This document shows positions 1 to 64,000 of a stretch of 64,000 nucleotides of DNA, in pieces. Numbering within the stretch: the stretch's first letter is position 1; every line of letters begins with the position of its first letter. Under the pieces are notes generated by a model, which made no database searches, was not told the DNA's origin, and saw only the letters and a program-made list of their open reading frames with translations. Source of the DNA: Parabacteroides johnsonii DSM 18315. Lineage in GTDB: Bacteria > Bacteroidota > Bacteroidia > Bacteroidales > Tannerellaceae. The stretch spans positions 310,001-374,000 of the forward strand of contig NZ_CP102285.1 of the NCBI RefSeq assembly GCF_025151045.1. Direction: 5' to 3'. Made by a program: the position numbers and the translations under genes.

Positions 1-318
1 TTCATTTGAATCGTTTTATAATGGTTGAATAGGTGCGAGCTTGCGAGTACCGCACCGGCGAGGGAACTGAGCAGGCGAGAGCGCCAATGTACAACCGTAA
101 CGCAGTGAGGTTATACCTTGGCATATCTCGCAACAGTTACCTGTTGATGCTTCACGGCAAGCCATATCGGTTGCGTATAGTGAACTGGCACTCGGATAGG
201 AAACATAGGATGATACTAGCCTCTAAAAGAGGGGAGAATATGAATATCTCACATGATGTCTTCCTCCGACTTTGCTTTATTCTTATATATACGCCCCAAC
301 AATAAAGTAAAGTTGAAC
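1..318. other. Non-coding left edge of element A with a G+C-rich hairpin
   Basis: No convincing gene is seen. The stretch begins A+T-rich and then contains a G+C-rich block whose six-base arms GGTGCG (32-37) and CGCACC (51-56) can pair, followed by further GGCG/CGCC complementary words to about position 94. It lies downstream of the RepA-like ATPase gene, where the related element B has its primase and mobilization genes. An origin of transfer or other replication signal is possible, but nothing in the sequence proves it. A 90-codon open frame here (33-305) has no recognisable features and is not called. Confidence 0.3.
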
Positions 319-1389
319 TCAATAATGGTATTCTGGATTGAAGGCATAATCTTTCCCTTCTTTTATAACCATTTGTTTGTCGCTGAGCAATGTTGCGACC
401 TTTACCGCCTTGTTATAACCGAGTTTTATACCCTGTAATCCGTAACCCTCTTTCAAGCGTTCTATATAATCATCGTAATTGTTGATGTTGCCATTGGCAA
501 AAACGGCATCCAATGCTGGACGATGTACATTCTTTGGAATCTCCTTGTCCGGATCGAACGGCCCTTTGGTTGGTCGTCCGGTCTTCTTCTCTTTTGGCAG
601 ATAGGACTCTACTGGTTCGGGCATGGCTTCCTCGTTTATGCGGAAGGCGAAAGGCTCAAACTCACGGTCACGGATATGGACGGCTTCGACCACGCTTACA
701 GTCTTGTCCTCTTTGTCCACTTCGACCTGCATGATGGTTTCTGCTTTGTTGTTGAGTTCCGTGCCGATGTGACCACGGGCATGTTCATCATTCTTGTTCT
801 GATGCAAGACGGTATGGATATGGATTTGCCTGTCATCCGTCCACTGCATGAATTTGGAGATGATGTCGGTGGATTCGCTGGAGGAATTGATGTCGTAAAG
901 GAAATCACGAATGCCATCTATGATGACCAATCCCAAATCCGGTATTATGCCAATGGCCTGTTCGACTATCGCCAGACGTAGTTTAGGGGAAAACTTGCGC
1001 AGAGCCAGCATAATCAGATTATCCGGATTCTTGTATTCCGGCAAGTCGGCCAAACGTAAGATGCGCTTCAATACCTGCTGGCAATGATACCGCCCCTGCT
1101 CTGTGTCTATGTATAGAATCTTCCGCTTATTTTCGGGAAATGTAGACCGATAATGAAGAACGGTGCTGCCACTCAATGCCGATGCGACAATGGCTGAAAC
1201 GTTGAACGTTTTCTTGCTTTTGGCTTTCCCGATGGAAGCACTGAAGTTTCCCAATGTTCCGATAACAGTATCGTCCACCATCAGAACCACCGGGGAGTGT
1301 TCGTATGTACTTGTTACGCTTATTGTAGACTCCGCCATGTAAGCGGCCAATTCTTCCGGAGAAAGAATAATAGTGTCTGTCTTTTCCAT
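319..1389 (-). CDS. RepA-like AAA/RecA-fold ATPase of mobilizable element
   Basis: A 356-residue protein of the RepA/RecA-fold replicative helicase-like class common in Bacteroides mobilizable elements. A P-loop of the form GKAKSKKT lies near residue 75, and a hydrophobic strand ending in IIDGIRD near residue 155 is the Walker B. Its DNA-binding partner is probably the small HTH protein encoded directly upstream, whose stop codon abuts this start. The ATG at 1387-1389 is preferred to the in-frame GTG at 1390-1392. In element B the equivalent slot holds a DUF3987 protein, so this ATPase may be a functional replacement. Role in element replication is inferred from family and context. Confidence 0.75.
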   Translation of the reverse strand: MEKTDTIILSPEELAAYMAESTISVTSTYEHSPVVLMVDDTVIGTLGNFSASIGKAKSKKTFNVSAIVASALSGSTVLHYRSTFPENKRKILYIDTEQGRYHCQQVLKRILRLADLPEYKNPDNLIMLALRKFSPKLRLAIVEQAIGIIPDLGLVIIDGIRDFLYDINSSSESTDIISKFMQWTDDRQIHIHTVLHQNKNDEHARGHIGTELNNKAETIMQVEVDKEDKTVSVVEAVHIRDREFEPFAFRINEEAMPEPVESYLPKEKKTGRPTKGPFDPDKEIPKNVHRPALDAVFANGNINNYDDYIERLKEGYGLQGIKLGYNKAVKVATLLSDKQMVIKEGKDYAFNPEYHY

Positions 1390-1391
1390 CA

Positions 1392-1766
1392 CTACCAGCT
1401 TTTAGGGTTTGGTTTACGGTGATGAGAGGAGAGCATGGACTCATTCTCGTCCTCGAAACTTTGCGGAGCCGGATTTTTCCGGGAAGATTCCAGCCATCTA
1501 TCCAGTTCGTCTCGGTAGATGTAGAGATGCTTTCCTTGTTTTATAACCGGAATATCGTCATTCTTGACCTTGTAATAAAAGGTCGACAACGGCATTTTAA
1601 GATAGTTGCAAGCCTCCTGTACGGTCATGGGGACGTGCGTGTTCTCTTTGGTTTCGTACTGCTTGGAAAGTTTCTCCGTAAGCAGGTTTTCCATACTTGC
1701 GATTCTGTCGCATAGTTCGCCTACCACAGTCGGCAGGTCGTTGAATGTCAGTTGGCCTTTTTCCAT
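1392..1766 (-). CDS. Small excisionase-type helix-turn-helix protein
   Basis: A 124-residue protein. A predicted helical N-terminus (residues 10-45, with ASMENLLTEKLSKQ) is followed by a MerR/excisionase-like HTH at about residues 50-95 (VQEACNYLKMPLSTFYYKVK, then KQGKHLYIYRDELDRWL). Its length and arrangement match the protein at 35910-36278 in element B. Both sit immediately upstream of a replication ATPase-type gene. It probably binds element DNA and acts with that ATPase or regulates the operon. Exact function is unknown. Confidence 0.75.
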   Translation of the reverse strand: MEKGQLTFNDLPTVVGELCDRIASMENLLTEKLSKQYETKENTHVPMTVQEACNYLKMPLSTFYYKVKNDDIPVIKQGKHLYIYRDELDRWLESSRKNPAPQSFEDENESMLSSHHRKPNPKSW

Positions 1767-1865
1767 ATTGTAACTCTTTTAATCGTTCAACATGCTGCGA
1801 ACCAACTCAATGAAACCTTGCAGAACAATACAGACCGGATTAATTATTTCGTCTGCAAACTTTTT

Positions 1866-2711
1866 TTATTGCGAGTCATCATTATCTGCATCTAAATGGA
1901 AGCGATAGTCGCCTTTATCTGGTATATCAATGGGAATCTGGCTTGAGACATTATCCCGTAAATTAAGTTTAAGATATTCAAGGGTTGCGTTTGCAAGTTC
2001 GTATGGAAATGATTTCTTGATAAAAACGGCTCTTTTCGCTAAGGGCACTCCCAAGCGTTCACCGACATTCCATGCCAAATGGCGAAGTCCCGGTGACCTC
2101 AGCGGATTGTCTATATTGGAACGAATCGGTTTATATGACTCAGGTTGATCGTAAGCCATATACTCTATATTGGAAATGAGGGTGGCAATATCCTCTTTGG
2201 AGAGATAGGGGGCAGTCTTGACGGTTACATATTCCCGAATCGCATCCATAATTTCCGCTTGCCTTTCAATCTCTTTCTTTTTGAGTTCCACCAATATGGA
2301 ATCATATTTATTCAAATGAGAATCTTGCGGACAATCAGAGTTTACAGTATCTTGATTCGACTGTTGGGACGGAGGACATTTCTGTTCAAGCAAATCCATC
2401 GGTTGCTCGATGGGCAGTGTTTCAGTAGCATCCGTAGATTCTATGGCGTTCTCTGATTTTACAATAGGGGTATATGGTTCGCCCAAAGAGAAGTTGATAG
2501 GATTTTTTGTCAGCCAGTTATAGAAAAATTTGTGCAGGAGTCCGCACAATATGATAGCTATTACCAGTCCAAGGATGACTGGAGTCGTTATACGCATGAT
2601 ATTGATGTCATGGCAAAGGAAAAGATAAGTATCTATGGCCGCATAAATGATAACGGACAGTGCGAGGATAAAACTTATCTTTTTAGTCTGAATTTGTTTT
2701 TTATTCGTCAT
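1866..2711 (-). CDS. Membrane protein of mobilizable element, unknown function
   Basis: A 281-residue protein with two predicted membrane segments near the N-terminus (about residues 11-31 and 40-62), a polar linker, and a soluble C-terminal domain from about residue 150. The C-terminal part resembles the protein at 37459-38226: both contain a helix of the form LRHLAWNVGERLG / IMHFGWNIGKAFG followed by a FIK motif. The two elements therefore carry divergent copies of one family. The ATG at 2711 places the first membrane helix close to the N-terminus and is preferred over the longer frame that starts at 2774. No enzymatic motif is seen; the function is unknown. Confidence 0.6.
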   Translation of the reverse strand: MTNKKQIQTKKISFILALSVIIYAAIDTYLFLCHDINIMRITTPVILGLVIAIILCGLLHKFFYNWLTKNPINFSLGEPYTPIVKSENAIESTDATETLPIEQPMDLLEQKCPPSQQSNQDTVNSDCPQDSHLNKYDSILVELKKKEIERQAEIMDAIREYVTVKTAPYLSKEDIATLISNIEYMAYDQPESYKPIRSNIDNPLRSPGLRHLAWNVGERLGVPLAKRAVFIKKSFPYELANATLEYLKLNLRDNVSSQIPIDIPDKGDYRFHLDADNDDSQ

Positions 2712-2814
2712 GGTCTGCAAGTATTTGGAATCGTTTTGCGCTAAAGATATAATCGATATTCCAGATAGTTGCAATAAAGAGACTGATAGTTACCACGTAT
2801 CATGCTAAATATCA

Positions 2815-2856
2815 CGGTCAGAGTATGATTTTAGGTGAAAAATCATACTCTGACCG
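2815..2856. terminator. Perfect 18-bp inverted repeat after the integrase gene
   Basis: Arms 2815-2832 and 2839-2856 are perfectly complementary (each starts CGGTCAGAGTATG on its own strand) with a six-base loop. It lies 24 bases beyond the integrase stop and before the promoter region of the next minus-strand gene. A long stem without a strong T tract fits a processing or termination structure. A similar structure follows the integrase of element B. Confidence 0.6.
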
Positions 2857-2880
2857 CAGAAATCGAGGACAAAGCCGCTG

Positions 2881-3996
2881 TCAGTCTTGCCGTGTCAGGG
2901 TAATTTTCTTGCTGGCTTCACGTTTGTTGGCATCCACGACTTTGATATACCTTTGAGTGGTGGTGATACTCTTGTGCGCCATAATGCTCTGTATGGTGCG
3001 GATGTCCGTCCCGGCAGCTGCTTGTAGCGTCGCAAATGTTCTACGATACGAGTGAAATGTTATGTTCTTGGTAATTCCGGCAGAACGAATCCATTCTTTC
3101 ATCGGTATTTGCGTCCAACTGCGCATAAGCCCCTTGAATACAAAACCTTTCTTTTCAGAATTATAGCCAATCAATCCCAAAGCTTCTTCACTAATGGGAA
3201 TGATGTCTTCCGCCTTGTTCTTTTGTGTAATGATGTGTACGCATTTCCCACCGGCAGAATAGTCCACGATGTCTTCCCAACATAGTGAGAGAATGTCACT
3301 GATGCGCAAGCTGGTCATACAGGAAAACAGCGATGCCGTTTTCAGAATAGGTTTCTTGCAAGGTGTCTCAGCCAATTTGTACAATTCCTCAACTGACAGG
3401 GCCTCTTTCATTACATCTTCTGTCTCTATCTTTTCCAAGAAATCATTGACATTGGTCTTTATCATCCCATTACGATAGAGTATTTTCAGGAAACCTCTGA
3501 AAGTAGACCAGTATCCTGATGCGGAGTTCCGTGTGATACGTCCGTTACGCCTTAGCTTCTTGGCACTCAGCAGATATTCCCGAAACTTGTTACAGAGGTC
3601 GATGTCAATCTCTTCAAAGGTGCATTTACCATGTACGAAGTTACTGAAATGCAGATAGACAAACTCCCATTTCTGGTCATGCTTACGGAGCTGCTTGCGA
3701 TAATACTCCAGAAAGTCTGCCTTGAGTTTGTACTTGTCAAAGAAGTCATACCGTTCATTGACTACCGACTCGAACCTGCGGCAACGGATGGCTTCGGCTT
3801 TCTCGGTCATTACCTCGTTGAAATTCTGTTCACGTTTGTTTCTCGGATTGGCATAGATATAAATACCAAGCGATTCATGACGGATAACTTTCATTGTCTC
3901 TTTGTCTCGATACCCCGGATAATAATCCAGATAGAAAGACATCATCCTGCCTTTTAGCGGACGTGTCCTTAATGTCACGGTCTTGCATTCATGCAT
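2881..3996 (-). CDS. Tyrosine recombinase/integrase of element A
   Basis: A 371-residue phage-type integrase of the Bacteroides mobilizable-element class: N-terminal arm-binding domain (about 1-90), SAM-like core-binding domain (about 100-195), C-terminal catalytic domain. Visible catalytic residues are the Arg in SLRISD, the HxxR box in FHSYRR, the His in MAHKS and the Tyr in TTTQRYI. It probably integrates and excises the element whose right end lies near 5 kb. A multi-HTH Zn-ribbon protein gene lies immediately upstream, as in element B, which suggests a conserved pair. The substrate att site is not identified. Confidence 0.9.
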   Translation of the reverse strand: MHECKTVTLRTRPLKGRMMSFYLDYYPGYRDKETMKVIRHESLGIYIYANPRNKREQNFNEVMTEKAEAIRCRRFESVVNERYDFFDKYKLKADFLEYYRKQLRKHDQKWEFVYLHFSNFVHGKCTFEEIDIDLCNKFREYLLSAKKLRRNGRITRNSASGYWSTFRGFLKILYRNGMIKTNVNDFLEKIETEDVMKEALSVEELYKLAETPCKKPILKTASLFSCMTSLRISDILSLCWEDIVDYSAGGKCVHIITQKNKAEDIIPISEEALGLIGYNSEKKGFVFKGLMRSWTQIPMKEWIRSAGITKNITFHSYRRTFATLQAAAGTDIRTIQSIMAHKSITTTQRYIKVVDANKREASKKITLTRQD

Positions 3997-4113
3997 AATG
4001 TTATATTTTTATGGTTATTATTAATTCGTCGGCGAAACTCTATAATGTAATCATGCAGATTACCTACAGCAGGGATTAATTTTTGAATAATTTACGGATA
4101 GTCATAAATTAGA

Positions 4114-4992
4114 CTATTTGCGGACACCCATTACCCGGTCAAACTCCACTTTCAGGAATCTGACGAACCGTCCGTTCTTCTCACGGTTGATCTGATGGAA
4201 TTGCAGAATACCGTAAACCGAATCACGAGAGAGCTTGAATTTCTCCATTGCCTCCTTGACGGTATAGTATTCCGCCTTGCTCTCCTGTTCGGAACTCTTC
4301 GAGAGGTCGAAGTGGAGCTTGGAGTAGAATATCTGCCCATGCTCCTTCTTGGATGGAATGTTGTTCCGATACACCTGTGAACGGATGGCGACACGTGTCA
4401 TGCCGTACTTCTCTTGAATCTCTTCCGGTGTGTACCATTCAGTAAGGTTGGAATCCACCTCGTATTTGGCAAAGGCGGCATCGATATGTTTCTTGCTGTA
4501 ATAGTTGAACTGGCGGATTCTCACTTTCGGCACTTTATGTTGCCTTGTGTAAGTCCACACCCATTTAGCGTTGACTTTGTATTTTTCTGCAATCTCTTCG
4601 GCTGTGTAATACTCAGAGATGTCGAAGTCCTCTTTGGGCACGACACGCTCGTAAGGTTTGGTTTTCATCATCAGTTCAATGTCAGCACGGCGGATGAGTG
4701 ACTTCTTGCCGCTGATGCGTGAAGCCCGAAGTTTGGATTCCTTTACCAATTTATATATGTACTGTCTGGTTACGCCCATTAACTTTGCTGCTTGGGCAAA
4801 AGAGAAGAAATCCTGCCCCTCGGCGGCTTGTCGAGGTTGCAATAATTCTTGCGACCGTTTCAACTGTCGCTTACGTTCCCGGATGCGCTCCTTGTAGCCA
4901 AGATTGGAACACTGATGGCTACAATAACAGGTCGTTGTTTTTTGAGCTATGAATGGCTTTCCGCACCATTGACAAATCTTTCTTACTTCCAT
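4114..4992 (-). CDS. Zinc-ribbon protein with four helix-turn-helix units
   Basis: A 292-residue protein. It begins with a CxxC...CxxxC zinc ribbon (CQWCGKPF, then CYCSHQC, residues 8-28) and a basic helix. Four successive MerR/excisionase-like HTH units follow at about residues 62-95, 127-160, 180-215 and 240-275 (FSFAQAAKLMG, YYTAEEIAEKY, WYTPEEIQEKYG, YYTVKEAMEKFK). The same architecture occurs at 42414-43310. It sits upstream of the integrase and is co-directional, so a recombination directionality or regulatory role is likely but unproven. Several HTH units suggest it binds a series of spaced sites, possibly the repeats just upstream at 5042-5078. Confidence 0.75.
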   Translation of the reverse strand: MEVRKICQWCGKPFIAQKTTTCYCSHQCSNLGYKERIRERKRQLKRSQELLQPRQAAEGQDFFSFAQAAKLMGVTRQYIYKLVKESKLRASRISGKKSLIRRADIELMMKTKPYERVVPKEDFDISEYYTAEEIAEKYKVNAKWVWTYTRQHKVPKVRIRQFNYYSKKHIDAAFAKYEVDSNLTEWYTPEEIQEKYGMTRVAIRSQVYRNNIPSKKEHGQIFYSKLHFDLSKSSEQESKAEYYTVKEAMEKFKLSRDSVYGILQFHQINREKNGRFVRFLKVEFDRVMGVRK

Positions 4993-5041
4993 ATTTTCTC
5001 GTTTATATTGGCGGTAATTTCGCCTTATTTCTCCCGATTTT

Positions 5042-5078
5042 TGTCAACACATGTAAACCACTGTCAACACACGTCAAC
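5042..5078. repeat. TGTCAACACA direct repeats upstream of the multi-HTH gene
   Basis: TGTCAACACA occurs at 5042-5051 and again at 5062-5071, with a third GTCAAC at 5073-5078. The 20-base spacing, about two helical turns, suits repeated protein binding on one DNA face. The location just upstream of the Zn-ribbon/HTH gene makes this a candidate operator or integrase-accessory site. Confidence 0.4.
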
Positions 5079-5199
5079 TAATGCGTCACTGTGACATTCG
5101 GGTTAACCGTGAATTTCTGTCGTGGTAGAAATATGATAGAAAAATATGGATAAAAACCGTTATCTCCAAATACGGATTGGAAACCGTTAAAATGTAAAA

Positions 5200-5218
5200 G
5201 TTGCTGAAATACAGCGAC
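5200..5218 (-). terminator. Rho-independent-type terminator after the integrase/small-gene pair
   Basis: On the minus strand GTCGCTG and CAGCAAC pair around a five-base loop and are followed by TTTTAC. It lies about 30 bases past the stop of the small gene 5249-5458 and would end the integrase transcript. Confidence 0.55.
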
Positions 5219-5248
5219 TTTATTCTAAATGGTTATGGTTGCTTATGG

Positions 5249-5458
5249 CTATTTCCAAGCCATCACTTTCCGGGTTAAAATAGGCGAGGGATTCTGTTTT
5301 ATATATTGACCGATCTCGCGTACCCATTCGTCGATATACAGCAAATCGGGTGAGAGAGTTTCGATTTCTACCTCGCCGTCCAAATCCAACCGGTATTTCC
5401 ATTCCCCTATGATGTGGTTGATTTTGGCTATTTTGATAACTATTTCCTGTCTGGTCAT
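5249..5458 (-). CDS. Small hypothetical protein coupled to integrase
   Basis: A 69-residue acidic, helical-looking protein without a recognisable motif. Its start lies one base past the integrase stop, so the two are almost certainly co-transcribed and perhaps translationally coupled. A terminator-like hairpin follows. Function unknown. Confidence 0.5.
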   Translation of the reverse strand: MTRQEIVIKIAKINHIIGEWKYRLDLDGEVEIETLSPDLLYIDEWVREIGQYIKQNPSPILTRKVMAWK

Positions 5459-5459
5459 A

Positions 5460-6620
5460 TTATTCGATATTCGGTATCAAAGATACGGCATTTTGCTTGT
5501 TTTTATCCAATACTTTGGCATATATCTGCGTCGTAGCCAGTTCTTTGTGTCCGAGTAATTTCGATACGGTGTAAATGTCGGCACCCAAGTCCAGCATCAG
5601 AATGGCAAATGTATGCCGACCGCAGTGGAAAGTCAGGTTCTTGTTCATTCCGGCCGCCAAGCTCCAACGCTGCAATTCGAGGGATGTCCATGCACCGTAT
5701 GTAAATCCCGTAAAAACGAGATCATCGGGATTACCCCTTTCTCCGAGATACTTTTCGGCCTGCGGGGTAATGTCGAGATATTCCTGCCCGCCCGTTTTCT
5801 TTTGTTTGAATACGATCCGGGTGTACTCGCCGAATTTCTGCACTTCACCCCATGTGAGTTTCTGAATGTCGCTTTTACGAATCCCCGTAAGGCATGAAAA
5901 GAGGAATGCGCGTTTCAGAATGGGATAGCGGCATGGAGTAGCGGCCAACTGCCTTACTTCGTCCAATGTCAGATAGTCGCGTTTCACTTCTGCGGCTTTG
6001 AACCCCTCTATGCCACGGAGCGGATTGATGGGGATAACCCTTTCGTCGTATGCCTGATTGATACAAGCTCGCAGTTTATTAAAGTATGACACTTTGGAGT
6101 TTTGCGACAAACCCTGAAACGTATCTCTTTCCCTGCGAGGTCCGACGCGCTTGTGCGTATCCTTTTCTACATGCTCCAAGAACTCTTTGAACCCCATGAC
6201 GAACTCCGGAGTAACATCGCGGAATGTGGTCTTCTCGTCGCAATAGATTTCGAGGTAGCGAAGGCAGCTTCTCCAGTTGCCCCAGTTTCCTTTCGATTCA
6301 GGGTTCTTGCGACGTTCTTCGACCATTTTTCGGTAATATTCCAAAAATGGAGTGTTCTCCTTAAATTGATGGGTGAACGAATACTCTCCATTCTGCAACT
6401 CAATCAGACGTTTGGACTTAATCGCCTGTGCTGTGGCCAACGTCTGTCGGTTCTGTTCCTTTTCCAAAGGTGTTTTTGCATCTATCAGGTACAGCTTCAG
6501 ATATTCTTTGTGGCGCTTGCCGTTCCGATAGATGTCAAGAAACAAACTCACATTGCCGTTCGACAACTTCTTTTCACGAAGTTTGACGGGTTCTTTTTGG
6601 GTGGTAGTTTGCTTTGCCAT
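5460..6620 (-). CDS. Third tyrosine recombinase/integrase
   Basis: A 386-residue integrase distinct from the other two in this window. It has an N-terminal arm-binding domain, a core-binding domain (about 105-215) and a catalytic domain with Arg in TGIRKSD, HxxR in FHCGRH, His in LLGHKE and Tyr in TTQIYAKV, all present. It is probably active. The region upstream of its start (6655-6724) carries clustered TTTGTCCC boxes that could be its arm-type sites. Its element is not obvious: only a small partner gene accompanies it between element A and the defence island, so it may be a remnant of a decayed or very small element. Confidence 0.9.
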   Translation of the reverse strand: MAKQTTTQKEPVKLREKKLSNGNVSLFLDIYRNGKRHKEYLKLYLIDAKTPLEKEQNRQTLATAQAIKSKRLIELQNGEYSFTHQFKENTPFLEYYRKMVEERRKNPESKGNWGNWRSCLRYLEIYCDEKTTFRDVTPEFVMGFKEFLEHVEKDTHKRVGPRRERDTFQGLSQNSKVSYFNKLRACINQAYDERVIPINPLRGIEGFKAAEVKRDYLTLDEVRQLAATPCRYPILKRAFLFSCLTGIRKSDIQKLTWGEVQKFGEYTRIVFKQKKTGGQEYLDITPQAEKYLGERGNPDDLVFTGFTYGAWTSLELQRWSLAAGMNKNLTFHCGRHTFAILMLDLGADIYTVSKLLGHKELATTQIYAKVLDKNKQNAVSLIPNIE

Positions 6621-6654
6621 ATCTGTCTTCTGTTTTGATGAATACTTTTCTCTA

Positions 6655-6724
6655 TTTGTCCCTCGGTTTTGGGGTACGGTTTTTTGTCCCTCGCTGTCCC
6701 TCTGGGGGACAATCTGGGGACAAA
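6655..6724. repeat. Clustered TTTGTCCC boxes upstream of integrase
   Basis: TTTGTCCCTCG occurs at 6655-6665 and 6683-6693. GTCCC recurs at 6696-6700, and inverted GGGAC copies lie at 6706-6710 and 6717-6721. Five short boxes in direct and inverted orientation within 70 bases, directly upstream of an integrase start, look like arm-type or regulatory binding sites. Confidence 0.45.
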
Positions 6725-6886
6725 AATAAGGAAAAAATATGTAATCACACAGAAAATATGGAGAAAAAGAGAAAATAAAATTTTCTCGGAATAGGCTGAT
6801 ATTATGCGTTTTATAGCTTTGTATTTTCTCTTTTTATGATTTTGTTTTCATTCGATTATTTGCCGATACAGCATGTGTACATCGTT

Positions 6887-7088
6887 GATTATCAATAGCA
6901 TAGCGCTCTAAAAGGTACAACCAGCAGGTTGGCAAGTATCTGAGAATGTGTAAGTTAGTGATTTTTAGCACCATTCTCGGCTTGTACCTCCATTTTGGAA
7001 AGTAAAAGTAAGTGTAATTTCTTGAATATCAAAATGCGCGGTACAAAAACTTGTGAAAAATGCCGTTTTTTGATGAGAAAAGGTACAA
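6887..7088. other. Candidate left attachment region with GGTACAA boxes
   Basis: A 9-bp word GATTATCAA at 6887-6895 is followed on its right by GGTACAA at 6914-6920, 7040-7046 and 7082-7088 and by the inverted copy TTGTACC at 6982-6988. The same word lies at 43467-43475 near mnmE, there with GGTACAC/GGTACAA on its left (43423-43440). Arm-like motifs therefore point inward from both ends, as in attL/attR of a tyrosine-recombinase element. The shared core is short, so this is a hypothesis. The remainder of the 6621-7119 gap shows no gene. Confidence 0.3.
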
Positions 7089-7119
7089 AAATAGCTCTGA
7101 AACCGGGGGGACATTATGA

Positions 7120-7360
7120 TTATTTTGCGAAGTATTCAGTCTTCAACCAATAGGCATAAATCGGGTCTTGGAACGAGATTTCACCGGCTTTATTATCCAA
7201 TAATCATTCTTGATAAGGACTGCCTTTGAACGGAATATTGAGGTTGTTGAAGAGATTTGATAGCGATGCATCACTTCGGTCGAACTGATGGCCTTTTCGC
7301 CGGCAATAAGAGCTTTGAAATAGTTCAATTGCTGTGTGTGGTCAGTGTTTCGGTGATTGT
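7120..7360 (-). pseudogene. Frameshifted C-terminal remnant of an AAA ATPase
   Basis: Reading the minus strand gives QLNYFKALIAGEKAISSTEV, a short stretch to KND, then after a frameshift LDNKAGEISFQDPIYAYWL and a stop at 7120-7122. This is the C-terminal end of the family of Bacteroidales P-loop ATPases that end in 'isfqDPiyayWl'. The P-loop part is absent, and another frame change appears near 7345. It is a decayed relic, probably left by earlier element turnover next to the third integrase. Confidence 0.6.
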
Positions 7361-7640
7361 TACAAACAACAGACCTATGTGACAGCGGTCGCTATTTTTC
7401 AAGATTACCTAAGTAGTAATATTCTGTACAGAAAAGGAAGTATTATTTCTTTTTCTGTTCAAATTATTGCTTTCTTTCTATAAATAATATATTGTTTGTT
7501 ATCTGTAAAATATCAGCCTTATGAATAATATAATAGCATTTAATATCTCCAACGCCCAATAATATGACCAAAGCAGATTTCAACAGGAATAAATTCAAAA
7601 ATTTATCTCTGTAACACATCATAAAATAAAGTAAAACTGC

Positions 7641-7648
7641 TATATTTG
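7641..7648 (+). promoter_or_regulatory. Bacteroidetes -7 element (TATATTTG)
   Basis: TATATTTG matches the TAnnTTTG -7 consensus of the Bacteroidetes primary sigma factor and lies 24 bases upstream of the HTH gene start. No clear TTTG -33 element is seen. The A+T-rich 7400-7640 stretch otherwise holds nothing recognisable. Confidence 0.5.
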
Positions 7649-7671
7649 TATATTATATGATATGTTGAGCT

Positions 7672-7992
7672 ATGACAAAAAGTACAATGGGTACCAAGTT
7701 GCCAAGAAAATTAGAGCAGAAGATGTTGATAGTAGGTGAGCAGATCAGGCTGGCCAGACTACGCAGGAATCTTAGTATTGCCCAAGTCGCCGAACGTGCC
7801 ACCTGTTCACCTCTGACGGTTTCACGCATAGAGAAAGGTGTACCAACGGTGGCAATAGGCATTTATCTTAGGGTGCTTTATGCACTTCAGCTGGATGATG
7901 ATATTCTTCTGCTTGCAAAAGAAGATGCAATGGGAAAGGCCTTGCAGGATTTGAGCCTTAAGAAACGAGAAAGAGCATCCAAAAAGGAATAA
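7672..7992 (+). CDS. HipB-like XRE-family regulator (orphan)
   Basis: A 106-residue protein with an XRE/Cro helix-turn-helix at about residues 25-80 (IRLARLRRNLSIAQVAERAT, then LTVSRIEKG) and a basic tail. It resembles the HipB-type antitoxins that in Bacteroidales precede a HipA-family kinase. No HipA gene follows; the next gene is a metallo-beta-lactamase of the Avs-like pair. It may have been captured as a regulator of that system, or it may be what remains of a toxin-antitoxin locus. Confidence 0.75.
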   Translation: MTKSTMGTKLPRKLEQKMLIVGEQIRLARLRRNLSIAQVAERATCSPLTVSRIEKGVPTVAIGIYLRVLYALQLDDDILLLAKEDAMGKALQDLSLKKRERASKKE

Positions 7993-8109
7993 GAAAAGAC
8001 TCTATATATTTGTTGATTTTGATTGGCTTAAAGAGCCAAAACTGATTGGAGGGCATATCAATATATATAAGTGAAGTATTGTAGATACAAAAAAAATATA
8101 GACACATAA

Positions 8110-9144
8110 ATGAGTAAGATTTATTTCCTTCCTGTAAAACATGGCGATGCGTTCATTATAGAATGCGTTCGTGGAGATACTCAGGGGGTAGTCGTTGTTG
8201 ATGGTGGGCCAAGGAGTTGTGGGTTTGAGCTTAAGCGCAAGTTGAATGAGTTGGGCACTCCTGACCTTATGGTACTGACCCATTATGATGAAGATCATAT
8301 TGGTGGAATTCTGCAGTTGGTAGACACATGCTTGGACGATAACATGATACCAGCTAAAGAGGTATGGGCAAACTGCGCAGGTTACGTAGAGGTGGCAGCG
8401 AGTAAGTATACAACTGCCGCACACGGTATGCTGCTATCCGTAAGGTTGAATGAATTGGCAAAGCAACATGGAATGGTCTGGCGTAATGATTTGCATGAGG
8501 GGATGGAGTTTGATAGGCCTTTTGCCAGCATAGAGGTGGTATCACCTACAGAGGATGTCACGAAGATGGTCATAGAGAAACAGAAAGATGAAGCGAGGCA
8601 GCTATTGAATGCGACTCAGAAGGATACGATAGACCTAGAGAAACCTCTCGATAAATTAGCAAAAGAAATACCCCCAGAGCCTAATCTGAAGAAGGATAAT
8701 GAATTGGCAAATGCAGCGAGTATAGCCTTTATCCTAAGGTGTGATAATCTGAGCATATTGATGTTGGGCGACAGCTATCCCCAGAATGTGGAGAGATACC
8801 TGAGAGAGGAAAAAGGCTACTCTGAAGAAAACCCATTAGTCGTTGATTTCGTAAAGGTATCGCATCATGGAAGTAGAAACAATACGAGCAATAGCTTATT
8901 GGACATTATCCAATGTGATAAGTTTATTATATCGACCAACGGAGGCAACGGAAGTTCCAATCACCCCGATAGAACTACAATCGCTCATATTTTATGTCAC
9001 ACGAAAAGGAACATGGACACAAAAGTACATTTGTATTTTAATTATAAATTAGAACTGATTGAAACAAATGGTATTCCTTTTTTAAATGAAGGCGAATGTG
9101 AAAAATGGAATTTTGAAGTACATGATAATATCAAAGAACTATGA
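8110..9144 (+). CDS. Metallo-beta-lactamase-fold protein of Avs-like defence pair
   Basis: A 344-residue MBL-fold hydrolase of the ComEC/Rec2-like branch. The metal-binding motif is HYDEDH (His58, Asp60, Asp62, His63), followed by an LGDS segment near residue 220 and VSHHGS (His252-His253) near residue 252. There is no signal peptide. The stop overlaps the start of the next gene by four bases (ATGA), so the pair is translationally coupled. In AVAST type 1 systems a metallo-beta-lactamase gene accompanies a protease and a STAND NTPase, and this arrangement matches that theme. Its substrate is unknown; it may act as an effector or nucleic-acid/nucleotide hydrolase after activation. Confidence 0.8.
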   Translation: MSKIYFLPVKHGDAFIIECVRGDTQGVVVVDGGPRSCGFELKRKLNELGTPDLMVLTHYDEDHIGGILQLVDTCLDDNMIPAKEVWANCAGYVEVAASKYTTAAHGMLLSVRLNELAKQHGMVWRNDLHEGMEFDRPFASIEVVSPTEDVTKMVIEKQKDEARQLLNATQKDTIDLEKPLDKLAKEIPPEPNLKKDNELANAASIAFILRCDNLSILMLGDSYPQNVERYLREEKGYSEENPLVVDFVKVSHHGSRNNTSNSLLDIIQCDKFIISTNGGNGSSNHPDRTTIAHILCHTKRNMDTKVHLYFNYKLELIETNGIPFLNEGECEKWNFEVHDNIKEL

Positions 9145-12100
9145 ATCTGACAAAAGCAAACATAAAAGCCCTAAGAAAGGTAACAGTTAAGATTGAGTGT
9201 TCCAACAACAATAAAGGATCGGGCATCATCGTTTCTGTCGGAGAGAACCTCTATGTCCTTACTGCTGCACATATAATACAAAAAGATACCAAGGATGGCC
9301 CTCTAGACAAAGAGCAGATAGGTATTTTGCTCAAGAGGAACAGCCGGACATTCCACTTAACTGTGGAAGAAGTGGTTTACTACAACAAGCCAGAAGAGGA
9401 TGATGCTACTGTGTTGCGTGTGATAAAACCCAACGGTATGCCCACATCGGGACTTGACCAAGTGCGACTATTGACAACGGATATATCTGGCCAAGCAATC
9501 CTCTGTGGTTTTCATAAAGACGACACTTCTCTGAAAATCTACGATGTTGTAAAACGAGGGGAAAAAAGTTGGGCAAGTACAGATATTCAACTTCAGTTTC
9601 AAAATTTAAGTCCTAAAATAAACTTTGAAGGAACATCTGGAGGAGGTATCTTCTATCAAGGTACGGACGACGTACTGTATATGGTTGCCTATATGTCGGA
9701 AGTAGGTAGATTTGATGGGAACAACAACGAGTTTATTTGTATGCCTTCATCCAATTATATTCCAAGCGGATTGTTGGATTCCATTGTCGACAGTCGTGAA
9801 TATACGTTTATTGCCGACACCGGTGTGGCTCGAGAGGTTGATAGCCGTCAACTGTTAAATCTATTAGACAAATCCGATTATAATCTGAATCAGACTGGTT
9901 ACTTTATAGAAAACGATAAGACGAAAGAGATTATCGACCAACTGAGGGACGATGATACTTCAACGCTGCTGCTGACAGCATTATCGGGAATGGGTAAGTC
10001 AAAACTGATTTATGAGGCTTTCAAGGAGACAGAACGCGAACCAAACCGATATTATACGAAATTTAATGGTAATCGAGATAAACTGATGGGCGAGTTGAAG
10101 CAAATACTGAAAGATAATCCCGAAAGTGATGGAATTATCATCGTGGATGACTGCCCAATGGAACTTGTTACGGAAATTATCAGTATCAGAGATAAATACA
10201 ACAACTTATTTCGATTGATTTTTGCTCATCATGACTATTTTAATGAAGAGCTTGAACGTATCACTTTCCCCGTTATTAAGTTAAGACCTCAAGACATGGA
10301 GGAGAGCATAGGACACTATATTAGTGAGGCACTGCACGAAGATGAACAGAATAAGAATGACATTTTGGTTATCAAACAGTTAGCAGGTGGATACCCTCAA
10401 ATGGCGATAGAACTTGTTAAGGCATACAAGAATAACAAAATTGCTGGTCCCGAGGATGTAACGCATCTAATGCCGAAGTTACTAAACCTTACCCCCAATA
10501 AAGAAGAAGAGGAAAAAAAGATTTGGCAAACATTATCACTTTGCTTACCCCTCCCTTATGAAGATGCTACACATGAGGGTTTTGCATACCTGTTAGGTAA
10601 CAATCACGTAACGCCACTTAACGGAATGGAATATGAAGAGCGGAGGAGTATCGCGGTAAGAATCGTGACGAAATACCATCCAACACTGATTGATATACAA
10701 GGCAAATGGCTTTATGTAAGGCCATTTCCACTAGCTGTCTGGCTGACTGCCGAGTGGTTTAAATATGTGTGTAATTCACGGATACATTTCAACGAACTTA
10801 TTGAGGACATCAAAAAACAGCCACCAAGCATACAAACAGCCATTAGCGAAGGCTTCTGTAAGCACATACAGCAGATGTCCGGTAACAAGGAAGCATTTAA
10901 AATGGTAGGGCAACTGGTCAATGCAAACATCGACCACCCTTTTTTCGACGAGGAGAACTTATGTTCTGGTTTGGGTTCTGAACTTTTCCTCGCCATGAGT
11001 ACCGTGAACCCTGCCGCTATAGCTACACATTTACGGAGAGTGCTTGGATACAAGGATATCGATTGGCTGAGAGAACAGGTTTATGGTGATGTAAGGCGGA
11101 ATATAATCTGGGCTCTAGAACGTCTTTGCTTTGCCCGCGAGAGTTATCATGATGGCGTGTTCATGATGGCACGATTGGCCGTGGCCGAGAATGAAGAGAT
11201 TGGTAATAATGCTACGGCACAATTAGTTCAACTGTTCCATATTTATTTAGCAGGAACAGAAGTAAATCTGAAGGATCGCTTGGCGACCCTGCAAGGACTC
11301 ATCGATGAGAGAGAGACTTATATACCGTTAACCATACGTTGCTTTGAAGCTGCATTACAAAACGGAGGATTTGTCCGGATAGGTGGAGCCGAGAAGTTCG
11401 GATTTGAGAACAGGAAGGACTATACACCGAATACTTGGGATGAAATCTTCGAATACTGGTACGGATGCCGGGACTTGTTGTTGGAATGGATAAACAAGAA
11501 TCCTGAGATTGTCAATCTCTTGGCCGAAATGGCAGAAAGAAAAGTCTACAATTGGGCACGTACAGTACGAAAGGAAGTCTTTGTTCCGCTCTTGGAGAAA
11601 ATAGCAGAACTAAAAAACTATGCCTGGGACACTGGTTATGAGGCCTTATTCCAGATGGTACATACCTTTGGCATCGACGCGAAATCCTTAGGAATTGCGG
11701 GACTGATGGAGAAAATGAGGAACCAATCTTTTAAAATGCAACTGAACGAAGCCAGGTATATACAGCATGGACAATACCGACTGAAGGACAAAGAACAAAT
11801 CGAGTTATCCGAGAAACTGTATGCTCCGCTGGCGGCTGAGTTCATAGACAAGGAGATATATGCTAATACTGAAGAAGTGAAAGCGTTACTTGAGGATAAC
11901 AAGTATATTCCTATCGAGTTTGTAAAACGATTAGTAACAACAGCCACAGACGAACAATTAGGAATACTTTTTGATACCATCTTTAATGTATTAGCAACAA
12001 TGCCCCAAGACTTCTATAGCCCGTTTTTTGGTAACCTATCTTCATGCGCCAAGGAAAAGAAACCACTGTTGTCGTTTCTGAAGAGATTAAGAGATGACGG

Positions 12101-13091
12101 ACATGAATACCTATATGTATCATTAATGGCCAGCACCGAAGACGATAAGATAAGTCATTTTTATCAGCTTTTTTCAGAACAAGAGAGCGGAGTTCTGACG
12201 ATAGACTATCTAGCTACTTATCTCCAGTATTTCAGGTCGAATAGTTCCGAACATTACTTGTTAATACTAAAGGCTCTGAGAGATTGTTTTCCTGATCGTC
12301 CAAATGATTTGATTGCATACGTAATATCAGAACGATTCATGATGCGAAAAGACGACCTAGACGAAACTGTTAACATTGTAAAAGAAGCGATGTTAAAGTT
12401 TCAAATAAATAGCAATATGGGACATTTACTATATGACTATAGCCGTCTTCTTGTAGAGACCTTACAATTATGGCATGATGCTGAATTTGCAAAGCAAGTA
12501 AACAGGAAGTTTATCGACTTGTACAACACTCAGATGGTGCATTTAAATACTGAAGGAGTGTTCACAGAATTGTTAAAGGATTATTTCGATGATGTATGGC
12601 CGGAATTTGTTAATGCTTTTTTGGGAACAGATACTTTCTTGTTCTATTTCCAAGTGAAGGATGAGCTGGGGTCTGGGTTTAGCTTTGACAAAGGTCCGCT
12701 ATTTGATATCAACGAAGAGTTAATCAAACAGCTTTGCATAGAGAATCCAGAGTCTGCACCTGCAAGGATTGCCTTAATGGTACCTTGCTTTGAAAAAGAA
12801 GACGATGGAAATGAAAAAGAGTATTTCAATAAATGGATTATCTGGCTTCTGGATAATTTCGGGGAACGAAAAGATGTAAGGGATAATATTTCATCTAATT
12901 TAGGCTCTTTCTCATGGAGTGGTGATATATCCCCATATTACGAGAGGAATATCAAATGTTTTGAACAGTTGTTGGATCATCAAAAACAAGAGGTACGGGA
13001 ATGGGCACAAAAATGTATTAATAACGAAAAGAAGTTGCTTGACATGGAGAAAGATGAAGAGGATTTTAGGAAGATAAGACACGAAATGTAA
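9141..13091 (+). CDS. Trypsin-like protease fused to STAND NTPase (Avs-like sensor)
   Basis: A 1316-residue protein. Residues 1-220 form a trypsin-like serine protease: His44 in TAAH, Asp87 or Asp88 in EDDATVL, and Ser166 in GTSGGG. A STAND-type NTPase follows: Walker A with Lys286-Ser287 (SGMGKS), and Walker B IIIVDD with Asp336-Asp337. The rest, about residues 480-1316, is long and helical with repeat-like character and would be the ligand-sensing region. Avs proteins recognise phage proteins through such C-termini and fire an N-terminal effector. Here protease and sensor are in one chain, with the MBL protein as partner. The assignment to the Avs superfamily is by architecture; the exact type is uncertain and the trigger is unknown. 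Confidence 0.8.
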   Translation: MNLTKANIKALRKVTVKIECSNNNKGSGIIVSVGENLYVLTAAHIIQKDTKDGPLDKEQIGILLKRNSRTFHLTVEEVVYYNKPEEDDATVLRVIKPNGMPTSGLDQVRLLTTDISGQAILCGFHKDDTSLKIYDVVKRGEKSWASTDIQLQFQNLSPKINFEGTSGGGIFYQGTDDVLYMVAYMSEVGRFDGNNNEFICMPSSNYIPSGLLDSIVDSREYTFIADTGVAREVDSRQLLNLLDKSDYNLNQTGYFIENDKTKEIIDQLRDDDTSTLLLTALSGMGKSKLIYEAFKETEREPNRYYTKFNGNRDKLMGELKQILKDNPESDGIIIVDDCPMELVTEIISIRDKYNNLFRLIFAHHDYFNEELERITFPVIKLRPQDMEESIGHYISEALHEDEQNKNDILVIKQLAGGYPQMAIELVKAYKNNKIAGPEDVTHLMPKLLNLTPNKEEEEKKIWQTLSLCLPLPYEDATHEGFAYLLGNNHVTPLNGMEYEERRSIAVRIVTKYHPTLIDIQGKWLYVRPFPLAVWLTAEWFKYVCNSRIHFNELIEDIKKQPPSIQTAISEGFCKHIQQMSGNKEAFKMVGQLVNANIDHPFFDEENLCSGLGSELFLAMSTVNPAAIATHLRRVLGYKDIDWLREQVYGDVRRNIIWALERLCFARESYHDGVFMMARLAVAENEEIGNNATAQLVQLFHIYLAGTEVNLKDRLATLQGLIDERETYIPLTIRCFEAALQNGGFVRIGGAEKFGFENRKDYTPNTWDEIFEYWYGCRDLLLEWINKNPEIVNLLAEMAERKVYNWARTVRKEVFVPLLEKIAELKNYAWDTGYEALFQMVHTFGIDAKSLGIAGLMEKMRNQSFKMQLNEARYIQHGQYRLKDKEQIELSEKLYAPLAAEFIDKEIYANTEEVKALLEDNKYIPIEFVKRLVTTATDEQLGILFDTIFNVLATMPQDFYSPFFGNLSSCAKEKKPLLSFLKRLRDDGHEYLYVSLMASTEDDKISHFYQLFSEQESGVLTIDYLATYLQYFRSNSSEHYLLILKALRDCFPDRPNDLIAYVISERFMMRKDDLDETVNIVKEAMLKFQINSNMGHLLYDYSRLLVETLQLWHDAEFAKQVNRKFIDLYNTQMVHLNTEGVFTELLKDYFDDVWPEFVNAFLGTDTFLFYFQVKDELGSGFSFDKGPLFDINEELIKQLCIENPESAPARIALMVPCFEKEDDGNEKEYFNKWIIWLLDNFGERKDVRDNISSNLGSFSWSGDISPYYERNIKCFEQLLDHQKQEVREWAQKCINNEKKLLDMEKDEEDFRKIRHEM

Positions 13092-13135
13092 AAATAATTA
13101 ACGCTGTACACACCCCACCTAAAATTTTATGTACT

Positions 13136-13173
13136 TGGAAATACGAGACTCTAAATTGAATCCCGTATTTCCA
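13136..13173. terminator. Hairpin between convergent Avs-like and Qat genes
   Basis: TGGAAATACG (13136-13145) and CGTATTTCCA (13164-13173) pair perfectly around an 18-base loop, partly self-complementary. It lies between the stop of the STAND gene and the stop of qatD, where a bidirectional terminator is expected. Confidence 0.5.
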
Positions 13174-13200
13174 TTTACACAATATATTTTTAGTGCCTAA

Positions 13201-13890
13201 CTATCTTTTAATAGTATATATAAGGCGGCTAAAATTATCATAAATGACACTTTCTCCCAAACCTATATTTGTTAGAGTATTACTGATTGAGCAAACTTTA
13301 TTAAAAGGGGCATCTGTTTCTGTTAGAATAAGATTACGTGGTATGCGCTTAATTATTTCTATTCCACTATTAGTTTTTGTCATTTTTTCGTTGACAGAAA
13401 AATAATATCCATGTTCTACTATCTTAGGAATTAGAGAGAGAGGACCTGAATACCAATGGAATATTACATTCTTAATGCCATAGGTAATCAGCATTTCGAA
13501 CAAGACTTTTTCAGCTCGTCTGGAATGGACACTTACTATTTTATTTTTTTTACTTAATAGCTGCAATACTTTCTCTAAAACGAAAACTTGATCATCTTTT
13601 GTTTTTAGTCCTTCGTTACTAAAATCTAGACCGATTTCACCAATATAGCTAGTTTTATCTAAACACTGGCTAAATAGTCGTAATTCATTTTTATTTTCGC
13701 TTGCATATAATGGATGAAATCCTAAAGCCAAACGTGAGAACTTATATTGTCTTACATGCTCATAGCCCAATAAAAAATGACTTGGCAGATTTGTCATTCC
13801 TATCGAGATATTCTTTTTTACCTCTTGTTGTTTGAGATACTGTTCAGGATTTGGCATCATGTCAAAATGACAATGGGTGTCTATAATCAT
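13201..13890 (-). CDS. qatD: QatD: TatD-family metal-dependent DNase
   Basis: A 229-residue TatD-like nuclease. Visible metal ligands are DTHCHFD (Asp4, His6, His8), the Glu of GEIGLDF, His in VHSRRAE, His in FHWYSG and Asp in TETDAP. It is the last gene of the qatABCD set and overlaps qatC by four bases. In the described Qat system a KAP ATPase, QatB, a QueC-like protein and a TatD-like protein together give phage resistance; the nuclease is the likely effector. It is slightly shorter than housekeeping TatD (about 260 residues). Confidence 0.9.
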   Translation of the reverse strand: MIIDTHCHFDMMPNPEQYLKQQEVKKNISIGMTNLPSHFLLGYEHVRQYKFSRLALGFHPLYASENKNELRLFSQCLDKTSYIGEIGLDFSNEGLKTKDDQVFVLEKVLQLLSKKNKIVSVHSRRAEKVLFEMLITYGIKNVIFHWYSGPLSLIPKIVEHGYYFSVNEKMTKTNSGIEIIKRIPRNLILTETDAPFNKVCSISNTLTNIGLGESVIYDNFSRLIYTIKR

Positions 13891-15302
13891 ATTCCTGCTC
13901 TTATTTGTATTTCATTTGTAGCTTTTTTCTTAAGCCAATTGATAACTTGTCTGTATGAGTGTAAGGCTAATGATGTATATTCATCTAACTCCTGCTTTTC
14001 TATAATTCCATTAAAGAATAGTTCTTGGCGAATTGTACGTTCATTCATTCTGTTTTTTAGGAAATACAGAAGAGCGTTAAAATCCCTATTCCTTTTTTGA
14101 TGTTTATTGTCAAGATTAAATTTAATGCCATGAAGTACATCAGTGCCAAGCAATGCCTCATTATCTAGACCTATTGTATCTAGTGCGACTCTTCTATATA
14201 AGCATGGCAAACACATACCACAATGTTTGATTTTGGCATTGCGTATTTCTATTCCGCTTTTGTCCCAAAAAACATTGTGACCACGTTTTGCACAAGAGCA
14301 TGATAAGTCAACTAATGATTCTAAAATTGCCTTTTTCGAAGTATCTTGACAGCACTCAAGAACCATGTCTGCTTTTGATTTTAATCGATATGGGTTGTAT
14401 ATTGAGTTTGATATACCTATAGCATATAAAGCCTCCTGTATGCGTTTGATAAAAGTAGGATGCGTAGTTCGAGTACTGCATGAACTCCTTCTTCCACTAT
14501 CAAGAGGTATATTTATTGATATAGTTCCATTCTCTGGAACTATCAATTGACATTGTGGGGATATTTTGTTTGCAATATATATTCCTGCTGCAAAAAATAA
14601 TAAGGAACGTGAGCGGAATGTACTCTCTGTTGGAGTTTTAATATTCCAAGAATGAGGTTTAAGCCCTGCGTTCAGCAACACTTGTTCGTATTTATTCGAA
14701 AAGATATTGTTTTCCCTGCAATATTCTAAAATGCTTTTTTGATCACTATGCTCTTTGCCCAGTTCCATATGTGAAACAAGTAGTATCTTTTTATCAACAG
14801 AGAGAGTGCTGGCCTCATCTATAAATCCAATCAATGAGTCTAAACCTCCTGAAAACAATGCAACCTTTTCAAAAAACTGAGGATCATATTCCTTTACTTT
14901 TTTAGTTGGATTATACGAGTATGAATCTGCCTGTATAAAGTGAATATCCCAATTGTCGCCCGTAAGAAAATTGATTGCTTTATTAAAAGCTTCACGACCT
15001 TTATTCATATCCTCAAGATTTATTACAGGAACATTCAATAATATCAAGTTTCGTTTCCATCCATCATCTGAATTAGACAAACGAAGTACAGCTCTGTCCA
15101 CATTATATACAATCATGGATAAAACTAATAAATCAAAAGCAACAGATGATGTATCTCGTGAAAACTCCCATAACTGTTTGGGATTAAACTTTGTGTTGAC
15201 AGAATGAATTTTTCCGTCACTTCCTTGAAATGAAAGAGTAAAAAGGCCAAAAACTTCGCTTGTTTTTGACGGAGTATAATTAATGTTTATTCTTGTTTCC
15301 AT
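13887..15302 (-). CDS. qatC: QatC: QueC-like PP-loop protein
   Basis: A 471-residue protein. After an N-terminal extension of about 140 residues specific to Qat proteins comes a QueC-like PP-loop ATP-binding motif SGGLDS at residues 151-156. Near the C-terminus a cysteine cluster (SCSCAKRG, then KHCGMCLPC) resembles the zinc site of QueC, the 7-cyano-7-deazaguanine synthase. In Qat systems it is thought to modify a partner protein or nucleotide; the actual substrate here is not shown. It overlaps qatB by 16 bases and qatD by four, so all are translated together. Confidence 0.9.
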   Translation of the reverse strand: METRININYTPSKTSEVFGLFTLSFQGSDGKIHSVNTKFNPKQLWEFSRDTSSVAFDLLVLSMIVYNVDRAVLRLSNSDDGWKRNLILLNVPVINLEDMNKGREAFNKAINFLTGDNWDIHFIQADSYSYNPTKKVKEYDPQFFEKVALFSGGLDSLIGFIDEASTLSVDKKILLVSHMELGKEHSDQKSILEYCRENNIFSNKYEQVLLNAGLKPHSWNIKTPTESTFRSRSLLFFAAGIYIANKISPQCQLIVPENGTISINIPLDSGRRSSCSTRTTHPTFIKRIQEALYAIGISNSIYNPYRLKSKADMVLECCQDTSKKAILESLVDLSCSCAKRGHNVFWDKSGIEIRNAKIKHCGMCLPCLYRRVALDTIGLDNEALLGTDVLHGIKFNLDNKHQKRNRDFNALLYFLKNRMNERTIRQELFFNGIIEKQELDEYTSLALHSYRQVINWLKKKATNEIQIRAGI

Positions 15303-16036
15303 ATATCCAATATTTCTGATGTTAAAGAATCCAGGTATTCTTTTCCTTCTCGGCTATTGAAGTCGATTTGAGTTAGTTCTTTGCTTAACTTCTCATCTAG
15401 TTCGTTATGAAGCCAACCTCTCATGTCCTTCTTTATTTCTTCGGGATTACTCCCTTTGTCAAATATGTGGCTTTGAAATAATTCTGCAGAATATTCCAGT
15501 ATGTATTCAATTTCAAATGTTATAATCCATTCATGAAGATCGTCATCTGTTGCATTCTGAAGTTTATCTTCAATTTCTTGTCCGTCTTTACAATCTGACA
15601 AAATATCATTCAGCACTTTATCCATTGCATAAGTTGCTGCTGCATCATCCATTGTAGAATCATTGTCTCCAATGATCTCGTGCAAAAGCAATTCCTTGAA
15701 ATCATGTGGCGTTTTCGGCTTTTGTGTATCAGGCAGTCTATCAATGCCTAAACTTGATACAAGTCCATATTGTTTAATATTGTTTAAAACAGTAGCCAAC
15801 CCTCTGACTGCATGTCCACCAGCACGTCCAAACGAACTGCCGCCTCTCTTACCTCCATGCCCTCCAATTCTGCCACCCCTATACAAACCATTGCCGAGCG
15901 CTATTCCTAAATTACCAAAAAACTTTGCATTTGAGGCAGGCTTATTGTCTGTTCCATTTGCTAGACTCGTCATGGCTCGTTTTGCTGCAGACCAATTAGG
16001 CGAAGATTTCAAATTATGTGATTGTGATGTACCCAT
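15287..16036 (-). CDS. qatB: QatB: Gly-rich component of the Qat system
   Basis: A 249-residue protein with the typical QatB opening MGTSQS, a glycine/basic-rich segment at about residues 45-80 (LYRGGRIGGHGGKRGG) and an acidic helical C-terminal half. No enzymatic motif is visible. Position between qatA (five bases away) and qatC (overlapping) supports the assignment. The N-terminal Gly-rich tail may be a target for the QueC-like partner; that is an inference. Confidence 0.8.
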   Translation of the reverse strand: MGTSQSHNLKSSPNWSAAKRAMTSLANGTDNKPASNAKFFGNLGIALGNGLYRGGRIGGHGGKRGGSSFGRAGGHAVRGLATVLNNIKQYGLVSSLGIDRLPDTQKPKTPHDFKELLLHEIIGDNDSTMDDAAATYAMDKVLNDILSDCKDGQEIEDKLQNATDDDLHEWIITFEIEYILEYSAELFQSHIFDKGSNPEEIKKDMRGWLHNELDEKLSKELTQIDFNSREGKEYLDSLTSEILDIWKQE

Positions 16037-16041
16037 ATTTA

Positions 16042-17874
16042 TTATTTTTGAATTTTTCGTTCGATAGCTTTTGTTAAAGGGTTCGCTTTTGGCAAACTAT
16101 TTATATAGTTATGTATCTCATTGCTTAATGAAAGCATTCTAACAAAAAATATATCCGCTTTTGTATCTATATCTTCGGTCTTTATATTACTGAATAATAA
16201 TTTTAATCTGTCTATTTTGTCACCAAATAATAAATTATTCTCATCGCAATTAAGTATTCTCCAACAATTTTCTGACTTTGGATCTTTTCTTAGGTTATCA
16301 TTAATCAAGTGAATAATCATGTCTTTTTCTGAATCATCGCAAGCATTAATAATTCCAGGCAAATCTCGCTTCATCATACTGTTTGTTTGCAAGGTACATA
16401 ATCTTCGGAATAACAGCATGACTTTGTTTGTAACCAACGAAGCTATTGGTTTTTCATTTTTCAAAGCATCTCGTGCTATCCAGAAGTAGTTTTGTAAATT
16501 TATATCTTTTAATGACGGATCTGAGCTTAACCATTGCCTCAAATAATCTGACGACCAGTTGTCTTTCCATTGTGGATTTTGAATACCATTTTCAGTTTTT
16601 GCTTCTTGCTCAACATCATCCAATGGCAAAACACCTCCATTTGCATTTTGAAGTTTATAAAGTTCTTCAAAACGAGAATTGTACAGTGTGTTGTACTCCA
16701 ATACCATTAGTTTGGTTAATACTTCAGGGCGTATATCTGTAAAACCTGCTACCTCAGCTAACTCTTGACGTACATATAAGGTATTTAGAAAACGTTTTAG
16801 TTGTCGTGGATTACCATTTAAAAAACGCTTAATAAGAGGTACAGTTGGTAAACGATATTCTACTGCATGAAAATCAATTTTTTTATCTTTGGAAATATTT
16901 GCTTTGATGTCATCTATATTATATTTGGAATGCTTGTCTGTTTTTCTGAACTCCAAATATTTCTGATGTATTTCATTAAAGTAGATATCATTTAAATGAT
17001 TTTTGCATAGAAGAAGTGTGATATAAGTCTCTTGCTCGTTGTCAGACAAACGTGGCAGTTTGTATGGTAGCTGAATGAGTTTTTCCAAATAGTCTGAAAA
17101 TGGACTGGATATATCTTCTTTCTTCATTTGAATAGGATAATGCTGACTAATAGCATATTCAATAATACGTTCATCTGCACCAATGATAAATGCGGTTTTC
17201 CTTACATTTACAAACAACTTGACGGCCTCCAGGCAACCAATAATTCTTTTGGGTTCACATCTATCCAAATCATCAATATAGACAACAACAGCCTTATATC
17301 CCATATCGTCAACCAATTCATCAAAGAGTTCTCTGAATGTTGCGATAAATTTTGATGTATTACCTTTTGCTACATCTTTAAGTAGATTGTTGTATTTATC
17401 CTTGTTTGTTATCTTATCAAGGTCTTCCTTTGTTGGCAACCATTTCTTCAGCCAATCAGGAGTGAGATTTTCATAGGCTTTCTTCAAGATAAATACGCCT
17501 GCTTTCAAAAAGTTGATTCGCTCGAGCAAATCATCTACCCGTTCAAATACATTTTTTCGCTTATTAATATCTTTGTCAAGTGCTTCTAATATACTTTCTA
17601 TCATTGTCAGTTTTGTTGAGTCATAGCTTTCAAACTGCCAACTATTAAAATACACTTGAAGTATAATCTTACAACCCTTTTCATGTTGAGATTTTTCCCA
17701 TTCATGCAAGGACTTTTGAAGCAATAGCATCAAACTACTTTTTCCAGATCCCCAATTTCCAAATACCCCTATGGAAATGGGTAACATATCATCATTCAAA
17801 ATTATTTTTTTGAGTAAATCTGCATGGACCTGATAGCCAAGCAAATCTTGCGTTGTTTCATTATCTGACCACAT
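16042..17874 (-). CDS. qatA: QatA: KAP-family P-loop ATPase
   Basis: A 610-residue KAP NTPase. The Walker A motif GNWGSGKS has Lys45, and the Walker B strand VVVYIDDLDRC near residue 200 has the KAP-type DDLDR. The protein is otherwise soluble-looking, without the membrane inserts of some KAP proteins. It starts the qat set but lies only 23 bases after the stop of the HerA-like gene, so it is probably transcribed from the upstream type III R-M promoter unless an internal promoter exists in that short gap or in the upstream gene. Confidence 0.9.
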   Translation of the reverse strand: MWSDNETTQDLLGYQVHADLLKKIILNDDMLPISIGVFGNWGSGKSSLMLLLQKSLHEWEKSQHEKGCKIILQVYFNSWQFESYDSTKLTMIESILEALDKDINKRKNVFERVDDLLERINFLKAGVFILKKAYENLTPDWLKKWLPTKEDLDKITNKDKYNNLLKDVAKGNTSKFIATFRELFDELVDDMGYKAVVVYIDDLDRCEPKRIIGCLEAVKLFVNVRKTAFIIGADERIIEYAISQHYPIQMKKEDISSPFSDYLEKLIQLPYKLPRLSDNEQETYITLLLCKNHLNDIYFNEIHQKYLEFRKTDKHSKYNIDDIKANISKDKKIDFHAVEYRLPTVPLIKRFLNGNPRQLKRFLNTLYVRQELAEVAGFTDIRPEVLTKLMVLEYNTLYNSRFEELYKLQNANGGVLPLDDVEQEAKTENGIQNPQWKDNWSSDYLRQWLSSDPSLKDINLQNYFWIARDALKNEKPIASLVTNKVMLLFRRLCTLQTNSMMKRDLPGIINACDDSEKDMIIHLINDNLRKDPKSENCWRILNCDENNLLFGDKIDRLKLLFSNIKTEDIDTKADIFFVRMLSLSNEIHNYINSLPKANPLTKAIERKIQK

Positions 17875-17897
17875 TTTATACTCTTAAATTAAATTGT

Positions 17898-19484
17898 TTA
17901 TATCAAGTGTGTCACATTAATTTTCTTATACTTATTCCCCATGCCAAGGGCAAAAGCCATCTGGTCTTTTATAATCAGCTCACCCTTTTGAAGTCCGGCT
18001 ATAGCAGTTCTGATTTCTTGAAGTTCTTGACCACTCACGCCAAACAAGTCTTTGATGACCTTATCATCAATAGTCTGCTGCTTCATAATAAGTGGGTATT
18101 GTGCATTGGCATAAAAATCAAAACCTTTTGATTTGAAGCTACTCATGTTCTGAGTGGCAAGGATAATACTCAGACCTTTATTTCGGCCTACAGCAATTAG
18201 ATTACGCAGAGGGCGATTGTCAAAGTCAAGCATATAGTGAGCTTCATCAATAATAGAGAAATGACGTATTTGTACTACTTCATCATTCACTGCTTGTTTA
18301 TCCAATAACTCATAAATGTTATTAAGTTTAGACATCAGGAAATACACAATAGCTTTGGCTATAGGGCCATCTTTTGGATATCCATCCATCTTGATGATGT
18401 AGCTGTCATCAATCAAAGAAACTTTATCTTCTGATTCAAAGATATGCGCATTAACCAATTGCTTCAGAACAGAAGAAATACTATCATCATTATTTGCATC
18501 TTTCATTCGTGATTGATAGCATTTCAGCATTAATTCAAATGAAATAGGGGCGCCATTTGTCGATTTATAGGCTTCTACAATAGCTTCACTAAGACGATTG
18601 TTCATGTTGGCACTCGCACTTACTCGGTCTATGGAACATAAAGCAGAAGACATTTCTGTAGAGTACAGATTGATTTCATTGATAGAACGCCCAGTGAAAT
18701 CCTTAAATGGAGTAAAAGGCAATGGCTGTGTCAATGGATCCAGAATACAAGAACGGTCCACATCGAAAAGTGATAACCAATGGTTATTCTGTATATCGCT
18801 GAACTCTCCTTTGTAATCAAACAAAAGGAAGTTCACGGGATATTGTGATTCTGTGGATAACATTCTGAATTGCTGAATCAAAACAGCCAGCAAATTAGTC
18901 TTTCCAGATCCTGTAGCTCCCGCAATGATAATCTGTGAGTTGGTAATGGAACGACTGTTTATGTCCAAAGTCGCTTCCATTTCTTCATCACCATAGTTGC
19001 CAATCAGAAGATTCAGCACTGGAATATCTTTTGTTATGGCTACTTTGTTGTTCATAGCGTATAAGAAGGAATCCAGATTGTTGTCAGACATCAGATAGTC
19101 ACGTCCACGAAGCATTTCTGCTGCGATAATTCGAGAAAGAGTAGCGTTTTGAGTCCAATCAATATTCAAGTCTGCATATCTTAGCTTTAACAATGCTGAA
19201 TATAAGGTACTTAAATCATGCATCGTGAAAAAACTTGGTATGATTCTGGCTGATGACACTGATAGCTGTATATCCTTATAATCATCTATGGAACGTTTTG
19301 TAGGCAAACTTAGTCCCACGATGAAGCAGATACGCATTACCTTATTCTGATTCAAGTTTATACGTTTCTCCCGATCAGCTGTTCTGGAAAGATTGATTTT
19401 TGATTCAATCAGTTCCTTGATTGGATTGATTGCGTCAAACAATCCTTCCATCTGGCGCGTATTTGAAAAATTTATGATGCTCAT
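17898..19484 (-). CDS. HerA-like DUF87 ATPase
   Basis: A 528-residue FtsK/HerA-superfamily ATPase: Walker A GATGSGKT at residues 189-196 (Lys195), Walker B in HFSIIDEAHYML near residue 418, and a sensor strand IILATQNMSSF. HerA-type ATPases form hexamers that move DNA and often work with nucleases in defence (for example DndH-like or HerA-Sir2 systems). The preceding gene is an SMC/DndD-like ATPase with a five-base gap. The pair resembles a DNA-translocating, end-processing machine attached to the type III R-M genes. No nuclease domain is seen in this protein. Confidence 0.8.
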   Translation of the reverse strand: MSIINFSNTRQMEGLFDAINPIKELIESKINLSRTADREKRINLNQNKVMRICFIVGLSLPTKRSIDDYKDIQLSVSSARIIPSFFTMHDLSTLYSALLKLRYADLNIDWTQNATLSRIIAAEMLRGRDYLMSDNNLDSFLYAMNNKVAITKDIPVLNLLIGNYGDEEMEATLDINSRSITNSQIIIAGATGSGKTNLLAVLIQQFRMLSTESQYPVNFLLFDYKGEFSDIQNNHWLSLFDVDRSCILDPLTQPLPFTPFKDFTGRSINEINLYSTEMSSALCSIDRVSASANMNNRLSEAIVEAYKSTNGAPISFELMLKCYQSRMKDANNDDSISSVLKQLVNAHIFESEDKVSLIDDSYIIKMDGYPKDGPIAKAIVYFLMSKLNNIYELLDKQAVNDEVVQIRHFSIIDEAHYMLDFDNRPLRNLIAVGRNKGLSIILATQNMSSFKSKGFDFYANAQYPLIMKQQTIDDKVIKDLFGVSGQELQEIRTAIAGLQKGELIIKDQMAFALGMGNKYKKINVTHLI

Positions 19485-19489
19485 TTCTT

Positions 19490-21490
19490 TTACTGATTAA
19501 GAGTTAAACCAAAATAACCGTCTTCAACCGTAGTATTCTGTGCTTCTACATTGCGATGAAGTGTATAGGTTTTGGAAATAAACGGTTCCAGTTTGATGTA
19601 GTCGCTGTCTGTTCTGATTTCAGAGGTCGTACAAAGCAAAATCGTTTGTTCTGCCAATTGTGGAAAATATTCTTCCATCAAGGCATCACGACTTTCATTA
19701 TCAAGAACACCCATTACTGTATCAATCATTACAGGTGGATTATAATCTCCCAGGTTTCGCAATACTTTCAATAAAACCTGGATGAAGATTTGTTTGGATG
19801 CAGCATTAAGCTGATTCAATGAAATCTCATTTCCGGCAGTATGATAGAGTTTTATATTGAATTGTTCAATGCTGTCGGACAACTCAACTTTGGCTACATG
19901 ACCTTTATATGAAACCAGTAACTTGTTGAGTTGCTGTTGCATTTCACTTTCAATCTGGGCTTTTTTCTTCTTCAGCAAACTGTCTGCAATCTTTTCAAAC
20001 AGAGGTTTAAGCTTGACCAAAGTGTCGAATTTAATATCAGGTTCTTGCTGGATTTGTACATCAAACTGATGAATCCGTTTCTCAAGACGTTGAATGTCTG
20101 CTTTCAGAGCCGCTTCCTGACCTTTCAGTTTCTCTATCTGTTTTTGAGCGGCTTCATAATTTTGAATTAGATATTCATTACCACCGGCCTGTGTTTGTTC
20201 CAAGGTCTGTTTTTGCGAACGTAAGTTATCCAACGTGGAAAGTTGAATTTCCAGTTCCTGGCGTTGGCGGTCAAGTGCAATGAACTGATTGGAGCCAGTT
20301 CTTTTTACCAAGTTGGATAAAGCGGTTACTTCCGCTTCGTCAAGATAACCAAAAGGATCTTCTTTATTAGTACTATTTTGGATAGCTACAATATGAGATA
20401 CAACCTGTTCTTCATCCACAGATTCACTGCATAGTGACAAATCTTTTAAGTAAGTTATAATTTTATTTGTCACGTCTTTCAATGTCTCCAACGGATAAGC
20501 ACCAGTATTCTCTTTCTGAAGTTGTTCCTTTATGTGGAGGATATTATTGATTTCTTGTGCCAGGTTCGAAGCTAATTTAGGTAAGAATAAATCAATTTCT
20601 ATGTTATCAACAAATGCTTTCAAGTCCTCAGCATACGTTGCTGCACGTTTTACAATATCGTCAATTTTACTGGCAAGTTCCTGTATCTTCTTATTAAGGG
20701 CAGATGCTTCTTGGGCACCGTCTTTTGCCCGTTTATATTCCACTTCTACCGACGCAAGATACTTATATTTTGTATCTTGTTCCGCTATACACGTATTTAA
20801 GTCTGCGGTCAGTTTGTCTTTTTGTGCGCATAATTCATTATATTCCTGTGCTTCTTTTTCTGCTTCAAGACGTTGCTGTGCCCATTCTTGCTGTAGTTTT
20901 TCAGCAGCACGCTTTAACTGAAGGTATTTTTTGAAGCCCAACACATTCTCAAAATTATCACGAATGGTTTGGGCAAATACATTTTTCTTCAGCAATTCAC
21001 TCGATTGCATTGCATCAAACAGGAAATACTGGCTCAGTTCCTGAGGCAGATTAGCTTTGATGATTTTATTGATTTCCTGTTCTGCTTTTACCCGGTCTTT
21101 GGGAGCAGTCATTGTACCGTAAACATACATGTTCCCGTTCATGTTCAGCGATACGCTTTCCAATGGCTTGCCTTGCGGATTTAACTGATAAACACGCTTT
21201 AATATGTACTTCTGTTGCTGGCCGAGTACTTTCCCTACAAATGTTATTTGTAAGGAAATCTCAGGTTTGGCTGTATTTAAGGCTCCCTGATTGAGCAATT
21301 CCATGAAATGCTCTTTGTTTTCAATTTTCAAACCATAAAGAGCTCCGCTTATGGCCTCGAATAAAGTAGTCTTACCGCCACCATTTGCACCGCCAATCAG
21401 AATAATAGGGCGATCGTCATCGACTGTCAAATCCAGATCAAGTGACAAGTAAGTCTTATAATTGCTTATTTTAATTCTCTGTATCAGCAT
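19490..21490 (-). CDS. DndD/SMC-like coiled-coil ATPase
   Basis: A 666-residue ABC-type ATPase of the DndD/SbcC/RecN group. The N-terminal Walker A GGANGGGKTT (Lys40) follows MLIQRIKISNYKTYLSLDL. A long coiled-coil centre spans about residues 190-500. The C-terminal half-site has LNAASKQIFIQVLL (signature region) and VMIDTVMGVLDNESRD (Walker B). In phosphorothioation operons DndD acts with DndC and DndE, but no DndC sulfurtransferase gene is present here, so sulfur modification is not expected. It is flanked by a 72-residue gene upstream and a HerA-like ATPase downstream. Confidence 0.8.
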   Translation of the reverse strand: MLIQRIKISNYKTYLSLDLDLTVDDDRPIILIGGANGGGKTTLFEAISGALYGLKIENKEHFMELLNQGALNTAKPEISLQITFVGKVLGQQQKYILKRVYQLNPQGKPLESVSLNMNGNMYVYGTMTAPKDRVKAEQEINKIIKANLPQELSQYFLFDAMQSSELLKKNVFAQTIRDNFENVLGFKKYLQLKRAAEKLQQEWAQQRLEAEKEAQEYNELCAQKDKLTADLNTCIAEQDTKYKYLASVEVEYKRAKDGAQEASALNKKIQELASKIDDIVKRAATYAEDLKAFVDNIEIDLFLPKLASNLAQEINNILHIKEQLQKENTGAYPLETLKDVTNKIITYLKDLSLCSESVDEEQVVSHIVAIQNSTNKEDPFGYLDEAEVTALSNLVKRTGSNQFIALDRQRQELEIQLSTLDNLRSQKQTLEQTQAGGNEYLIQNYEAAQKQIEKLKGQEAALKADIQRLEKRIHQFDVQIQQEPDIKFDTLVKLKPLFEKIADSLLKKKKAQIESEMQQQLNKLLVSYKGHVAKVELSDSIEQFNIKLYHTAGNEISLNQLNAASKQIFIQVLLKVLRNLGDYNPPVMIDTVMGVLDNESRDALMEEYFPQLAEQTILLCTTSEIRTDSDYIKLEPFISKTYTLHRNVEAQNTTVEDGYFGLTLNQ

Positions 21491-21498
21491 AATCGTAT

Positions 21499-21717
21499 TT
21501 ATTGACGTATTTTTTGGATTGCATTACGGATGATGTCTTCCGTTTCATTATCACTCATTTCTATCACGTCAACCTTCTTGGCATGATAGGCCTTCAGAAT
21601 ATCTTCACTTAACCAGTCAAAATCTACACCTTCCGCTTCACAGATTGCTTCTATCATAGCTAAATCATCTTTGCGGATGCCGTAGTGAACAAATTTCGGA
21701 TCTATACCTTTAGCCAT
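21499..21717 (-). CDS. Small conserved-context protein between Res and SMC-like ATPase
   Basis: A 72-residue acidic protein (MAKGIDPKFVHYGIRKDDLA at the N-terminus) that is predicted to be helical, with no metal-binding or catalytic motif. It starts five bases after the res stop and ends eight bases before the SMC-like gene, so it is a genuine operon member. By position it recalls the small DndE subunit beside DndD, but no sequence match to DndE can be claimed. It may be an adaptor for the ATPase. Confidence 0.65.
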   Translation of the reverse strand: MAKGIDPKFVHYGIRKDDLAMIEAICEAEGVDFDWLSEDILKAYHAKKVDVIEMSDNETEDIIRNAIQKIRQ

Positions 21718-21722
21718 AATCT

Positions 21723-24068
21723 TTATGCGTTTTCAGGATAAAAAGCATCCCAGTTTAACAAATCAGTAGTATTCTCAATAGGTAGTTTGGAATATAGCCA
21801 GTTACTTCCATCTTGAATGATAACTCCTCCATAAAGAGGTGTATCTTTAGTTGAATATTCCTGGCTATATTGCAACAAGGCATTATGTTTCTCCGGAGCA
21901 GTTACATCACTTCCGGCACTTTTCGTATCGAAAAGATATACATGTCCATTCTTCATACGGATAACAAAATCAACGTAAAATAAAGATTTTCCGTATGCAA
22001 TGGCATAATGTTGTTTTCCTTTGTCCCCATTCTTATACCACCAGTCAATCCATTGTGAATGTTCTTCCAAATATTTCACAAATTCCTTCTCTGGATTAGA
22101 AGCTTCGTTAAGTTGTACGAATGGCAACAAAGCATGATTTTTTGCAGTCTCAATATGGTTGGTTTCACTGTCATAGACTCTTTCTTCCGGAACTTCCCAG
22201 TTGTATTGTTTTAATTCTCTGGCAGCGGCAGATCTTCTTTTCGCATGTTCTCTTTTACGGGCGTATGTTTCTAAGGCCATGTCCAGCAAACGGTCAAACT
22301 TTGGTTTGTTATCATAATAAAGGACTACCTTTTTTGCATCAGTATCGAAGACTCCAAAATAGTCAGCAAGCATTTCAAGCAGGTAGTTGGCTATTTTATC
22401 AGCTCTACCTTTACTCTCAAATTGATGTCCTTTACCGCTTATATATGCCATAAATACGCGGTCTATTTCAGATGCTTTACGGGCAAAGCGCACTTGATCT
22501 ACTTTCAATATCTGTTCTTCATTCTGGAAGTGTACATCTTTCGGAATCTCCACATTGATTGTCTTGACATCCAAACGAATTGAATTCTTTACCCGTCTTC
22601 TGTTTTCATTTACTAAATCGTCATCACTTTCCGGCAACGGAGTAAATTCAGCATTATCATTTCTTAAGGTGGCCAATTCTGCGATAGAAAACAAGCCGGC
22701 ACCTCTTTCCAGTTTCCAGAATTCATCTGCTACTTCATACAATGTTTTCTTGAAGTCTGGCCCCAAATAATTTCGTTCCACATTAGGACGTTCTGAATAG
22801 TAAGCCGGTAGAGACACATTCTCAAGATTTTCACGTCTGCATGCCGTAATTGTATTTTTCAGGATATAGTCAGAGTCGGCTGTGACAATCTGAATTTTAT
22901 CTTTTGCAATATCGGTATAAACATAACCGATATTAAGCTGTTCTTTCGGATAATGTTTCTGTTCCGGCATTCTCAGAATACGTCCTACGGTTTGTATTGT
23001 AAACTGGTCGCTTTGCAATTTTCTGAAGATCAAAAGAACAGCTGCACGAGGGCAGTCCCAACCCAAAGCAATTGCTTCTTTGAATAGCAATACTTGCGTC
23101 ATATTATCGGGACGTTCCAGTCCGGCGAGATTCTCTTTTTCGTTGGCGAGCCATACGGCCAATAATCCATTTTCGGCGGTTATCCCGCATATAGCTTCCA
23201 AATAGGTTTTCACCTGTTCTGCGATAGCTTGATCTTCCGAAGTCATGGTTTCCTTCACATCGTTGGGCAGCTGGATAAGTAATAGGGGATTGATTTTGAC
23301 GCCCAATTCCTGATAAAGCTCAGCCAACTGATTACGTTTTGCCAATGCCGCCTTAATCAGATTTTCGTTCAGTGTGCGTTCTTCACTGAAATCCAGTTCT
23401 ATATCCGGATTCAGCACGACTTCTTTCTTAATCATTTCAGCCGCAATAACATCCTGTCGGTAAACTTTTACTTTTTCATCAGGATGAAGTGTCTTGGGAG
23501 TGGCCGAAATACGCAGTTCCACAGCCGGATTGATACGTTCCAGCACTGCTGCCGATTTATCGGCAGTTTTTGACCAAAACATGTGTTCCTCGTCTATGAT
23601 GGCAACAATGGGCAAATCGTATTCTTCTTGTGTCCGTCGTGCAATTTCATACAAAGAAGCAAAGCTTTCGTTTTCGCGTACCATGACATTACTTTCTTTG
23701 TTCACACTTTCCCAGTTGACAAACAATATTTCTCCAGATTGTATGCCTTCACTCTGGTCAATCTCGTCAAACATTACAGGCCGAAGTTTCCGTGTTTCGC
23801 CAAAGGCATTCTTTAAGCTGACATAACTTTGCAGGTGAAGTTTACGAGGTGCAAACCAAATATAGGCAACTTCCTGATAACGGCTGTCACCACGTTCTTT
23901 CAATTCGTCGGTAATATTTGCCAAAGCCTGACAGGTCATGACCGTTTTTCCCGCACCTGTTGGCGCTTCACACACAATTTTGTGTCGTTTGCCACCGAGG
24001 TTTAACAGACGGATTGTTTTATCGGTCAGTTCATTGACAGCGTTCTGTTGGTATGGTATATTTTTCAT
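21723..24068 (-). CDS. res: Type III restriction-type helicase/nuclease (Res)
   Basis: A 781-residue SF2 helicase-nuclease. Motif I is APTGAGKT (Lys41), motif II is IIDEEH, motif III is RISATP, and motif VI is QTVGRILRMPEQ. A C-terminal PD-(D/E)XK-like site is visible as VDFVIRMKNGHVYLFDTKS near residue 710. This is the Res subunit layout of type III R-M enzymes, which translocate or slide from unmodified sites before cutting. The gene overlaps rhuM by four bases. Res is somewhat shorter than the classic 900-1000-residue subunits such as EcoP15I, but all key motifs are present. Confidence 0.85.
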   Translation of the reverse strand: MKNIPYQQNAVNELTDKTIRLLNLGGKRHKIVCEAPTGAGKTVMTCQALANITDELKERGDSRYQEVAYIWFAPRKLHLQSYVSLKNAFGETRKLRPVMFDEIDQSEGIQSGEILFVNWESVNKESNVMVRENESFASLYEIARRTQEEYDLPIVAIIDEEHMFWSKTADKSAAVLERINPAVELRISATPKTLHPDEKVKVYRQDVIAAEMIKKEVVLNPDIELDFSEERTLNENLIKAALAKRNQLAELYQELGVKINPLLLIQLPNDVKETMTSEDQAIAEQVKTYLEAICGITAENGLLAVWLANEKENLAGLERPDNMTQVLLFKEAIALGWDCPRAAVLLIFRKLQSDQFTIQTVGRILRMPEQKHYPKEQLNIGYVYTDIAKDKIQIVTADSDYILKNTITACRRENLENVSLPAYYSERPNVERNYLGPDFKKTLYEVADEFWKLERGAGLFSIAELATLRNDNAEFTPLPESDDDLVNENRRRVKNSIRLDVKTINVEIPKDVHFQNEEQILKVDQVRFARKASEIDRVFMAYISGKGHQFESKGRADKIANYLLEMLADYFGVFDTDAKKVVLYYDNKPKFDRLLDMALETYARKREHAKRRSAAARELKQYNWEVPEERVYDSETNHIETAKNHALLPFVQLNEASNPEKEFVKYLEEHSQWIDWWYKNGDKGKQHYAIAYGKSLFYVDFVIRMKNGHVYLFDTKSAGSDVTAPEKHNALLQYSQEYSTKDTPLYGGVIIQDGSNWLYSKLPIENTTDLLNWDAFYPENA

Positions 24069-25150
24069 TGTTTTCTTCCTTTTTTATTCTCTAAGTTTTT
24101 CTTTTCTATCTCTTTCATTTCCAGTAGGAAACGGTCATAATCAGATAAAAATAACTGATCTTGTATGATTCTGTACTTTTCAAATTCCGTTTCTGCATGC
24201 AAACGTGCAATTTCAGCAGTCACACGTCCGGCATCATTAAGAAGACCGTATTCAAAGAGATTGATAAAACTGTTCAAACGCTGTTCCCAGTCGGCCATAG
24301 TCAGAGGAATGTGACGCAAAGTCATTGATTCTGCAAAATCCAGATAGGCAGTAACCATGCGTTGAAGTTGTCCCATTTCTGTATCTGACAAATAATTTTT
24401 AGCTATCACTACATCGCTTTTCCGTATTTTCCCATCAGGAGCATCAGCCCATGTAGTCAATCCCATGTGTTCTTTTGTGGCATCTGCACGTTCTACAATG
24501 AGTTCCGCTGCAGTATGTCCATGAACAGCATAGTGCATCTTATTCTGTACTGTAGCATAAAAACGTCGAGTAGCCAATGCTGTCTTGTCGTAGTCTACGG
24601 CTGTTGCATATAAATCCGTTATTTTTTGATAGAACAAACGTTCACTGGCGCGTATCTCACGGATACGTTCCAGTTGTTCATCAAAATATTTATCAGTAAG
24701 AAAAGTTCCGCGCTTCAATCTTTCCGAGTCCATAACCCACCCTTTAATGGTGTACTCTTTGGCTATTCCATTTACCCATTTTCTGAATTGTACGGCCTTT
24801 TCTGAATTAACCTTGAAACCAACAGCAATAATCATTTCCAATGAATAATGATTTGTGTTATACTGTTTCCCATCCGGAGCAGTTATTCGAAATTTTCGAA
24901 TAACTGAATCTGCTTGCAATTCACTATCTGCGAATATCTTTTTGATATGATAATTGATGGTATGTACTTCTACACCATATAGTGCTGCCATCAGTTTCTG
25001 GGTGAGCCAAATGTTTTCATCTTCGTAGCGTATTTCTATTTGCTGTTCATCATTTCCCACGCATGCCACATAGTTCAAGTATTCTGCTGCACTGCTGCGT
25101 ACAGTTACTTGCTCTTTTTTCTTTTTATTCTTATCTGACTGCTCTTTCAT
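24065..25150 (-). CDS. rhuM: RhuM-family protein
   Basis: A 361-residue member of the RhuM family, recognisable from WLTQKLMAALYGVEVHTINYH, VIRKFRITAPDGKQYNTNHY, LEMIIAVGFKVNSEKAVQFRKW and the C-terminal HAAxELI-like region. An HTH-like N-terminal domain is probable. RhuM proteins frequently sit inside R-M operons, but their activity is not established. Here four-base overlaps with both mod and res imply coupled translation, so it is probably a complex subunit or regulator, not a bystander. Confidence 0.85.
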   Translation of the reverse strand: MKEQSDKNKKKKEQVTVRSSAAEYLNYVACVGNDEQQIEIRYEDENIWLTQKLMAALYGVEVHTINYHIKKIFADSELQADSVIRKFRITAPDGKQYNTNHYSLEMIIAVGFKVNSEKAVQFRKWVNGIAKEYTIKGWVMDSERLKRGTFLTDKYFDEQLERIREIRASERLFYQKITDLYATAVDYDKTALATRRFYATVQNKMHYAVHGHTAAELIVERADATKEHMGLTTWADAPDGKIRKSDVVIAKNYLSDTEMGQLQRMVTAYLDFAESMTLRHIPLTMADWEQRLNSFINLFEYGLLNDAGRVTAEIARLHAETEFEKYRIIQDQLFLSDYDRFLLEMKEIEKKNLENKKGRKQ

Positions 25151-26958
25151 GCTTCCTCCTCATCTGTAAAGTTCAACATTCCATCAAACAGGTCTTTATC
25201 TTTTTGAGTGGTTGCCAGAGCATCATCTTCCGGCATAACGACGGCATCCTTTTTCTTGGGCAAAATTCTGCGGTAAGTATTGTAGATAGCTTGTGGCAGA
25301 GCGCAGAGTTCTACTTTATCGCTGACGTCGTCAAACGAACCTTCCCAAGGGTCTTCACTGGGTGAGAACACATAAACCTTTATTGGTTGGGTTATATCCA
25401 AATCATAGATTATATCAACCAACTCATCGATGGCTTCTTCACGATAAATTACAAGCATCTGTTTTTTCCCATTATCGAAATAGCGGAAGATACCTTTATA
25501 GGTTTTCTGACCTCCAAAGGTATTTTGTTCCGTATAAAGGTCTTCTTTGATACAAAGCATATCTGTAGCAAGATTTACCAGTTTTCGCATATTTTGCATA
25601 GAGCGGTTGCGACCAACAAATCCGGTACGATAGTAACGGAGATTATTCTTTGTTAAACCAGTTACCTCTTCGCCTTTTGAGTTTGTATAACCTTGGATCA
25701 CTCGTTTGTTTCGTTCGTAAGTAACTTCTTCACAGATATTGTTTTCATTATTAGTAACAAGAATACATTGGCGATGGCCTCCATCTTCTACATTCAGTTG
25801 CATAGTGGCGTGGAGAGTTGTTCCGCTACCTGCGAAGAAATCAAGTATAATTGAGTGACTACTATTTGCAAGCCCTAGTATTTTACGTATTAAATCTGTT
25901 GGCTTAGGTGTGTCAAATTTTTTTGACTCTAAGATGTTTTTGAGTTCTATTTGAGCTTTTTTGTTCCCTTCAATATCTTGCCAGAAATTTGATGGTCTTT
26001 TAACTTTATTTTCTGAATAAAATTTGTAATATACCTTCCATTCGTTATTTTTATCTTTTTTAAAATATAGGAGATTATCTTTCTTCATTTGTTCTACTTT
26101 CTTAGGTCCTACTCTCCATCTACTTTCGTAACCTGTAGGCCCATAAGGAAAAACCTCACTTCCATCTGGAGCAATAATAGGGAAAAACATTGTAGGCCTA
26201 TCTTCTCTTCTATCTTCTCCACCTGTTCTTCTTAATTGTAAGATCGAAAAGAAGCCTCTTTCATCTGATAATGAATATCTTTCAAGATCTTTTTCTGTAA
26301 GCGGAATGCCACTAATAACATAGTTGTTTTTTGATGAATACACTAATATGTAATCACAAGCTTTACCTAAACTTCCTGTATCTTGACCTGTTGTTGTTCC
26401 AGTTGCTCTAGAAATCATACCAACAAAATTGTTATTAAAGATCTCATCACATAGTAATTTTAATTGTGCCTGTTCATTATCATCAATAGAAATAAAAATT
26501 ACCCCATGTTCAGACAACAACTTCTTTGCTATTTTTAGCCGTCGGCTCATAAACGACAACCACTTAGAATGGCGATAAGAATCTTCTTTATCCACATAAC
26601 TGTCGTTATAGATAAAATCTTTATTTCCTGTATTATATGGAGGATCGATATAGATTACATCGATTTTCCCTTCATGTGTATAAGCCAAGGTAGCAAGAGC
26701 TTCCAAGTTATCTCCTTCAATCAGAATATGGTTAGGGGCATTTTTATCATTACTAATTATGGCACGTTCCGGCACCTCTGTCAAGATGGGCAGTTCATCG
26801 CGAAGACGTTCTTCTACGTCCTCTGGCTTATCTTCCCATACCAGACCATAAGTTTTATTCTCTCGTAGCAAACCTAACAGGGCACTACGTTCCTTATCGG
26901 TCAGTCCTTCTAAAGTGTTGATACGTTTTATAAGATTGGCTCTATCATTACTGTTCAT
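25147..26958 (-). CDS. mod: Type III-type N6-adenine DNA methyltransferase (Mod)
   Basis: A 603-residue beta-class adenine methyltransferase: catalytic DPPY at residues 105-108 precedes the SAM-binding FAGSGTT near residue 370. The variable segment between them (about 150-340) would be the target-recognition domain. It provides self-recognition for the Res subunit and perhaps for the downstream SMC/HerA genes. It starts 14 bases after the XRE regulator stop. The target sequence cannot be read from the protein. Confidence 0.9.
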   Translation of the reverse strand: MNSNDRANLIKRINTLEGLTDKERSALLGLLRENKTYGLVWEDKPEDVEERLRDELPILTEVPERAIISNDKNAPNHILIEGDNLEALATLAYTHEGKIDVIYIDPPYNTGNKDFIYNDSYVDKEDSYRHSKWLSFMSRRLKIAKKLLSEHGVIFISIDDNEQAQLKLLCDEIFNNNFVGMISRATGTTTGQDTGSLGKACDYILVYSSKNNYVISGIPLTEKDLERYSLSDERGFFSILQLRRTGGEDRREDRPTMFFPIIAPDGSEVFPYGPTGYESRWRVGPKKVEQMKKDNLLYFKKDKNNEWKVYYKFYSENKVKRPSNFWQDIEGNKKAQIELKNILESKKFDTPKPTDLIRKILGLANSSHSIILDFFAGSGTTLHATMQLNVEDGGHRQCILVTNNENNICEEVTYERNKRVIQGYTNSKGEEVTGLTKNNLRYYRTGFVGRNRSMQNMRKLVNLATDMLCIKEDLYTEQNTFGGQKTYKGIFRYFDNGKKQMLVIYREEAIDELVDIIYDLDITQPIKVYVFSPSEDPWEGSFDDVSDKVELCALPQAIYNTYRRILPKKKDAVVMPEDDALATTQKDKDLFDGMLNFTDEEEA

Positions 26959-26972
26959 AACATTACTTGGCT

Positions 26973-27236
26973 TTACTGTTTTTGAATTCTGACTAACTGA
27001 ACATCGTCGCGTGTAGAGTTCAGCAGTTCTTTAATATCTACATCCAGAACACGTGCTATCTCCAACAGTGTTTCTAGTCCGGGTTGTGATGTGTTTGTAC
27101 ACCACTTTGATACCGTGGCAGGGTCCTTGCCCAATTGTTCGGCCAACCATTTGTTGGTCCGCTTCTTCTCCACAAGAACAACCTTGATGCGGTTTATGTC
27201 TTTTTCTTTTTCCATAAGGATTTTCTTTCGTTCCAT
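26973..27236 (-). CDS. XRE-family regulator heading the type III R-M/Qat operon
   Basis: An 87-residue protein with a compact Cro-type helix-turn-helix (RIKVVLVEKKRTNKWLAEQL, then DPATVSKWC). An alternative start at 27212 gives 79 residues and fits the domain equally well. It is the first gene of the eleven-gene run and resembles a control (C) protein for R-M expression. The divergent Gabija genes begin 191 bases away, so it might regulate both directions. Confidence 0.8.
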   Translation of the reverse strand: MERKKILMEKEKDINRIKVVLVEKKRTNKWLAEQLGKDPATVSKWCTNTSQPGLETLLEIARVLDVDIKELLNSTRDDVQLVRIQKQ

Positions 27237-27364
27237 GCAAAGATAAGAAAGCCTATCTATTTTTCATCATTTCAATAGGACTATTTGCAATATAAATTGC
27301 GAATTAGTTCAATATTATGCCAAATTATATAGGAAATTTATTCTTTAGTATAGTTGAATATCAT

Positions 27365-27372
27365 TACATTTG
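27365..27372 (+). promoter_or_regulatory. -7 element (TACATTTG) of the Gabija genes
   Basis: TACATTTG matches TAnnTTTG, 55 bases upstream of gajA, in the 191-base A+T-rich divergent spacer. The -33 element is not clear. Confidence 0.45.
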
Positions 27373-27427
27373 CATATAAGACAGAAACTTAAGTAAGTTT
27401 TGATTAAAAATTAAAATTTAAGCTATA

Positions 27428-29665
27428 ATGAGAATAGATCATATCCATATACGAAACTTTAGAAAACTAAAAAATTGTCGTATTGATTTTAATAAAGATC
27501 AAACAATCTTCGTTGGAGCTAATAATAGTGGTAAGACATCTGCTATGAGTGCTATAATTTGGTTTTTAAAGGATCAAAATCGTTTTACGACTCGTGAATT
27601 TACATTGACGAATTGGAGAGATATCAACGAACTTGCCAATAGTTGGCTTGCCGTTAATGATGAAATGGAAAATAGAGAAGAACTCCTTGCATCCCTTCTT
27701 TCACCAGAACAATGGGATAATCATGTCCCTTCTTTGGATTTATGGATTAATGTAGACGAAAGAGAGGCATACATGGTTTATAAATTAATTCCTTCATTAG
27801 AGTGGAAGAAAGATTTAGTTGGTGTAAGATTACGGTTCGAACCCAAAGATATAAAAAAACTATATGCTGATTTTCGAACAGCCTCTTTGAAAGTTAAGGA
27901 AATAAAGGAAAGTCCTCAATACAAAGACGCAAATAACGTAGATTTATTTCCTCAAAACATGTGGGATTTTTTAAATCGTAGAGGCAATTTAAATAAGTAT
28001 TTTGAAATAAAATACTATGTTTTAGATTCGCAAAATATTGATTATGAAAATCCAGACTGTAATGTTCAAGCGACTCCATCAATTTCTCTAGAAAATAATC
28101 CTTTAGTTAGCCTAATAAAGATTGATAGTATTGAAGCATTCCGTGAATTTTCAGATCCAGAAGGTAGAAATGATAATGATATTGATACTTTATCAAGACA
28201 GTTGCAATCATATTATAAATCTAATTTTGAAGATGAAACACAAATTGATTTAGATGATTTAAAATTGCTTGGAGAGATGAAAAGGGCTACAGAAACCTAT
28301 GATGAAAAGTTAGATAGAAGTTTCAAGGCTCCTATTGCAGAACTTAATAATATAAATTATCCAGGCTTTCAGAATCCGGAAATTCATGTAAAAAGTCATG
28401 TTAATATTGTTGATTCAATAACACATGAATCTTCTGTTCAATTTACAGTTCAAGGTGATGCAGAATTATCCCTGCCAGAAAAATATAACGGTTTAGGGTT
28501 GCGTAATCTTATCTCTATCTATTTAAAAATGGTTCAGTTCCGTGAGCAATGGACTAATTTAGATAGAATAGATAAAGCTGGTATAAATCATATTGAACCT
28601 ATTCATCTTGTTTTTATTGAAGAACCTGAAGCTCATTTGCACGCACAGGCACAGCAAGTTTTTATTCGTAAGGCTATGGATGCCCTGACGAATGATAGTA
28701 CTAATGAAATACTTAGAAACAATAAAGATTTGACGACTCAATTAGTTGTTTCAACCCATTCAAATCATATTGTAAACGAAGTTGATATGTGTCATCTTAG
28801 ATATTTCAAAAGAATTATTGATGATAACATAAAAATTCCAGTATCAGAGGTTGTTAATCTTTCTCGTACATTTGGAGATGATAATGATACTAAAAGGTTT
28901 GTTACCAGATATATAAGATTAACTCATTGTGACATTTTCTTTGCAGATGCAATAATTCTTGTAGAAGGGGCTGCAGAAAGAATTCTTATGCCTAAATTTA
29001 TTCGTGATGAGAATATGGATAATTTCTATATCTCTGTCATAGAAATAAATGGAAGTCATGCTCATAGATTTGATTCTTTAACTCAGAAATTAGGTATACC
29101 AACATTAATTATTACAGATATAGATGCACAGGAGGGACGGTTGGAAAAAGGAGAATTAAAATGGAAATCTGCAATACCTCAAAAAAATAAAAAGCAAATA
29201 ACTAATAATGATACAATAAAACACTGGCTTAAAATAGAATCCATTGATATGTTGTTAGAATTACCTTTCCCAAATAAGCAGAGAGGCAATATTTGCATAT
29301 CATACCAGACACCAATATCAGTAAATTGGACAGATCAAAAGAAGGAAGATGAATTATATGAAGTACACCCGTATACTTTTGAAGATTCATTGGTTTTTAC
29401 TAATATAAAGCTATTCCAGAGTGATGAAAAAATGGCAAAAATGGGAGTAATAACGACCTTTTATAATTATCTCAAAAAAGCTATTTCTTTAGAAGATTTT
29501 CATGAAAAGATGTTTTCTTGTTTGGAAAAACGAAAAAATGTAAAGGCTTCTTTTGCTACGGATATACTCTGTACGGAACAATTCGATAAGATACAGGCGC
29601 CTTCTTATATTAAAGAGGGATTAATATGGTTACAGAAATGCTTAAACAATAAAATTCGTAAATAG
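27428..29665 (+). CDS. gajA: GajA-like OLD-family ATPase/TOPRIM nuclease
   Basis: A 745-residue class-2 OLD protein. The ATPase begins with MRIDHIHIRNFRKL and Walker A GANNSGKT (Lys36), with Walker B LVFIEEPEAHLHAQ near residue 400 and H-loop VVSTHSNHI. A TOPRIM nuclease domain follows from about residue 505 (FADAIILVEGAAE, with ITDIDAQ near 565). It is longer than the founding GajA (about 580 residues), mostly through insertions and a C-terminal extension. In Gabija the OLD nuclease tetramer cuts DNA and partners with the UvrD-like GajB encoded one base downstream. The region is much more A+T-rich than the neighbouring core genes, consistent with transfer. Confidence 0.85.
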   Translation: MRIDHIHIRNFRKLKNCRIDFNKDQTIFVGANNSGKTSAMSAIIWFLKDQNRFTTREFTLTNWRDINELANSWLAVNDEMENREELLASLLSPEQWDNHVPSLDLWINVDEREAYMVYKLIPSLEWKKDLVGVRLRFEPKDIKKLYADFRTASLKVKEIKESPQYKDANNVDLFPQNMWDFLNRRGNLNKYFEIKYYVLDSQNIDYENPDCNVQATPSISLENNPLVSLIKIDSIEAFREFSDPEGRNDNDIDTLSRQLQSYYKSNFEDETQIDLDDLKLLGEMKRATETYDEKLDRSFKAPIAELNNINYPGFQNPEIHVKSHVNIVDSITHESSVQFTVQGDAELSLPEKYNGLGLRNLISIYLKMVQFREQWTNLDRIDKAGINHIEPIHLVFIEEPEAHLHAQAQQVFIRKAMDALTNDSTNEILRNNKDLTTQLVVSTHSNHIVNEVDMCHLRYFKRIIDDNIKIPVSEVVNLSRTFGDDNDTKRFVTRYIRLTHCDIFFADAIILVEGAAERILMPKFIRDENMDNFYISVIEINGSHAHRFDSLTQKLGIPTLIITDIDAQEGRLEKGELKWKSAIPQKNKKQITNNDTIKHWLKIESIDMLLELPFPNKQRGNICISYQTPISVNWTDQKKEDELYEVHPYTFEDSLVFTNIKLFQSDEKMAKMGVITTFYNYLKKAISLEDFHEKMFSCLEKRKNVKASFATDILCTEQFDKIQAPSYIKEGLIWLQKCLNNKIRK

Positions 29666-29666
29666 G

Positions 29667-31499
29667 ATGAATAAATCTGTTGATAATATATTGGAAGAGT
29701 GTATCACAAAAGGAAGTCGTAAAAGTTTCTTTCTTTTTGCAGGTGCAGGCTCTGGAAAGACTCATTCGCTTGTTGTACTTTTAAATAAGATACGAGATAA
29801 GTGGGGGCAAAAGTTCAAAATAGAAAATAGACATGTGGCCGTTATTACATACACAAATGCTGCCACAGATGAAATAATTTCACGCTTAAATTACAGTCCA
29901 CTTTTTCATGTCTCTACAATTCATAGCTTTGTTTGGAATGTAATTCAATCGTATCAATCCGATATTAAAAAGTATTATTTAAGATTTAAAGAAGAAGAAA
30001 AGGCTGAATTAGAAGAGAAAATAAATAAGGCTAGGAAAAAAGATGGTAAGACCTATTTAAATAATGTGGGCAAATTTGATAAGGTTATCAAAAGCATTGC
30101 TAAAATTGAAACAGTACATAAATTTATATATAATCCCAATGGAAATAATTTTGAATATAATGCTCTTAGTCATGCAGAAGTGATTAAAATAGGAGCTAAA
30201 ATGATTGTAGAGAATAAATTGCTTCAAAAAATTATAGCCCAGCAATATCCATTTCTCCTGATAGATGAAAGTCAAGATACTAAAAAAGAACTAGTACAAG
30301 CCTTTTTTGAATTAGAAAGAAATTTTGGAGGTGAGAATTTCACGTTGGGATTTATTGGAGACCAAAAACAACGTATATATACTGATGGAGAAGAAAGAAT
30401 AACAACAATCATTCCCAAAGAGTGGGAAACACCTGTTAAGCCTATGAATTACAGATGTGATAAAAGGATAATTAAGTTATCAAATAAGATCAGTGAATCT
30501 ATTGAGCAAAATGCTACGCAGAATCCTAGAGAAAATGCTGAAGAAGGATTTGTTCATCTTTATTTGATCAGGAACAACGATGAGATGAATAAATTTGAAA
30601 AGGAAGCTAATGTAGTCCTATCAATGAAGGAATTAACTGGTGACGATAAATGGTCAATGGAAGGCAATAACGTAAAAATACTTACCCTTGAGCATATGAT
30701 GGCCGCAAGAAGGTTGGGCTTTGAAGATTTTTTTGGTATTATGCGACATGTAGATAAGTATAGTCAAACTTTGCTTCAGGGTAAGGTTGATGATATGGAC
30801 ATATTTTCCAAACTATCATTTCCATTAATAGATTCATTAAAAAAAGGTGATAATTTAAATGCTCTTAATTTGTTAAAATCATATTCTCCATTATTAATGA
30901 ATTTGCCATCAGACAAAGCGTATGAAACATTGTCTAAATGTCAAGAAATATTAGATGGTTTACAAAAGATGGATTTAGGAAGAGTCACTATAAAAGAATT
31001 CTTAAAAAATATTGTAGTGACTAATTTATTTAATGTTCCCCAATTATTGATAGATGCATTGTCTGTATCATTAGAATCATTAGAAGAGCAAAATGATGAA
31101 GTGCTTTATGCATGGTGCTCAGTTATGAATTTACCTGTAATTCAAATAGTCAAATTTAATAATTACATTAATGGAAATTCTATGTTTGGTACTCATCAAG
31201 GTGTGAAGGGTTTAGAATTTGATCGTGTTTTAGTTATTATAGACGAAAAAGAATCAAATATGCCTCTCTTTAATTATAATAAACTTTTTGGAGTGGAACC
31301 ACTGTCAACGACTGATATCAATAATAGAAAAGAGGGAAAAGAAACAACGATAGAACGTACAATGCGCTTGTTTTATGTTGCATGCACGCGAGCACGTCAT
31401 TCATTAGCTATTGCAGTTTATACCGATAATCCAGAAATCATTAAACAAACTGTTACTAGAAATGATTGGTTTGACTCTGACGAAATATCAATTATGTAA
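29667..31499 (+). CDS. gajB: GajB-like UvrD-family helicase
   Basis: A 610-residue SF1A helicase: motif I AGAGSGKT (Lys31), Ia ITYTNAATDEI, motif II LLIDESQDT, motif III GFIGDQKQRIY, motif IV region MNYRCD, motif V THQGVKGLEFD and motif VI RLFYVACTRAR. All ATPase motifs are intact. It follows gajA with a one-base gap, the canonical Gabija order. It is longer than founding GajB (about 490 residues), so it may retain a 2B-like domain. Role: defence together with GajA; the trigger is not visible. Confidence 0.85.
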   Translation: MNKSVDNILEECITKGSRKSFFLFAGAGSGKTHSLVVLLNKIRDKWGQKFKIENRHVAVITYTNAATDEIISRLNYSPLFHVSTIHSFVWNVIQSYQSDIKKYYLRFKEEEKAELEEKINKARKKDGKTYLNNVGKFDKVIKSIAKIETVHKFIYNPNGNNFEYNALSHAEVIKIGAKMIVENKLLQKIIAQQYPFLLIDESQDTKKELVQAFFELERNFGGENFTLGFIGDQKQRIYTDGEERITTIIPKEWETPVKPMNYRCDKRIIKLSNKISESIEQNATQNPRENAEEGFVHLYLIRNNDEMNKFEKEANVVLSMKELTGDDKWSMEGNNVKILTLEHMMAARRLGFEDFFGIMRHVDKYSQTLLQGKVDDMDIFSKLSFPLIDSLKKGDNLNALNLLKSYSPLLMNLPSDKAYETLSKCQEILDGLQKMDLGRVTIKEFLKNIVVTNLFNVPQLLIDALSVSLESLEEQNDEVLYAWCSVMNLPVIQIVKFNNYINGNSMFGTHQGVKGLEFDRVLVIIDEKESNMPLFNYNKLFGVEPLSTTDINNRKEGKETTIERTMRLFYVACTRARHSLAIAVYTDNPEIIKQTVTRNDWFDSDEISIM

Positions 31500-31519
31500 T
31501 ATTTTAAAGATACGCAAAA

Positions 31520-31540
31520 AGGAGAGGAAAATCCTCTCCT
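31520..31540. terminator. Bidirectional terminator between gajB and element B
   Basis: AGGAGAGG (31520-31527) pairs with CCTCTCCT (31533-31540). On the minus strand the stem is followed by TTTTTG, ending the transcript of the hypothetical gene 31558-31962. On the plus strand it lies 21 bases past the gajB stop. Confidence 0.65.
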
Positions 31541-31557
31541 TAATAAAGACATCCACA

Positions 31558-31962
31558 TTACACCTCCAGCTCCTTCAACGGCAACCCATAATTATATTGT
31601 CTGAAAAATCCTTTATGGATAAGTTTCAAGCCAAGGGTCTGATAATACTTGTAGTCATCATCTTCGGTGCAGAGGTATTTGTAACCATAGCGCGGGGCAT
31701 ACTCCTTGAAGAAGCGGGCAAGGTCTTTCAGATTTTCCTGTTGGTTTCGTTTGAAGTTGCTGCGTACAATGATAATGCTCCAGTCGGGGATGCTGCCAAC
31801 ACCACAACTGTATTCCCAGAAACGGATATATAAATCCATTTCGCCTACATGAACAGAAACACAAATGCCGTTGGCATTGTGCATAACGGAACAACAGTTT
31901 CTGTAACCGAATCTCTCACACAAATAAAGATTGAAATCGTAAATAAAATCGGAATAGTTCAT
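31558..31962 (-). CDS. Hypothetical protein downstream of relaxase
   Basis: A 134-residue protein with many aromatic and cysteine residues (MNYSDFIYDFNLYLCERFGY at the N-terminus) and a C-terminal segment reminiscent of small acyltransferase-like folds, though no motif is diagnostic. It follows the relaxase gene by 35 bases on the same strand and ends at a terminator, so it is the last gene of the mobilization operon. Function unknown. Confidence 0.55.
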   Translation of the reverse strand: MNYSDFIYDFNLYLCERFGYRNCCSVMHNANGICVSVHVGEMDLYIRFWEYSCGVGSIPDWSIIIVRSNFKRNQQENLKDLARFFKEYAPRYGYKYLCTEDDDYKYYQTLGLKLIHKGFFRQYNYGLPLKELEV

Positions 31963-31997
31963 AATAATTTGAATTTTGATGGTTAATAAAAAATTGA

Positions 31998-32936
31998 TTA
32001 TAGACTGAAACCTCGCTTGCGTTTCGGTTTCTTTTTCTTCTTTTTAAGCCGGTTAGCCTGTATCGCTTCCTCCGTATCATAATCCGTAGGAGAGGGCGTG
32101 AACAATCCCACACTGATGCTGGAATGATTCTCCTGCTGGTATTCATGACGAGGTTCCTCGCGTATGGTTTCTGCCTGTGCCTGACGCTGGTTCATGGTAG
32201 CAGAAAGAGCGTTATATCTCAGCTCCTGGTCGATGTTCAGGAAACTGAACTGGCGGTCAATCTTGGAACCGCTAAAGGTCAGTTGGTCACATGTGAACTT
32301 GACACCTTGCATCTCTCCGGTCGTGCGACTTTGCTTCCATTGCGTATCAATTCCGTACTTCCGTAAGGCCAGTCGCAGTTCACTCCAGCTTCGTGCGTTC
32401 GGAACTTCTCGTTTCAAGGCATGATAGATAAAGTACTTTACCTTGTCGTAACGACGCAACCGCATGAAATTGACATGCTCTTTTCCTTCGGCAAAATGCA
32501 AACGGTAACGGGCTGTCAGCATCTTGCAGACCTTTTCGTTCCGGTAACGGTCGTTCTTGTCGCTGATGGTGCGGCCGTCATTATCCACCCGGTTGTAAAC
32601 GATGTGACAATGCGGATGGTCACGGTCGGTATGTCGGGCGATGATGAACTGCGTGTTCTCAATTCCCATCAGTTTCATATAGTCGTGGGCGATCTTCAGC
32701 ATCAGCCCATCATCGTCACGGATACGGTCTCCGTCTTCTGCGGAGAAGCTCAATGATATATGACCGACCGTGTTCTTGACCTTGTCGTTCAGTAAAGTCT
32801 GCAACTCGAATTGCTCCGCTATTTCTTCGGGCGAGCCGTAGACACCAACCGCTTTCAGCAGGCGCGATTTATCTTCTTTCAGCACATAGTTTACGCATCC
32901 GGAAAACGACGTGCCCTTTACAATTTTACCTATCAT
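31998..32936 (-). CDS. MobA/VirD2-type relaxase
   Basis: A 312-residue relaxase. The N-terminal MIGKIVKGTSFSGCVNYVL and the three-histidine metal motif HTDRDHPHCHIVYNRV (about residues 104-119) identify a MOBP-like mobilization nuclease. It nicks oriT and leads the strand during conjugal mobilization, using a helper element's transfer apparatus. It overlaps the mobC gene by 11 bases. The basic C-terminus (KKKKKPKRKRG) is probably for DNA binding. Confidence 0.9.
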   Translation of the reverse strand: MIGKIVKGTSFSGCVNYVLKEDKSRLLKAVGVYGSPEEIAEQFELQTLLNDKVKNTVGHISLSFSAEDGDRIRDDDGLMLKIAHDYMKLMGIENTQFIIARHTDRDHPHCHIVYNRVDNDGRTISDKNDRYRNEKVCKMLTARYRLHFAEGKEHVNFMRLRRYDKVKYFIYHALKREVPNARSWSELRLALRKYGIDTQWKQSRTTGEMQGVKFTCDQLTFSGSKIDRQFSFLNIDQELRYNALSATMNQRQAQAETIREEPRHEYQQENHSSISVGLFTPSPTDYDTEEAIQANRLKKKKKKPKRKRGFSL

Positions 32937-33234
32937 CCTTGAGCTGTTTTATGAGTTGTGAAATCTGCTGGGTGACTGTCCGGCATTCATCGGCCACACG
33001 ATAAAAACCGTAAGCGTTGGCTCGTTTGGCAAGCTGGTTCAGGTTTGTGCTTTCTCCAATCAGTTTTCGGATAATGTCAAGATTTTCTCTCGTAATTCGT
33101 TCGCGCACCGTACCGTGTTCGATGAGTGAACGCACTACTTCGCTTTGACTGCGTTTACTGCGTCGGCTGAGTGCTCTGAGCCAGCCGAATTGTTCGTCTG
33201 TAAGACGGATTGTAACTGTATTTTTCTTGTCCAT
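32926..33234 (-). CDS. mobC: MobC-like relaxosome protein
   Basis: A 102-residue ribbon-helix-helix protein (NTVTIRLTDEQFGWLRALSR at the N-terminus) with the MobC C-terminal helix region around LNQLAKRANAYG. It assists the relaxase at oriT. Overlap with the relaxase start indicates coupled translation. Confidence 0.85.
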   Translation of the reverse strand: MDKKNTVTIRLTDEQFGWLRALSRRSKRSQSEVVRSLIEHGTVRERITRENLDIIRKLIGESTNLNQLAKRANAYGFYRVADECRTVTQQISQLIKQLKDDR

Positions 33235-33373
33235 AATATTTGCTTTTGAGATTAATAATTGTGACCATCGGGAGCTGTCTCACCTTCTTTTGAAGTGAGC
33301 AAGTGGCCGGGAAATGTAATACACCGGCATAAACTTGCTCCAGTGAAAAAGAAGTGAATCAGACATCTGAAAG
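33235..33373. other. Candidate oriT region upstream of mobC
   Basis: The 139-base spacer upstream of mobC contains an inverted repeat CTCAC (33279-33283) with GTGAG (33295-33299) plus internal TTC/GAA complementarity. In this class of elements oriT usually lies next to mobC. The nick site cannot be identified by reading. Confidence 0.35.
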
Positions 33374-34447
33374 TCATCGTTTGAAAAGTCCTTTCCGGGT
33401 ACTTTGGACCGTTGCTGAAAGCGGTGCTTTCTCCACATTGACAAGCTGTAAATCGAAAGTCTCGATCAGCGTTTTCAAGGCCGGATTCAACGTGATAAGA
33501 CGATTGAAAATTGCGTCCTTTGTCTCTTCTCTCAGCAGAAAATCGGCGATGTCATAACCTGCATCACGTTCTTCTTTTGTTGCGTTTCTTTCCATAAAAT
33601 CGAAGAGAGAGACCTCTATTCCCAGGCTCCGGATCATCTCCATTTTGCTGTTCCAATAGTCGGTCGCCCCCAGATCGGGGAAGAGCAGGACACGGCGATT
33701 TCTCAATACACTCATGGCATCCCGATTGAACGCTCCATTCTTTCCGCCTGAAGCAATCCAAAGGTATTGCGGCAGATAGAAGCTGGATATCAAGGCACTT
33801 TTCTCACTCTCCACAAGGGCTACCGGACGTTGCTGGTCAGAGGACAAAAGATGCTCACCAAACAGGCATTGCCGGAGGTTGAAATTCTCTTTCTTCAAAA
33901 GGGAATGTACCCACGTAATGTAGTTGTGCGGCTCTTTAATCCGTCTCCCGTTTTCAGGATTGTAGAGCATCACTTTTCCGGTGCGTACCCGTCCGGAAAT
34001 ATCCACCTGCCAGAAGACTGTAGCTCCCGGCCAATGCTTCGAGGTTCCTACATGGTAGCGCAACATCAGTTCTTTGGTAGCCTCCTGTCCGAAATGCAAA
34101 CTCAGGAATTGAAACAGCTTGTTCGTGTGATACAGCTTCAGGGACTGCCTCATGATTTTCGGCTCAATGAATGAAGGTTCAGGAGGCAGACTGATGCGGG
34201 GCTTTGACACCGGTACAAACTTTTCGCTCAATCGTTCTTTGGCAATCGGGTTTTCGTCAAAGTACATTTTGGGCGTATAGTTGTAGCCACACTTCTGTTC
34301 ATGGTTGCATCGCCCTACATAATTGGGAAAACTGATTTGCTTTTCCGTATCAATGTATTTGGCAAAACAACTTTTGCGGTGGCAGTTCGGGCATGTATGC
34401 CGGGTGCTGACACCTTTGTATGGTTCTAATGTAAATCTGTAGTTCAT
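33374..34447 (-). CDS. Zinc-ribbon/TOPRIM primase-like protein
   Basis: A 357-residue protein with an N-terminal zinc ribbon (CPNCHRKSC, then CNHEQKC) and a TOPRIM-like domain near residues 210-270 (VALVESEKSA, then LFPDLGATD). This matches the DUF6371/primase-like proteins of Bacteroides mobilizable elements. The start at 34447 (MNYRFTLEPY) leaves the upstream inverted repeat non-coding and is preferred to a longer frame from 34477. It probably serves replication of the excised circle together with the DUF3987 protein. Confidence 0.8.
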   Translation of the reverse strand: MNYRFTLEPYKGVSTRHTCPNCHRKSCFAKYIDTEKQISFPNYVGRCNHEQKCGYNYTPKMYFDENPIAKERLSEKFVPVSKPRISLPPEPSFIEPKIMRQSLKLYHTNKLFQFLSLHFGQEATKELMLRYHVGTSKHWPGATVFWQVDISGRVRTGKVMLYNPENGRRIKEPHNYITWVHSLLKKENFNLRQCLFGEHLLSSDQQRPVALVESEKSALISSFYLPQYLWIASGGKNGAFNRDAMSVLRNRRVLLFPDLGATDYWNSKMEMIRSLGIEVSLFDFMERNATKEERDAGYDIADFLLREETKDAIFNRLITLNPALKTLIETFDLQLVNVEKAPLSATVQSTRKGLFKR

Positions 34448-34465
34448 TTTTCTTTCTGGTTGGAT

Positions 34466-34526
34466 GTTACTATGCACATTTTCGCAACTTCACAAACCCC
34501 TCGGTTGCGAAAATGTGCATAGTAAC
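34466..34526. repeat. Perfect 23-bp inverted repeat between replication genes
   Basis: Arms 34466-34488 (beginning GTTACTATGCACATTTTCGC) and 34504-34526 are perfectly complementary, with a 15-base loop. The hairpin fills the gap between the DUF3987 gene stop (34531) and the primase-like start (34447). It could be a terminator/attenuator, a translation-control hairpin or a replication origin recognised by the zinc-ribbon primase. Confidence 0.75.
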
Positions 34527-34530
34527 AGGT

Positions 34531-35898
34531 TTATTTACTGTATTCTCCATGATTCTCTTTTCTGAATAATGTTCCGATGTGGCGTTTTAGAAACATCTTG
34601 AAAGCATGCTCCTTCATCCCGTAGCTTTCAGCAATGCCGATACCTTCTGCCGTTGTAAACCTCTGAGGCAGGTTCAGGTAGATGTTGCGGTGCAATTCGC
34701 TCAACTGTTCTTGGCTGACGGCAGTCTGTACTTTTACGGCTGTTGTCCGAAAATACTCAGTCAGCAGGATGGCACGGTTCACGCTTTCAAGGTCAATCGT
34801 AGTCTTATCGCACTCTCCGCAAGTCCATCGGGCAAGCTGGATAATCAAACAAAACCGGATAATGTAGATTTCCAGTTTGCAGTAAATACCGACCAAAGCA
34901 TCGTTGGTTTCCATATCACATTGGCGGGCATTTTCATGCTGCCAACCGTAAAGCCGTTGCTTGGCATTTTCATCGAATGGCAGGCATTGAGGCTGCAACT
35001 CATTATTCTCGTCATGCGGACAATCCTGTGCAATCAGCTTGTCGATAATCTGTTGCCACTGGATTTCCAGTTCTTCAGGAGTTTCCCGGTCGTTCCATCT
35101 GCTTTTCAAGACAGATTCAGGCATCACGAAAAGAATACGGTCGATAAATCCGTTACTCGAACGCTCGCCCTTGACCAGTTCGCCCAGAATCTTCTTTTGG
35201 ATGGTACCGATAACAGAGATATAGGGACGTCTGATAAAAATGGAACTTTGCGTACTCTTGCGGTCGGAAATCGTAGGCTTGGCATTGAACACCGAAAGCC
35301 AGAACTGTTCTTCCGAACCGTTGTTGTAACGGTTGAAATTCTTGAACCAGGCCGACAGCTCGTCCGACCAAAGGCAGAGTCCTCTGGGATTCTGGGCATG
35401 TATCAGGCTCAATCCTTCAGGAGTGATATCCGAAACAAGAAAGCGTCTGCGCACGGGAGCTTGCGGAAACTCATCCAAACCGGCTTCCATGCGTTCCTTT
35501 TTGCTCATGGACATAGTGCGTTCATACTCGGCATACAGCTTCTGATACTCCTGATTCTGACAATAGTCGTGCTCAATGAACGGTTGGAAAGCGAAGCTCA
35601 GCGGATGACTCTTATTGGCCCCGGGGCGACCAATCAGTGCCATGTACAGAATGGGACTTTCCAGCCAGTTGCGCTTCACCTGTACCAAATGGGAGTTGCC
35701 AATCCCCACGGCAATGGCCGCAAGGATAGCTGCGGCGACATAATCCACGGGATAGCCCTGACAATCGTGTAAACTGCTGATGATGCGCTGAATCCTGATA
35801 GGAAAGATTTCTATCGGGAACTCACCACCGGACATCTTGGCTCCGATGCGCACAGCCTCTCCGATGATACCTTCTGCTGTTAATTTGGAAGTTTCCAT
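34531..35898 (-). CDS. DUF3987-family element replication protein
   Basis: A 455-residue protein of the DUF3987 family: a P-loop-like segment LIGRPGANKSHPL near residue 90, VSDITPEGL, and LCLWSDELSAWF as Walker B-like region near residue 180. Such proteins accompany primase-like genes in Bacteroides mobilizable elements and are thought to act in replication as helicase-like ATPases. The ATG at 35898 overlaps the end of the upstream HTH gene by 12 or more bases. Function is inferred from family and context. Confidence 0.8.
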   Translation of the reverse strand: METSKLTAEGIIGEAVRIGAKMSGGEFPIEIFPIRIQRIISSLHDCQGYPVDYVAAAILAAIAVGIGNSHLVQVKRNWLESPILYMALIGRPGANKSHPLSFAFQPFIEHDYCQNQEYQKLYAEYERTMSMSKKERMEAGLDEFPQAPVRRRFLVSDITPEGLSLIHAQNPRGLCLWSDELSAWFKNFNRYNNGSEEQFWLSVFNAKPTISDRKSTQSSIFIRRPYISVIGTIQKKILGELVKGERSSNGFIDRILFVMPESVLKSRWNDRETPEELEIQWQQIIDKLIAQDCPHDENNELQPQCLPFDENAKQRLYGWQHENARQCDMETNDALVGIYCKLEIYIIRFCLIIQLARWTCGECDKTTIDLESVNRAILLTEYFRTTAVKVQTAVSQEQLSELHRNIYLNLPQRFTTAEGIGIAESYGMKEHAFKMFLKRHIGTLFRKENHGEYSK

Positions 35899-35909
35899 AG
35901 CCGTGCAGA

Positions 35910-36278
35910 TCAAAAGTTATAGCCTCCCTTTGGTTTGCGTTTCGCTCCATGTACTATCTCCGCTGCCTGTTCCTGGAGCGATATTGCCTGCATCTGCTTG
36001 CGCCCGGACTCAATCCATTGCAGCAACTCATCTTCATAGAAGTAGAGTTTCTTACCTTTTTTATAGGCTGGAATCAGTCCTTTACGTGCAAGCGTGTAAA
36101 TGGTAGGCTTCGCTTTTCGTGTGATTTTACAGGCTTCGTCAATTTCAACAATACGATGCTTGTCTAAAGAAGTTTGTGGCTGCAGTGCCGCCACCATTTG
36201 TCGGATTTGTTCCATCTGTTCTGTGAGATAACCTACCGCCTGCGGCAGCTTATCAAAAGTGATTTGTTCGTTTGCCAT
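35910..36278 (-). CDS. Small excisionase-type helix-turn-helix protein
   Basis: A 122-residue homologue of the protein at 1392-1766: helical N-terminus, then an HTH of the MerR/excisionase type (IDEACKITRKAKPTIYTLAR, followed by KKGKKLYFYEDELLQW). It starts the replication/mobilization operon of element B and is probably its DNA-binding regulator. Confidence 0.75.
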   Translation of the reverse strand: MANEQITFDKLPQAVGYLTEQMEQIRQMVAALQPQTSLDKHRIVEIDEACKITRKAKPTIYTLARKGLIPAYKKGKKLYFYEDELLQWIESGRKQMQAISLQEQAAEIVHGAKRKPKGGYNF

Positions 36279-36478
36279 ACGTACTCATTTTTAATTGTTC
36301 GCTGGCAAAGGAAATTGGTGTTTTGATGGTGGAAAACATCACCGGAATATAACTGTGAGATAACTTTTGATGATGATTGTTGACGGTAAATAATTAAATA
36401 TCAATATAGAAAGCGATTGGATACACAGAGTTCGTGTGTAAAAGAAATATATTATTAGAATATATGAGGAAAAAGCAG

Positions 36479-36486
36479 TAACTTTG
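36479..36486 (+). promoter_or_regulatory. -7 element (TAACTTTG) of the Mrr-like gene
   Basis: TAACTTTG matches TAnnTTTG and lies 33 bases before the ATG of the Mrr-like gene. The -33 element is unclear. Confidence 0.45.
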
Positions 36487-36518
36487 TTTGTTATCAATTT
36501 AATTTAGTGAATACCAAA

Positions 36519-37364
36519 ATGATACCGCAATTTGATCAAATTAGGATACAAGCGCTGAAAACACTAAAGTCGGGGGCCGTTATGAGAGCCAAAGATTTTA
36601 GAGTTCCTTTAGCAGAACATTTTCATTTGACAGATGAAGAGATGAATGCATGGTATCCATCAGGTAATGGAGAAATATTTTTAGATCGTATTTCCTGGGC
36701 TTTGTCTTATCTATTCATTGCTGGCTTAGTTGAAAAGCCTAAAAGAGGAGACTATAAAATTAGTGATAAAGGATTGGCTATGCTTGAATCATGTTCTGAT
36801 GAACAGATAAGTGAGTATATTAAGACAACTGTCAACGCACGAACTCCGAAGAAAGAATCTAAAATTAAAGACACATTAGAAGAAGCATCAGAAACAACCG
36901 GAGAGAATGAACCGACTCCTCAAGAAAGTTTATATAATTCGTATGATAATATAAAACAATCCATTCAATCAGAAATTCTCACGACAATACTTAGTAAAAA
37001 GCCCCAAGAATTCGAACGATTAGTTGTGAGATTACTTCAAGCAATGGGATATGGAGGTGAAGTAAAGAACTCAGGATTTGTTACAAAATTTTCAAATGAT
37101 GGAGGTATTGATGGCATTATAAAAGAAGATATTCTTGGCTTTAATCATATTTCTATTCAAGCTAAACGATATGCATTAGGTAATAATGTTGGACGTAATG
37201 AAGTTCAGAGTTTTGTGGGAGCTGTAGCAGGAACTCCATCTAAAAAGGGGGTTTTTATCACTACTTCAGATTTTACAAAAGGAGCTATGGATTATGTAGA
37301 TAGCTTAAATGGTTCGCCTACTGTTATTTTGATTAATGGCCATCAATTAACAGAATATATATGA
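36519..37364 (+). CDS. Mrr-like restriction endonuclease, 3' end frameshifted
   Basis: A 281-residue protein with an N-terminal Mrr winged-helix domain (MIPQFDQIRIQALKTL) and a C-terminal Mrr catalytic PD-(D/E)XK domain (FERLVVRLLQAMGYGG, GGIDGIIKEDILG, and QAKRY as the catalytic QxK). Mrr enzymes cut modified or foreign DNA. The ATG at 36519 aligns with the usual Mrr start and is preferred to GTG at 36507. The frame stops at 37364 within TATATAT, but the normal Mrr C-terminus continues in another frame (37363-37452). The catalytic core is complete, so the short form might still be active. Confidence 0.85.
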   Translation: MIPQFDQIRIQALKTLKSGAVMRAKDFRVPLAEHFHLTDEEMNAWYPSGNGEIFLDRISWALSYLFIAGLVEKPKRGDYKISDKGLAMLESCSDEQISEYIKTTVNARTPKKESKIKDTLEEASETTGENEPTPQESLYNSYDNIKQSIQSEILTTILSKKPQEFERLVVRLLQAMGYGGEVKNSGFVTKFSNDGGIDGIIKEDILGFNHISIQAKRYALGNNVGRNEVQSFVGAVAGTPSKKGVFITTSDFTKGAMDYVDSLNGSPTVILINGHQLTEYI

Positions 37365-37452
37365 TTTTGGATTGGGGCTTCAGACAGAAATGACCTTTAA
37401 GGTGATGAAAATGGATAGTGATTATTGGGACTCAATGGAAGATGATAAATGA
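37363..37452 (+). pseudogene. Out-of-frame C-terminal tail of the Mrr-like protein
   Basis: Read from GAT at 37363, the next 29 codons give DFGLGLQTEMTFKVMKMDSD followed by a short acidic tail and TGA at 37450-37452. This matches the usual Mrr ending 'yg[lv]Gvq...tyevkkiDeDyf'. The break lies in the run TATATAT (37356-37362). Adding one TA unit would join the frames perfectly (EYIYDFGLG). It is a recent frameshift, a slippage-prone switch or a sequencing error. Confidence 0.7.
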
Positions 37453-37458
37453 CATATA

Positions 37459-38226
37459 TTACTCTTTTAATTGTTGTAGTTTAATGTAACATTCAGATTC
37501 CGTATGTGACATTTTACGTTCAATCGTTGAGATCTCTAAGTCACGGAGGGTATGGGCAAAAACATTCTTTATGAATGTGGCTGTGTGAATGCGCTTTATA
37601 CCAAAAGCCTTGCCAATGTTCCAACCAAAATGCATAATATCAATGCTTTTAAGTTGTGAATCCACCTTTACGGGCGTTATCTTTTGCAAGGTATCGCCTG
37701 AACTATATTCAGCAACGTATGTACATAGACGGTTGAGATCCTCTTCACTCATATAGGCAACCATTGTTTGCTTCGTATAGCTAATGACCTTTTCCAATTT
37801 AGTTTGAATAGCACGATTCTTTTTTGCGATAGAATTGGTTCGCATAACTTCATATTCTGAAGGTCCAGAGATTGTTTCTTCAGCGGTAAGAGCAGACTCA
37901 ATGACATCAGGCGTAGCTTGGTTTGAATCTTTGATTGTAGGGGCTTCCGGAACAGAAACGGTATCATTGTGATTTTTCATCGTTTGAAAAGCAGAGAAAC
38001 GCAATAGAAAAGCTTCTATGCGTGGTAGCAGAAACTGATTAAAAGTTGTCTGTAAACTGGCATAGATCGCCATCAAGACAATTACTGTTGCAAAAAATGC
38101 GACAATACTACTGAAATCGTCAACACCTCTGGATAAAACAAACTGACGAGCTAAAACGCCAACAACAAGATTACCTACCAATACAAGGGAATAGCGTGCT
38201 ATATGTTCTATACTTTTCTGATTCAT
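37459..38226 (-). CDS. Membrane protein of mobilizable element, unknown function
   Basis: A 255-residue protein with two predicted membrane helices (about residues 12-30 and 41-58), a variable linker, and a C-terminal soluble domain (IDIMHFGWNIGKAFGIKRIH) related to that of the 1866-2711 protein. It lies between cargo genes in element B, whereas in element A the relative follows the integrase directly, so cargo has been inserted beside it. Function unknown. Confidence 0.6.
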   Translation of the reverse strand: MNQKSIEHIARYSLVLVGNLVVGVLARQFVLSRGVDDFSSIVAFFATVIVLMAIYASLQTTFNQFLLPRIEAFLLRFSAFQTMKNHNDTVSVPEAPTIKDSNQATPDVIESALTAEETISGPSEYEVMRTNSIAKKNRAIQTKLEKVISYTKQTMVAYMSEEDLNRLCTYVAEYSSGDTLQKITPVKVDSQLKSIDIMHFGWNIGKAFGIKRIHTATFIKNVFAHTLRDLEISTIERKMSHTESECYIKLQQLKE

Positions 38227-38470
38227 AGTGATATTTGCTAATTGTTTGTGCGCAAATATATGTCATTTCATAGATACCATGTTATAAATCCAAGAAAGTG
38301 GCAGCATTTGTCCTCAATATGTAGCTTTTTTCAGCTATAAATAAGACAAAGACTGTATTGACATGTTTTATACTGAATATGAATAGAGCAAAATCAATAT
38401 ATTGGGTATACACTATGATAAATTTAGATATTTTGCTTCCTCACACTACTAAGAAGAAAATGAAATTCCG

Positions 38471-38478
38471 TATATTTG
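38471..38478 (+). promoter_or_regulatory. -7 element (TATATTTG) of the GNAT/ASCH/kinase operon
   Basis: TATATTTG matches TAnnTTTG and lies 54 bases before the GNAT gene start. The 305-base spacer 38227-38531 shows nothing else recognisable. Confidence 0.5.
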
Positions 38479-38531
38479 TATATTAGAATAATTGAAAACA
38501 ATAATCAGGACACATATAAAAATTGATTATT

Positions 38532-39581
38532 ATGGAATTAGTAAAATTTAAAGAGGTCAATTTAGAGGATCCATTCTTCGATAGTTTGAAAGCTGATTAT
38601 AAAGGTTTTGAAGAATGGTTTGGCAGAAAAAGCGATAATGATGCATACATTCAGAAAAAAAATGATAGTTCTTTGCAGGCTTTTCTTTATCTTAAGATAG
38701 AAGATGAAGCAATAACTGATGTAATACCTAATTTCCCTGAAGCTAAAAGACTGAAAGTCGGAACTTTTAAGATAGAAGCGCATAATACGAAATTAGGCGA
38801 GAGATTTGTTAGGATGATAATGCATCATGCTTTATATGAGAAGGTAGAAGAGATTTATGTGACGATATTTGAAAAGCATGTAGGTCTTGTAAATCTTCTG
38901 AAAAAATACGGGTTTGAGAAGAAAGCTATAAAAGGAGATACCGATAATCCTGAAAGTGTTTATGTCAAATCCATGAAATGTTATACTGGTGATATTTGTA
39001 AAGATTTTCCTTTTATACATACAGCTGGAAAGAACAAATATTTGTTGGCTATATATCCTAAATTTCATACGGTATTGTTCCCCGACTCTATTTTGAATAC
39101 AGAAATAAGAGATAAAGATTCGCTTATCAAAGACGTTTCTCATACAAATAGTATCCATAAAATTTATTTATGCAGGATGGAAGATGCTAAGCAAATGAAC
39201 CCAGGTGATCTTGTTGTTATTTATCGTACATCAGATGATCGGGGATCTGCAATGTATAGAAGTGTTGCAACTTCTGTTTGTGTCGTTGAGGAAGTGAAAA
39301 CTCCAAAAGATTTTAAAAGTTATGAGGAATACATCAAATATACAAATTATTACAGTATATTTGATAAAAACACATTAACTATATTTTATAATAATTCTAA
39401 AACAGTTATCATTAAGATGACATATAATGCCGCTTTTAATCGTAGGATAATTAGAAAAGAGTTGATAGAAGAAGTTGGTATTTCTCAAAATGCTTATTGG
39501 GGATTTTTAGAGTTAACAGATGAACAGTTTAATGATATTATAGAAAGAGGTCAAATAGATGAAAGTCTTATTGTCGATTAA
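38532..39581 (+). CDS. GNAT-like N-terminal domain fused to a PUA/EVE-like domain
   Basis: A 349-residue protein. Residues 1-145 look like a GNAT acetyltransferase fold (KVGTFKIEAHNTKLGERFVRM, then VNLLKKYGFEKKA). Residues 150-349 contain a beta-rich domain with MNPGDLVVIYRTSDDRGS, like PUA/EVE-ASCH nucleic-acid-binding folds. The ATG at 38532 is preferred to the upstream TTG in frame. It overlaps the ASCH gene by 23 bases, so the cassette is translated as a unit. Function is unknown; binding of a modified nucleic acid or nucleotide combined with acetylation is one possibility. Confidence 0.6.
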   Translation: MELVKFKEVNLEDPFFDSLKADYKGFEEWFGRKSDNDAYIQKKNDSSLQAFLYLKIEDEAITDVIPNFPEAKRLKVGTFKIEAHNTKLGERFVRMIMHHALYEKVEEIYVTIFEKHVGLVNLLKKYGFEKKAIKGDTDNPESVYVKSMKCYTGDICKDFPFIHTAGKNKYLLAIYPKFHTVLFPDSILNTEIRDKDSLIKDVSHTNSIHKIYLCRMEDAKQMNPGDLVVIYRTSDDRGSAMYRSVATSVCVVEEVKTPKDFKSYEEYIKYTNYYSIFDKNTLTIFYNNSKTVIIKMTYNAAFNRRIIRKELIEEVGISQNAYWGFLELTDEQFNDIIERGQIDESLIVD

Positions 39582-39972
39582 ACCGGAATTTGTTCGTGAA
39601 ATTTTTCAAGGACGAAAAAAGTTTGAATATAGGAAAAACGTGTTTACAAAACACGTTACTCAGGTAGTCGTATATTCAACTAAGCCTGAAGGAATGATTG
39701 TTGGAGAGTTTTCTGTAAAAAAGATATTAAGTGATACTCCGGAAAAATTATGGGAAAAAACATCCTTCGTTTCCGGTATCTCTAAAGAGTTCTTTGACCA
39801 ATATTTTAAAGGACGTGACAAAGGTTATGCATTACAGATAGAGAATCCTGTTTTGTATAAGAAACCAATAAATCCATTCGATGTTTTTACTTCATTTGTA
39901 GCCCCTCAATCATTCAAATATCTAGAAGAAGATGATATAGAGGAATCTGTTTTGAGTTTTGTGGAATTATGA
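39559..39972 (+). CDS. ASCH-domain protein
   Basis: A 137-residue protein matching the ASCH fold: VLLSIKPEFVREIFQGRKKFEYRK at the N-terminus (the KP...G.K..E.R signature) and VVVYSTKPEGMIVGEFSV. ASCH domains are PUA-like and bind RNA or act as nucleotide hydrolases. Overlaps upstream (23 bases) and downstream (four bases, ATGA) indicate coupled translation with the GNAT-like and kinase-like genes. Confidence 0.8.
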   Translation: MKVLLSIKPEFVREIFQGRKKFEYRKNVFTKHVTQVVVYSTKPEGMIVGEFSVKKILSDTPEKLWEKTSFVSGISKEFFDQYFKGRDKGYALQIENPVLYKKPINPFDVFTSFVAPQSFKYLEEDDIEESVLSFVEL

Positions 39973-40490
39973 AAAATGATATTATATTTATTGGCGGTAT
40001 TCATGGTGTTGGAAAAGGTACATTATGCGAACGTATCGAATCTGAACTTGGAATTGTACATTTATCAGCTAGTGAAGTATTGAAATGGAAAGATTTTAAT
40101 GTGGATTCTTCAGATAAGCGTGTAGCAGATATTGATGCTACACAAGACCGCTTATTGAAAAATTTGAAAGGAGTTGTCACTTCAGGTAAAACTTATTTGT
40201 TGGATGGACATTTTTGTTTGCTGAATAAGGAAAGTAAAATTGAGAAAGTTCCTGAAGAAGTATTTATAGGGATAAACCCAAAGAAAATAATTGTAGTAAG
40301 CGAAACGCCAGAAATTATAGCAAAACGTTTATCTCAAAGAGACGGAAAAAGATATGAAACTTCACTTCTTGAAAAAATGCAAAATACAGAAATAGAACAT
40401 GCTCAATATATTTCTAGTTTATTAGGATTAGAAATGTTTGAGATTCAGTCTGATTCGTATAGTACTTTGAAGGAAGTAATAAATAATTAA
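39969..40490 (+). CDS. Small P-loop kinase-like NTPase
   Basis: A 173-residue adenylate-kinase-like P-loop protein: Walker A GGIHGVGKGT at residues 8-17, a hydrophobic strand ending in LLDGHF near residue 77, and a lid-like region with RLSQRDGKRY. It probably phosphorylates a nucleotide or another small molecule. It is the third gene of the GNAT/ASCH/kinase cassette. The following 223 bases hold no gene. Confidence 0.75.
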   Translation: MKNDIIFIGGIHGVGKGTLCERIESELGIVHLSASEVLKWKDFNVDSSDKRVADIDATQDRLLKNLKGVVTSGKTYLLDGHFCLLNKESKIEKVPEEVFIGINPKKIIVVSETPEIIAKRLSQRDGKRYETSLLEKMQNTEIEHAQYISSLLGLEMFEIQSDSYSTLKEVINN

Positions 40491-40713
40491 TTAATATGAT
40501 ACATTCTATTTTTATACGTTGTTATACAGTATTTATGAGTAAAATTAGAACTGTTTGGACAAACTAAGACAATATTTTCTCAATTAAAAAGATGTGGTAT
40601 GTAATCAATGGGCATATTTTTTATCGGTTTATGTATAATTTCTCCTACCATCAAGCCCATCATAGTAGAACTTTTATTGTTTTGTAAGATATTCAGTATA
40701 CATTTAATTTTTT

Positions 40714-41142
40714 ATGAGTAAATATAATATGGATTTATCAGCTGAAAGAGAGAAAATTTTACTTAATATCCAAGATGATGTTTTAAAAGGAAGCATTTGC
40801 TTACAAGATTGGACAACATTTCAGTTGGAAAATGCTTATATTGCATTCTGTGCAGGAGCTGATTTAGCTTGTATACTCATGTGTCAGGCAGCTATAGAGT
40901 CTTATATGAGGGATGATGAAGGATTGAAGAATCGGTCTTTTTATGATTTAATAGAACAATGTTCATATGATGCAAAAACAAAAATAAAATTACATAAGTT
41001 GAGAGAATACCGAAATAAATGGGTGCATATTAATGAACAAAAAGAATGTAATATTCAGATTGACCATATTGAACTCGAAAAAATGGCACTTTTCGCATAT
41101 AGATTAACATTAGAAGTGTTTCATTATTATCCATTCGTTTAA
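40714..41142 (+). CDS. HEPN-like protein
   Basis: A 142-residue helical protein with a HEPN-type RN-x3-H motif near its C-terminus (REYRNKWVHI). HEPN proteins are often RNases in toxin-antitoxin and abortive-infection systems. No nucleotidyltransferase (MNT) partner is adjacent, so it may act alone or with the upstream cassette. It is preceded by a 223-base spacer and converges with the integrase gene. Confidence 0.55.
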   Translation: MSKYNMDLSAEREKILLNIQDDVLKGSICLQDWTTFQLENAYIAFCAGADLACILMCQAAIESYMRDDEGLKNRSFYDLIEQCSYDAKTKIKLHKLREYRNKWVHINEQKECNIQIDHIELEKMALFAYRLTLEVFHYYPFV

Positions 41143-41160
41143 AGTATAGAAGAATTTTAC

Positions 41161-41208
41161 ATTTAGACATATAGTGAAAGACAAAAATCTTTCACTATAT
41201 GTCTAAAT
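41161..41208. terminator. Perfect 21-bp inverted repeat between cargo and integrase
   Basis: Arms 41161-41181 (ATTTAGACATATAGTGAAAG...) and 41188-41208 pair perfectly around CAAAAA. It lies between the convergent HEPN-like and integrase genes and is expected to act as a bidirectional terminator. Element A has an 18-bp perfect repeat of different sequence at the same place. Confidence 0.65.
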
Positions 41209-41215
41209 CGTACAT

Positions 41216-42322
41216 TCATTTCAATGAAATCTTATTCGCCGTCTCTCGTTTCTTTGAATTGACTAAATCAGCATAGATTTGAGTGGTGGTGACATTCTTA
41301 TGTGTTAGCATCTTCGATACTGTGTAAATGTCTGTGCCTAAAGAGATTTGGATGACCGCATACGAGTGCCTAAAGCAGTGGAAGGTTATGTGTTTTCTGA
41401 TTCCGGCTTCGGCAATCCATTGTTTCAAGGGATGATGAGTCATGGAGCGGGTCAAGCCTTTGAAAACTTTTCCAGTACCCCCTTCGCCACACAACTCCAG
41501 TGCCTCCTGACTGATGGGAAGGGTGGCCTCGGTTTCTGTCTTTTCGGTGCAGATACGGATGTAGTAGCCTTGATCTGGGCCGACCTCAAAATCACGCCAG
41601 TCCAGCTTCAGAATATCACTGATACGGAGGCCGGTCATACAGGCAAACAGGGATGCCTGTTTTAAGACAGGAATCTTGCATGGCGTAGCTGCCAGTTTCT
41701 TGACTTCATCAAGTGTCAGATACTCTTTCTTGACCTCTTTCCATTCGATTTTTTCTAGAAAGTCGTTCAAGTTCTCACGCAACATCTTCTCTTTATAGGC
41801 TATTTTCAATAAGGCACGGAACGTCGAATAATAACCAGCTGCCGAATTGCGTGAGATATAAGCATTGGGGTGATTAATCTGTTTGCATTTGAGCAGGTAA
41901 TCCCTGAACTTCTCGCACAGTTCCACGGTGACATCGCCAAAGGTACATTTGCCGCCGACAAATTTCTCAAAGTGGTTGTAAACACAATCCCATTTCTCAT
42001 ATTTTTCCCGTGCCTTTGTCCGGAAGTAGGCGAGGAAATCTACCTTTTGCTTGTTCTTGTCCAGGAACCCGAATTCTTCATTGATAAGCGACTGGACACG
42101 GATACAGCGGATTGCCTCTGCCTTGTTCAGCATATCCTGATTGAACATTCTTTGCTGCTCATTCTTGGGCTTAGCATAGATGTAAATGCCGAGGAATTCC
42201 CGGCGACTCATCTTCATCGTGTAAGGATTGCGGATGGCCGGATAATAATCCAGATAAAGGGATATGCGGTCGTTACGCAATGGCTTTTGTCTCAGTGTTA
42301 CGTTGGTGCATGTAAGTGTCAT
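41216..42322 (-). CDS. Tyrosine recombinase/integrase of element B
   Basis: A 368-residue integrase closely related in layout to the one at 2881-3996: arm-binding, SAM-like and catalytic domains, with Arg in TGLRISD, HxxR in FHCFRHSY, His in MLTHKN and Tyr in TTTQIYADL. All catalytic residues are present. It is the best candidate to move the element that ends beside mnmE. It lies 91 bases downstream of its Zn-ribbon/HTH partner gene. Confidence 0.9.
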   Translation of the reverse strand: MTLTCTNVTLRQKPLRNDRISLYLDYYPAIRNPYTMKMSRREFLGIYIYAKPKNEQQRMFNQDMLNKAEAIRCIRVQSLINEEFGFLDKNKQKVDFLAYFRTKAREKYEKWDCVYNHFEKFVGGKCTFGDVTVELCEKFRDYLLKCKQINHPNAYISRNSAAGYYSTFRALLKIAYKEKMLRENLNDFLEKIEWKEVKKEYLTLDEVKKLAATPCKIPVLKQASLFACMTGLRISDILKLDWRDFEVGPDQGYYIRICTEKTETEATLPISQEALELCGEGGTGKVFKGLTRSMTHHPLKQWIAEAGIRKHITFHCFRHSYAVIQISLGTDIYTVSKMLTHKNVTTTQIYADLVNSKKRETANKISLK

Positions 42323-42413
42323 AGCTATATTGTTTTTTGATTAATACTTGTTTTGTTGCAAATAAAATAGGTGTTCTAATGGTGGTATTTATCACCGGAA
42401 AATAACTTTCGGC

Positions 42414-43310
42414 TCATTCTATCTTTGGAGGCTCAAAGAACTTGTCCAGCTCTGCCCGCAGGATCTTGGTATATTTACCGACTTTGATACGGGGAATATT
42501 ATGGTATTTCACATAATGGTAGAGTTGGTCTCGTGTCAGATTAAATCGTTCCATCGCTTCGGCAATGGTGTAGTATTTGGGCTCTTCAGGAGCTATGAGA
42601 CCTTTGGCAATGTCCACATGCTTTTTGGAGTAGTACACCATGATGCCGACTTTCTTTTTGGGAATGGCATTCTTTGATACAAAAGAATATATGGCCGTCA
42701 GCGTCATGCCGAACTTCTCCTGCATGTCTTGCGTGCTGTACCATTCCTTGATCTCAGGATCGGGAGCTTTCTTTGCAAAGTAGTCATCAATATGCTTTTT
42801 GCTCCAATAGGTTTTACCACGGTGAAAGGTTCGTGGGATATTATGTTCCTTAGCGATATGGAATATCCAGGAATCCTTTACGCCATACTTTTCCTTAACT
42901 TCAGCTGTGGTGTAGAAATCTGATATTGGAGTTTTCTCTTTGGGCTTATTCTCATTATTGGAAGCAATAATGTAGTCGAACATCTTATCAATATCCGAAC
43001 GCCGTACAAGAGTTTTCCCATCAAATCTAACCGCTTTAATTTTCGCGTTTTTGATATACCGATAAATTGAGGTACGGCCTACACCTAAAAATGCGGCAAC
43101 TTCAGTAGGGGTTAAGAACTCTTTTTCAGAATTAGGTTTTAATTCTGCATCGTGTTTCAAGTGGAATTCTTGAATTCGTTTTTTTCTAACTCGATCTTTG
43201 TATGCGAGGTTTGCGCACCTGTGTGAACAGTATGCGGTAGTGATCTTGTGGGCGGTAAAAATGGTGCCACACCACTCGCATTTCTTTTGAATTTCAATGT
43301 TACTAGCCAT
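42414..43310 (-). CDS. Zinc-ribbon protein with four helix-turn-helix units
   Basis: A 298-residue paralogue of 4114-4992: zinc ribbon CEWCGTIF...CSHRC at residues 9-30, a basic helix, then HTH units at about residues 63-98 (FLTPTEVAAFLGV), 128-160 (YTTAEVKEKYGV), 185-220 (WYSTQDMQEKFGM) and 243-280 (YYTIAEAMERFNL). The ATG at 43310 (MASNIEIQKK) aligns with the relative's start; a longer frame to 43523 would run through att-like repeats and is rejected. It is probably the element's recombination directionality or regulatory protein. Confidence 0.75.
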   Translation of the reverse strand: MASNIEIQKKCEWCGTIFTAHKITTAYCSHRCANLAYKDRVRKKRIQEFHLKHDAELKPNSEKEFLTPTEVAAFLGVGRTSIYRYIKNAKIKAVRFDGKTLVRRSDIDKMFDYIIASNNENKPKEKTPISDFYTTAEVKEKYGVKDSWIFHIAKEHNIPRTFHRGKTYWSKKHIDDYFAKKAPDPEIKEWYSTQDMQEKFGMTLTAIYSFVSKNAIPKKKVGIMVYYSKKHVDIAKGLIAPEEPKYYTIAEAMERFNLTRDQLYHYVKYHNIPRIKVGKYTKILRAELDKFFEPPKIE

Positions 43311-43357
43311 TTTAATTATCTCTTTAGTTCGCCAAATCTGTTTCATTGCGTACCACA

Positions 43358-43475
43358 GCGTTCCAAGGCGTTCCAGGTTGTTCACCATCTGGCAGACAGT
43401 AAACCCGACTTTGGGCTTGTGAGGTACACAGGAGGTACAAAAAATGGCGTAAAAAGGCTTAGCAACGATTATCAA
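43358..43475. other. Candidate right attachment region with direct repeats
   Basis: GCGTTCCA repeats at 43358-43365 and 43368-43375 (ten-base period), then GGTACAC at 43423-43429, GGTACAA at 43434-43440, and the 9-bp word GATTATCAA at 43467-43475. The last word and the GGTACA boxes recur in mirrored arrangement at 6887-7088. An inverted copy TTGATAATC lies at 43547-43555 beside mnmE. This region would be the element/chromosome junction; the boundary is a hypothesis. Confidence 0.35.
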
Positions 43476-43490
43476 CGATACTCGAGCAAC

Positions 43491-43516
43491 AAAAAAGGCG
43501 CTCCGTAAAGAGCGCC
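43491..43516 (-). terminator. Rho-independent terminator of mnmE
   Basis: On the minus strand GGCGCTC pairs with GAGCGCC around TTTACG (stem 43497-43516) and is followed by TTTTTTG. It lies 46 bases past the mnmE stop. The element junction appears to be just beyond it, so the insertion spared mnmE termination. Confidence 0.85.
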
Positions 43517-43561
43517 ATATCAATCGATTACAATTAATTTAACTAATTGATAATCAGATGT

Positions 43562-44944
43562 TTACTTGCCGATACAAAACCTCTCAAATATATTCCCCAA
43601 CACCTGGTCTGTTGTGACTTCTCCAACGATGTCTGAGAGGTGGAAGATGCATTCTCTTAAATCTTGGGAGATGAAATCTCCGGAAAGGTTGGCGGATAAG
43701 CCTTCCTGGACACGGTGGATGGAGTCGAGGGCGTGGGTTAGGGCTTCGTAGTGACGGATGTTAGTGACGATGACGTCGTTTGAGGATAAAGAGGGGATAT
43801 GAGCAGCTTGGATCAGGAGATCCTGTAACTCGTCGATATGCTCTCTTTTCTTGGCCGATATGAAGATCGATTGTACATTATCGGGAAGGTCGGTTGTTTT
43901 AAACTGACGGTCGGTGAGCAGGTCGGCCTTGTTGAAAACGAGGATTAGCTGTTTCCCTTTCGAGCGGGGTAGTATTTTTTCAGATAATTGGGCGATCTGT
44001 AGGGAGGCATCGGCTGCATCTATCATCCAGAGGACAATGTCTGCTTGATCGAGCTTCTGGAAGGTGCGTTCGATGCCGATACTTTCGATCGCATCGTGCG
44101 TTTCTCGGATACCGGCGGTATCGATGAAGCGGAAAGTGATCCCTCCGAGGCTGACTGTGTCTTCGATAATGTCGCGGGTTGTACCGTGGATATCGCTGAC
44201 AATCGCTTTATCCTCATTCAGCAGGACGTTTAGCAGAGTCGATTTTCCGGCATTTGTTTCACCTATGATCGCAACAGGAACACCGTTCTTGATTGCGTTT
44301 CCTACACTGAAAGAGTTGGCCAAACGCGATATAACGGTTTCGATATGGGTTGCCAACGTGCTAAGTTCACTTCGGTCGGCAAACTCCAGTTCCTCGTGGT
44401 CGCTGAAATCCAGCTCCAGTTCCATCAAAGAAGTGATATGCAAAAGTTGTTCACGTAAGTTCTTTAATTCATGACTGAACCCCCCGCGCATCTGGTTTAA
44501 TGCCAAACGGTGCTGGCCGGCTGAAGTCGAGGCGATCAAATCGGCGACCGCCTCGGCTTGACTCAGGTCCATCTTACCGTTCATGAAGGCGCGTTGAGTA
44601 TATTCGCCGGGGAGGGCGGAGCGGCAACCGCTTTCAATCAAAAGTTGCATGATCTGCTGCTGGATATAGACGGAACCGTGGCAAGTGATTTCTACCGTGT
44701 CTTCGCCGGTAAAAGAATGAGGTGCACGGAAAAGGGCGACTAGCACATCGTCTATGAGTTCTTTATTCCGCCTGATACTACCGTAACGCAGTGTATAAGC
44801 TTCCTGTGACAACAGATCTTTCCCTGTTATACGCGGTACGAATATCGTGTTGCAGATTGCGATTGCTTCTGGTCCGGAGATACGGATGACGGCAATTCCT
44901 CCAGCTCCGGGGGCAGTTGATACGGCGCAGATAGTATCTTCCAT
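43562..44944 (-). CDS. mnmE: tRNA uridine-5-carboxymethylaminomethyl modification GTPase MnmE
   Basis: A 460-residue protein, full length for the family. It has an N-terminal folate-binding domain starting TICAVSTAPGAGGIAVIRIS, a central helical domain, an inserted G domain (GETNAGKST near residue 226, DIHGTTRDI, DTAGIRE) and the invariant C-terminal FCIGK. With MnmG it installs cmnm5U at tRNA wobble U34. The DUF362 gene ends four bases upstream of its start, so the two may be co-transcribed. Confidence 0.97.
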   Translation of the reverse strand: MEDTICAVSTAPGAGGIAVIRISGPEAIAICNTIFVPRITGKDLLSQEAYTLRYGSIRRNKELIDDVLVALFRAPHSFTGEDTVEITCHGSVYIQQQIMQLLIESGCRSALPGEYTQRAFMNGKMDLSQAEAVADLIASTSAGQHRLALNQMRGGFSHELKNLREQLLHITSLMELELDFSDHEELEFADRSELSTLATHIETVISRLANSFSVGNAIKNGVPVAIIGETNAGKSTLLNVLLNEDKAIVSDIHGTTRDIIEDTVSLGGITFRFIDTAGIRETHDAIESIGIERTFQKLDQADIVLWMIDAADASLQIAQLSEKILPRSKGKQLILVFNKADLLTDRQFKTTDLPDNVQSIFISAKKREHIDELQDLLIQAAHIPSLSSNDVIVTNIRHYEALTHALDSIHRVQEGLSANLSGDFISQDLRECIFHLSDIVGEVTTDQVLGNIFERFCIGK

Positions 44945-44948
44945 TCTT

Positions 44949-46070
44949 CTATATGGTTATTAATTCATATTCCTGTGTTCCGAGGCCGATCTTTTCAGCA
45001 TGTTCCAGCCCTGCTTGCCAGTTTGTGTCGGGGTGCATGAGATGGAATTTGTCGCAACCTTCCAGATGTTCGTGATGCGGAGCGTCTGAAAGGCGGTTGC
45101 CTGTCTCCAGGATCGGGGCCTTGATCACCATATCGGCACAAGCCTTGTCTAATGCGACCGGATCAAAAGAGGCGGCGATGCCCAGATCTGGCACAATCGC
45201 AGCATCATTGTGATTCCAACAATCACATTCAGGTGAGACATTCATGATAAAACTGATGTGGAAATTCGGTTTGCCCGACAAGACTGCTTGGGTGTATTCG
45301 GCGATCTTATAGTTCAAACGTTCAGACGTGTCGCCTTCACCCATGACGGCTCCATCGTATTGGCAAAGAGCTACGCATTGGCCGCAACCAACACATTTGC
45401 CGTAGTCGATTTCTGCTTTATGGGAAGTATTCAAATGAATGGCATCGTGGCGGCAATGTTTGACGCATATATTACAACCCTTACAACTTTCGATGTCGAT
45501 TCTGGGTTGCGATGCCGAGTGAAGTTCAAGTTTGCCCCCCACGCTGGCGCATCCCATGCCGAGGTTCTTCAATGCACCGCCGAATCCGGTCTGCTCGTGT
45601 CCTTTGAAGTGGTTCATGGAAATGACAATATCTGCATCGGCAATGGCGGAACCGATTTTGGGAGCTTTGCAATATTCACCGTCGATTTCGATTTCACGGT
45701 ATTCGGTCCCTTTCAGGCCGTCGGCGATAATCACATCGCATTTGGCGGAAATGGGATTGAAGCCGTTTTCCATTGCACTTTCCAGATGATCTACAGCATT
45801 GGCGCGACGACCTGAATACAATGTGTTGCAATCTGTCAGAAAAGGCTTCGCCCCTAAACTGCGAAGCAACGTGGCCATCCGGGCCGCATAGTTTGGTCGA
45901 ATAAAGGCTAGGTTGCCCGGTTCGCCGAAGTGGATCTTGATCGCTACAAACTGATTCTGGAAATCAATGTTTGCTATGCCTGCACGTTTTACGAGACGTT
46001 CCATCTTGTCCAACAAGTTGCTGGACGGAGTTGTACGGAGATTGGTAAAGTAAACTTTAGACGTTTCCAT
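44949..46070 (-). CDS. DUF362-family protein with two 4Fe-4S motifs
   Basis: A 373-residue protein with an N-terminal DUF362 domain and a ferredoxin-like insert with two CxxCxxCxxxC clusters (CKGCNICVKHC, then CVGCGQCVALC) around residues 195-240. These proteins are presumed redox proteins of unknown substrate. It ends four bases before mnmE. Confidence 0.85.
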   Translation of the reverse strand: METSKVYFTNLRTTPSSNLLDKMERLVKRAGIANIDFQNQFVAIKIHFGEPGNLAFIRPNYAARMATLLRSLGAKPFLTDCNTLYSGRRANAVDHLESAMENGFNPISAKCDVIIADGLKGTEYREIEIDGEYCKAPKIGSAIADADIVISMNHFKGHEQTGFGGALKNLGMGCASVGGKLELHSASQPRIDIESCKGCNICVKHCRHDAIHLNTSHKAEIDYGKCVGCGQCVALCQYDGAVMGEGDTSERLNYKIAEYTQAVLSGKPNFHISFIMNVSPECDCWNHNDAAIVPDLGIAASFDPVALDKACADMVIKAPILETGNRLSDAPHHEHLEGCDKFHLMHPDTNWQAGLEHAEKIGLGTQEYELITI

Positions 46071-46130
46071 TTGTTTATTGGTTTATGTGGGCAAAGGTAC
46101 AAAAAACTATTTTTCCTGCGAGTTGTTGGT

Positions 46131-46161
46131 TTTGTAGATTGGCTTTTATATAGTATTTTTG
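46131..46161 (+). promoter_or_regulatory. Bacteroidetes promoter (TTTG-N19-TATTTTTG)
   Basis: TTTG at 46131-46134 and TATTTTTG at 46154-46161 are 19 bases apart, the canonical -33/-7 arrangement, and lie 19 bases before the ATPase gene start. Confidence 0.7.
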
Positions 46162-46179
46162 TGTCAAATCAGTTAAAAT

Positions 46180-47370
46180 ATGGACATGTTTCGGTTAAAC
46201 CATGAGCAATTACTTAAAGGCGTAAATCTGAGTTTCCAACGTTACTTATCCCGGCAGGTCAAGTGGGACAGGAGGTTGATCGGTCTCTTTGGAGCGAAAG
46301 GGGTGGGAAAAACTACGCTTTTGTTACAGCATATCAAATCGACTTATGGTGATTCTCATGAAGCCCTGTATTTGCCACTTGATAATATATGGTTTCAGAA
46401 ACGGCACATGTTGTCCGAAACGGTCAGGCGATTCCATGAGAAGGGAGGGAGGCATCTTTTCTTGGATAATGTCCATCGATATGGAAACTGGATACAGGCG
46501 ATAGAGCGTTTGCATGACGATTATCCTGATATGCAAATTGTGTTTGCCGCACCTTCGCTAGTCGAAGGTGAAAAGATGGAGCCGTCTTTGGGCGGGAAAG
46601 GCGATTGGTATACGTTGCATACCATGTCGTTTCGTGAATATTTGTCCTATGAAGGTGCGCTGGACCTCAAACCGATCCCATTGGACGAGCTTTTGCTTCA
46701 CCATGCGGAAGTGACGCAACAGGTGATGGACGAGATAAACATAGTCCCCATTTTCCGGAATTATCTGGAACATGGCTGCTATCCTTTCTATTGGGAAGAT
46801 CCGGATGCTTTCAATTTTCGTTTGCAGGATTTGGTGCGGGATTCGGTTGATGTGGACCTGCCTGCCATTCGCCAGATGAACAATGCCATGTCCCGGAAGA
46901 TGAAACAATTGCTGATTCAGCTTGCCAAAGAAGCTCCGGAGTTTCCCCGCATGCAGGTTCTGACATCCAAGTATGAGATGGATAACACACAAATACACAA
47001 GTTGCTGGATTATATAAAAGAAATAGGAGTGCTCCGCATTCTACAAGTCAGGAAAGAAGACGGCGGACTGACCCGTTCGTATCGCTCTTTCTTGGCGAAC
47101 ACGAATCTGATGGCAAGCCTTTTCCGGGAGATGGAGCGGATTTACTTGGGAGAAACGTTTTTCGTCGATCAGATGTCTAATTGTGGAACGGTGGAACTTC
47201 TGCATAATGGAGACTATCGTGTGAATGGAAAGTACACGTTCGTGATTGGTGATCCGTTGATGGACTATGAACGTATCAAGAATGTAGAAAATACGTTTGC
47301 CGCCATACACGGGCAGCCCAAGAGTGTAGGAAACAAGATACCTATCTGGGCGCTTGGCCTTTGTTATTGA
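46180..47370 (+). CDS. AAA ATPase with DUF4143-like C-terminus
   Basis: A 396-residue ATPase: Walker A GAKGVGKTT near residues 34-42, Walker B-like LFLDNVHRY, and sensor strand IVFAAPS. A C-terminal winged-helix/DUF4143-like region follows (about 225-396). Members of this class occur widely in Bacteroidales genomes and have no settled role. It has its own promoter. Confidence 0.75.
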   Translation: MDMFRLNHEQLLKGVNLSFQRYLSRQVKWDRRLIGLFGAKGVGKTTLLLQHIKSTYGDSHEALYLPLDNIWFQKRHMLSETVRRFHEKGGRHLFLDNVHRYGNWIQAIERLHDDYPDMQIVFAAPSLVEGEKMEPSLGGKGDWYTLHTMSFREYLSYEGALDLKPIPLDELLLHHAEVTQQVMDEINIVPIFRNYLEHGCYPFYWEDPDAFNFRLQDLVRDSVDVDLPAIRQMNNAMSRKMKQLLIQLAKEAPEFPRMQVLTSKYEMDNTQIHKLLDYIKEIGVLRILQVRKEDGGLTRSYRSFLANTNLMASLFREMERIYLGETFFVDQMSNCGTVELLHNGDYRVNGKYTFVIGDPLMDYERIKNVENTFAAIHGQPKSVGNKIPIWALGLCY

Positions 47371-47401
47371 TCGATTTTGTCATCAACTAAATATGTAAGT
47401 T

Positions 47402-48145
47402 ATGTTGGAAAATATGAAAAACAGACGGACGATCCGTAAATATACGACTCAGGACATTCCGGATGCTTTGTTGAATGAATTGCTGGAAGTTGCCACCCGT
47501 GCATCCAATACGGGGAATATGCAACTGTATAGCGTGGTCATTACTCGCGATAAGGCGAATAAGGAAAAGTTGGCTCCAGCCCATTTCAATCAGCCGATGA
47601 TTACGACAGCTCCAGTCGTGCTCACTTTCTGTGCTGATGCCAACCGTTTTGTAAAATGGGCGGAGCAGCGTGATGCCCTGGCCGGTTTCGACAATTTCCA
47701 AACTTTTATCGCTTCGACTATTGATGCGATGCTGTTTGCCCAGAGTTTCTGTACGGCAGCAGAAGAAAAAGGTTTGGGGATCTGTTATTTGGGAACGACG
47801 GCTTATAATGCAGATAAGATTATCGACGCCTTGTCGCTTCCACGCTTGGTTGTCCCTATCGTGACAGTCACGGTCGGCTATCCCGACGGAATGCCTGATC
47901 AGGTGGAACGTCTGCCACTTGGAGCAGTGGTTCACCAGGAGGTTTATACGGATTATACGCCAACTTCTATTGATGCATTGTATCACGATAAGGAGGAACT
48001 GGAAGTAAATAAGCAATTTGTACGGGAGAATGATAAAGAGACATTGGCCCAGGTATTTACGGATGTACGTTATACGAAGGCCAATAATGAATATTTCTCC
48101 GGTGTATTACTGAAAGTCTTGAATGATCAGGGTTTTATGAAATGA
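47402..48145 (+). CDS. Nitroreductase-family FMN oxidoreductase
   Basis: A 247-residue NAD(P)H:FMN oxidoreductase. NRRTIRKYTTQDIP at the N-terminus and ATRASNTGNMQ mark the FMN-binding site, and GLGICYLGTTAYNADKI lies in the core. Substrate unknown; these reduce quinones, nitro compounds or flavins. Its 3' end overlaps the convergent rpiA 3' end by 11 bases. Confidence 0.85.
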   Translation: MLENMKNRRTIRKYTTQDIPDALLNELLEVATRASNTGNMQLYSVVITRDKANKEKLAPAHFNQPMITTAPVVLTFCADANRFVKWAEQRDALAGFDNFQTFIASTIDAMLFAQSFCTAAEEKGLGICYLGTTAYNADKIIDALSLPRLVVPIVTVTVGYPDGMPDQVERLPLGAVVHQEVYTDYTPTSIDALYHDKEELEVNKQFVRENDKETLAQVFTDVRYTKANNEYFSGVLLKVLNDQGFMK

Positions 48146-48830
48146 TATGCACGTCGTAGTGTATGAACAGCCCGCTTTCGATAACCCCGGTGATCGACTT
48201 GATCGATTCTTCCAGGTTATTGGGGATATGATCGAACCAGGTATCGAGAATCAGGTTCCCGTTCTCCGTGATCACAGGGCCGTCTTTCCCTTTAGCCATT
48301 CTTAATTTGATTTCTTTGGGATTATAAGCCCGGAGCACTTCTTCGACGTAGGTAAGTGCTTCGGGAAATATCTCTATAGGGACCGGGAAGCGGGATCCTA
48401 ATTGGGTTACGATCTTGGATGGATCGGCGATAATATAGGTGCGGGGACTGGAGTTGATCAGTAGCTTTTCTTTGAACATTGCTCCTCCGCGCCCTTTGAT
48501 CATATTATGTTCCGTGTCTATTTCGTCGGCCCCGTCGAATGTCCAGTCCGGTTTGTGTTCCCACAGGCTGGTGACAGGGATACCCAAACGAACACATGCC
48601 ATACGGATTTCCTGTGAAGTTGGGATTGCACGGATATGTAATTGTTCGTTTTTCATCCGTCTGGCGATTTTTAATAAGGCCAGATAGGCAGTCGAACCCG
48701 AACCTACTCCGATGATTTCTCCCTCTTTTACCATCGAGGAAATGATGTCTGCCACTCTCTCTTTCTCTTCTCTGTTGGAGATGGTTTTTCCCCATTCCAA
48801 AGATGATAATATTGTCTTTCCCCATTCCAT
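48135..48830 (-). CDS. rpiA: Ribose-5-phosphate isomerase A
   Basis: A 231-residue RpiA: GVGSGSTAYLAL (phosphate loop), TFDGADEID and KGRGGAMFKEKLL (catalytic region) are all present. It interconverts ribose-5-phosphate and ribulose-5-phosphate in the pentose phosphate pathway. Odd feature: the N-terminus contains a near-tandem duplication of ten codons (EWGKTI repeated), matching the 13-base repeats TTTCCCCATTCCA at 48787-48799 and 48817-48829. Confidence 0.93.
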   Translation of the reverse strand: MEWGKTILSSLEWGKTISNREEKERVADIISSMVKEGEIIGVGSGSTAYLALLKIARRMKNEQLHIRAIPTSQEIRMACVRLGIPVTSLWEHKPDWTFDGADEIDTEHNMIKGRGGAMFKEKLLINSSPRTYIIADPSKIVTQLGSRFPVPIEIFPEALTYVEEVLRAYNPKEIKLRMAKGKDGPVITENGNLILDTWFDHIPNNLEESIKSITGVIESGLFIHYDVHIIS

Positions 48831-48857
48831 GATTTATCGACTTTGTTTTAGTAACCA

Positions 48858-48894
48858 TAACCCTATGCATTAGGTGGCATAACCCATAGGGTTA
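48858..48894. other. Hairpin between rpiA start and phosphorylase gene end
   Basis: TAACCCTATG (48858-48867) and CATAGGGTTA (48885-48894) pair perfectly around a 17-base loop. It lacks a T tract on the minus strand. It may be a processing structure, a leader hairpin of rpiA or a small dispersed repeat. Confidence 0.4.
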
Positions 48895-48916
48895 GCCCCC
48901 GTAAAGCATAGCTTTT

Positions 48917-49780
48917 TTAGATCCGATCCAATACTGTTTCGATCAGCCCGGCGATGGAACCTTTGTATTCGGTATTCATGTCTTGGGTTACCCGTCCGGC
49001 AATGATGCAGCACACGGTCATGGCACGATGTCCCATCAAGGCGGACAGCCCGGCGAGGGACGAACTCTCCATTTCGAAGTTGGTAATCCGGCTATCGTTG
49101 AACTTGAAGGCTTCTATTTTCCGGTTCAACTCCGGATCGGCGAGTGGCAGGCGGAGCCGACGACCTTGCGGACCGTAGAAACCGTTGGCCGCAATCGTTA
49201 CTCCCCGGATAATATCATATTGCGTGATCTGTTCGACCAGAGAAGGATCAGCGGAAACAACATAGGGCTTGATGCCGTTTAGCTTCCATTCCAATTGTCT
49301 TATCAATTCTGATTCGAAAGCCTTGTCGCGCACTTCCTCGGAGCCGGCATAAAAATACAGGACTCCGTCGAACCCGATCGATTTTCCGGCAGCGACATAA
49401 GTCCCGACAGGAACAAACGGTTGCAATCCTCCTGAAGTGCCGACACGCACCATTGTCAGTTGCCGGAATTCCGGTTTGATGGTGCGAGAGGCAAAGTCGA
49501 TGTTTGCCAGAGCGTCCAGTTCATTCAGGACGATGTCGATATTATCGGTCCCGATGCCGTGTGAAAGCGTCGTGATACGCTTCCCTTTGTAAGTACCGGT
49601 GATGGTGTGGAATTCACGGCTCGACACTTCACATTCTTTCGTATCGAAATAGGAGGCGACAGTGTTTACGCGATCGGGATCGCCGACCATGATGATCTTG
49701 TCGGCGAGCTGTTCCGGTTTCAGATGGAGGTGGAAGCAACTGCCATCGGGATTGATAATAAGTTCAGAAGGAGCGATCAT
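48917..49780 (-). CDS. udp: Uridine phosphorylase-like nucleoside phosphorylase
   Basis: A 287-residue family-I nucleoside phosphorylase: GDPDRVNTVASYFD (phosphate site), RVGTSGGLQP, and NFEMESSSLAGLSALMGHRA with the nucleoside-binding EMES motif. It releases ribose-1-phosphate from a nucleoside in salvage. The pyrimidine preference is inferred from overall similarity. Proximity to rpiA fits pentose recycling. Confidence 0.85.
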   Translation of the reverse strand: MIAPSELIINPDGSCFHLHLKPEQLADKIIMVGDPDRVNTVASYFDTKECEVSSREFHTITGTYKGKRITTLSHGIGTDNIDIVLNELDALANIDFASRTIKPEFRQLTMVRVGTSGGLQPFVPVGTYVAAGKSIGFDGVLYFYAGSEEVRDKAFESELIRQLEWKLNGIKPYVVSADPSLVEQITQYDIIRGVTIAANGFYGPQGRRLRLPLADPELNRKIEAFKFNDSRITNFEMESSSLAGLSALMGHRAMTVCCIIAGRVTQDMNTEYKGSIAGLIETVLDRI

Positions 49781-49801
49781 TTGATTTATGATTTTATATT
49801 T

Positions 49802-49849
49802 ATGATTTCAGATTTATGTGTGGATAATAAATCATAAATCTGAAATCAT
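49802..49849. repeat. Inverted repeat of the ATGATTTCAGATTTATG type
   Basis: Arms 49802-49818 and 49833-49849 are perfectly complementary with a 14-base loop. It sits between floA and the phosphorylase gene, both on the minus strand. Related AT-rich repeats occur at 50865-50885, 52810-52888, 53718-53741, 56389-56405 and 57800-57830. Confidence 0.6.
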
Positions 49850-49858
49850 AAATCCTTA

Positions 49859-50851
49859 TTAGTCTTTTAATGGTTTCGAAGGTGCACTTGACGGTTTGGC
49901 GATTGCTTCTCGCATGCTGGTGTCTGCTTCGATATTCTTCATCTTATAATAGTCCATGATACCCAAATTGCCGCTACGGAAAGCTTCGGCCATAGCCTTG
50001 GGTACTTCGGCTTCGGCTTCGATAACCTTTGCACGGGCTTCCTGTGCTTTGGCTTTCATTTCCTGTTCGACAGCAACGGCCATAGCACGACGTTCTTCGG
50101 CCTTTGCCTGGGCGATATTCTTGTCGGCTTGAGCCTGGTCCATTTGCAGATAAGCTCCGATGTTCTTGCCTATGTCGATATCGGCGATGTCGATGGACAA
50201 GATTTCGAATGCAGTCCCCGCATCCAAACCTTTGCGGAGAACCAGTTTGGAGATGGAATCTGGGTTTTCCAATACGCTTTTATGATTTTCAGACGAACCG
50301 ATAGAGGATACAATACCTTCGCCGACACGGGCCAGAATCGTTTCTTCGCCGGCCCCTCCGACTAACTGCTTGATATTGGCACGGACCGTCACACGCGCTT
50401 TGGCGATCAACTGAATACCGTCTTTGGCAACGGCTGTAACGGGAGGTGTGTCGATGACTTTCGGGTTTACCGACATCTGCACGGCTTCGAATACGTCACG
50501 TCCTGCTAAGTCGATAGCGGTTGCCATCTGAAAAGGGAGGTCGATATTCGCTTTCGATGCGGAAACGAGGGCATGGACAACCTTTTCGACATGTCCGCCT
50601 GCCAGGTAGTGTGCTTCCAGTTCGTCACGAGTCAGCATTTTCAGACCAGCTTTGTGGGCTTCGATCATGGCGCGAGTGATGACATAAGGCGGCACGTTAC
50701 GGATACGCATCAGGAAAAGCTGTATCAGCGAGATGTTGACACCTGAAACTTTTGCCGAGATCCATAGGAGGAACGGCACATAATAAAAGAAAATTACCAG
50801 CAGCAATATCGCTGCCCCCAAAAGGGCGAGAGGTACAAAGGTCATTTCCAT
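49859..50851 (-). CDS. floA: Flotillin-like protein FloA
   Basis: A 330-residue UPF0365/FloA protein: an N-terminal membrane helix (about residues 6-30), a PHB/SPFH-like domain ([40 protein letters not shown]), and an alanine/glutamate-rich coiled coil at about 235-300 ([20 protein letters not shown]). It organises membrane microdomains. The nfeD-like gene lies 38 bases upstream, the usual pairing. Confidence 0.93.
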
Positions 50852-50889
50852 GTGAGTAGAATTATGATTTATGAATTATGATTTATTTT

Positions 50890-51360
50890 TCAACTTTTAA
50901 TTTTCACGATTACATTATAACCGTCGACGCGTATCACCTCGACCGGTGTGTTTTCGTCAATCAGTTCGTCCACCGATTTGGCTTCCACCATAATCCCGTT
51001 AATACGGGCCTTCCCGATTGGAGCGAGGCGTGAAAGTGTCAACCCTTCGTCACCCGGCACGATCCCCAGATCACGGCTGGACACCAGCTTGGAATCGATG
51101 TCGGTTTTCAAAGCCACCCGGTTGAAGGATTTGGAACGCAACAACCAGACGAAGGAGGCTACGAATACGAGCAATGATACCGCCAATGTCACATTTCCCA
51201 CCGGCGTACCGACCGAGTAGGCATAGATCAGGCCACCGGCAGCAAAAAGGAATCCTCCGACACCGGCAACCGTGATACCTGGTAACATAAATATTTCCAG
51301 CAGGATGAGTACGATGGCTACAACCATTAGGAAAGCGATGATGAACGTTTCAAATATCAT
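50890..51360 (-). CDS. NfeD-like membrane protein
   Basis: A 156-residue short NfeD: membrane segments in the first 75 residues (FIIAFLMVVAIVLILLEIFM, GVGGFLFAAGGLIYAYSV, VTLAVSLLVFVASFVWL) and a C-terminal OB-fold beta domain (GDEGLTLSRLAPIGKARING). It lacks the protease domain of long NfeD proteins. It is co-transcribed with floA and acts at the same membrane domains. Confidence 0.9.
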   Translation of the reverse strand: MIFETFIIAFLMVVAIVLILLEIFMLPGITVAGVGGFLFAAGGLIYAYSVGTPVGNVTLAVSLLVFVASFVWLLRSKSFNRVALKTDIDSKLVSSRDLGIVPGDEGLTLSRLAPIGKARINGIMVEAKSVDELIDENTPVEVIRVDGYNVIVKIKS

Positions 51361-51373
51361 ATAGGCACTTGTT

Positions 51374-52813
51374 TTATCGTTTGTTTTTCAGATAATTGAT
51401 CTCTGCATTACGGGCTTTCTTTTCCAATTCGCCGGGTTGTTCCAGCAAAGCATTCAGTTGTTCTTCCGCTTGCAGGATGGTAGGCTTCAACTGCTCTTTG
51501 CGGGCCGTGTTGCCTTTGACATAGGAAGTGCGCAGACCATCGAGTTTTTCATTCAACTCTTTGATCTGTTTGTTCAAGGCAACTACTTTTTCGTAATAGC
51601 TCTTTGCTTCTGGGCTGTTGATCTCATCGAGCTTGTAATAGACGATATTACCTGCGATGATGAATTCAAAATCCTTTTCGATCTTTTCCTCTCCGTAGGG
51701 TATTTCCGTATGGGACAGGCGAATCAGATCGGTATAGTCGGAACCTTCCTTCCAGGAATCCCGGATGGAAGTAATCGCGGCACGGGTCCGTTTCATTTCG
51801 ATGTCTTCGCTCTCCACTCGTTTGTGCTCCGGGTTCGGGATAAAAAGATAGACGCAGGCTTTACCCTCCGGTTGGAAACGGTCGGACACGAACCATCCCA
51901 ATCCTTTCACTTCGTCGAAGACCATCATATAATCGTTGTAGGGCGAATTGAACGGCATACCCAACTGCTCTGGTGCCAGATAAGTGTCAGAATTGATGTT
52001 GTAGCGGGTGACAAAGAGGTCATAACCGCCAATCGAACCGTTCCCTTTGGAAGAATAATAGATTGTAGCGCCATCGGAAAGGACGAACGGGTAGTTGTCG
52101 TCATCATTGCTGTTGATATTCATCGGTAACTGTTTTTCGTCACCCCATTCGTCCATAAGCATGGACTGGGTGAAAAGGCAATAATGGTCGTTGTCCGTCG
52201 AATGTGCATAGTAAATCTTGTCGCCTTTCTGGTTCTTGTATACGGTTGAACTTACAGGCTCGTTTGTCTGGAAAAAATCTTTGTAGGAATCGAGTGTGCC
52301 GCTTTCTTCACTCAAGATATAGGCGGAAAGGAAATTGTCTTTGTCCACGACCAGGCTATCGATGATCTGAATGTCTTCCACCTTTTCCATCATGCGTTGT
52401 GCATTGTTTGCCAGATCGAGCTTGGCTTCGAACGCCTGTGGGTTCTGTTTTTTCTTTGCCAGCAGGTTGATGTATTCTTCTAGCATTTCTCTGGCTTGGT
52501 CGAAACGATAGGTCTTGTAGTAGACTTCGGACATATAACGGTATGCTTCCTGTACTTTGCGTTTGACAGCTACTTTCAAATGCTTTTCCGCACCGGTCAG
52601 ATCGCCAGTCTCGTAGCAGCAGACACCATACCAATGATTATAGGAGGAATTGCTTGGCGCTTGCTTAACCAGCTTTTCAAAGGCGGGTTTGGCTTCTGCG
52701 TACTTTCCTTCGTTGTATAATTTTTTTGCTTCAGCCAGACTTTGTGCATGCAGCCCGCCGCAGAGTAACGTAATTCCTATTGTGTAAAACAGTTTATTAG
52801 ATAACCAATTCAT
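51374..52813 (-). CDS. TPR and PD40-repeat exported protein
   Basis: A 479-residue protein: signal peptide (about 1-24, KLFYTIGITLLCGGLHAQ), TPR repeats (about 25-130), WD40-like PD40 beta-propeller segments (about 190-340, with DDNYPFVLSDGATIYYSSKG and GGYDLFVTR), and a C-terminal coiled coil. Related Bacteroidetes proteins are periplasmic parts of OmpA-associated or gliding/secretion complexes, but no OmpA domain is present. It starts its own region upstream of nfeD. Confidence 0.75.
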   Translation of the reverse strand: MNWLSNKLFYTIGITLLCGGLHAQSLAEAKKLYNEGKYAEAKPAFEKLVKQAPSNSSYNHWYGVCCYETGDLTGAEKHLKVAVKRKVQEAYRYMSEVYYKTYRFDQAREMLEEYINLLAKKKQNPQAFEAKLDLANNAQRMMEKVEDIQIIDSLVVDKDNFLSAYILSEESGTLDSYKDFFQTNEPVSSTVYKNQKGDKIYYAHSTDNDHYCLFTQSMLMDEWGDEKQLPMNINSNDDDNYPFVLSDGATIYYSSKGNGSIGGYDLFVTRYNINSDTYLAPEQLGMPFNSPYNDYMMVFDEVKGLGWFVSDRFQPEGKACVYLFIPNPEHKRVESEDIEMKRTRAAITSIRDSWKEGSDYTDLIRLSHTEIPYGEEKIEKDFEFIIAGNIVYYKLDEINSPEAKSYYEKVVALNKQIKELNEKLDGLRTSYVKGNTARKEQLKPTILQAEEQLNALLEQPGELEKKARNAEINYLKNKR

Positions 52814-52888
52814 CGATTTATGATTTATGAATTATGATCTATGATTCGGATTTATGGCTTATAATTCATAAATCTAAAATCATAAATC
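52810..52888. repeat. ATGATTTATGA-type AT-rich repeat cluster
   Basis: Successive near-copies of ATGATTTATGAATTATGAT and its complement fill the spacer between the TPR gene and the ttcA promoter; right-hand copies are inverted relative to left-hand ones. A further TTAATTTTTAATTCTTAATT run follows at about 52948-52977. Confidence 0.55.
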
Positions 52889-52890
52889 AT

Positions 52891-52898
52891 TACTTTTG
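52891..52898 (+). promoter_or_regulatory. -7 element (TACTTTTG) of ttcA
   Basis: TACTTTTG matches TAnnTTTG and lies 87 bases before the ttcA start. Confidence 0.45.
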
Positions 52899-52984
52899 TG
52901 TCCGATTACAAAAATAGGAATTAAAATCAAGAATCAAAACCCTTATTTTTTAATTCTTAATTTTTAATTCTTAATTAGTAAAGT

Positions 52985-53740
52985 ATGGCAAAGTTGACAG
53001 AAGAGGAACTCCTGTTTCGTAAAGTAGAAGAGAAAGTCAAGAAGGCGATATTCGAATACGGCCTGATTGTGGATGGCGACCGCATATTGATCGGATTGTC
53101 GGGGGGGAAAGATTCGCTGGCGCTGGTGGATCTGCTCGGACGCCGTTCCAAGATATTCCGGCCCCGGTTCGAGGTGGTCGTGACACATATCGTGATGTCG
53201 AATATTCCTTATCGTTCGGATATCAGCTACTTGAAAAGCCGGACAGACGAGTACGGCCTTCCCTTTTTCGTGCATGAGACGAGTTTCGACGCTTCGACCG
53301 ATACCCGTAAATCCCCTTGTTTCCTTTGCTCCTGGACACGGCGGAAAGCTTTGTTTGATATAGCAAAGAAGCATGGTTGCAACAAGATTGCCCTCGGACA
53401 TCATCAGGACGATATTCTTGAAACCCTTCTGATGAACATGATCCACCAGGGAGCGATCGGAACGATGCCGCCGCGCTTGAAGATGGATAAGTTCGATATG
53501 GAGATTATCCGCCCCATGTGTCTGGTGGAGGAGAAAGACTTGACCCGGATTGCTGCGTGGAGGGGATATCGGAAACAGATTAAGAATTGCCCGTACGAAT
53601 CCGGCTCCAGCCGTTCGGACATGAAGGAGGTGCTGTCGCGTCTGGAGGTGATCAACCCCGAGGCGCGTTATAGCCTTTGGAACAGTATGTCGAATATCCA
53701 GGAAAATTATCTTCCGAAAATCATAAATTATAAATCATAA
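52985..53740 (+). CDS. ttcA: tRNA 2-thiocytidine biosynthesis protein TtcA
   Basis: A 251-residue PP-loop protein: SGGKDS at residues 39-44, the CxxC of SPCFLCSWTRRKALF, and GHHQDDILETLLMNM. TtcA thiolates C32 of tRNA using an iron-sulfur cluster. It is shorter than the E. coli enzyme (about 311) but has the core motifs. The DUF486 gene follows eight bases later on the same strand. Confidence 0.85.
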   Translation: MAKLTEEELLFRKVEEKVKKAIFEYGLIVDGDRILIGLSGGKDSLALVDLLGRRSKIFRPRFEVVVTHIVMSNIPYRSDISYLKSRTDEYGLPFFVHETSFDASTDTRKSPCFLCSWTRRKALFDIAKKHGCNKIALGHHQDDILETLLMNMIHQGAIGTMPPRLKMDKFDMEIIRPMCLVEEKDLTRIAAWRGYRKQIKNCPYESGSSRSDMKEVLSRLEVINPEARYSLWNSMSNIQENYLPKIINYKS

Positions 53741-53748
53741 ATCATCTC

Positions 53749-54120
53749 ATGCAAGGATTTTATACTATTCTGTTATTGGTCGCATCCAATATCTTTATGA
53801 CGTGTGCTTGGTATGGGCACCTGAAGATGAAGCAGCAGTTCAGCTGGTTCGAGCATCTGCCGTTGATCGGTGTTGTCCTGTTCAGCTGGTTTCTGGCATT
53901 TTTCGAATATTGCTTCCAAGTTCCGGCAAACCGGATGGGCTTTCGCGATAATGGTGGGCCGTTTAACCTGATCCAGTTGAAGGTGATCCAGGAGGTGATT
54001 ACGCTGGTCGTCTTTGTCGGTTTCAGCTCGATAGCCTTCAAAGGCGAATCGTTTAAGTGGAACCATGCACTGGCTTTCCTGTTTCTGGTGGCAGCGGTTT
54101 ATCTGGTGTTTAAGAAATAG
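53749..54120 (+). CDS. DUF486/DMT-superfamily small membrane protein
   Basis: A 123-residue protein with four predicted membrane helices ([63 protein letters not shown]) matching DUF486. Transport substrate unknown. Its end overlaps the convergent miaA end by 11 bases. Confidence 0.85.
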
Positions 54121-55033
54121 TCCGAATTTGTTGATCCAGATAATCCATTATTGCCTTTTCATCATCCGGATGAAACCATCGGATGCTGGTGTCCCGTTTG
54201 AACCAGGTCATTTGTTTGCGGGCGTAAACGCGGGAGTTGCGTTTTATCTTTTCAATAGCGAAATCTAATGTCCATTCGCCATCCAGGTACTTGAACAGTT
54301 CTTTGTAACCGACTGTGTTAAGGGAGTTCAATTCGCGGAAAGGATAGACGCGGCGTGCTTCTTCCAGCATGCCATCGGCCATCATTTGTTCTACACGGCG
54401 ATTGATGCGGTCGTAAAGTTCTTCACGGTCACGGGTAAGTCCTATCTGGATGATCCGGAAAGGCCGTTCTTTGCGGGTGTTGGTACGGAAAGAAGAATAG
54501 GGTTTGCCTGTCATACGGCAGATTTCTACGGCGTGGATCACACGCTTATAATTGTTGCGGTCGACCTCTTCGTAATGCAAAGGATCGGCCTCTTTCAACT
54601 CGGCAAGGATAGGAGAGAGCCCTTCTTCTTCAAATTGTCTATAGATGGCAGTCCGGATTTCGGGGGTGATAGTGGGGATGTCGTCGATCCCTTTTGTAAC
54701 GGCATCGATATACATCATGCTGCCACCTGTCATAACGACGGTCGGATGTGTCTGGTGGAGTTCCCTGAGCAGGGACATCACATCTTCTTCGAAATTACTC
54801 GCACTGTAATAATCGGTGAGTGACAATGTGCCGACCATATAATGGCGTACACGTGCTATCTGTTCAGCCGTAGGGGCAGCCGTACCTATCGGAAGGTCTT
54901 TATAAAGCTGACGGGAGTCGGAAGAAATGATCGGAGAACCGAAATGCTCTGCTATACGCAGGCTCAGTTCCGTCTTGCCGACTCCTGTCGGCCCCAATAG
55001 GATGATAAGAGTATTGTCAATTGAATTCGTCAT
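54110..55033 (-). CDS. miaA: tRNA dimethylallyltransferase MiaA
   Basis: A 307-residue MiaA: P-loop [13 protein letters not shown] near residues 10-22, [16 protein letters not shown], and [18 protein letters not shown] near the C-terminus. It adds dimethylallyl to A37 of tRNAs that read UNN codons. The ATG at 55033 gives the normal length and overlaps the preceding gene by 17 bases; a longer frame from 55126 is rejected. Confidence 0.95.
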
Positions 55034-55574
55034 AGGGGTTCTCCATCGGTCCGTCGCCGAGCCCGTCAAAACCTTCTTTATCGAGTTCGTCGATATCGTA
55101 TTCGGAATCGCCGTAGAAATCTTCACCTATTTCGGTGTTGCCGGCTTTGGTGTCCATCTCGTCGAACGACATGATCTGTACAGGTGCCTCACCGATAGAT
55201 TTGCTGCATACGGCTTTGTCTAGATCTTTGCCCGGGATGATTTCGCGGAGTTCCATGAAGAAAGCACGTTCGGTCATATAATCGAAGACGAAAAGCAACT
55301 TCTGATGCTCGTCTTCAAGAAGCTCTTCCAGACGTGTATCTTCCATTATATAATTGTCCACCTCAGAAGTGGTATCCATTTCAACCAGTGTGATTTCCGT
55401 ATTCTTGCTCCAGTCGTCATCACAGATGAAGAAAGAACACATCTGATCTTTTGTATACCCAACAGAGTCCATAATGGCATTGTACAAATCCAAGAATGTC
55501 GCTTCCGAGTCGATCTTAATCTCGCGTTTGAAGTCGTCAACTTCATCTGATAGAATTAGAAATCTAAATACCAT
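55017..55574 (-). CDS. pRiA4b/IS1096-passenger-like protein
   Basis: A 185-residue protein whose N-terminal half ([20 protein letters not shown], then [16 protein letters not shown]) matches the plasmid pRiA4b ORF-3-like fold. The C-terminus is strongly acidic. It lies 27 bases downstream of lpxA and overlaps miaA, so it belongs to the lpx-miaA transcript. No mobile element surrounds it; it is a stable core gene of unknown role. Confidence 0.75.
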
Positions 55575-55601
55575 AATCGTTATTATTTTTTGTTACATTA
55601 T

Positions 55602-56387
55602 TTACTCATCGATCGAACCCCTGACGATACCGCGCTGGGATGATTTGATGAAGTTCAGGATCAGATCCCGTTCTTCGCTGGGCTCGTATTCGGTTTCGAT
55701 GGCTTTCAAGGCTTCCGTATTGTTGAGGCCACGCGTATAAAGTGTACGGTAGATGTCTTGGATCAAGAATACCTGGCTGTTGGTAAATCCGCGACGGCGT
55801 AATCCTACGATATTGATACCGCAGTACACGATCGGGTCACGTCCGATCAGGGTATAAGGAGGAATATCTTTGCCGATACGCGAACCGCCCTGTACCATGA
55901 CGTGCTTGGATATACGGGAAAATTGGTGGACCAGGCTACCACCGCTAACGATGGCGAAGTCGTCGATCTCTACTTCTCCGGCTATCTGTGAAGCGTTGCC
56001 GATAATGATATTATCTTTCAGCAAGCAATCATGGGCAATATGGGAATAGGCCATAATCAGGCAATTGTTTCCGACAACAGTTTTACCTTTGGAGGCCGTT
56101 CCGCGGTTGACGGTTACGCATTCGCGAAGAATGGTGTTGTTTCCGATTTCGGCAGTTGTAATTTCTCCTTTAAATTTCAGGTCTTGAGGGATGCCGGCAA
56201 TAACGGCTCCGGGAAATACCTGGCAATTGTTACCGATCCGGGCACCGTCTAAAATAGTCGCGTGCGAATAGATACGACAGTTGTCACCGATCACGACATC
56301 TTTCTCGATTACGGCAAAAGGGTCGACTGTTGTATTTTGACCGATTTTAGCTTCGGGATGAACGACTGCTAAAGGGGATATGTTCAT
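55602..56387 (-). CDS. lpxA: UDP-N-acetylglucosamine acyltransferase LpxA
   Basis: A 261-residue left-handed beta-helix acyltransferase with hexapeptide repeats (IGDNCRIYSHATILDGARIG), HIAHDCLLKD with the catalytic His, and GLRRRGFTNSQ. It performs the first step of lipid A synthesis. It is co-transcribed with lpxC-fabZ, 16 bases downstream. Confidence 0.97.
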   Translation of the reverse strand: MNISPLAVVHPEAKIGQNTTVDPFAVIEKDVVIGDNCRIYSHATILDGARIGNNCQVFPGAVIAGIPQDLKFKGEITTAEIGNNTILRECVTVNRGTASKGKTVVGNNCLIMAYSHIAHDCLLKDNIIIGNASQIAGEVEIDDFAIVSGGSLVHQFSRISKHVMVQGGSRIGKDIPPYTLIGRDPIVYCGINIVGLRRRGFTNSQVFLIQDIYRTLYTRGLNNTEALKAIETEYEPSEERDLILNFIKSSQRGIVRGSIDE

Positions 56388-56403
56388 AATGATTTATGAT
56401 TTA

Positions 56404-57789
56404 TTATTTGTTTTTTACGATTTGTGCCATAAACTCGGCTTCGCTGACCAGCTTATCACCTACGAATACATATCCTTTCATGGTTGAAATACCACGGCGG
56501 ATGGGAGCCAACAACTCTAAACGGAGGATCAGCGTGTCGCCCGGAACGACTTTCTGGCGGAATTTAACGCCGTCGATCTTCATGAAATAAGTAGAATAGC
56601 GTTCTGGTTCGTCTACCGAATTCAGAACGAGCAACCCGCCGGTCTGGGCCATCGCTTCTACTTGCAGTACGCCCGGCATAACCGGTTCCTGGGGAAAATG
56701 GCCTGTAAAGAAAGGTTCATTGCTCGTGATGTTTTTCACCCCCACGATATAGTTGCCGCCGATTTCGATGATCTTGTCAACCAACAGGAACGGGTAACGA
56801 TGCGGGAGCAGTTCGCGGATACGGTTGATATCCATAACCGGAGTGCTGTTCGGATCATAGACGGGAGCCTGAACTTCGTTTAGTTTGATGTCCTTGCGGA
56901 TCATGCGTGCCAACTGGTTGTTGATCTTATGTCCCGGACGGGTAGCGATTACACGGCCGCGGATCGGTTTGCCGATCAGTGCCAGATCTCCGATCACATC
57001 AATCAGCTTGTGACGTGCCGGCTCATTGTCGAATACCAGCGGTTTATTGTTGATGTAGCCTAAGTCTTGTACGTCCTTATGCGGGATAGACAGCTTGTCG
57101 GCAAGGTTGTCAAGCACCTCCTGCGATACTTTCTGGTCATAGATGACGATTGCGTTGTCGAGGTCGCCACCTTTGATCAGGTTATTCTGTAACAACATCT
57201 CTACTTCGCGGACAAACACGAATGTACGGGAAGCGGCCAATTCTGTCGGGAATTCACTCAGGTCATTCAGTGTGGCGAATTGGTTGGAAAGCACTGGTGA
57301 ATTGAAAGAAATCAGTACATTGACGCTAAATTTGTCGTCAGGCAGGATAATGAGGGAAGAACCTGTCTCTTCATCCTTCACTTCGATCTTGTGCTTTACG
57401 ATATAATAATCTTTCGGTGCGTTTTGTTCCACGACACCGGCTTTCTGAATCTCTTCACTGAAAAAACGGGAACTACCGTCGAGAATCGGGAATTCGGGTG
57501 CATTCACCTCTATCAGGCAGTTATCTATTTCGTAGGCATATAAAGCTGCCATCGCGTGTTCAATGGTACTTACCTGGATACCGTTTTTGGAAAGTACGGT
57601 TCCCCTCTGGGTTCCGGCTACGTTTTCAGCAACGGCATCGATTACAGGTTCTCCTTCCAGGTCAACACGTTTGATTTTGTATCCATGATTTTCGGGTGCA
57701 GGATGGAAAGTAATCTGGATATCCAAACCTGTATGCAACCCTTTTCCTTGCATAGAGAAACTCGTGGCAAGCGTCTTCTGTTTCTGCAT
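56404..57789 (-). CDS. lpxC-fabZ: Bifunctional LpxC-FabZ fusion
   Basis: A 461-residue fusion typical of Bacteroidetes. The LpxC deacetylase (about 1-300) has zinc-ligand regions [11 protein letters not shown] (His78) and [11 protein letters not shown]. The FabZ dehydratase (about 315-461) has [11 protein letters not shown] and [20 protein letters not shown]. It couples lipid A commitment with hydroxyacyl-ACP dehydration. Confidence 0.97.
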
Positions 57790-57817
57790 ACGATCTATAT
57801 GATTTATGATTTATAAT

Positions 57818-58882
57818 TTATGATTTATTCATTGTCAATTGTGCATTGTCAATTGCCAATTTAAGTCGTTCTATCTCACGCTGCATCTGTCCCATCTGTC
57901 GATACATATCCGGCAGGCGATTGAAGATTGCGCTGGAGCGCATAAACGCCTTTGCGTTGATAGCCGGAGCACCTAACAGGGTTGTCGGTTCTTTTACATC
58001 GCTGATCACGCCGCATTGTGCACCGAATACTACATGGTCCGCCACATGGATATGACCGGATAACCCGGCCTGGCCTCCGAACATGCAATGGCTGCCAATC
58101 TTTACGGACCCGGCAATACCTACTTGAGCTGCCATGACCGTATTTTCGCCGACTTCCACGTTGTGAGCAATCTGTACCAGATTGTCCAGTTTGACTCCTC
58201 GGCGGATGATGGTCGAGTCCATAACGGCGCGGTCTATCGTGGTATTGGCTCCGATTTCGACATCGTCTTCCAGTACGACATTTCCCAACTGGGGAATCTT
58301 CTTGTAGTTATCGCCTTCCGGAGCGAAACCGAAACCATCCGATCCGATCACGCTTCCGGCGTGCAGAATGCAGTTGTTGCCGATTACACAGCCGTTGTAG
58401 ATAGTTGCGTGTGGATAGATCGTACAGTTATCGCCAATGGTCACATGGTCTCCGATGTAGGCGTGTGGATAAATGCGGCTGTTCTTGCCGATCTTCACAT
58501 CTTCGCCAATGTAGGCGAAGTTGCCGACGTAACATCCTTCGCCGACCGTTGCCGAACCGGCGATAAACGCCGTAGCATCTATACCCGCTTTCTTGGCATT
58601 CGCCTGTTCCACCATGTTCAACAGGATGGCGAGCGAAGCATAGGCATTGGCAACCTTGACCAATGTAGCTTTTACCGGTTCGGCGGGAGTGAAATCATTG
58701 TTTACTAAAACAATGCTTGCTTCAGTTTTGTAGATAAAATGTTCATATTTAGGATTTGCCAGGAAGGTCAATGTTCCCGGCTTACCTTCTTCTATCTTTG
58801 AGAAGTTGTTGACTTTCACTTCAGGGTCGCCTTCGACGGTTCCACCTAAAACGCTCGCTATTTGTTGGGCTGAAAACTCCAT
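57818..58882 (-). CDS. lpxD: UDP-3-O-acylglucosamine N-acyltransferase LpxD
   Basis: A 354-residue LpxD: an N-terminal uridine-binding domain ([19 protein letters not shown]), then hexapeptide repeats and the His-containing [17 protein letters not shown]. It is the third lipid A step and first gene of the lpxD / lpxC-fabZ / lpxA run. Confidence 0.97.
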
Positions 58883-58970
58883 TACTTAATCTTTTATATG
58901 TATTTCAAATGCAACTGCCCGGACTTGCTTCAAGGCAGTTTGCAAAAATGGTGAAAATTATTGGGATAGC

Positions 58971-59813
58971 CTATGCTTTGCAGGGAATAATTCCTTTATC
59001 GTGCAGATATCCTGCCATTTCGCGTTGTACGGCCAGGGCTGCTTCACGCGCTACATTGGCAAAATTCTCCGTTTTGTCTGCATATATGATAGCACGGGAG
59101 GAGTTTACCAGTAATCCGCACTGGTCGTTCATGCCGTACTGAGCCACTTCGGCGAGGCTTCCACCCTGTGCGCCTACGCCCGGAACCAGCAGGAAGTGGT
59201 TGGGAGCATGTTTGCGGATATCCAGGAACATTTTTCCCTGGGTGGCGCCTACCACATACATCATCTGTTCGTCTGTAGCCCAATCCTGCGACTTTTTCAG
59301 TACTTTTTCGAATAACCGTTCACCGGCTGCATCTTCTGTCAACTGGAAATCGTGCGAACCTTTGTTAGAGGTCAGTGCCAGCAGGATCACCCAGGCTTCC
59401 GGATAGATCAGGAATGGTTTCACACTGTCTTCACCCATATACGGAGCGACCGTTACGGCATCCACCTTGATATGGTCGAAGAAAGAACGTGCATACATTT
59501 CGGAAGTGTTTCCGATGTCCCCGCGCTTTGCATCGGCAATGATAAACTGGTCGGGATAGTTTTCACGTAGGTAAGCGACAGTCTTTTCGAATGACAGCAT
59601 ACCTTTTACGCCCAAACTTTCATAGAAGGCCAGGTTTGGTTTATAAGCCACGCAGTAATCGGCTGTCGCGTCGATAATCGCTTTGTTGAATGCAAAGATC
59701 GGATCTTCTTCAGACAGCAGGTGCTGCGGGATCTTCTTTATATCTGTATCGAGCCCCACGCAAAGAAAGGACTGCTTTTTCTTGATGTTTTCGAATAATT
59801 GCTGCTTGTTCAT
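58971..59813 (-). CDS. pyrF: Orotidine 5'-phosphate decarboxylase (class 2)
   Basis: A 280-residue OMP decarboxylase of the longer subfamily: [12 protein letters not shown] and catalytic [15 protein letters not shown], plus [11 protein letters not shown] near the phosphate site. It makes UMP in pyrimidine synthesis. It lies 35 bases downstream of prfA. Confidence 0.95.
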
Positions 59814-59848
59814 GTTGTTACGTGTAAAAAATTAGTCTAAAAATGATG

Positions 59849-60958
59849 TTATAGTTCAGACTCTTTCAGTCGTTCAGCGTTCTCGGCCACGATCAGTTGG
59901 TCGAGGCATCCTTGTATATCTCCATCCATAAAGGCTGAAAGATTGTAAATCGTGTAGTTGATACGGTGGTCGGTGATGCGTCCCTGCGGATAGTTGTAGG
60001 TACGGATCTTTGCCGACCGGTCACCGGTGGAGACCATCGTCTTACGTTTGTTAGCAATGTCATCCAGATATTTCTGGTGCTCCTTGTCATATATAAATGA
60101 ACGCAGGCGCGTAAGGGCGCGTTCCTTGTTCTTCGGTTGGTCGCGTGTTTCGGTACATTCGATCAGGATTTCTTCGCTTACGCCTGTATTCGGGTTTTTC
60201 CAGACATAGCGCAGGCGGACACCTGATTCGACCTTGTTTACGTTCTGTCCTCCGGCTCCACCCGAACGGAACGTATCCCATTTGATTTCGCCTTCGTTAA
60301 TTTCCACGTCAAACTCATCTGCTTCGGGAAGGACGGCAACGGTTGCAGCTGATGTATGCACGCGTCCCTGTGTTTCGGTAGCCGGCACACGTTGTACGCG
60401 ATGAACGCCCGATTCATATTTAAGAGTTCCGTACACTTTTTCTCCGCTTACGGTAAAGATGATTTCCTTGAAACCGCCGGCAGCTCCTTCGCTACAACTG
60501 GACAGGGCCACTTTCCAGCCTTTCATCTCGCAATACTTCACGTACATGCGATACAGGTCTCCGGCAAAGAGTGCTGCTTCGTCGCCACCCGTTCCGCCAC
60601 GTATTTCGACAATGGCGTTTTTGTCGTCCTGCGGGTCGGCCGGCACGAGGAGTAGCTTGATCTCCTCTTCCAGTTCCGGAATACGCGCTTCACAGGCAGC
60701 CGCTTCTTCACGGGCTATTTCTTTCATCTCCGGATCGGTTTCGGCCATCATCAAACGGGCTTCTTCCAAACCGTTGAGGCATTGCATGTATTCCTTGCGG
60801 GCTTTTATGATTTCGTTCAGCTCCTTGTATTCTTTCGTGAGCTTGACGTATCTTTTCTGGTCAGCGATGACGTTAGGGTCCGTAATGAGCGTCGACACCT
60901 CTTCGAAGCGGGACACCAGACCTTCCAGTTTTTCTAATAGCGTGTTATTCTCAGCCAT
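59849..60958 (-). CDS. prfA: Peptide chain release factor 1
   Basis: A 369-residue RF1: the catalytic GGQ loop RSGGAGGQNVNKVESGVRL, preceded by the PxT-type codon-recognition region near VPATETQGRVHTS. It recognises UAA/UAG. The ATG at 60958 overlaps the purM stop (ATGGCTGA), indicating coupling. Confidence 0.96.
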   Translation of the reverse strand: MAENNTLLEKLEGLVSRFEEVSTLITDPNVIADQKRYVKLTKEYKELNEIIKARKEYMQCLNGLEEARLMMAETDPEMKEIAREEAAACEARIPELEEEIKLLLVPADPQDDKNAIVEIRGGTGGDEAALFAGDLYRMYVKYCEMKGWKVALSSCSEGAAGGFKEIIFTVSGEKVYGTLKYESGVHRVQRVPATETQGRVHTSAATVAVLPEADEFDVEINEGEIKWDTFRSGGAGGQNVNKVESGVRLRYVWKNPNTGVSEEILIECTETRDQPKNKERALTRLRSFIYDKEHQKYLDDIANKRKTMVSTGDRSAKIRTYNYPQGRITDHRINYTIYNLSAFMDGDIQGCLDQLIVAENAERLKESEL

Positions 60959-62123
60959 ATATGAACTCACCGAACTCGCTTTTAATAATCAGTTCCTTCT
61001 TGTCGCTTTCTTCTACCCGGCCGACAATTTGCGCGTCGATATTGAATGATTTGCTGATGGCAATCACTTCTTCCGCATGTTCCGGAGAAAGATAGACTTC
61101 GAGACGGTGTCCCATGTTGAACACTTTATACATCTCATCCCAAGCCGTACCGCTCTGTTCCTTGATCGTCTTGAACAGTGGGGGAACGGGAAACATATTA
61201 TCCTTGACCACGCGACAATTATTGCCGACGAAGTGCATCACCTTAGTCTGTGCGCCGCCTGAGCAATGTACCATTCCATGAATATCCAGGCGCAAAACAT
61301 CCAACAGCTTCTTAACGACCGGAGCATAGGTCCGTGTAGGAGAAAGCACCAGTTTGCCTGCGTTCAGCGGCGATCCTTCTACGGGGTCGGTCAGCTTCAA
61401 GCCTCCACTGTAAACCAGTTCGTCGGGGACAGCATTGTCGAAACTTTCCGGGTATTTTTCTGCCAGATATTTGGCAAACACGTCGTGGCGTGCACTGGTC
61501 AGCCCGTTGCTTCCCATGCCTCCGTTATATTCTTTCTCGTATGTAGCCTGTCCGAAAGAAGCCAATCCGACGATCACGTCGCCCGGACGGATGTTCGCAT
61601 TGTCGATCACGTCGGCACGTTTCATGCGGCAGGTAACCGTACTGTCGACGATAATGGTGCGGACCAGATCGCCTACATCGGCCGTTTCGCCACCGGTCGC
61701 GTAACAACCGACTCCCATTTCGCGAAGTTCGGCTAATAGTTCGTCTGTCCCGTTGATGATGGCGGAGATCACTTCACCCGGAATCAACAGCTTGTTGCGT
61801 CCGATGGTGGAGGATACTAATATGTTGTCTACGGCGCCCACGCACAGCAGGTCGTCGATATTCATTATCAAAGCATCTTGCGCGATACCTTTCCATACGG
61901 ACAAATCGCCGGTTTCTTTCCAATACATATAAGCCAGAGATGACTTGGTTCCGGCTCCGTCGGCATGCATGATGTTGCAATATTCAGGATCGCCTCCCAG
62001 AATGTCGGGAATGATCTTACAGAATGCTTGGGGAAAGATTCCCTTGTCGATGTTCTTTATTGCGTTGTGAACATCTTCTTTCGAAGCGGATACACCGCGT
62101 AGATTATAACGTTGGTCACTCAT
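60951..62123 (-). CDS. purM: Phosphoribosylformylglycinamidine cyclo-ligase (AIR synthase)
   Basis: A 390-residue PurM of the Bacteroidetes type: GTKSSLAYMYWKETGDLSVW, NIDDLLCVGAVDNI, GGETADVGDLVRTI and HCSGGAQTKVMHFV. It makes AIR in purine synthesis. It is the first gene of purM-prfA-pyrF. Confidence 0.93.
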   Translation of the reverse strand: MSDQRYNLRGVSASKEDVHNAIKNIDKGIFPQAFCKIIPDILGGDPEYCNIMHADGAGTKSSLAYMYWKETGDLSVWKGIAQDALIMNIDDLLCVGAVDNILVSSTIGRNKLLIPGEVISAIINGTDELLAELREMGVGCYATGGETADVGDLVRTIIVDSTVTCRMKRADVIDNANIRPGDVIVGLASFGQATYEKEYNGGMGSNGLTSARHDVFAKYLAEKYPESFDNAVPDELVYSGGLKLTDPVEGSPLNAGKLVLSPTRTYAPVVKKLLDVLRLDIHGMVHCSGGAQTKVMHFVGNNCRVVKDNMFPVPPLFKTIKEQSGTAWDEMYKVFNMGHRLEVYLSPEHAEEVIAISKSFNIDAQIVGRVEESDKKELIIKSEFGEFIYG

Positions 62124-62168
62124 TGTTTTTGTGAATTTGTCTGCAAAGATACTATTTTTTTGTCTTAC

Positions 62169-63071
62169 TTATCTAAGTTTTAGCACATCTCCTTCTTCGG
62201 GAATATAATCTTTGTGCTTTTTATTTATCTTATATAAGCTCTTGATCTGTATTCCGTATTTCTGTGCGATGCTGTGCATGGACTCGCCTACCTGTACGAC
62301 ATGGTCATAATTCGGCTTGTCTGCTTTCTTCTTTTTCTTTTCCAGATAAACAATATCGTTTTTCTGTAACGGGAAATCTTCCGGTACTTCGTTGTATTTC
62401 TTCAAGTCTTTTACCCGGAAGCCGAGGCTGGCGGCTATGTCGTCGAAGCTATCTTTACCGTTGGAGTAGACATACAGCAAGCCGTTTGTACGGTAGATCG
62501 TATAGCGGGAGATGCGTGCCGGTTGTTTGCCCTTCTTCTTGCCGCCTTTTGCCGTATCATACCGGTAGAGGTCATAATCTTCGATCAACTTGATCAGCCG
62601 GTTGGCGTAGGCGCGGTCTGTAGCGTACCCGCATTTCTGAAGCCCTCTTGCCCAGCCTTTATAGTCGGTGACTTTCAGTTTGAACAGGCGGGCATAGCGG
62701 GGACGGTCGACCAGAAAACGGGCGTGGTCTTCGTAAGACTGTTCCGGATTTTTATATTTGCGGAAACATTCTCCCCGCAGGTCGTCGTCGTGATAGACAC
62801 GCCCACCTCTCCAATCGGAATGACATTTGATGCCGAAATGGTTGTTCGACTTGCGTGCCAGCTCGCTCCGGCCGGCCCCCGACTCCAATAATCCTTGTGC
62901 AAGCGTGATACTGGCAGGGATACGGTACTTTTTTTGATGCTGAACAGCTAAACTGCTGTATTGTTTGATATACTTTTCGTATGCCGGCACTTTCCGTTGG
63001 CTGGCTCCGAGTGCCGTCCCGGTAACGGACAGCACCAACAGCAGGGAAAGGATTCGTAATGTTAATCGCAT
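62169..63071 (-). CDS. Exported glucosaminidase with LysM repeats
   Basis: A 300-residue protein: signal peptide (about 1-24, LRILSLLLVLSVTGTALGAS), a glucosaminidase domain (about 30-165, with PASITLAQGLLESGAGRSEL containing the catalytic Glu, NNHFGIKCH, and RYARLFKL), then a LysM-like repeat and a clear C-terminal LysM (VVQVGESMHSIAQKYGIQIK). It cuts peptidoglycan glycan strands. The ATG at 63071 places the signal peptide at the start; an upstream frame to 63107 is rejected. Confidence 0.9.
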   Translation of the reverse strand: MRLTLRILSLLLVLSVTGTALGASQRKVPAYEKYIKQYSSLAVQHQKKYRIPASITLAQGLLESGAGRSELARKSNNHFGIKCHSDWRGGRVYHDDDLRGECFRKYKNPEQSYEDHARFLVDRPRYARLFKLKVTDYKGWARGLQKCGYATDRAYANRLIKLIEDYDLYRYDTAKGGKKKGKQPARISRYTIYRTNGLLYVYSNGKDSFDDIAASLGFRVKDLKKYNEVPEDFPLQKNDIVYLEKKKKKADKPNYDHVVQVGESMHSIAQKYGIQIKSLYKINKKHKDYIPEEGDVLKLR

Positions 63072-63290
63072 GACTGATTCGTTGTATGTAATTATATTTA
63101 ACGGCAAAGATAATTAATTTGTTTTACATCATTGTCATAGTCGTGTGCCGGGGCGGGAGGCCGTATCAAAATTTGATAGATATGGATTATAAATGATGAT
63201 TGGTCACCATGCTATTTATAAATAAGGATTACGCGGATCTCTGATTTGGCTCCACCTGCCCTCGAAACTTTTTGATTATTATGAGGTATA

Positions 63291-63519
63291 AAGGTGAAGG
63301 TAATCATCCGAACTGTCTTCACCCTTGTCTTGTCCTGATTTAGGTTGACCATGTCGCTCTGATTCGTTTTTACTACTATGTATTTAAGTGAAAGGTAAGT
63401 ATTTACAGCTATTACTACCACTTTTTAACCTTTCGCCCTTGGTCGAAAAGGCTTTTGACATTGGTCGAAAGTGCTTTTGACCAAGGGCGAAAGCCTTTTC
63501 GACTAAGGGTAAAAGGTCT
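63291..63519. repeat. 22-bp imperfect tandem/palindromic repeats
   Basis: From 63440 four units of about 22 bases run in tandem (TTGGTCGAAAAGGCTTTTGA, TTGGTCGAAAGTGCTTTTGA, AAGGGCGAAAGCCTTTTCGA, AAGGGTAAAAGGT), each nearly palindromic, so the block can form alternative hairpins. A separate AAGGTGAAG/CTTCACC pair lies at 63291-63326. The 63108-63604 gap has no convincing gene. Confidence 0.65.
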
Positions 63520-63547
63520 ATGGTTGGGATGTTTGACAATAAATGTA

Positions 63548-63579
63548 TTTGGGGGTTCTCTACATTTTCTTTATTTTTG
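63548..63579 (+). promoter_or_regulatory. Bacteroidetes promoter of cdd (TTTG-N20-TATTTTTG)
   Basis: TTTG at 63548-63551 and TATTTTTG at 63572-63579 are 20 bases apart and lie 25 bases before the cdd start. Confidence 0.65.
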
Positions 63580-63604
63580 CTTGTATCATTTAGAATGTTA
63601 TTTC

Positions 63605-64000
63605 ATGAAAGAAATCAAGTTGGAGACAAAAATCCGGATCTATCCTCTTGCCGAGCTTCCGGAAGAGGAGTTGCGGCTAATGGAGGCAGCCATAAAAGCG
63701 ACGGGACAATCGTATGCTCCTTATTCGAAGTTTCATGTCGGAGCGGCAGCCTTGCTGGAGGACGGCACGATCGTAACCGGCAGTAATCAGGAGAATGCCG
63801 CTTACCCTTCCGGTTTGTGTGCGGAGCGCGTGGCGTTGTTTCATGCCGGCCATAAATATCCGGATATTGCCGTTGTCGCTCTTGCTATTGCTGCCGCCAC
63901 GAATGGTAGCCAGGTCGAGAGCATTTCCCCTTGTGGTGCCTGCCGCCAGGTTTTGTTGGAGGCGGAACAGCGTTATGGCAAGTCAATGAAGGTCTTGTTG
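63605..64000 (+). CDS. cdd: Cytidine deaminase, 5' part
   Basis: The frame opens at ATG 63605 and runs off the right edge (132 codons seen of about 160). The deaminase motifs are AAYPSGLCAER (zinc ligand and catalytic Glu) and SPCGACRQ (two zinc cysteines). It converts cytidine to uridine in salvage. Confidence 0.9.
   Translation, partial: MKEIKLETKIRIYPLAELPEEELRLMEAAIKATGQSYAPYSKFHVGAAALLEDGTIVTGSNQENAAYPSGLCAERVALFHAGHKYPDIAVVALAIAAATNGSQVESISPCGACRQVLLEAEQRYGKSMKVLL

Follow-up and report, generated by a model that had tools for sequence, protein, structure and literature searches.

The window analysed here is a 64,000-nucleotide stretch of the Parabacteroides johnsonii DSM 18315 genome (NZ_CP102285.1, positions 310,001 to 374,000). 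Its minus strand carries, from 27236 to 13201, a run of eleven open reading frames in the order XRE-mod-rhuM-res-sp-dndD-herA-qatA-qatB-qatC-qatD (Table 1). Recomputed spacings, with overlaps as negative values, are 14 nt for XRE/mod, -4 for mod/rhuM, -4 for rhuM/res, 5 for res/sp, 8 for sp/dndD, 5 for dndD/herA, 23 for herA/qatA, 5 for qatA/qatB, -16 for qatB/qatC and -4 for qatC/qatD. This bears out the preliminary description of eleven minus-strand genes that lie 5-23 nt apart or overlap by 4-16 nt.

Table 1. Genes and candidate regulatory features of the run (window positions).
Feature	Position	Strand	Support
Candidate operator, inverted repeat GCAAT-N4-ATTGC (GCAATTTATATTGC, minus strand)	27287..27300	.	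single exact occurrence in the window
Candidate -7 promoter box TATCTTTG	27238..27245	-	Bacteroides TAnnTTTG type
XRE/Cro-type regulator	26973..27236	-	87 aa as listed; HTH_3 1.3e-10
mod, type III DNA methyltransferase	25147..26958	-	PADLOC MTase_III 4.6e-101; PDB Mod 6k0w 2.6e-52
rhuM, RhuM-family protein, optional core insert	24065..25150	-	PF13310 9.8e-105
res, SF2 helicase, C-terminal D-x13-DTK nuclease-like pattern	21723..24068	-	REase_III 3.4e-17; ResIII 1.6e-13
sp, 72-aa Sp-DndD small protein	21499..21717	-	PF20306 2.7e-12
dndD-like coiled-coil ABC ATPase	19490..21490	-	DndD (DndD/PbeC-like) 2.1e-62
herA, HerA/FtsK-clade ATPase resembling the C-terminal domain of DndH	17898..19484	-	DndH 1.6e-28
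herA/qatA junction, 23 nt	17875..17897	-	aligns with neither herA relatives nor qat relatives
qatA, KAP NTPase	16042..17874	-	PADLOC QatA 3.1e-85
qatB, MGTS...PxW protein, 249 aa	15287..16036	-	MGTS invariant in 12/12 aligned QatB
qatC, QueC-like enzyme	13887..15302	-	NCBIfam QatC 304.2 bits, cut-off 280
qatD, TatD-type nuclease	13201..13890	-	PF01026 2.9e-39; QatD 1.2e-49
Candidate terminator hairpin, 16-pair stem	13136..13173	-	folding energy of the 51-nt segment 13130-13180, -26.2 kcal/mol

The Mod protein has the DPPY motif before FAGSG (the FxGxG motif) of the type III N6/N4 methyltransferase fold, and a PDB search matched it to the solved type III Mods 6k0w, 7dsu and 4zcf. A type III Res combines an SF2 helicase with a C-terminal PD-(D/E)XK nuclease; the window Res (781 aa) contains GAGKT, DEEH, QTVGRILR and D700-x13-DTK, and its best REase_III model matched over residues 155-393 only. 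As in EcoP15I-like type III restriction-modification (R-M), Mod precedes a Res-like SF2 protein; the window differs in that the Res match is partial and the run continues into sp-dndD-herA. The preliminary description called the next ATPase SMC-like, and it is better named DndD-clade. It carries GANGGGKT and scored 187.5 bits against TIGR03185, under the cut-off of 245.85. PDB searches gave no match for either the Res or the DndD-like protein. HerA displays GATGSGKT and IDEAH and matched PDB DptH 7es4 at 3.8e-11; the best DndH model aligned with it only over model positions 1335-1700 of 1715. Every catalytic motif sought was found. In an alignment of 30 Sp sequences, D6, F9, H11, G13, R15, D18, W35 and L41 are invariant. 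The predicted Sp structure consists of four helices and no strand (mean pLDDT 83.5), and a PDB fold search with it returned no match at E<=0.001. With an all-helical model and no PDB match, Sp was ruled out as DndE, the ribbon-helix-helix partner beside DndD.

Conservation of these genes was assessed in the best 80 of 83 herA relatives, comprising 78 distinct loci, 66 of them with at least 600 nt after herA. Of the 57 listed relatives whose sequence reaches 6.5 kb or more upstream of herA, 52 retain all four of mod, res, sp and dndD; rhuM is present in six and missing from the loci L002 and G004. The separation of type III R-M from an SMC/HerA module made in the preliminary description thus does not hold. 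Since the 72-aa gene, left unnamed in the preliminary description, belongs to Pfam Sp-DndD, genes 2-7, mod-(rhuM)-res-sp-dndD-herA, are read as one conserved core. It is the recurrence of this core order in many relatives that goes beyond chance; the spacing by itself is ordinary for such loci.

The core is related to both the Dnd phosphorothioate and the PbeABCD (CxC) systems through its DndD-clade ATPase, its small protein and a HerA/FtsK ATPase related to DndH/DptH. Unlike Dnd, the window has a type III Mod in place of the phosphorothioation genes, and profile searches with the eleven run proteins gave no match to DndA, C, E, F or G and no sulphur chemistry genes. The DndH of DndFGH is long and multidomain, with an REase and a C-terminal HerA, whereas the window HerA is a separate 528-aa protein. 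PbeABCD/CxC has a CxC zinc hook in its ABC ATPase; the window DndD-like protein (666 aa) has no C.C or C..C and hence no hook. The available part of PMC10853773 names cytosine methylases as replacements in Dnd-type loci, uses "adenine methyltransferase" once and does not mention RhuM, Qat or Bacteroid-. Literature searches on the core found no published account of a type III-DndD-HerA core with a whole-system tail.

The four genes behind herA constitute Qat, with qatA-B-C-D in order and KAP, QueC-like and TatD proteins among the products. QatA scored 338.4 bits against NCBIfam QatA, under the equivalog cut-off of 600, and QatC was also matched by PADLOC (8.3e-87) and by PDB QatC 9vlk (1.4e-41). 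No family model matched QatB in profile searches; the gene was assigned because its product begins with MGTS and has a PxW, the N-terminal and downstream features of published QatB (available part of PMC13279940). Gene order, KAP protein, MGTS/PxW QatB, QueC-like QatC and TatD all agree with the Qat described there. The window copy differs in being attached behind another system, in lacking a -7-type box near qatA and in the sub-threshold QatA score.

The motif TAnnTTTG is the Bacteroides -7 box consensus, and the candidate box at the head of the run was named on that basis. It is the sole TAnnTTTG-type box on the minus strand between XRE codon 8 and gajA, and no -33 match was found before XRE at the spacing usual for Bacteroides promoters. 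As the box sits one base from the first ATG, the true XRE start is likely codon 8 (27215), giving 80 aa. The GCAAT-N4-ATTGC repeat was expected 0.16 times in the window by shuffling. The same or nearly the same repeat lies 85-94 nt before XRE codon 8 in 6 of 45 XRE upstream sequences (window, L002, G004/L109, L003, L005 and L033). An R-M controller (C) protein is a small XRE protein that has an operator at its own promoter and controls the restriction gene. In the window the inverted repeat lies near the candidate promoter; it is present in 6 of the 12 upstream sequences that have the core and lacking in L004, L110, L012, L032, L059 and L074. With these counts its standing as a general XRE operator is weakened. 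Relatives of the window XRE stand at the head of many defence operons. The available part of PMC9122601 similarly describes BrxR/WYL regulators, a single family that co-localises with many unlike defence systems; the window-type XRE differs in being roughly 65-90 aa, too short for an added WYL domain.

The preliminary description held that the run is made as one unit, perhaps under one control protein. Two defence modules do lie head to tail, and a single transcription unit under the small XRE is likely, since the candidate -7 box precedes XRE and the 16-pair hairpin follows qatD; XRE control common to both modules is plausible. The hairpin sits between the convergent qatD and a gene for 1316 aa; it has no T run and was missed by the terminator scan, which requires one. 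The claim that there is no room for an obvious internal promoter agrees with the consensus scan, in which the 569 nt preceding qatA contained no TAnnTTTG match. Such a box was also missing within 1000 nt upstream of qatA in G015, a genome of the same genus. The stand-alone qatA of Segatella copri has one at -68, and the stand-alone qatA of G307 (L140) has none in the preceding 300 nt. Because G307 lacks a box and eight occur inside the eleven-gene run (one in qatA at 17804), the -7 box is a weak promoter test. A sigma-70-like scan of both strands of the region gave 64 matches, some in herA, versus 52.1 expected by shuffling (sd 7.7), a near-shuffle frequency, so it decides nothing. Tight spacing alone likewise proves little, because among the loci listed a same-strand gene within 60 nt is no commoner after herA (30/66) than after other large genes (86/226; Fisher p=0.32). 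The idea that short same-strand gaps prove a special 3' slot after herA was rejected, these 226 genes showing the same rate.

The boundaries of similarity at the herA/qatA junction fall on the genes themselves. Similarity to L002 (P. coprophilus), 95.1% over 6206 nt, breaks off with the final base of the herA stop codon (17898), as does similarity to G004, which has a GmrSD-like tail after herA. The qat similarity to G015 (86.3% over 4717 nt) runs from the first qatA base (17874) to 3 nt beyond the qatD stop, and that to the S. copri qat (77.4%) also begins at the first qatA base. In G015 the order XRE-156aa-BrxA-B-C-PglX-PglZ-BrxL-qatABCD represents a complete BREX operon followed by Qat, with a BrxL/QatA gap of 2 nt and an XRE 70% identical to that of the window. 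Qat therefore has the look of a cassette with gene-exact ends that was inserted behind cores based on methylation.

Among the genomes searched, only the window's has herA followed by qat. No Qat set was detected by tblastn (1e-6) in the 78 other herA loci listed (best 80 of 83 relatives; 66 of the loci extend 600 nt or more beyond herA), which rules out Qat as a fixed partner of the core. Searching plasmids with the whole run recovered no part of it but Qat, in S. copri, and a 71-nt stretch of methylase in Glaesserella. The two halves therefore do occur independently as far as partnership goes, with Qat behind BREX or alone; this does not extend to the operon structure, for which the gene-exact junction and the lack of a -7-type box near qatA would speak. 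A PADLOC scan that took some, not every, tail gene of each of 19 loci gave a match at 1.2e-15 or better in 12 and none or a weak one in seven (L017, L025, L048, L058, L059, L060 and L061).

Based on these results, we conclude that the run is probably a composite defence operon, in which Qat would be plugged in ready-made behind a predicted methylation-guarded core and expressed by read-through as an independent layer. Gene order, protein families, junction coordinates and recurrence are observed here, and from these we infer transcription, function and the direction of transfer. Because the qat similarity starts exactly at the first codon of qatA, Qat was likely inserted ready-made, and it is likely an exchangeable second layer that read-through would produce. 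In the proposed mechanism, XRE would repress its own promoter via the inverted repeat and so set the level of the whole run. Mod would mark host sites, and Mod-Res would cut unmarked DNA following ATP-driven scanning. The DndD-like/HerA-like pair, restrained by Sp, might clamp and pull invading DNA in a second DNA-level attack. QatC may modify the MGTS end of QatB, and Qat would work without reading the methyl mark; thus, a phage able to block or escape the restriction core would still meet Qat.

Ordinary defence-island packing, with Qat landing behind herA by chance, driven by a weak promoter of its own inside herA and having no functional meaning, would fit the background spacing after herA, the missing Qat at the other herA loci (best 80 of 83 relatives), the stand-alone copies in S. 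copri and G307 and the sigma-70-like matches in herA. We nevertheless regard it as rather unlikely, since similarity breaks off, to the base, at the stop codon of herA and sets in at the start codon of qatA, brxL and Qat are 2 nt apart in G015 under a related XRE head, and a random landing should rarely spare both frames and add no intergenic DNA twice.

Two further explanations give Qat a closer tie to the core. KAP and HerA proteins are DNA-handling ATPases, and the DndD/HerA machine or Mod could mark or deliver DNA to Qat in a multi-step system with shared self-recognition. The fixed order and one likely transcript in the window genome are consistent with this, as are the binding of DNA by QatA (available part of PMC13279940) and the KAP NTPase found after herA in L015, which is of the PDC-S20 family, not Qat, and 23% identical to QatA. 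However, no second herA+qat genome was found among those searched, nearly identical Qat copies persist behind BREX and on their own, and QatBC alone defends against some phages (same source). On these grounds such coupling is very improbable, and the modification-based self-recognition shared by both halves, put forward in the preliminary description, is not supported, given also that none of the 78 other herA loci listed shows a Qat match. The PrrC nuclease of type Ic R-M is a fail-safe released when the restriction core is inhibited. Phage inhibition of the core could similarly release Qat or raise its level, with XRE or RhuM as sensor; both recur in such operons, and backup effectors have been suggested at BREX and Dnd loci (available parts of PMC12839542 and PMC10853773). 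This too is improbable, as Qat likewise persists at loci with no such core in front of it.

Publications already describe backup effectors at BREX and Dnd loci; what the literature searches did not turn up is the type III-DndD-HerA core with a whole-system tail. BREX with auxiliary and backup effectors likewise joins a core that relies on methylation to additional effector genes inside or next to the operon, and the available part of PMC12839542 does not mention Qat or QueC. The eleven-gene run differs in having a complete four-gene system as its tail, one that also stands behind a second, different core. No publication describing Qat placed thus was found in the literature on Qat with BREX or in general.

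The same qatABCD, occurring on its own, after BREX and after a type III-DndD-HerA core, offers a base-resolved case of possible layered-immunity assembly. We suggest, tentatively and with some doubt, that methylation-based defence operons of Bacteroidales may be modular, with interchangeable parts. A small XRE gene would form the head, the core could be any of type III-DndD-HerA, BREX or type I R-M, and promoter-less systems would be exchanged through a 3' port at exact start and stop codons, so that one regulator doses two immunity layers. The whole systems proposed for this port are Qat, Zorya-type, GajA, GmrSD-like, ApeA-like and PD-Lambda-5. Should the tail truly serve as an expression port, defence genes would be findable by reading the sequence after these cores, and a single small regulator would determine the dosage of two layers. 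Furthermore, Sp-DndD, DndD and a separate HerA are steady partners of type III R-M, a setting that lets the motor role of DndD/HerA be tested without phosphorothioate chemistry.

All eleven open reading frames named in the preliminary description are open and lie on the minus strand with the gaps it gave, and the window's genome is a single contig of 4,749,455 bases (window, 310001-374000). Mod is a type III methyltransferase by family-model and PDB matches, and a family model clearly identifies RhuM. Res, an SF2 helicase, matches type III Res in part and shows a D-x13-DTK pattern at its C-terminal end. The 72-residue gene, previously unnamed, is Pfam Sp-DndD (sp), an entry for a small protein of certain Dnd DNA modification systems, and the gene labelled SMC is better described as DndD-like (full-length match at 2.1e-62). 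The HerA protein resembles the C-terminal ATPase of DndH/DptH. Models recognized QatA, QatC and QatD; no family model matched QatB, which starts with MGTS and contains PxW, both reported as needed for its function in the available part of a study on the mechanism of QatBC (PMC13279940). The catalytic motifs sought in the run's proteins were all present in a motif search.

Features and their coordinates.
Feature	Record	Coordinates
Eleven-gene run	window	27236-13201
RhuM comparison with L003, L004, L007	window	24065-25150
End of similarity to L002 and G004	window	17898
Similarity to G015	window	17874-13198
Candidate hairpin after qatD	window	13136-13173
Candidate -7-type box, XRE gene	window	27245-27238
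Candidate operator repeat, GCAAT-N4-ATTGC	window	27287-27300
XRE-gajA intergenic region	window	27237-27427
Candidate -7-type box, gajA (start)	window	27365
Gabija pair	window	27428-31499
XRE-type, metallo-beta-lactamase-fold and 1316-aa genes	window	7672-13091
Mrr-type gene; PDC-M11A gene	window	36507-37364; 38523-39581
Interruption of dndD-like gene	G004 (L144)	7754-18498
Genes near qat	S. copri (L165)	20252-32093
Second XRE-head relative	window's genome (L162)	G000:C1:108298-108492

The core of this run recurs widely. We scored 78 distinct herA loci, drawn like the other counts of herA loci below from the best 80 of 83 relatives, with the window proteins. Named genomes were mostly Bacteroidota, although Ignavibacteria, an Opitutales and a genome with the label Clostridium were also represented; the best match was Phocaeicola coprophilus (99%). 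On the same strand before herA, mod, res, sp and the dndD-like gene were present in 52 of the 57 loci with at least 6.5 kb upstream. The full set was missing from L038, L064, L067, L068 and L071; L064 and L071 had no core match, and HerA is distant (47-51% identity) in L064, L068 and L071. RhuM is optional (6/57): in L003, L004, L005 and L007 its gene separates mod from res, and in L055 and L059 it separates res from sp. It seems to move separately, as a mobile add-on of its own, because in L003, L004 and L007 it is far more similar to its window counterpart (92-93%) than are the flanking Mod (52-62%) and Res (74-75%). RhuM also occurs behind XRE-headed large genes (L159, L164). The core, too, looks mosaic, since in L032 and L033 Res is 83% identical to the window's but the DndD-like protein 62-63%. 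In G004, about 10.7 kb of inserted DNA splits the dndD-like gene, the matching flanks overlapping by 6 bases, as a target-site duplication would leave.

None of the 78 other loci showed a Qat set. We compared in pairs those loci in which 400 nt or more follow herA (68 loci, 2278 pairs). The last 90 nt of herA were at least 75% identical in 481 pairs, of which the next 400 nt were unrelated by blastn in 472 and related in 9; in the 472, identity averaged 81% in the 90 nt leading up to the stop and 49% in the 90 nt beyond it. Tails included GmrSD-like (L002), GajA-like (L003), KAP/PDC-S20 (L015), ZorA (L041) and, in a related tail, ZorB (L042), PDC-S58/ApeA-like (L030), PDC-S72 (L033), PDC-M04A (L012) and PDC-S60 (L011) genes, with PD-Lambda-5 (L039) and PDC-S27 (L065) as third tail genes. 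PADLOC gave no or a weak match in 7 of 19 loci scanned.

A search of 38 genomes of the genus for QatA (E<=1e-30) picked out that of the window, G015 and G009, where the gene is interrupted. For herA it picked out that of the window again, together with G004, G034 and G024; G015 gave no herA match. In G015, qatABCD (85-91% protein identity to the window) lies 2 nt behind brxL in an operon of BrxA, B, C, PglX, PglZ and BrxL, which by gene content we take to be type I BREX. At the head of that operon is an XRE gene whose product shares 70% identity with its window counterpart. DNA similarity between the two runs from the A that opens the qatA start codon to 3 nt past qatD. Similarity to S. copri DSM 18205 likewise begins at the start codon; there qatABCD lies on a plasmid record of 167 kb, and the 650 nt ahead of it contain no gene on its strand. 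Similarity to the P. coprophilus locus (L002) and G004 ends at the final nucleotide of the herA stop codon, and the 23 nt between herA and qatA align with neither set of relatives. These edges suggest that Qat moves as an exact unit. Near the S. copri genes are AAA ATPase, UvrD-helicase and NACHT genes, perhaps another defence cluster.

QatA at 1e-30 or better was found in 6/123 family and 7/393 order genomes, the window's genome in both; with S. copri this gave 13 loci. Qat lies behind a modification-based system in four: the type III-DndD-HerA core (window), BREX (G015), a type I restriction-like protein whose called frame overlaps that of QatA by 35 nt (G107), and type I R-M genes plus a Ppl-like gene, at a distance of 223 nt (G161). 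Upstream elsewhere are AbiH-like and Septu-like genes (G365), a ThsB-like gene (G223) and a gene reading by eye as DnaK (G081). Qat stands alone in G307 and S. copri, is interrupted or fragmentary in G009 and G070, and sits at contig ends in G463 and G283.

XRE relatives (E<=1e-12) occur in 41/123 family genomes. Among 20 examined of the matches listed, XRE heads the same core (L145), type I R-M (L149, L154, L156, and L157 and L160 only via similarity to another locus), BREX (L158), GajA (L161), other methyltransferase operons (L146; L150, weak; L152, by Mod similarity) or a large protein plus RhuM (L164; L159, KAP-like). Contig ends cut L153 and L163, and no system was recognized behind XRE in L147, L148, L151, L155 and L162. 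The last, in the window's genome (66% identity), precedes about ten tightly packed same-strand genes. The candidate operator repeat occurs in 6 of 45 sequences taken from upstream of XRE genes. Those six all belong to loci with this core, but the other six of the 12 such loci lack it.

The -7-type box consensus is TAnnTTTG. One candidate precedes XRE, with no -33 match; none occurs in 569 nt before the window qatA or 1000 nt before the G015 qatA, and the S. copri gene has such a box at -68. After qatD lies a candidate hairpin of 16 pairs (51-nt segment, -26.2 kcal/mol) without a T run. This pattern favours read-through into qat, short of proof. The box is a weak guide, since in G307, where qat stands alone, the 300 nt before qatA contain none.

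The Gabija pair (GajA 8.6e-249, GajB 1.9e-219) diverges from the XRE gene across a common 191-bp region. The operator candidate lies between the two boxes, and XRE might therefore also act on Gabija. Convergent with qatD are an XRE-type gene, a gene with a metallo-beta-lactamase fold (matching LmuA at 1.9e-71 and Avs1a at 1.2e-36) and one for a 1316-aa protein whose N-terminal part has a weak trypsin-like match; together they look like an AVAST/Lamassu-type pair. The defence island seems to extend as far as about 41 kb, where an Mrr-type restriction gene and a gene for a PDC-M11A protein (match at 6.2e-144; weak EVE match) belong to it.

The proposal that the run is one system sharing self-recognition gives way to another reading. 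We consider it probable that a conserved type III-DndD-HerA core is followed by a Qat tail that can be exchanged with gene-exact edges, and is headed by an XRE gene of a widely shared kind. Ordinary defence-island packing, in which Qat landed behind herA by chance and without functional meaning, is unlikely, and the spacing after herA is among the results that speak for it. The first called gene after herA was same-strand within 60 nt in 30 of the 66 loci with at least 600 nt downstream (same-strand beyond 60 nt, 23; opposite strand, 13), and a same-strand gene lay that close behind 86/226 other large genes of the same loci (p=0.32); spacing after herA is therefore at background level for such islands. 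Because of the exception at the G307 promoter and the tally of operator repeats, we rate the exchangeable-tail reading, and the wider one below, slightly lower and packing higher.

We found no account, in open-licence papers, of this core or of Qat tailing BREX or type III operons. The available part of PMC10853773 covers DndD/CxC systems, cytosine methylases as replacements, the capture of HerA, and backup effectors; that of PMC12839542 covers BREX with auxiliary and backup effectors, and Qat and QueC are absent from that text. The original observation is right and reaches further than was thought, with a shifted meaning. Tentatively, methylation-based defence operons of Bacteroidales may be built of interchangeable blocks: an XRE head, a swappable core and a 3' port for whole systems.
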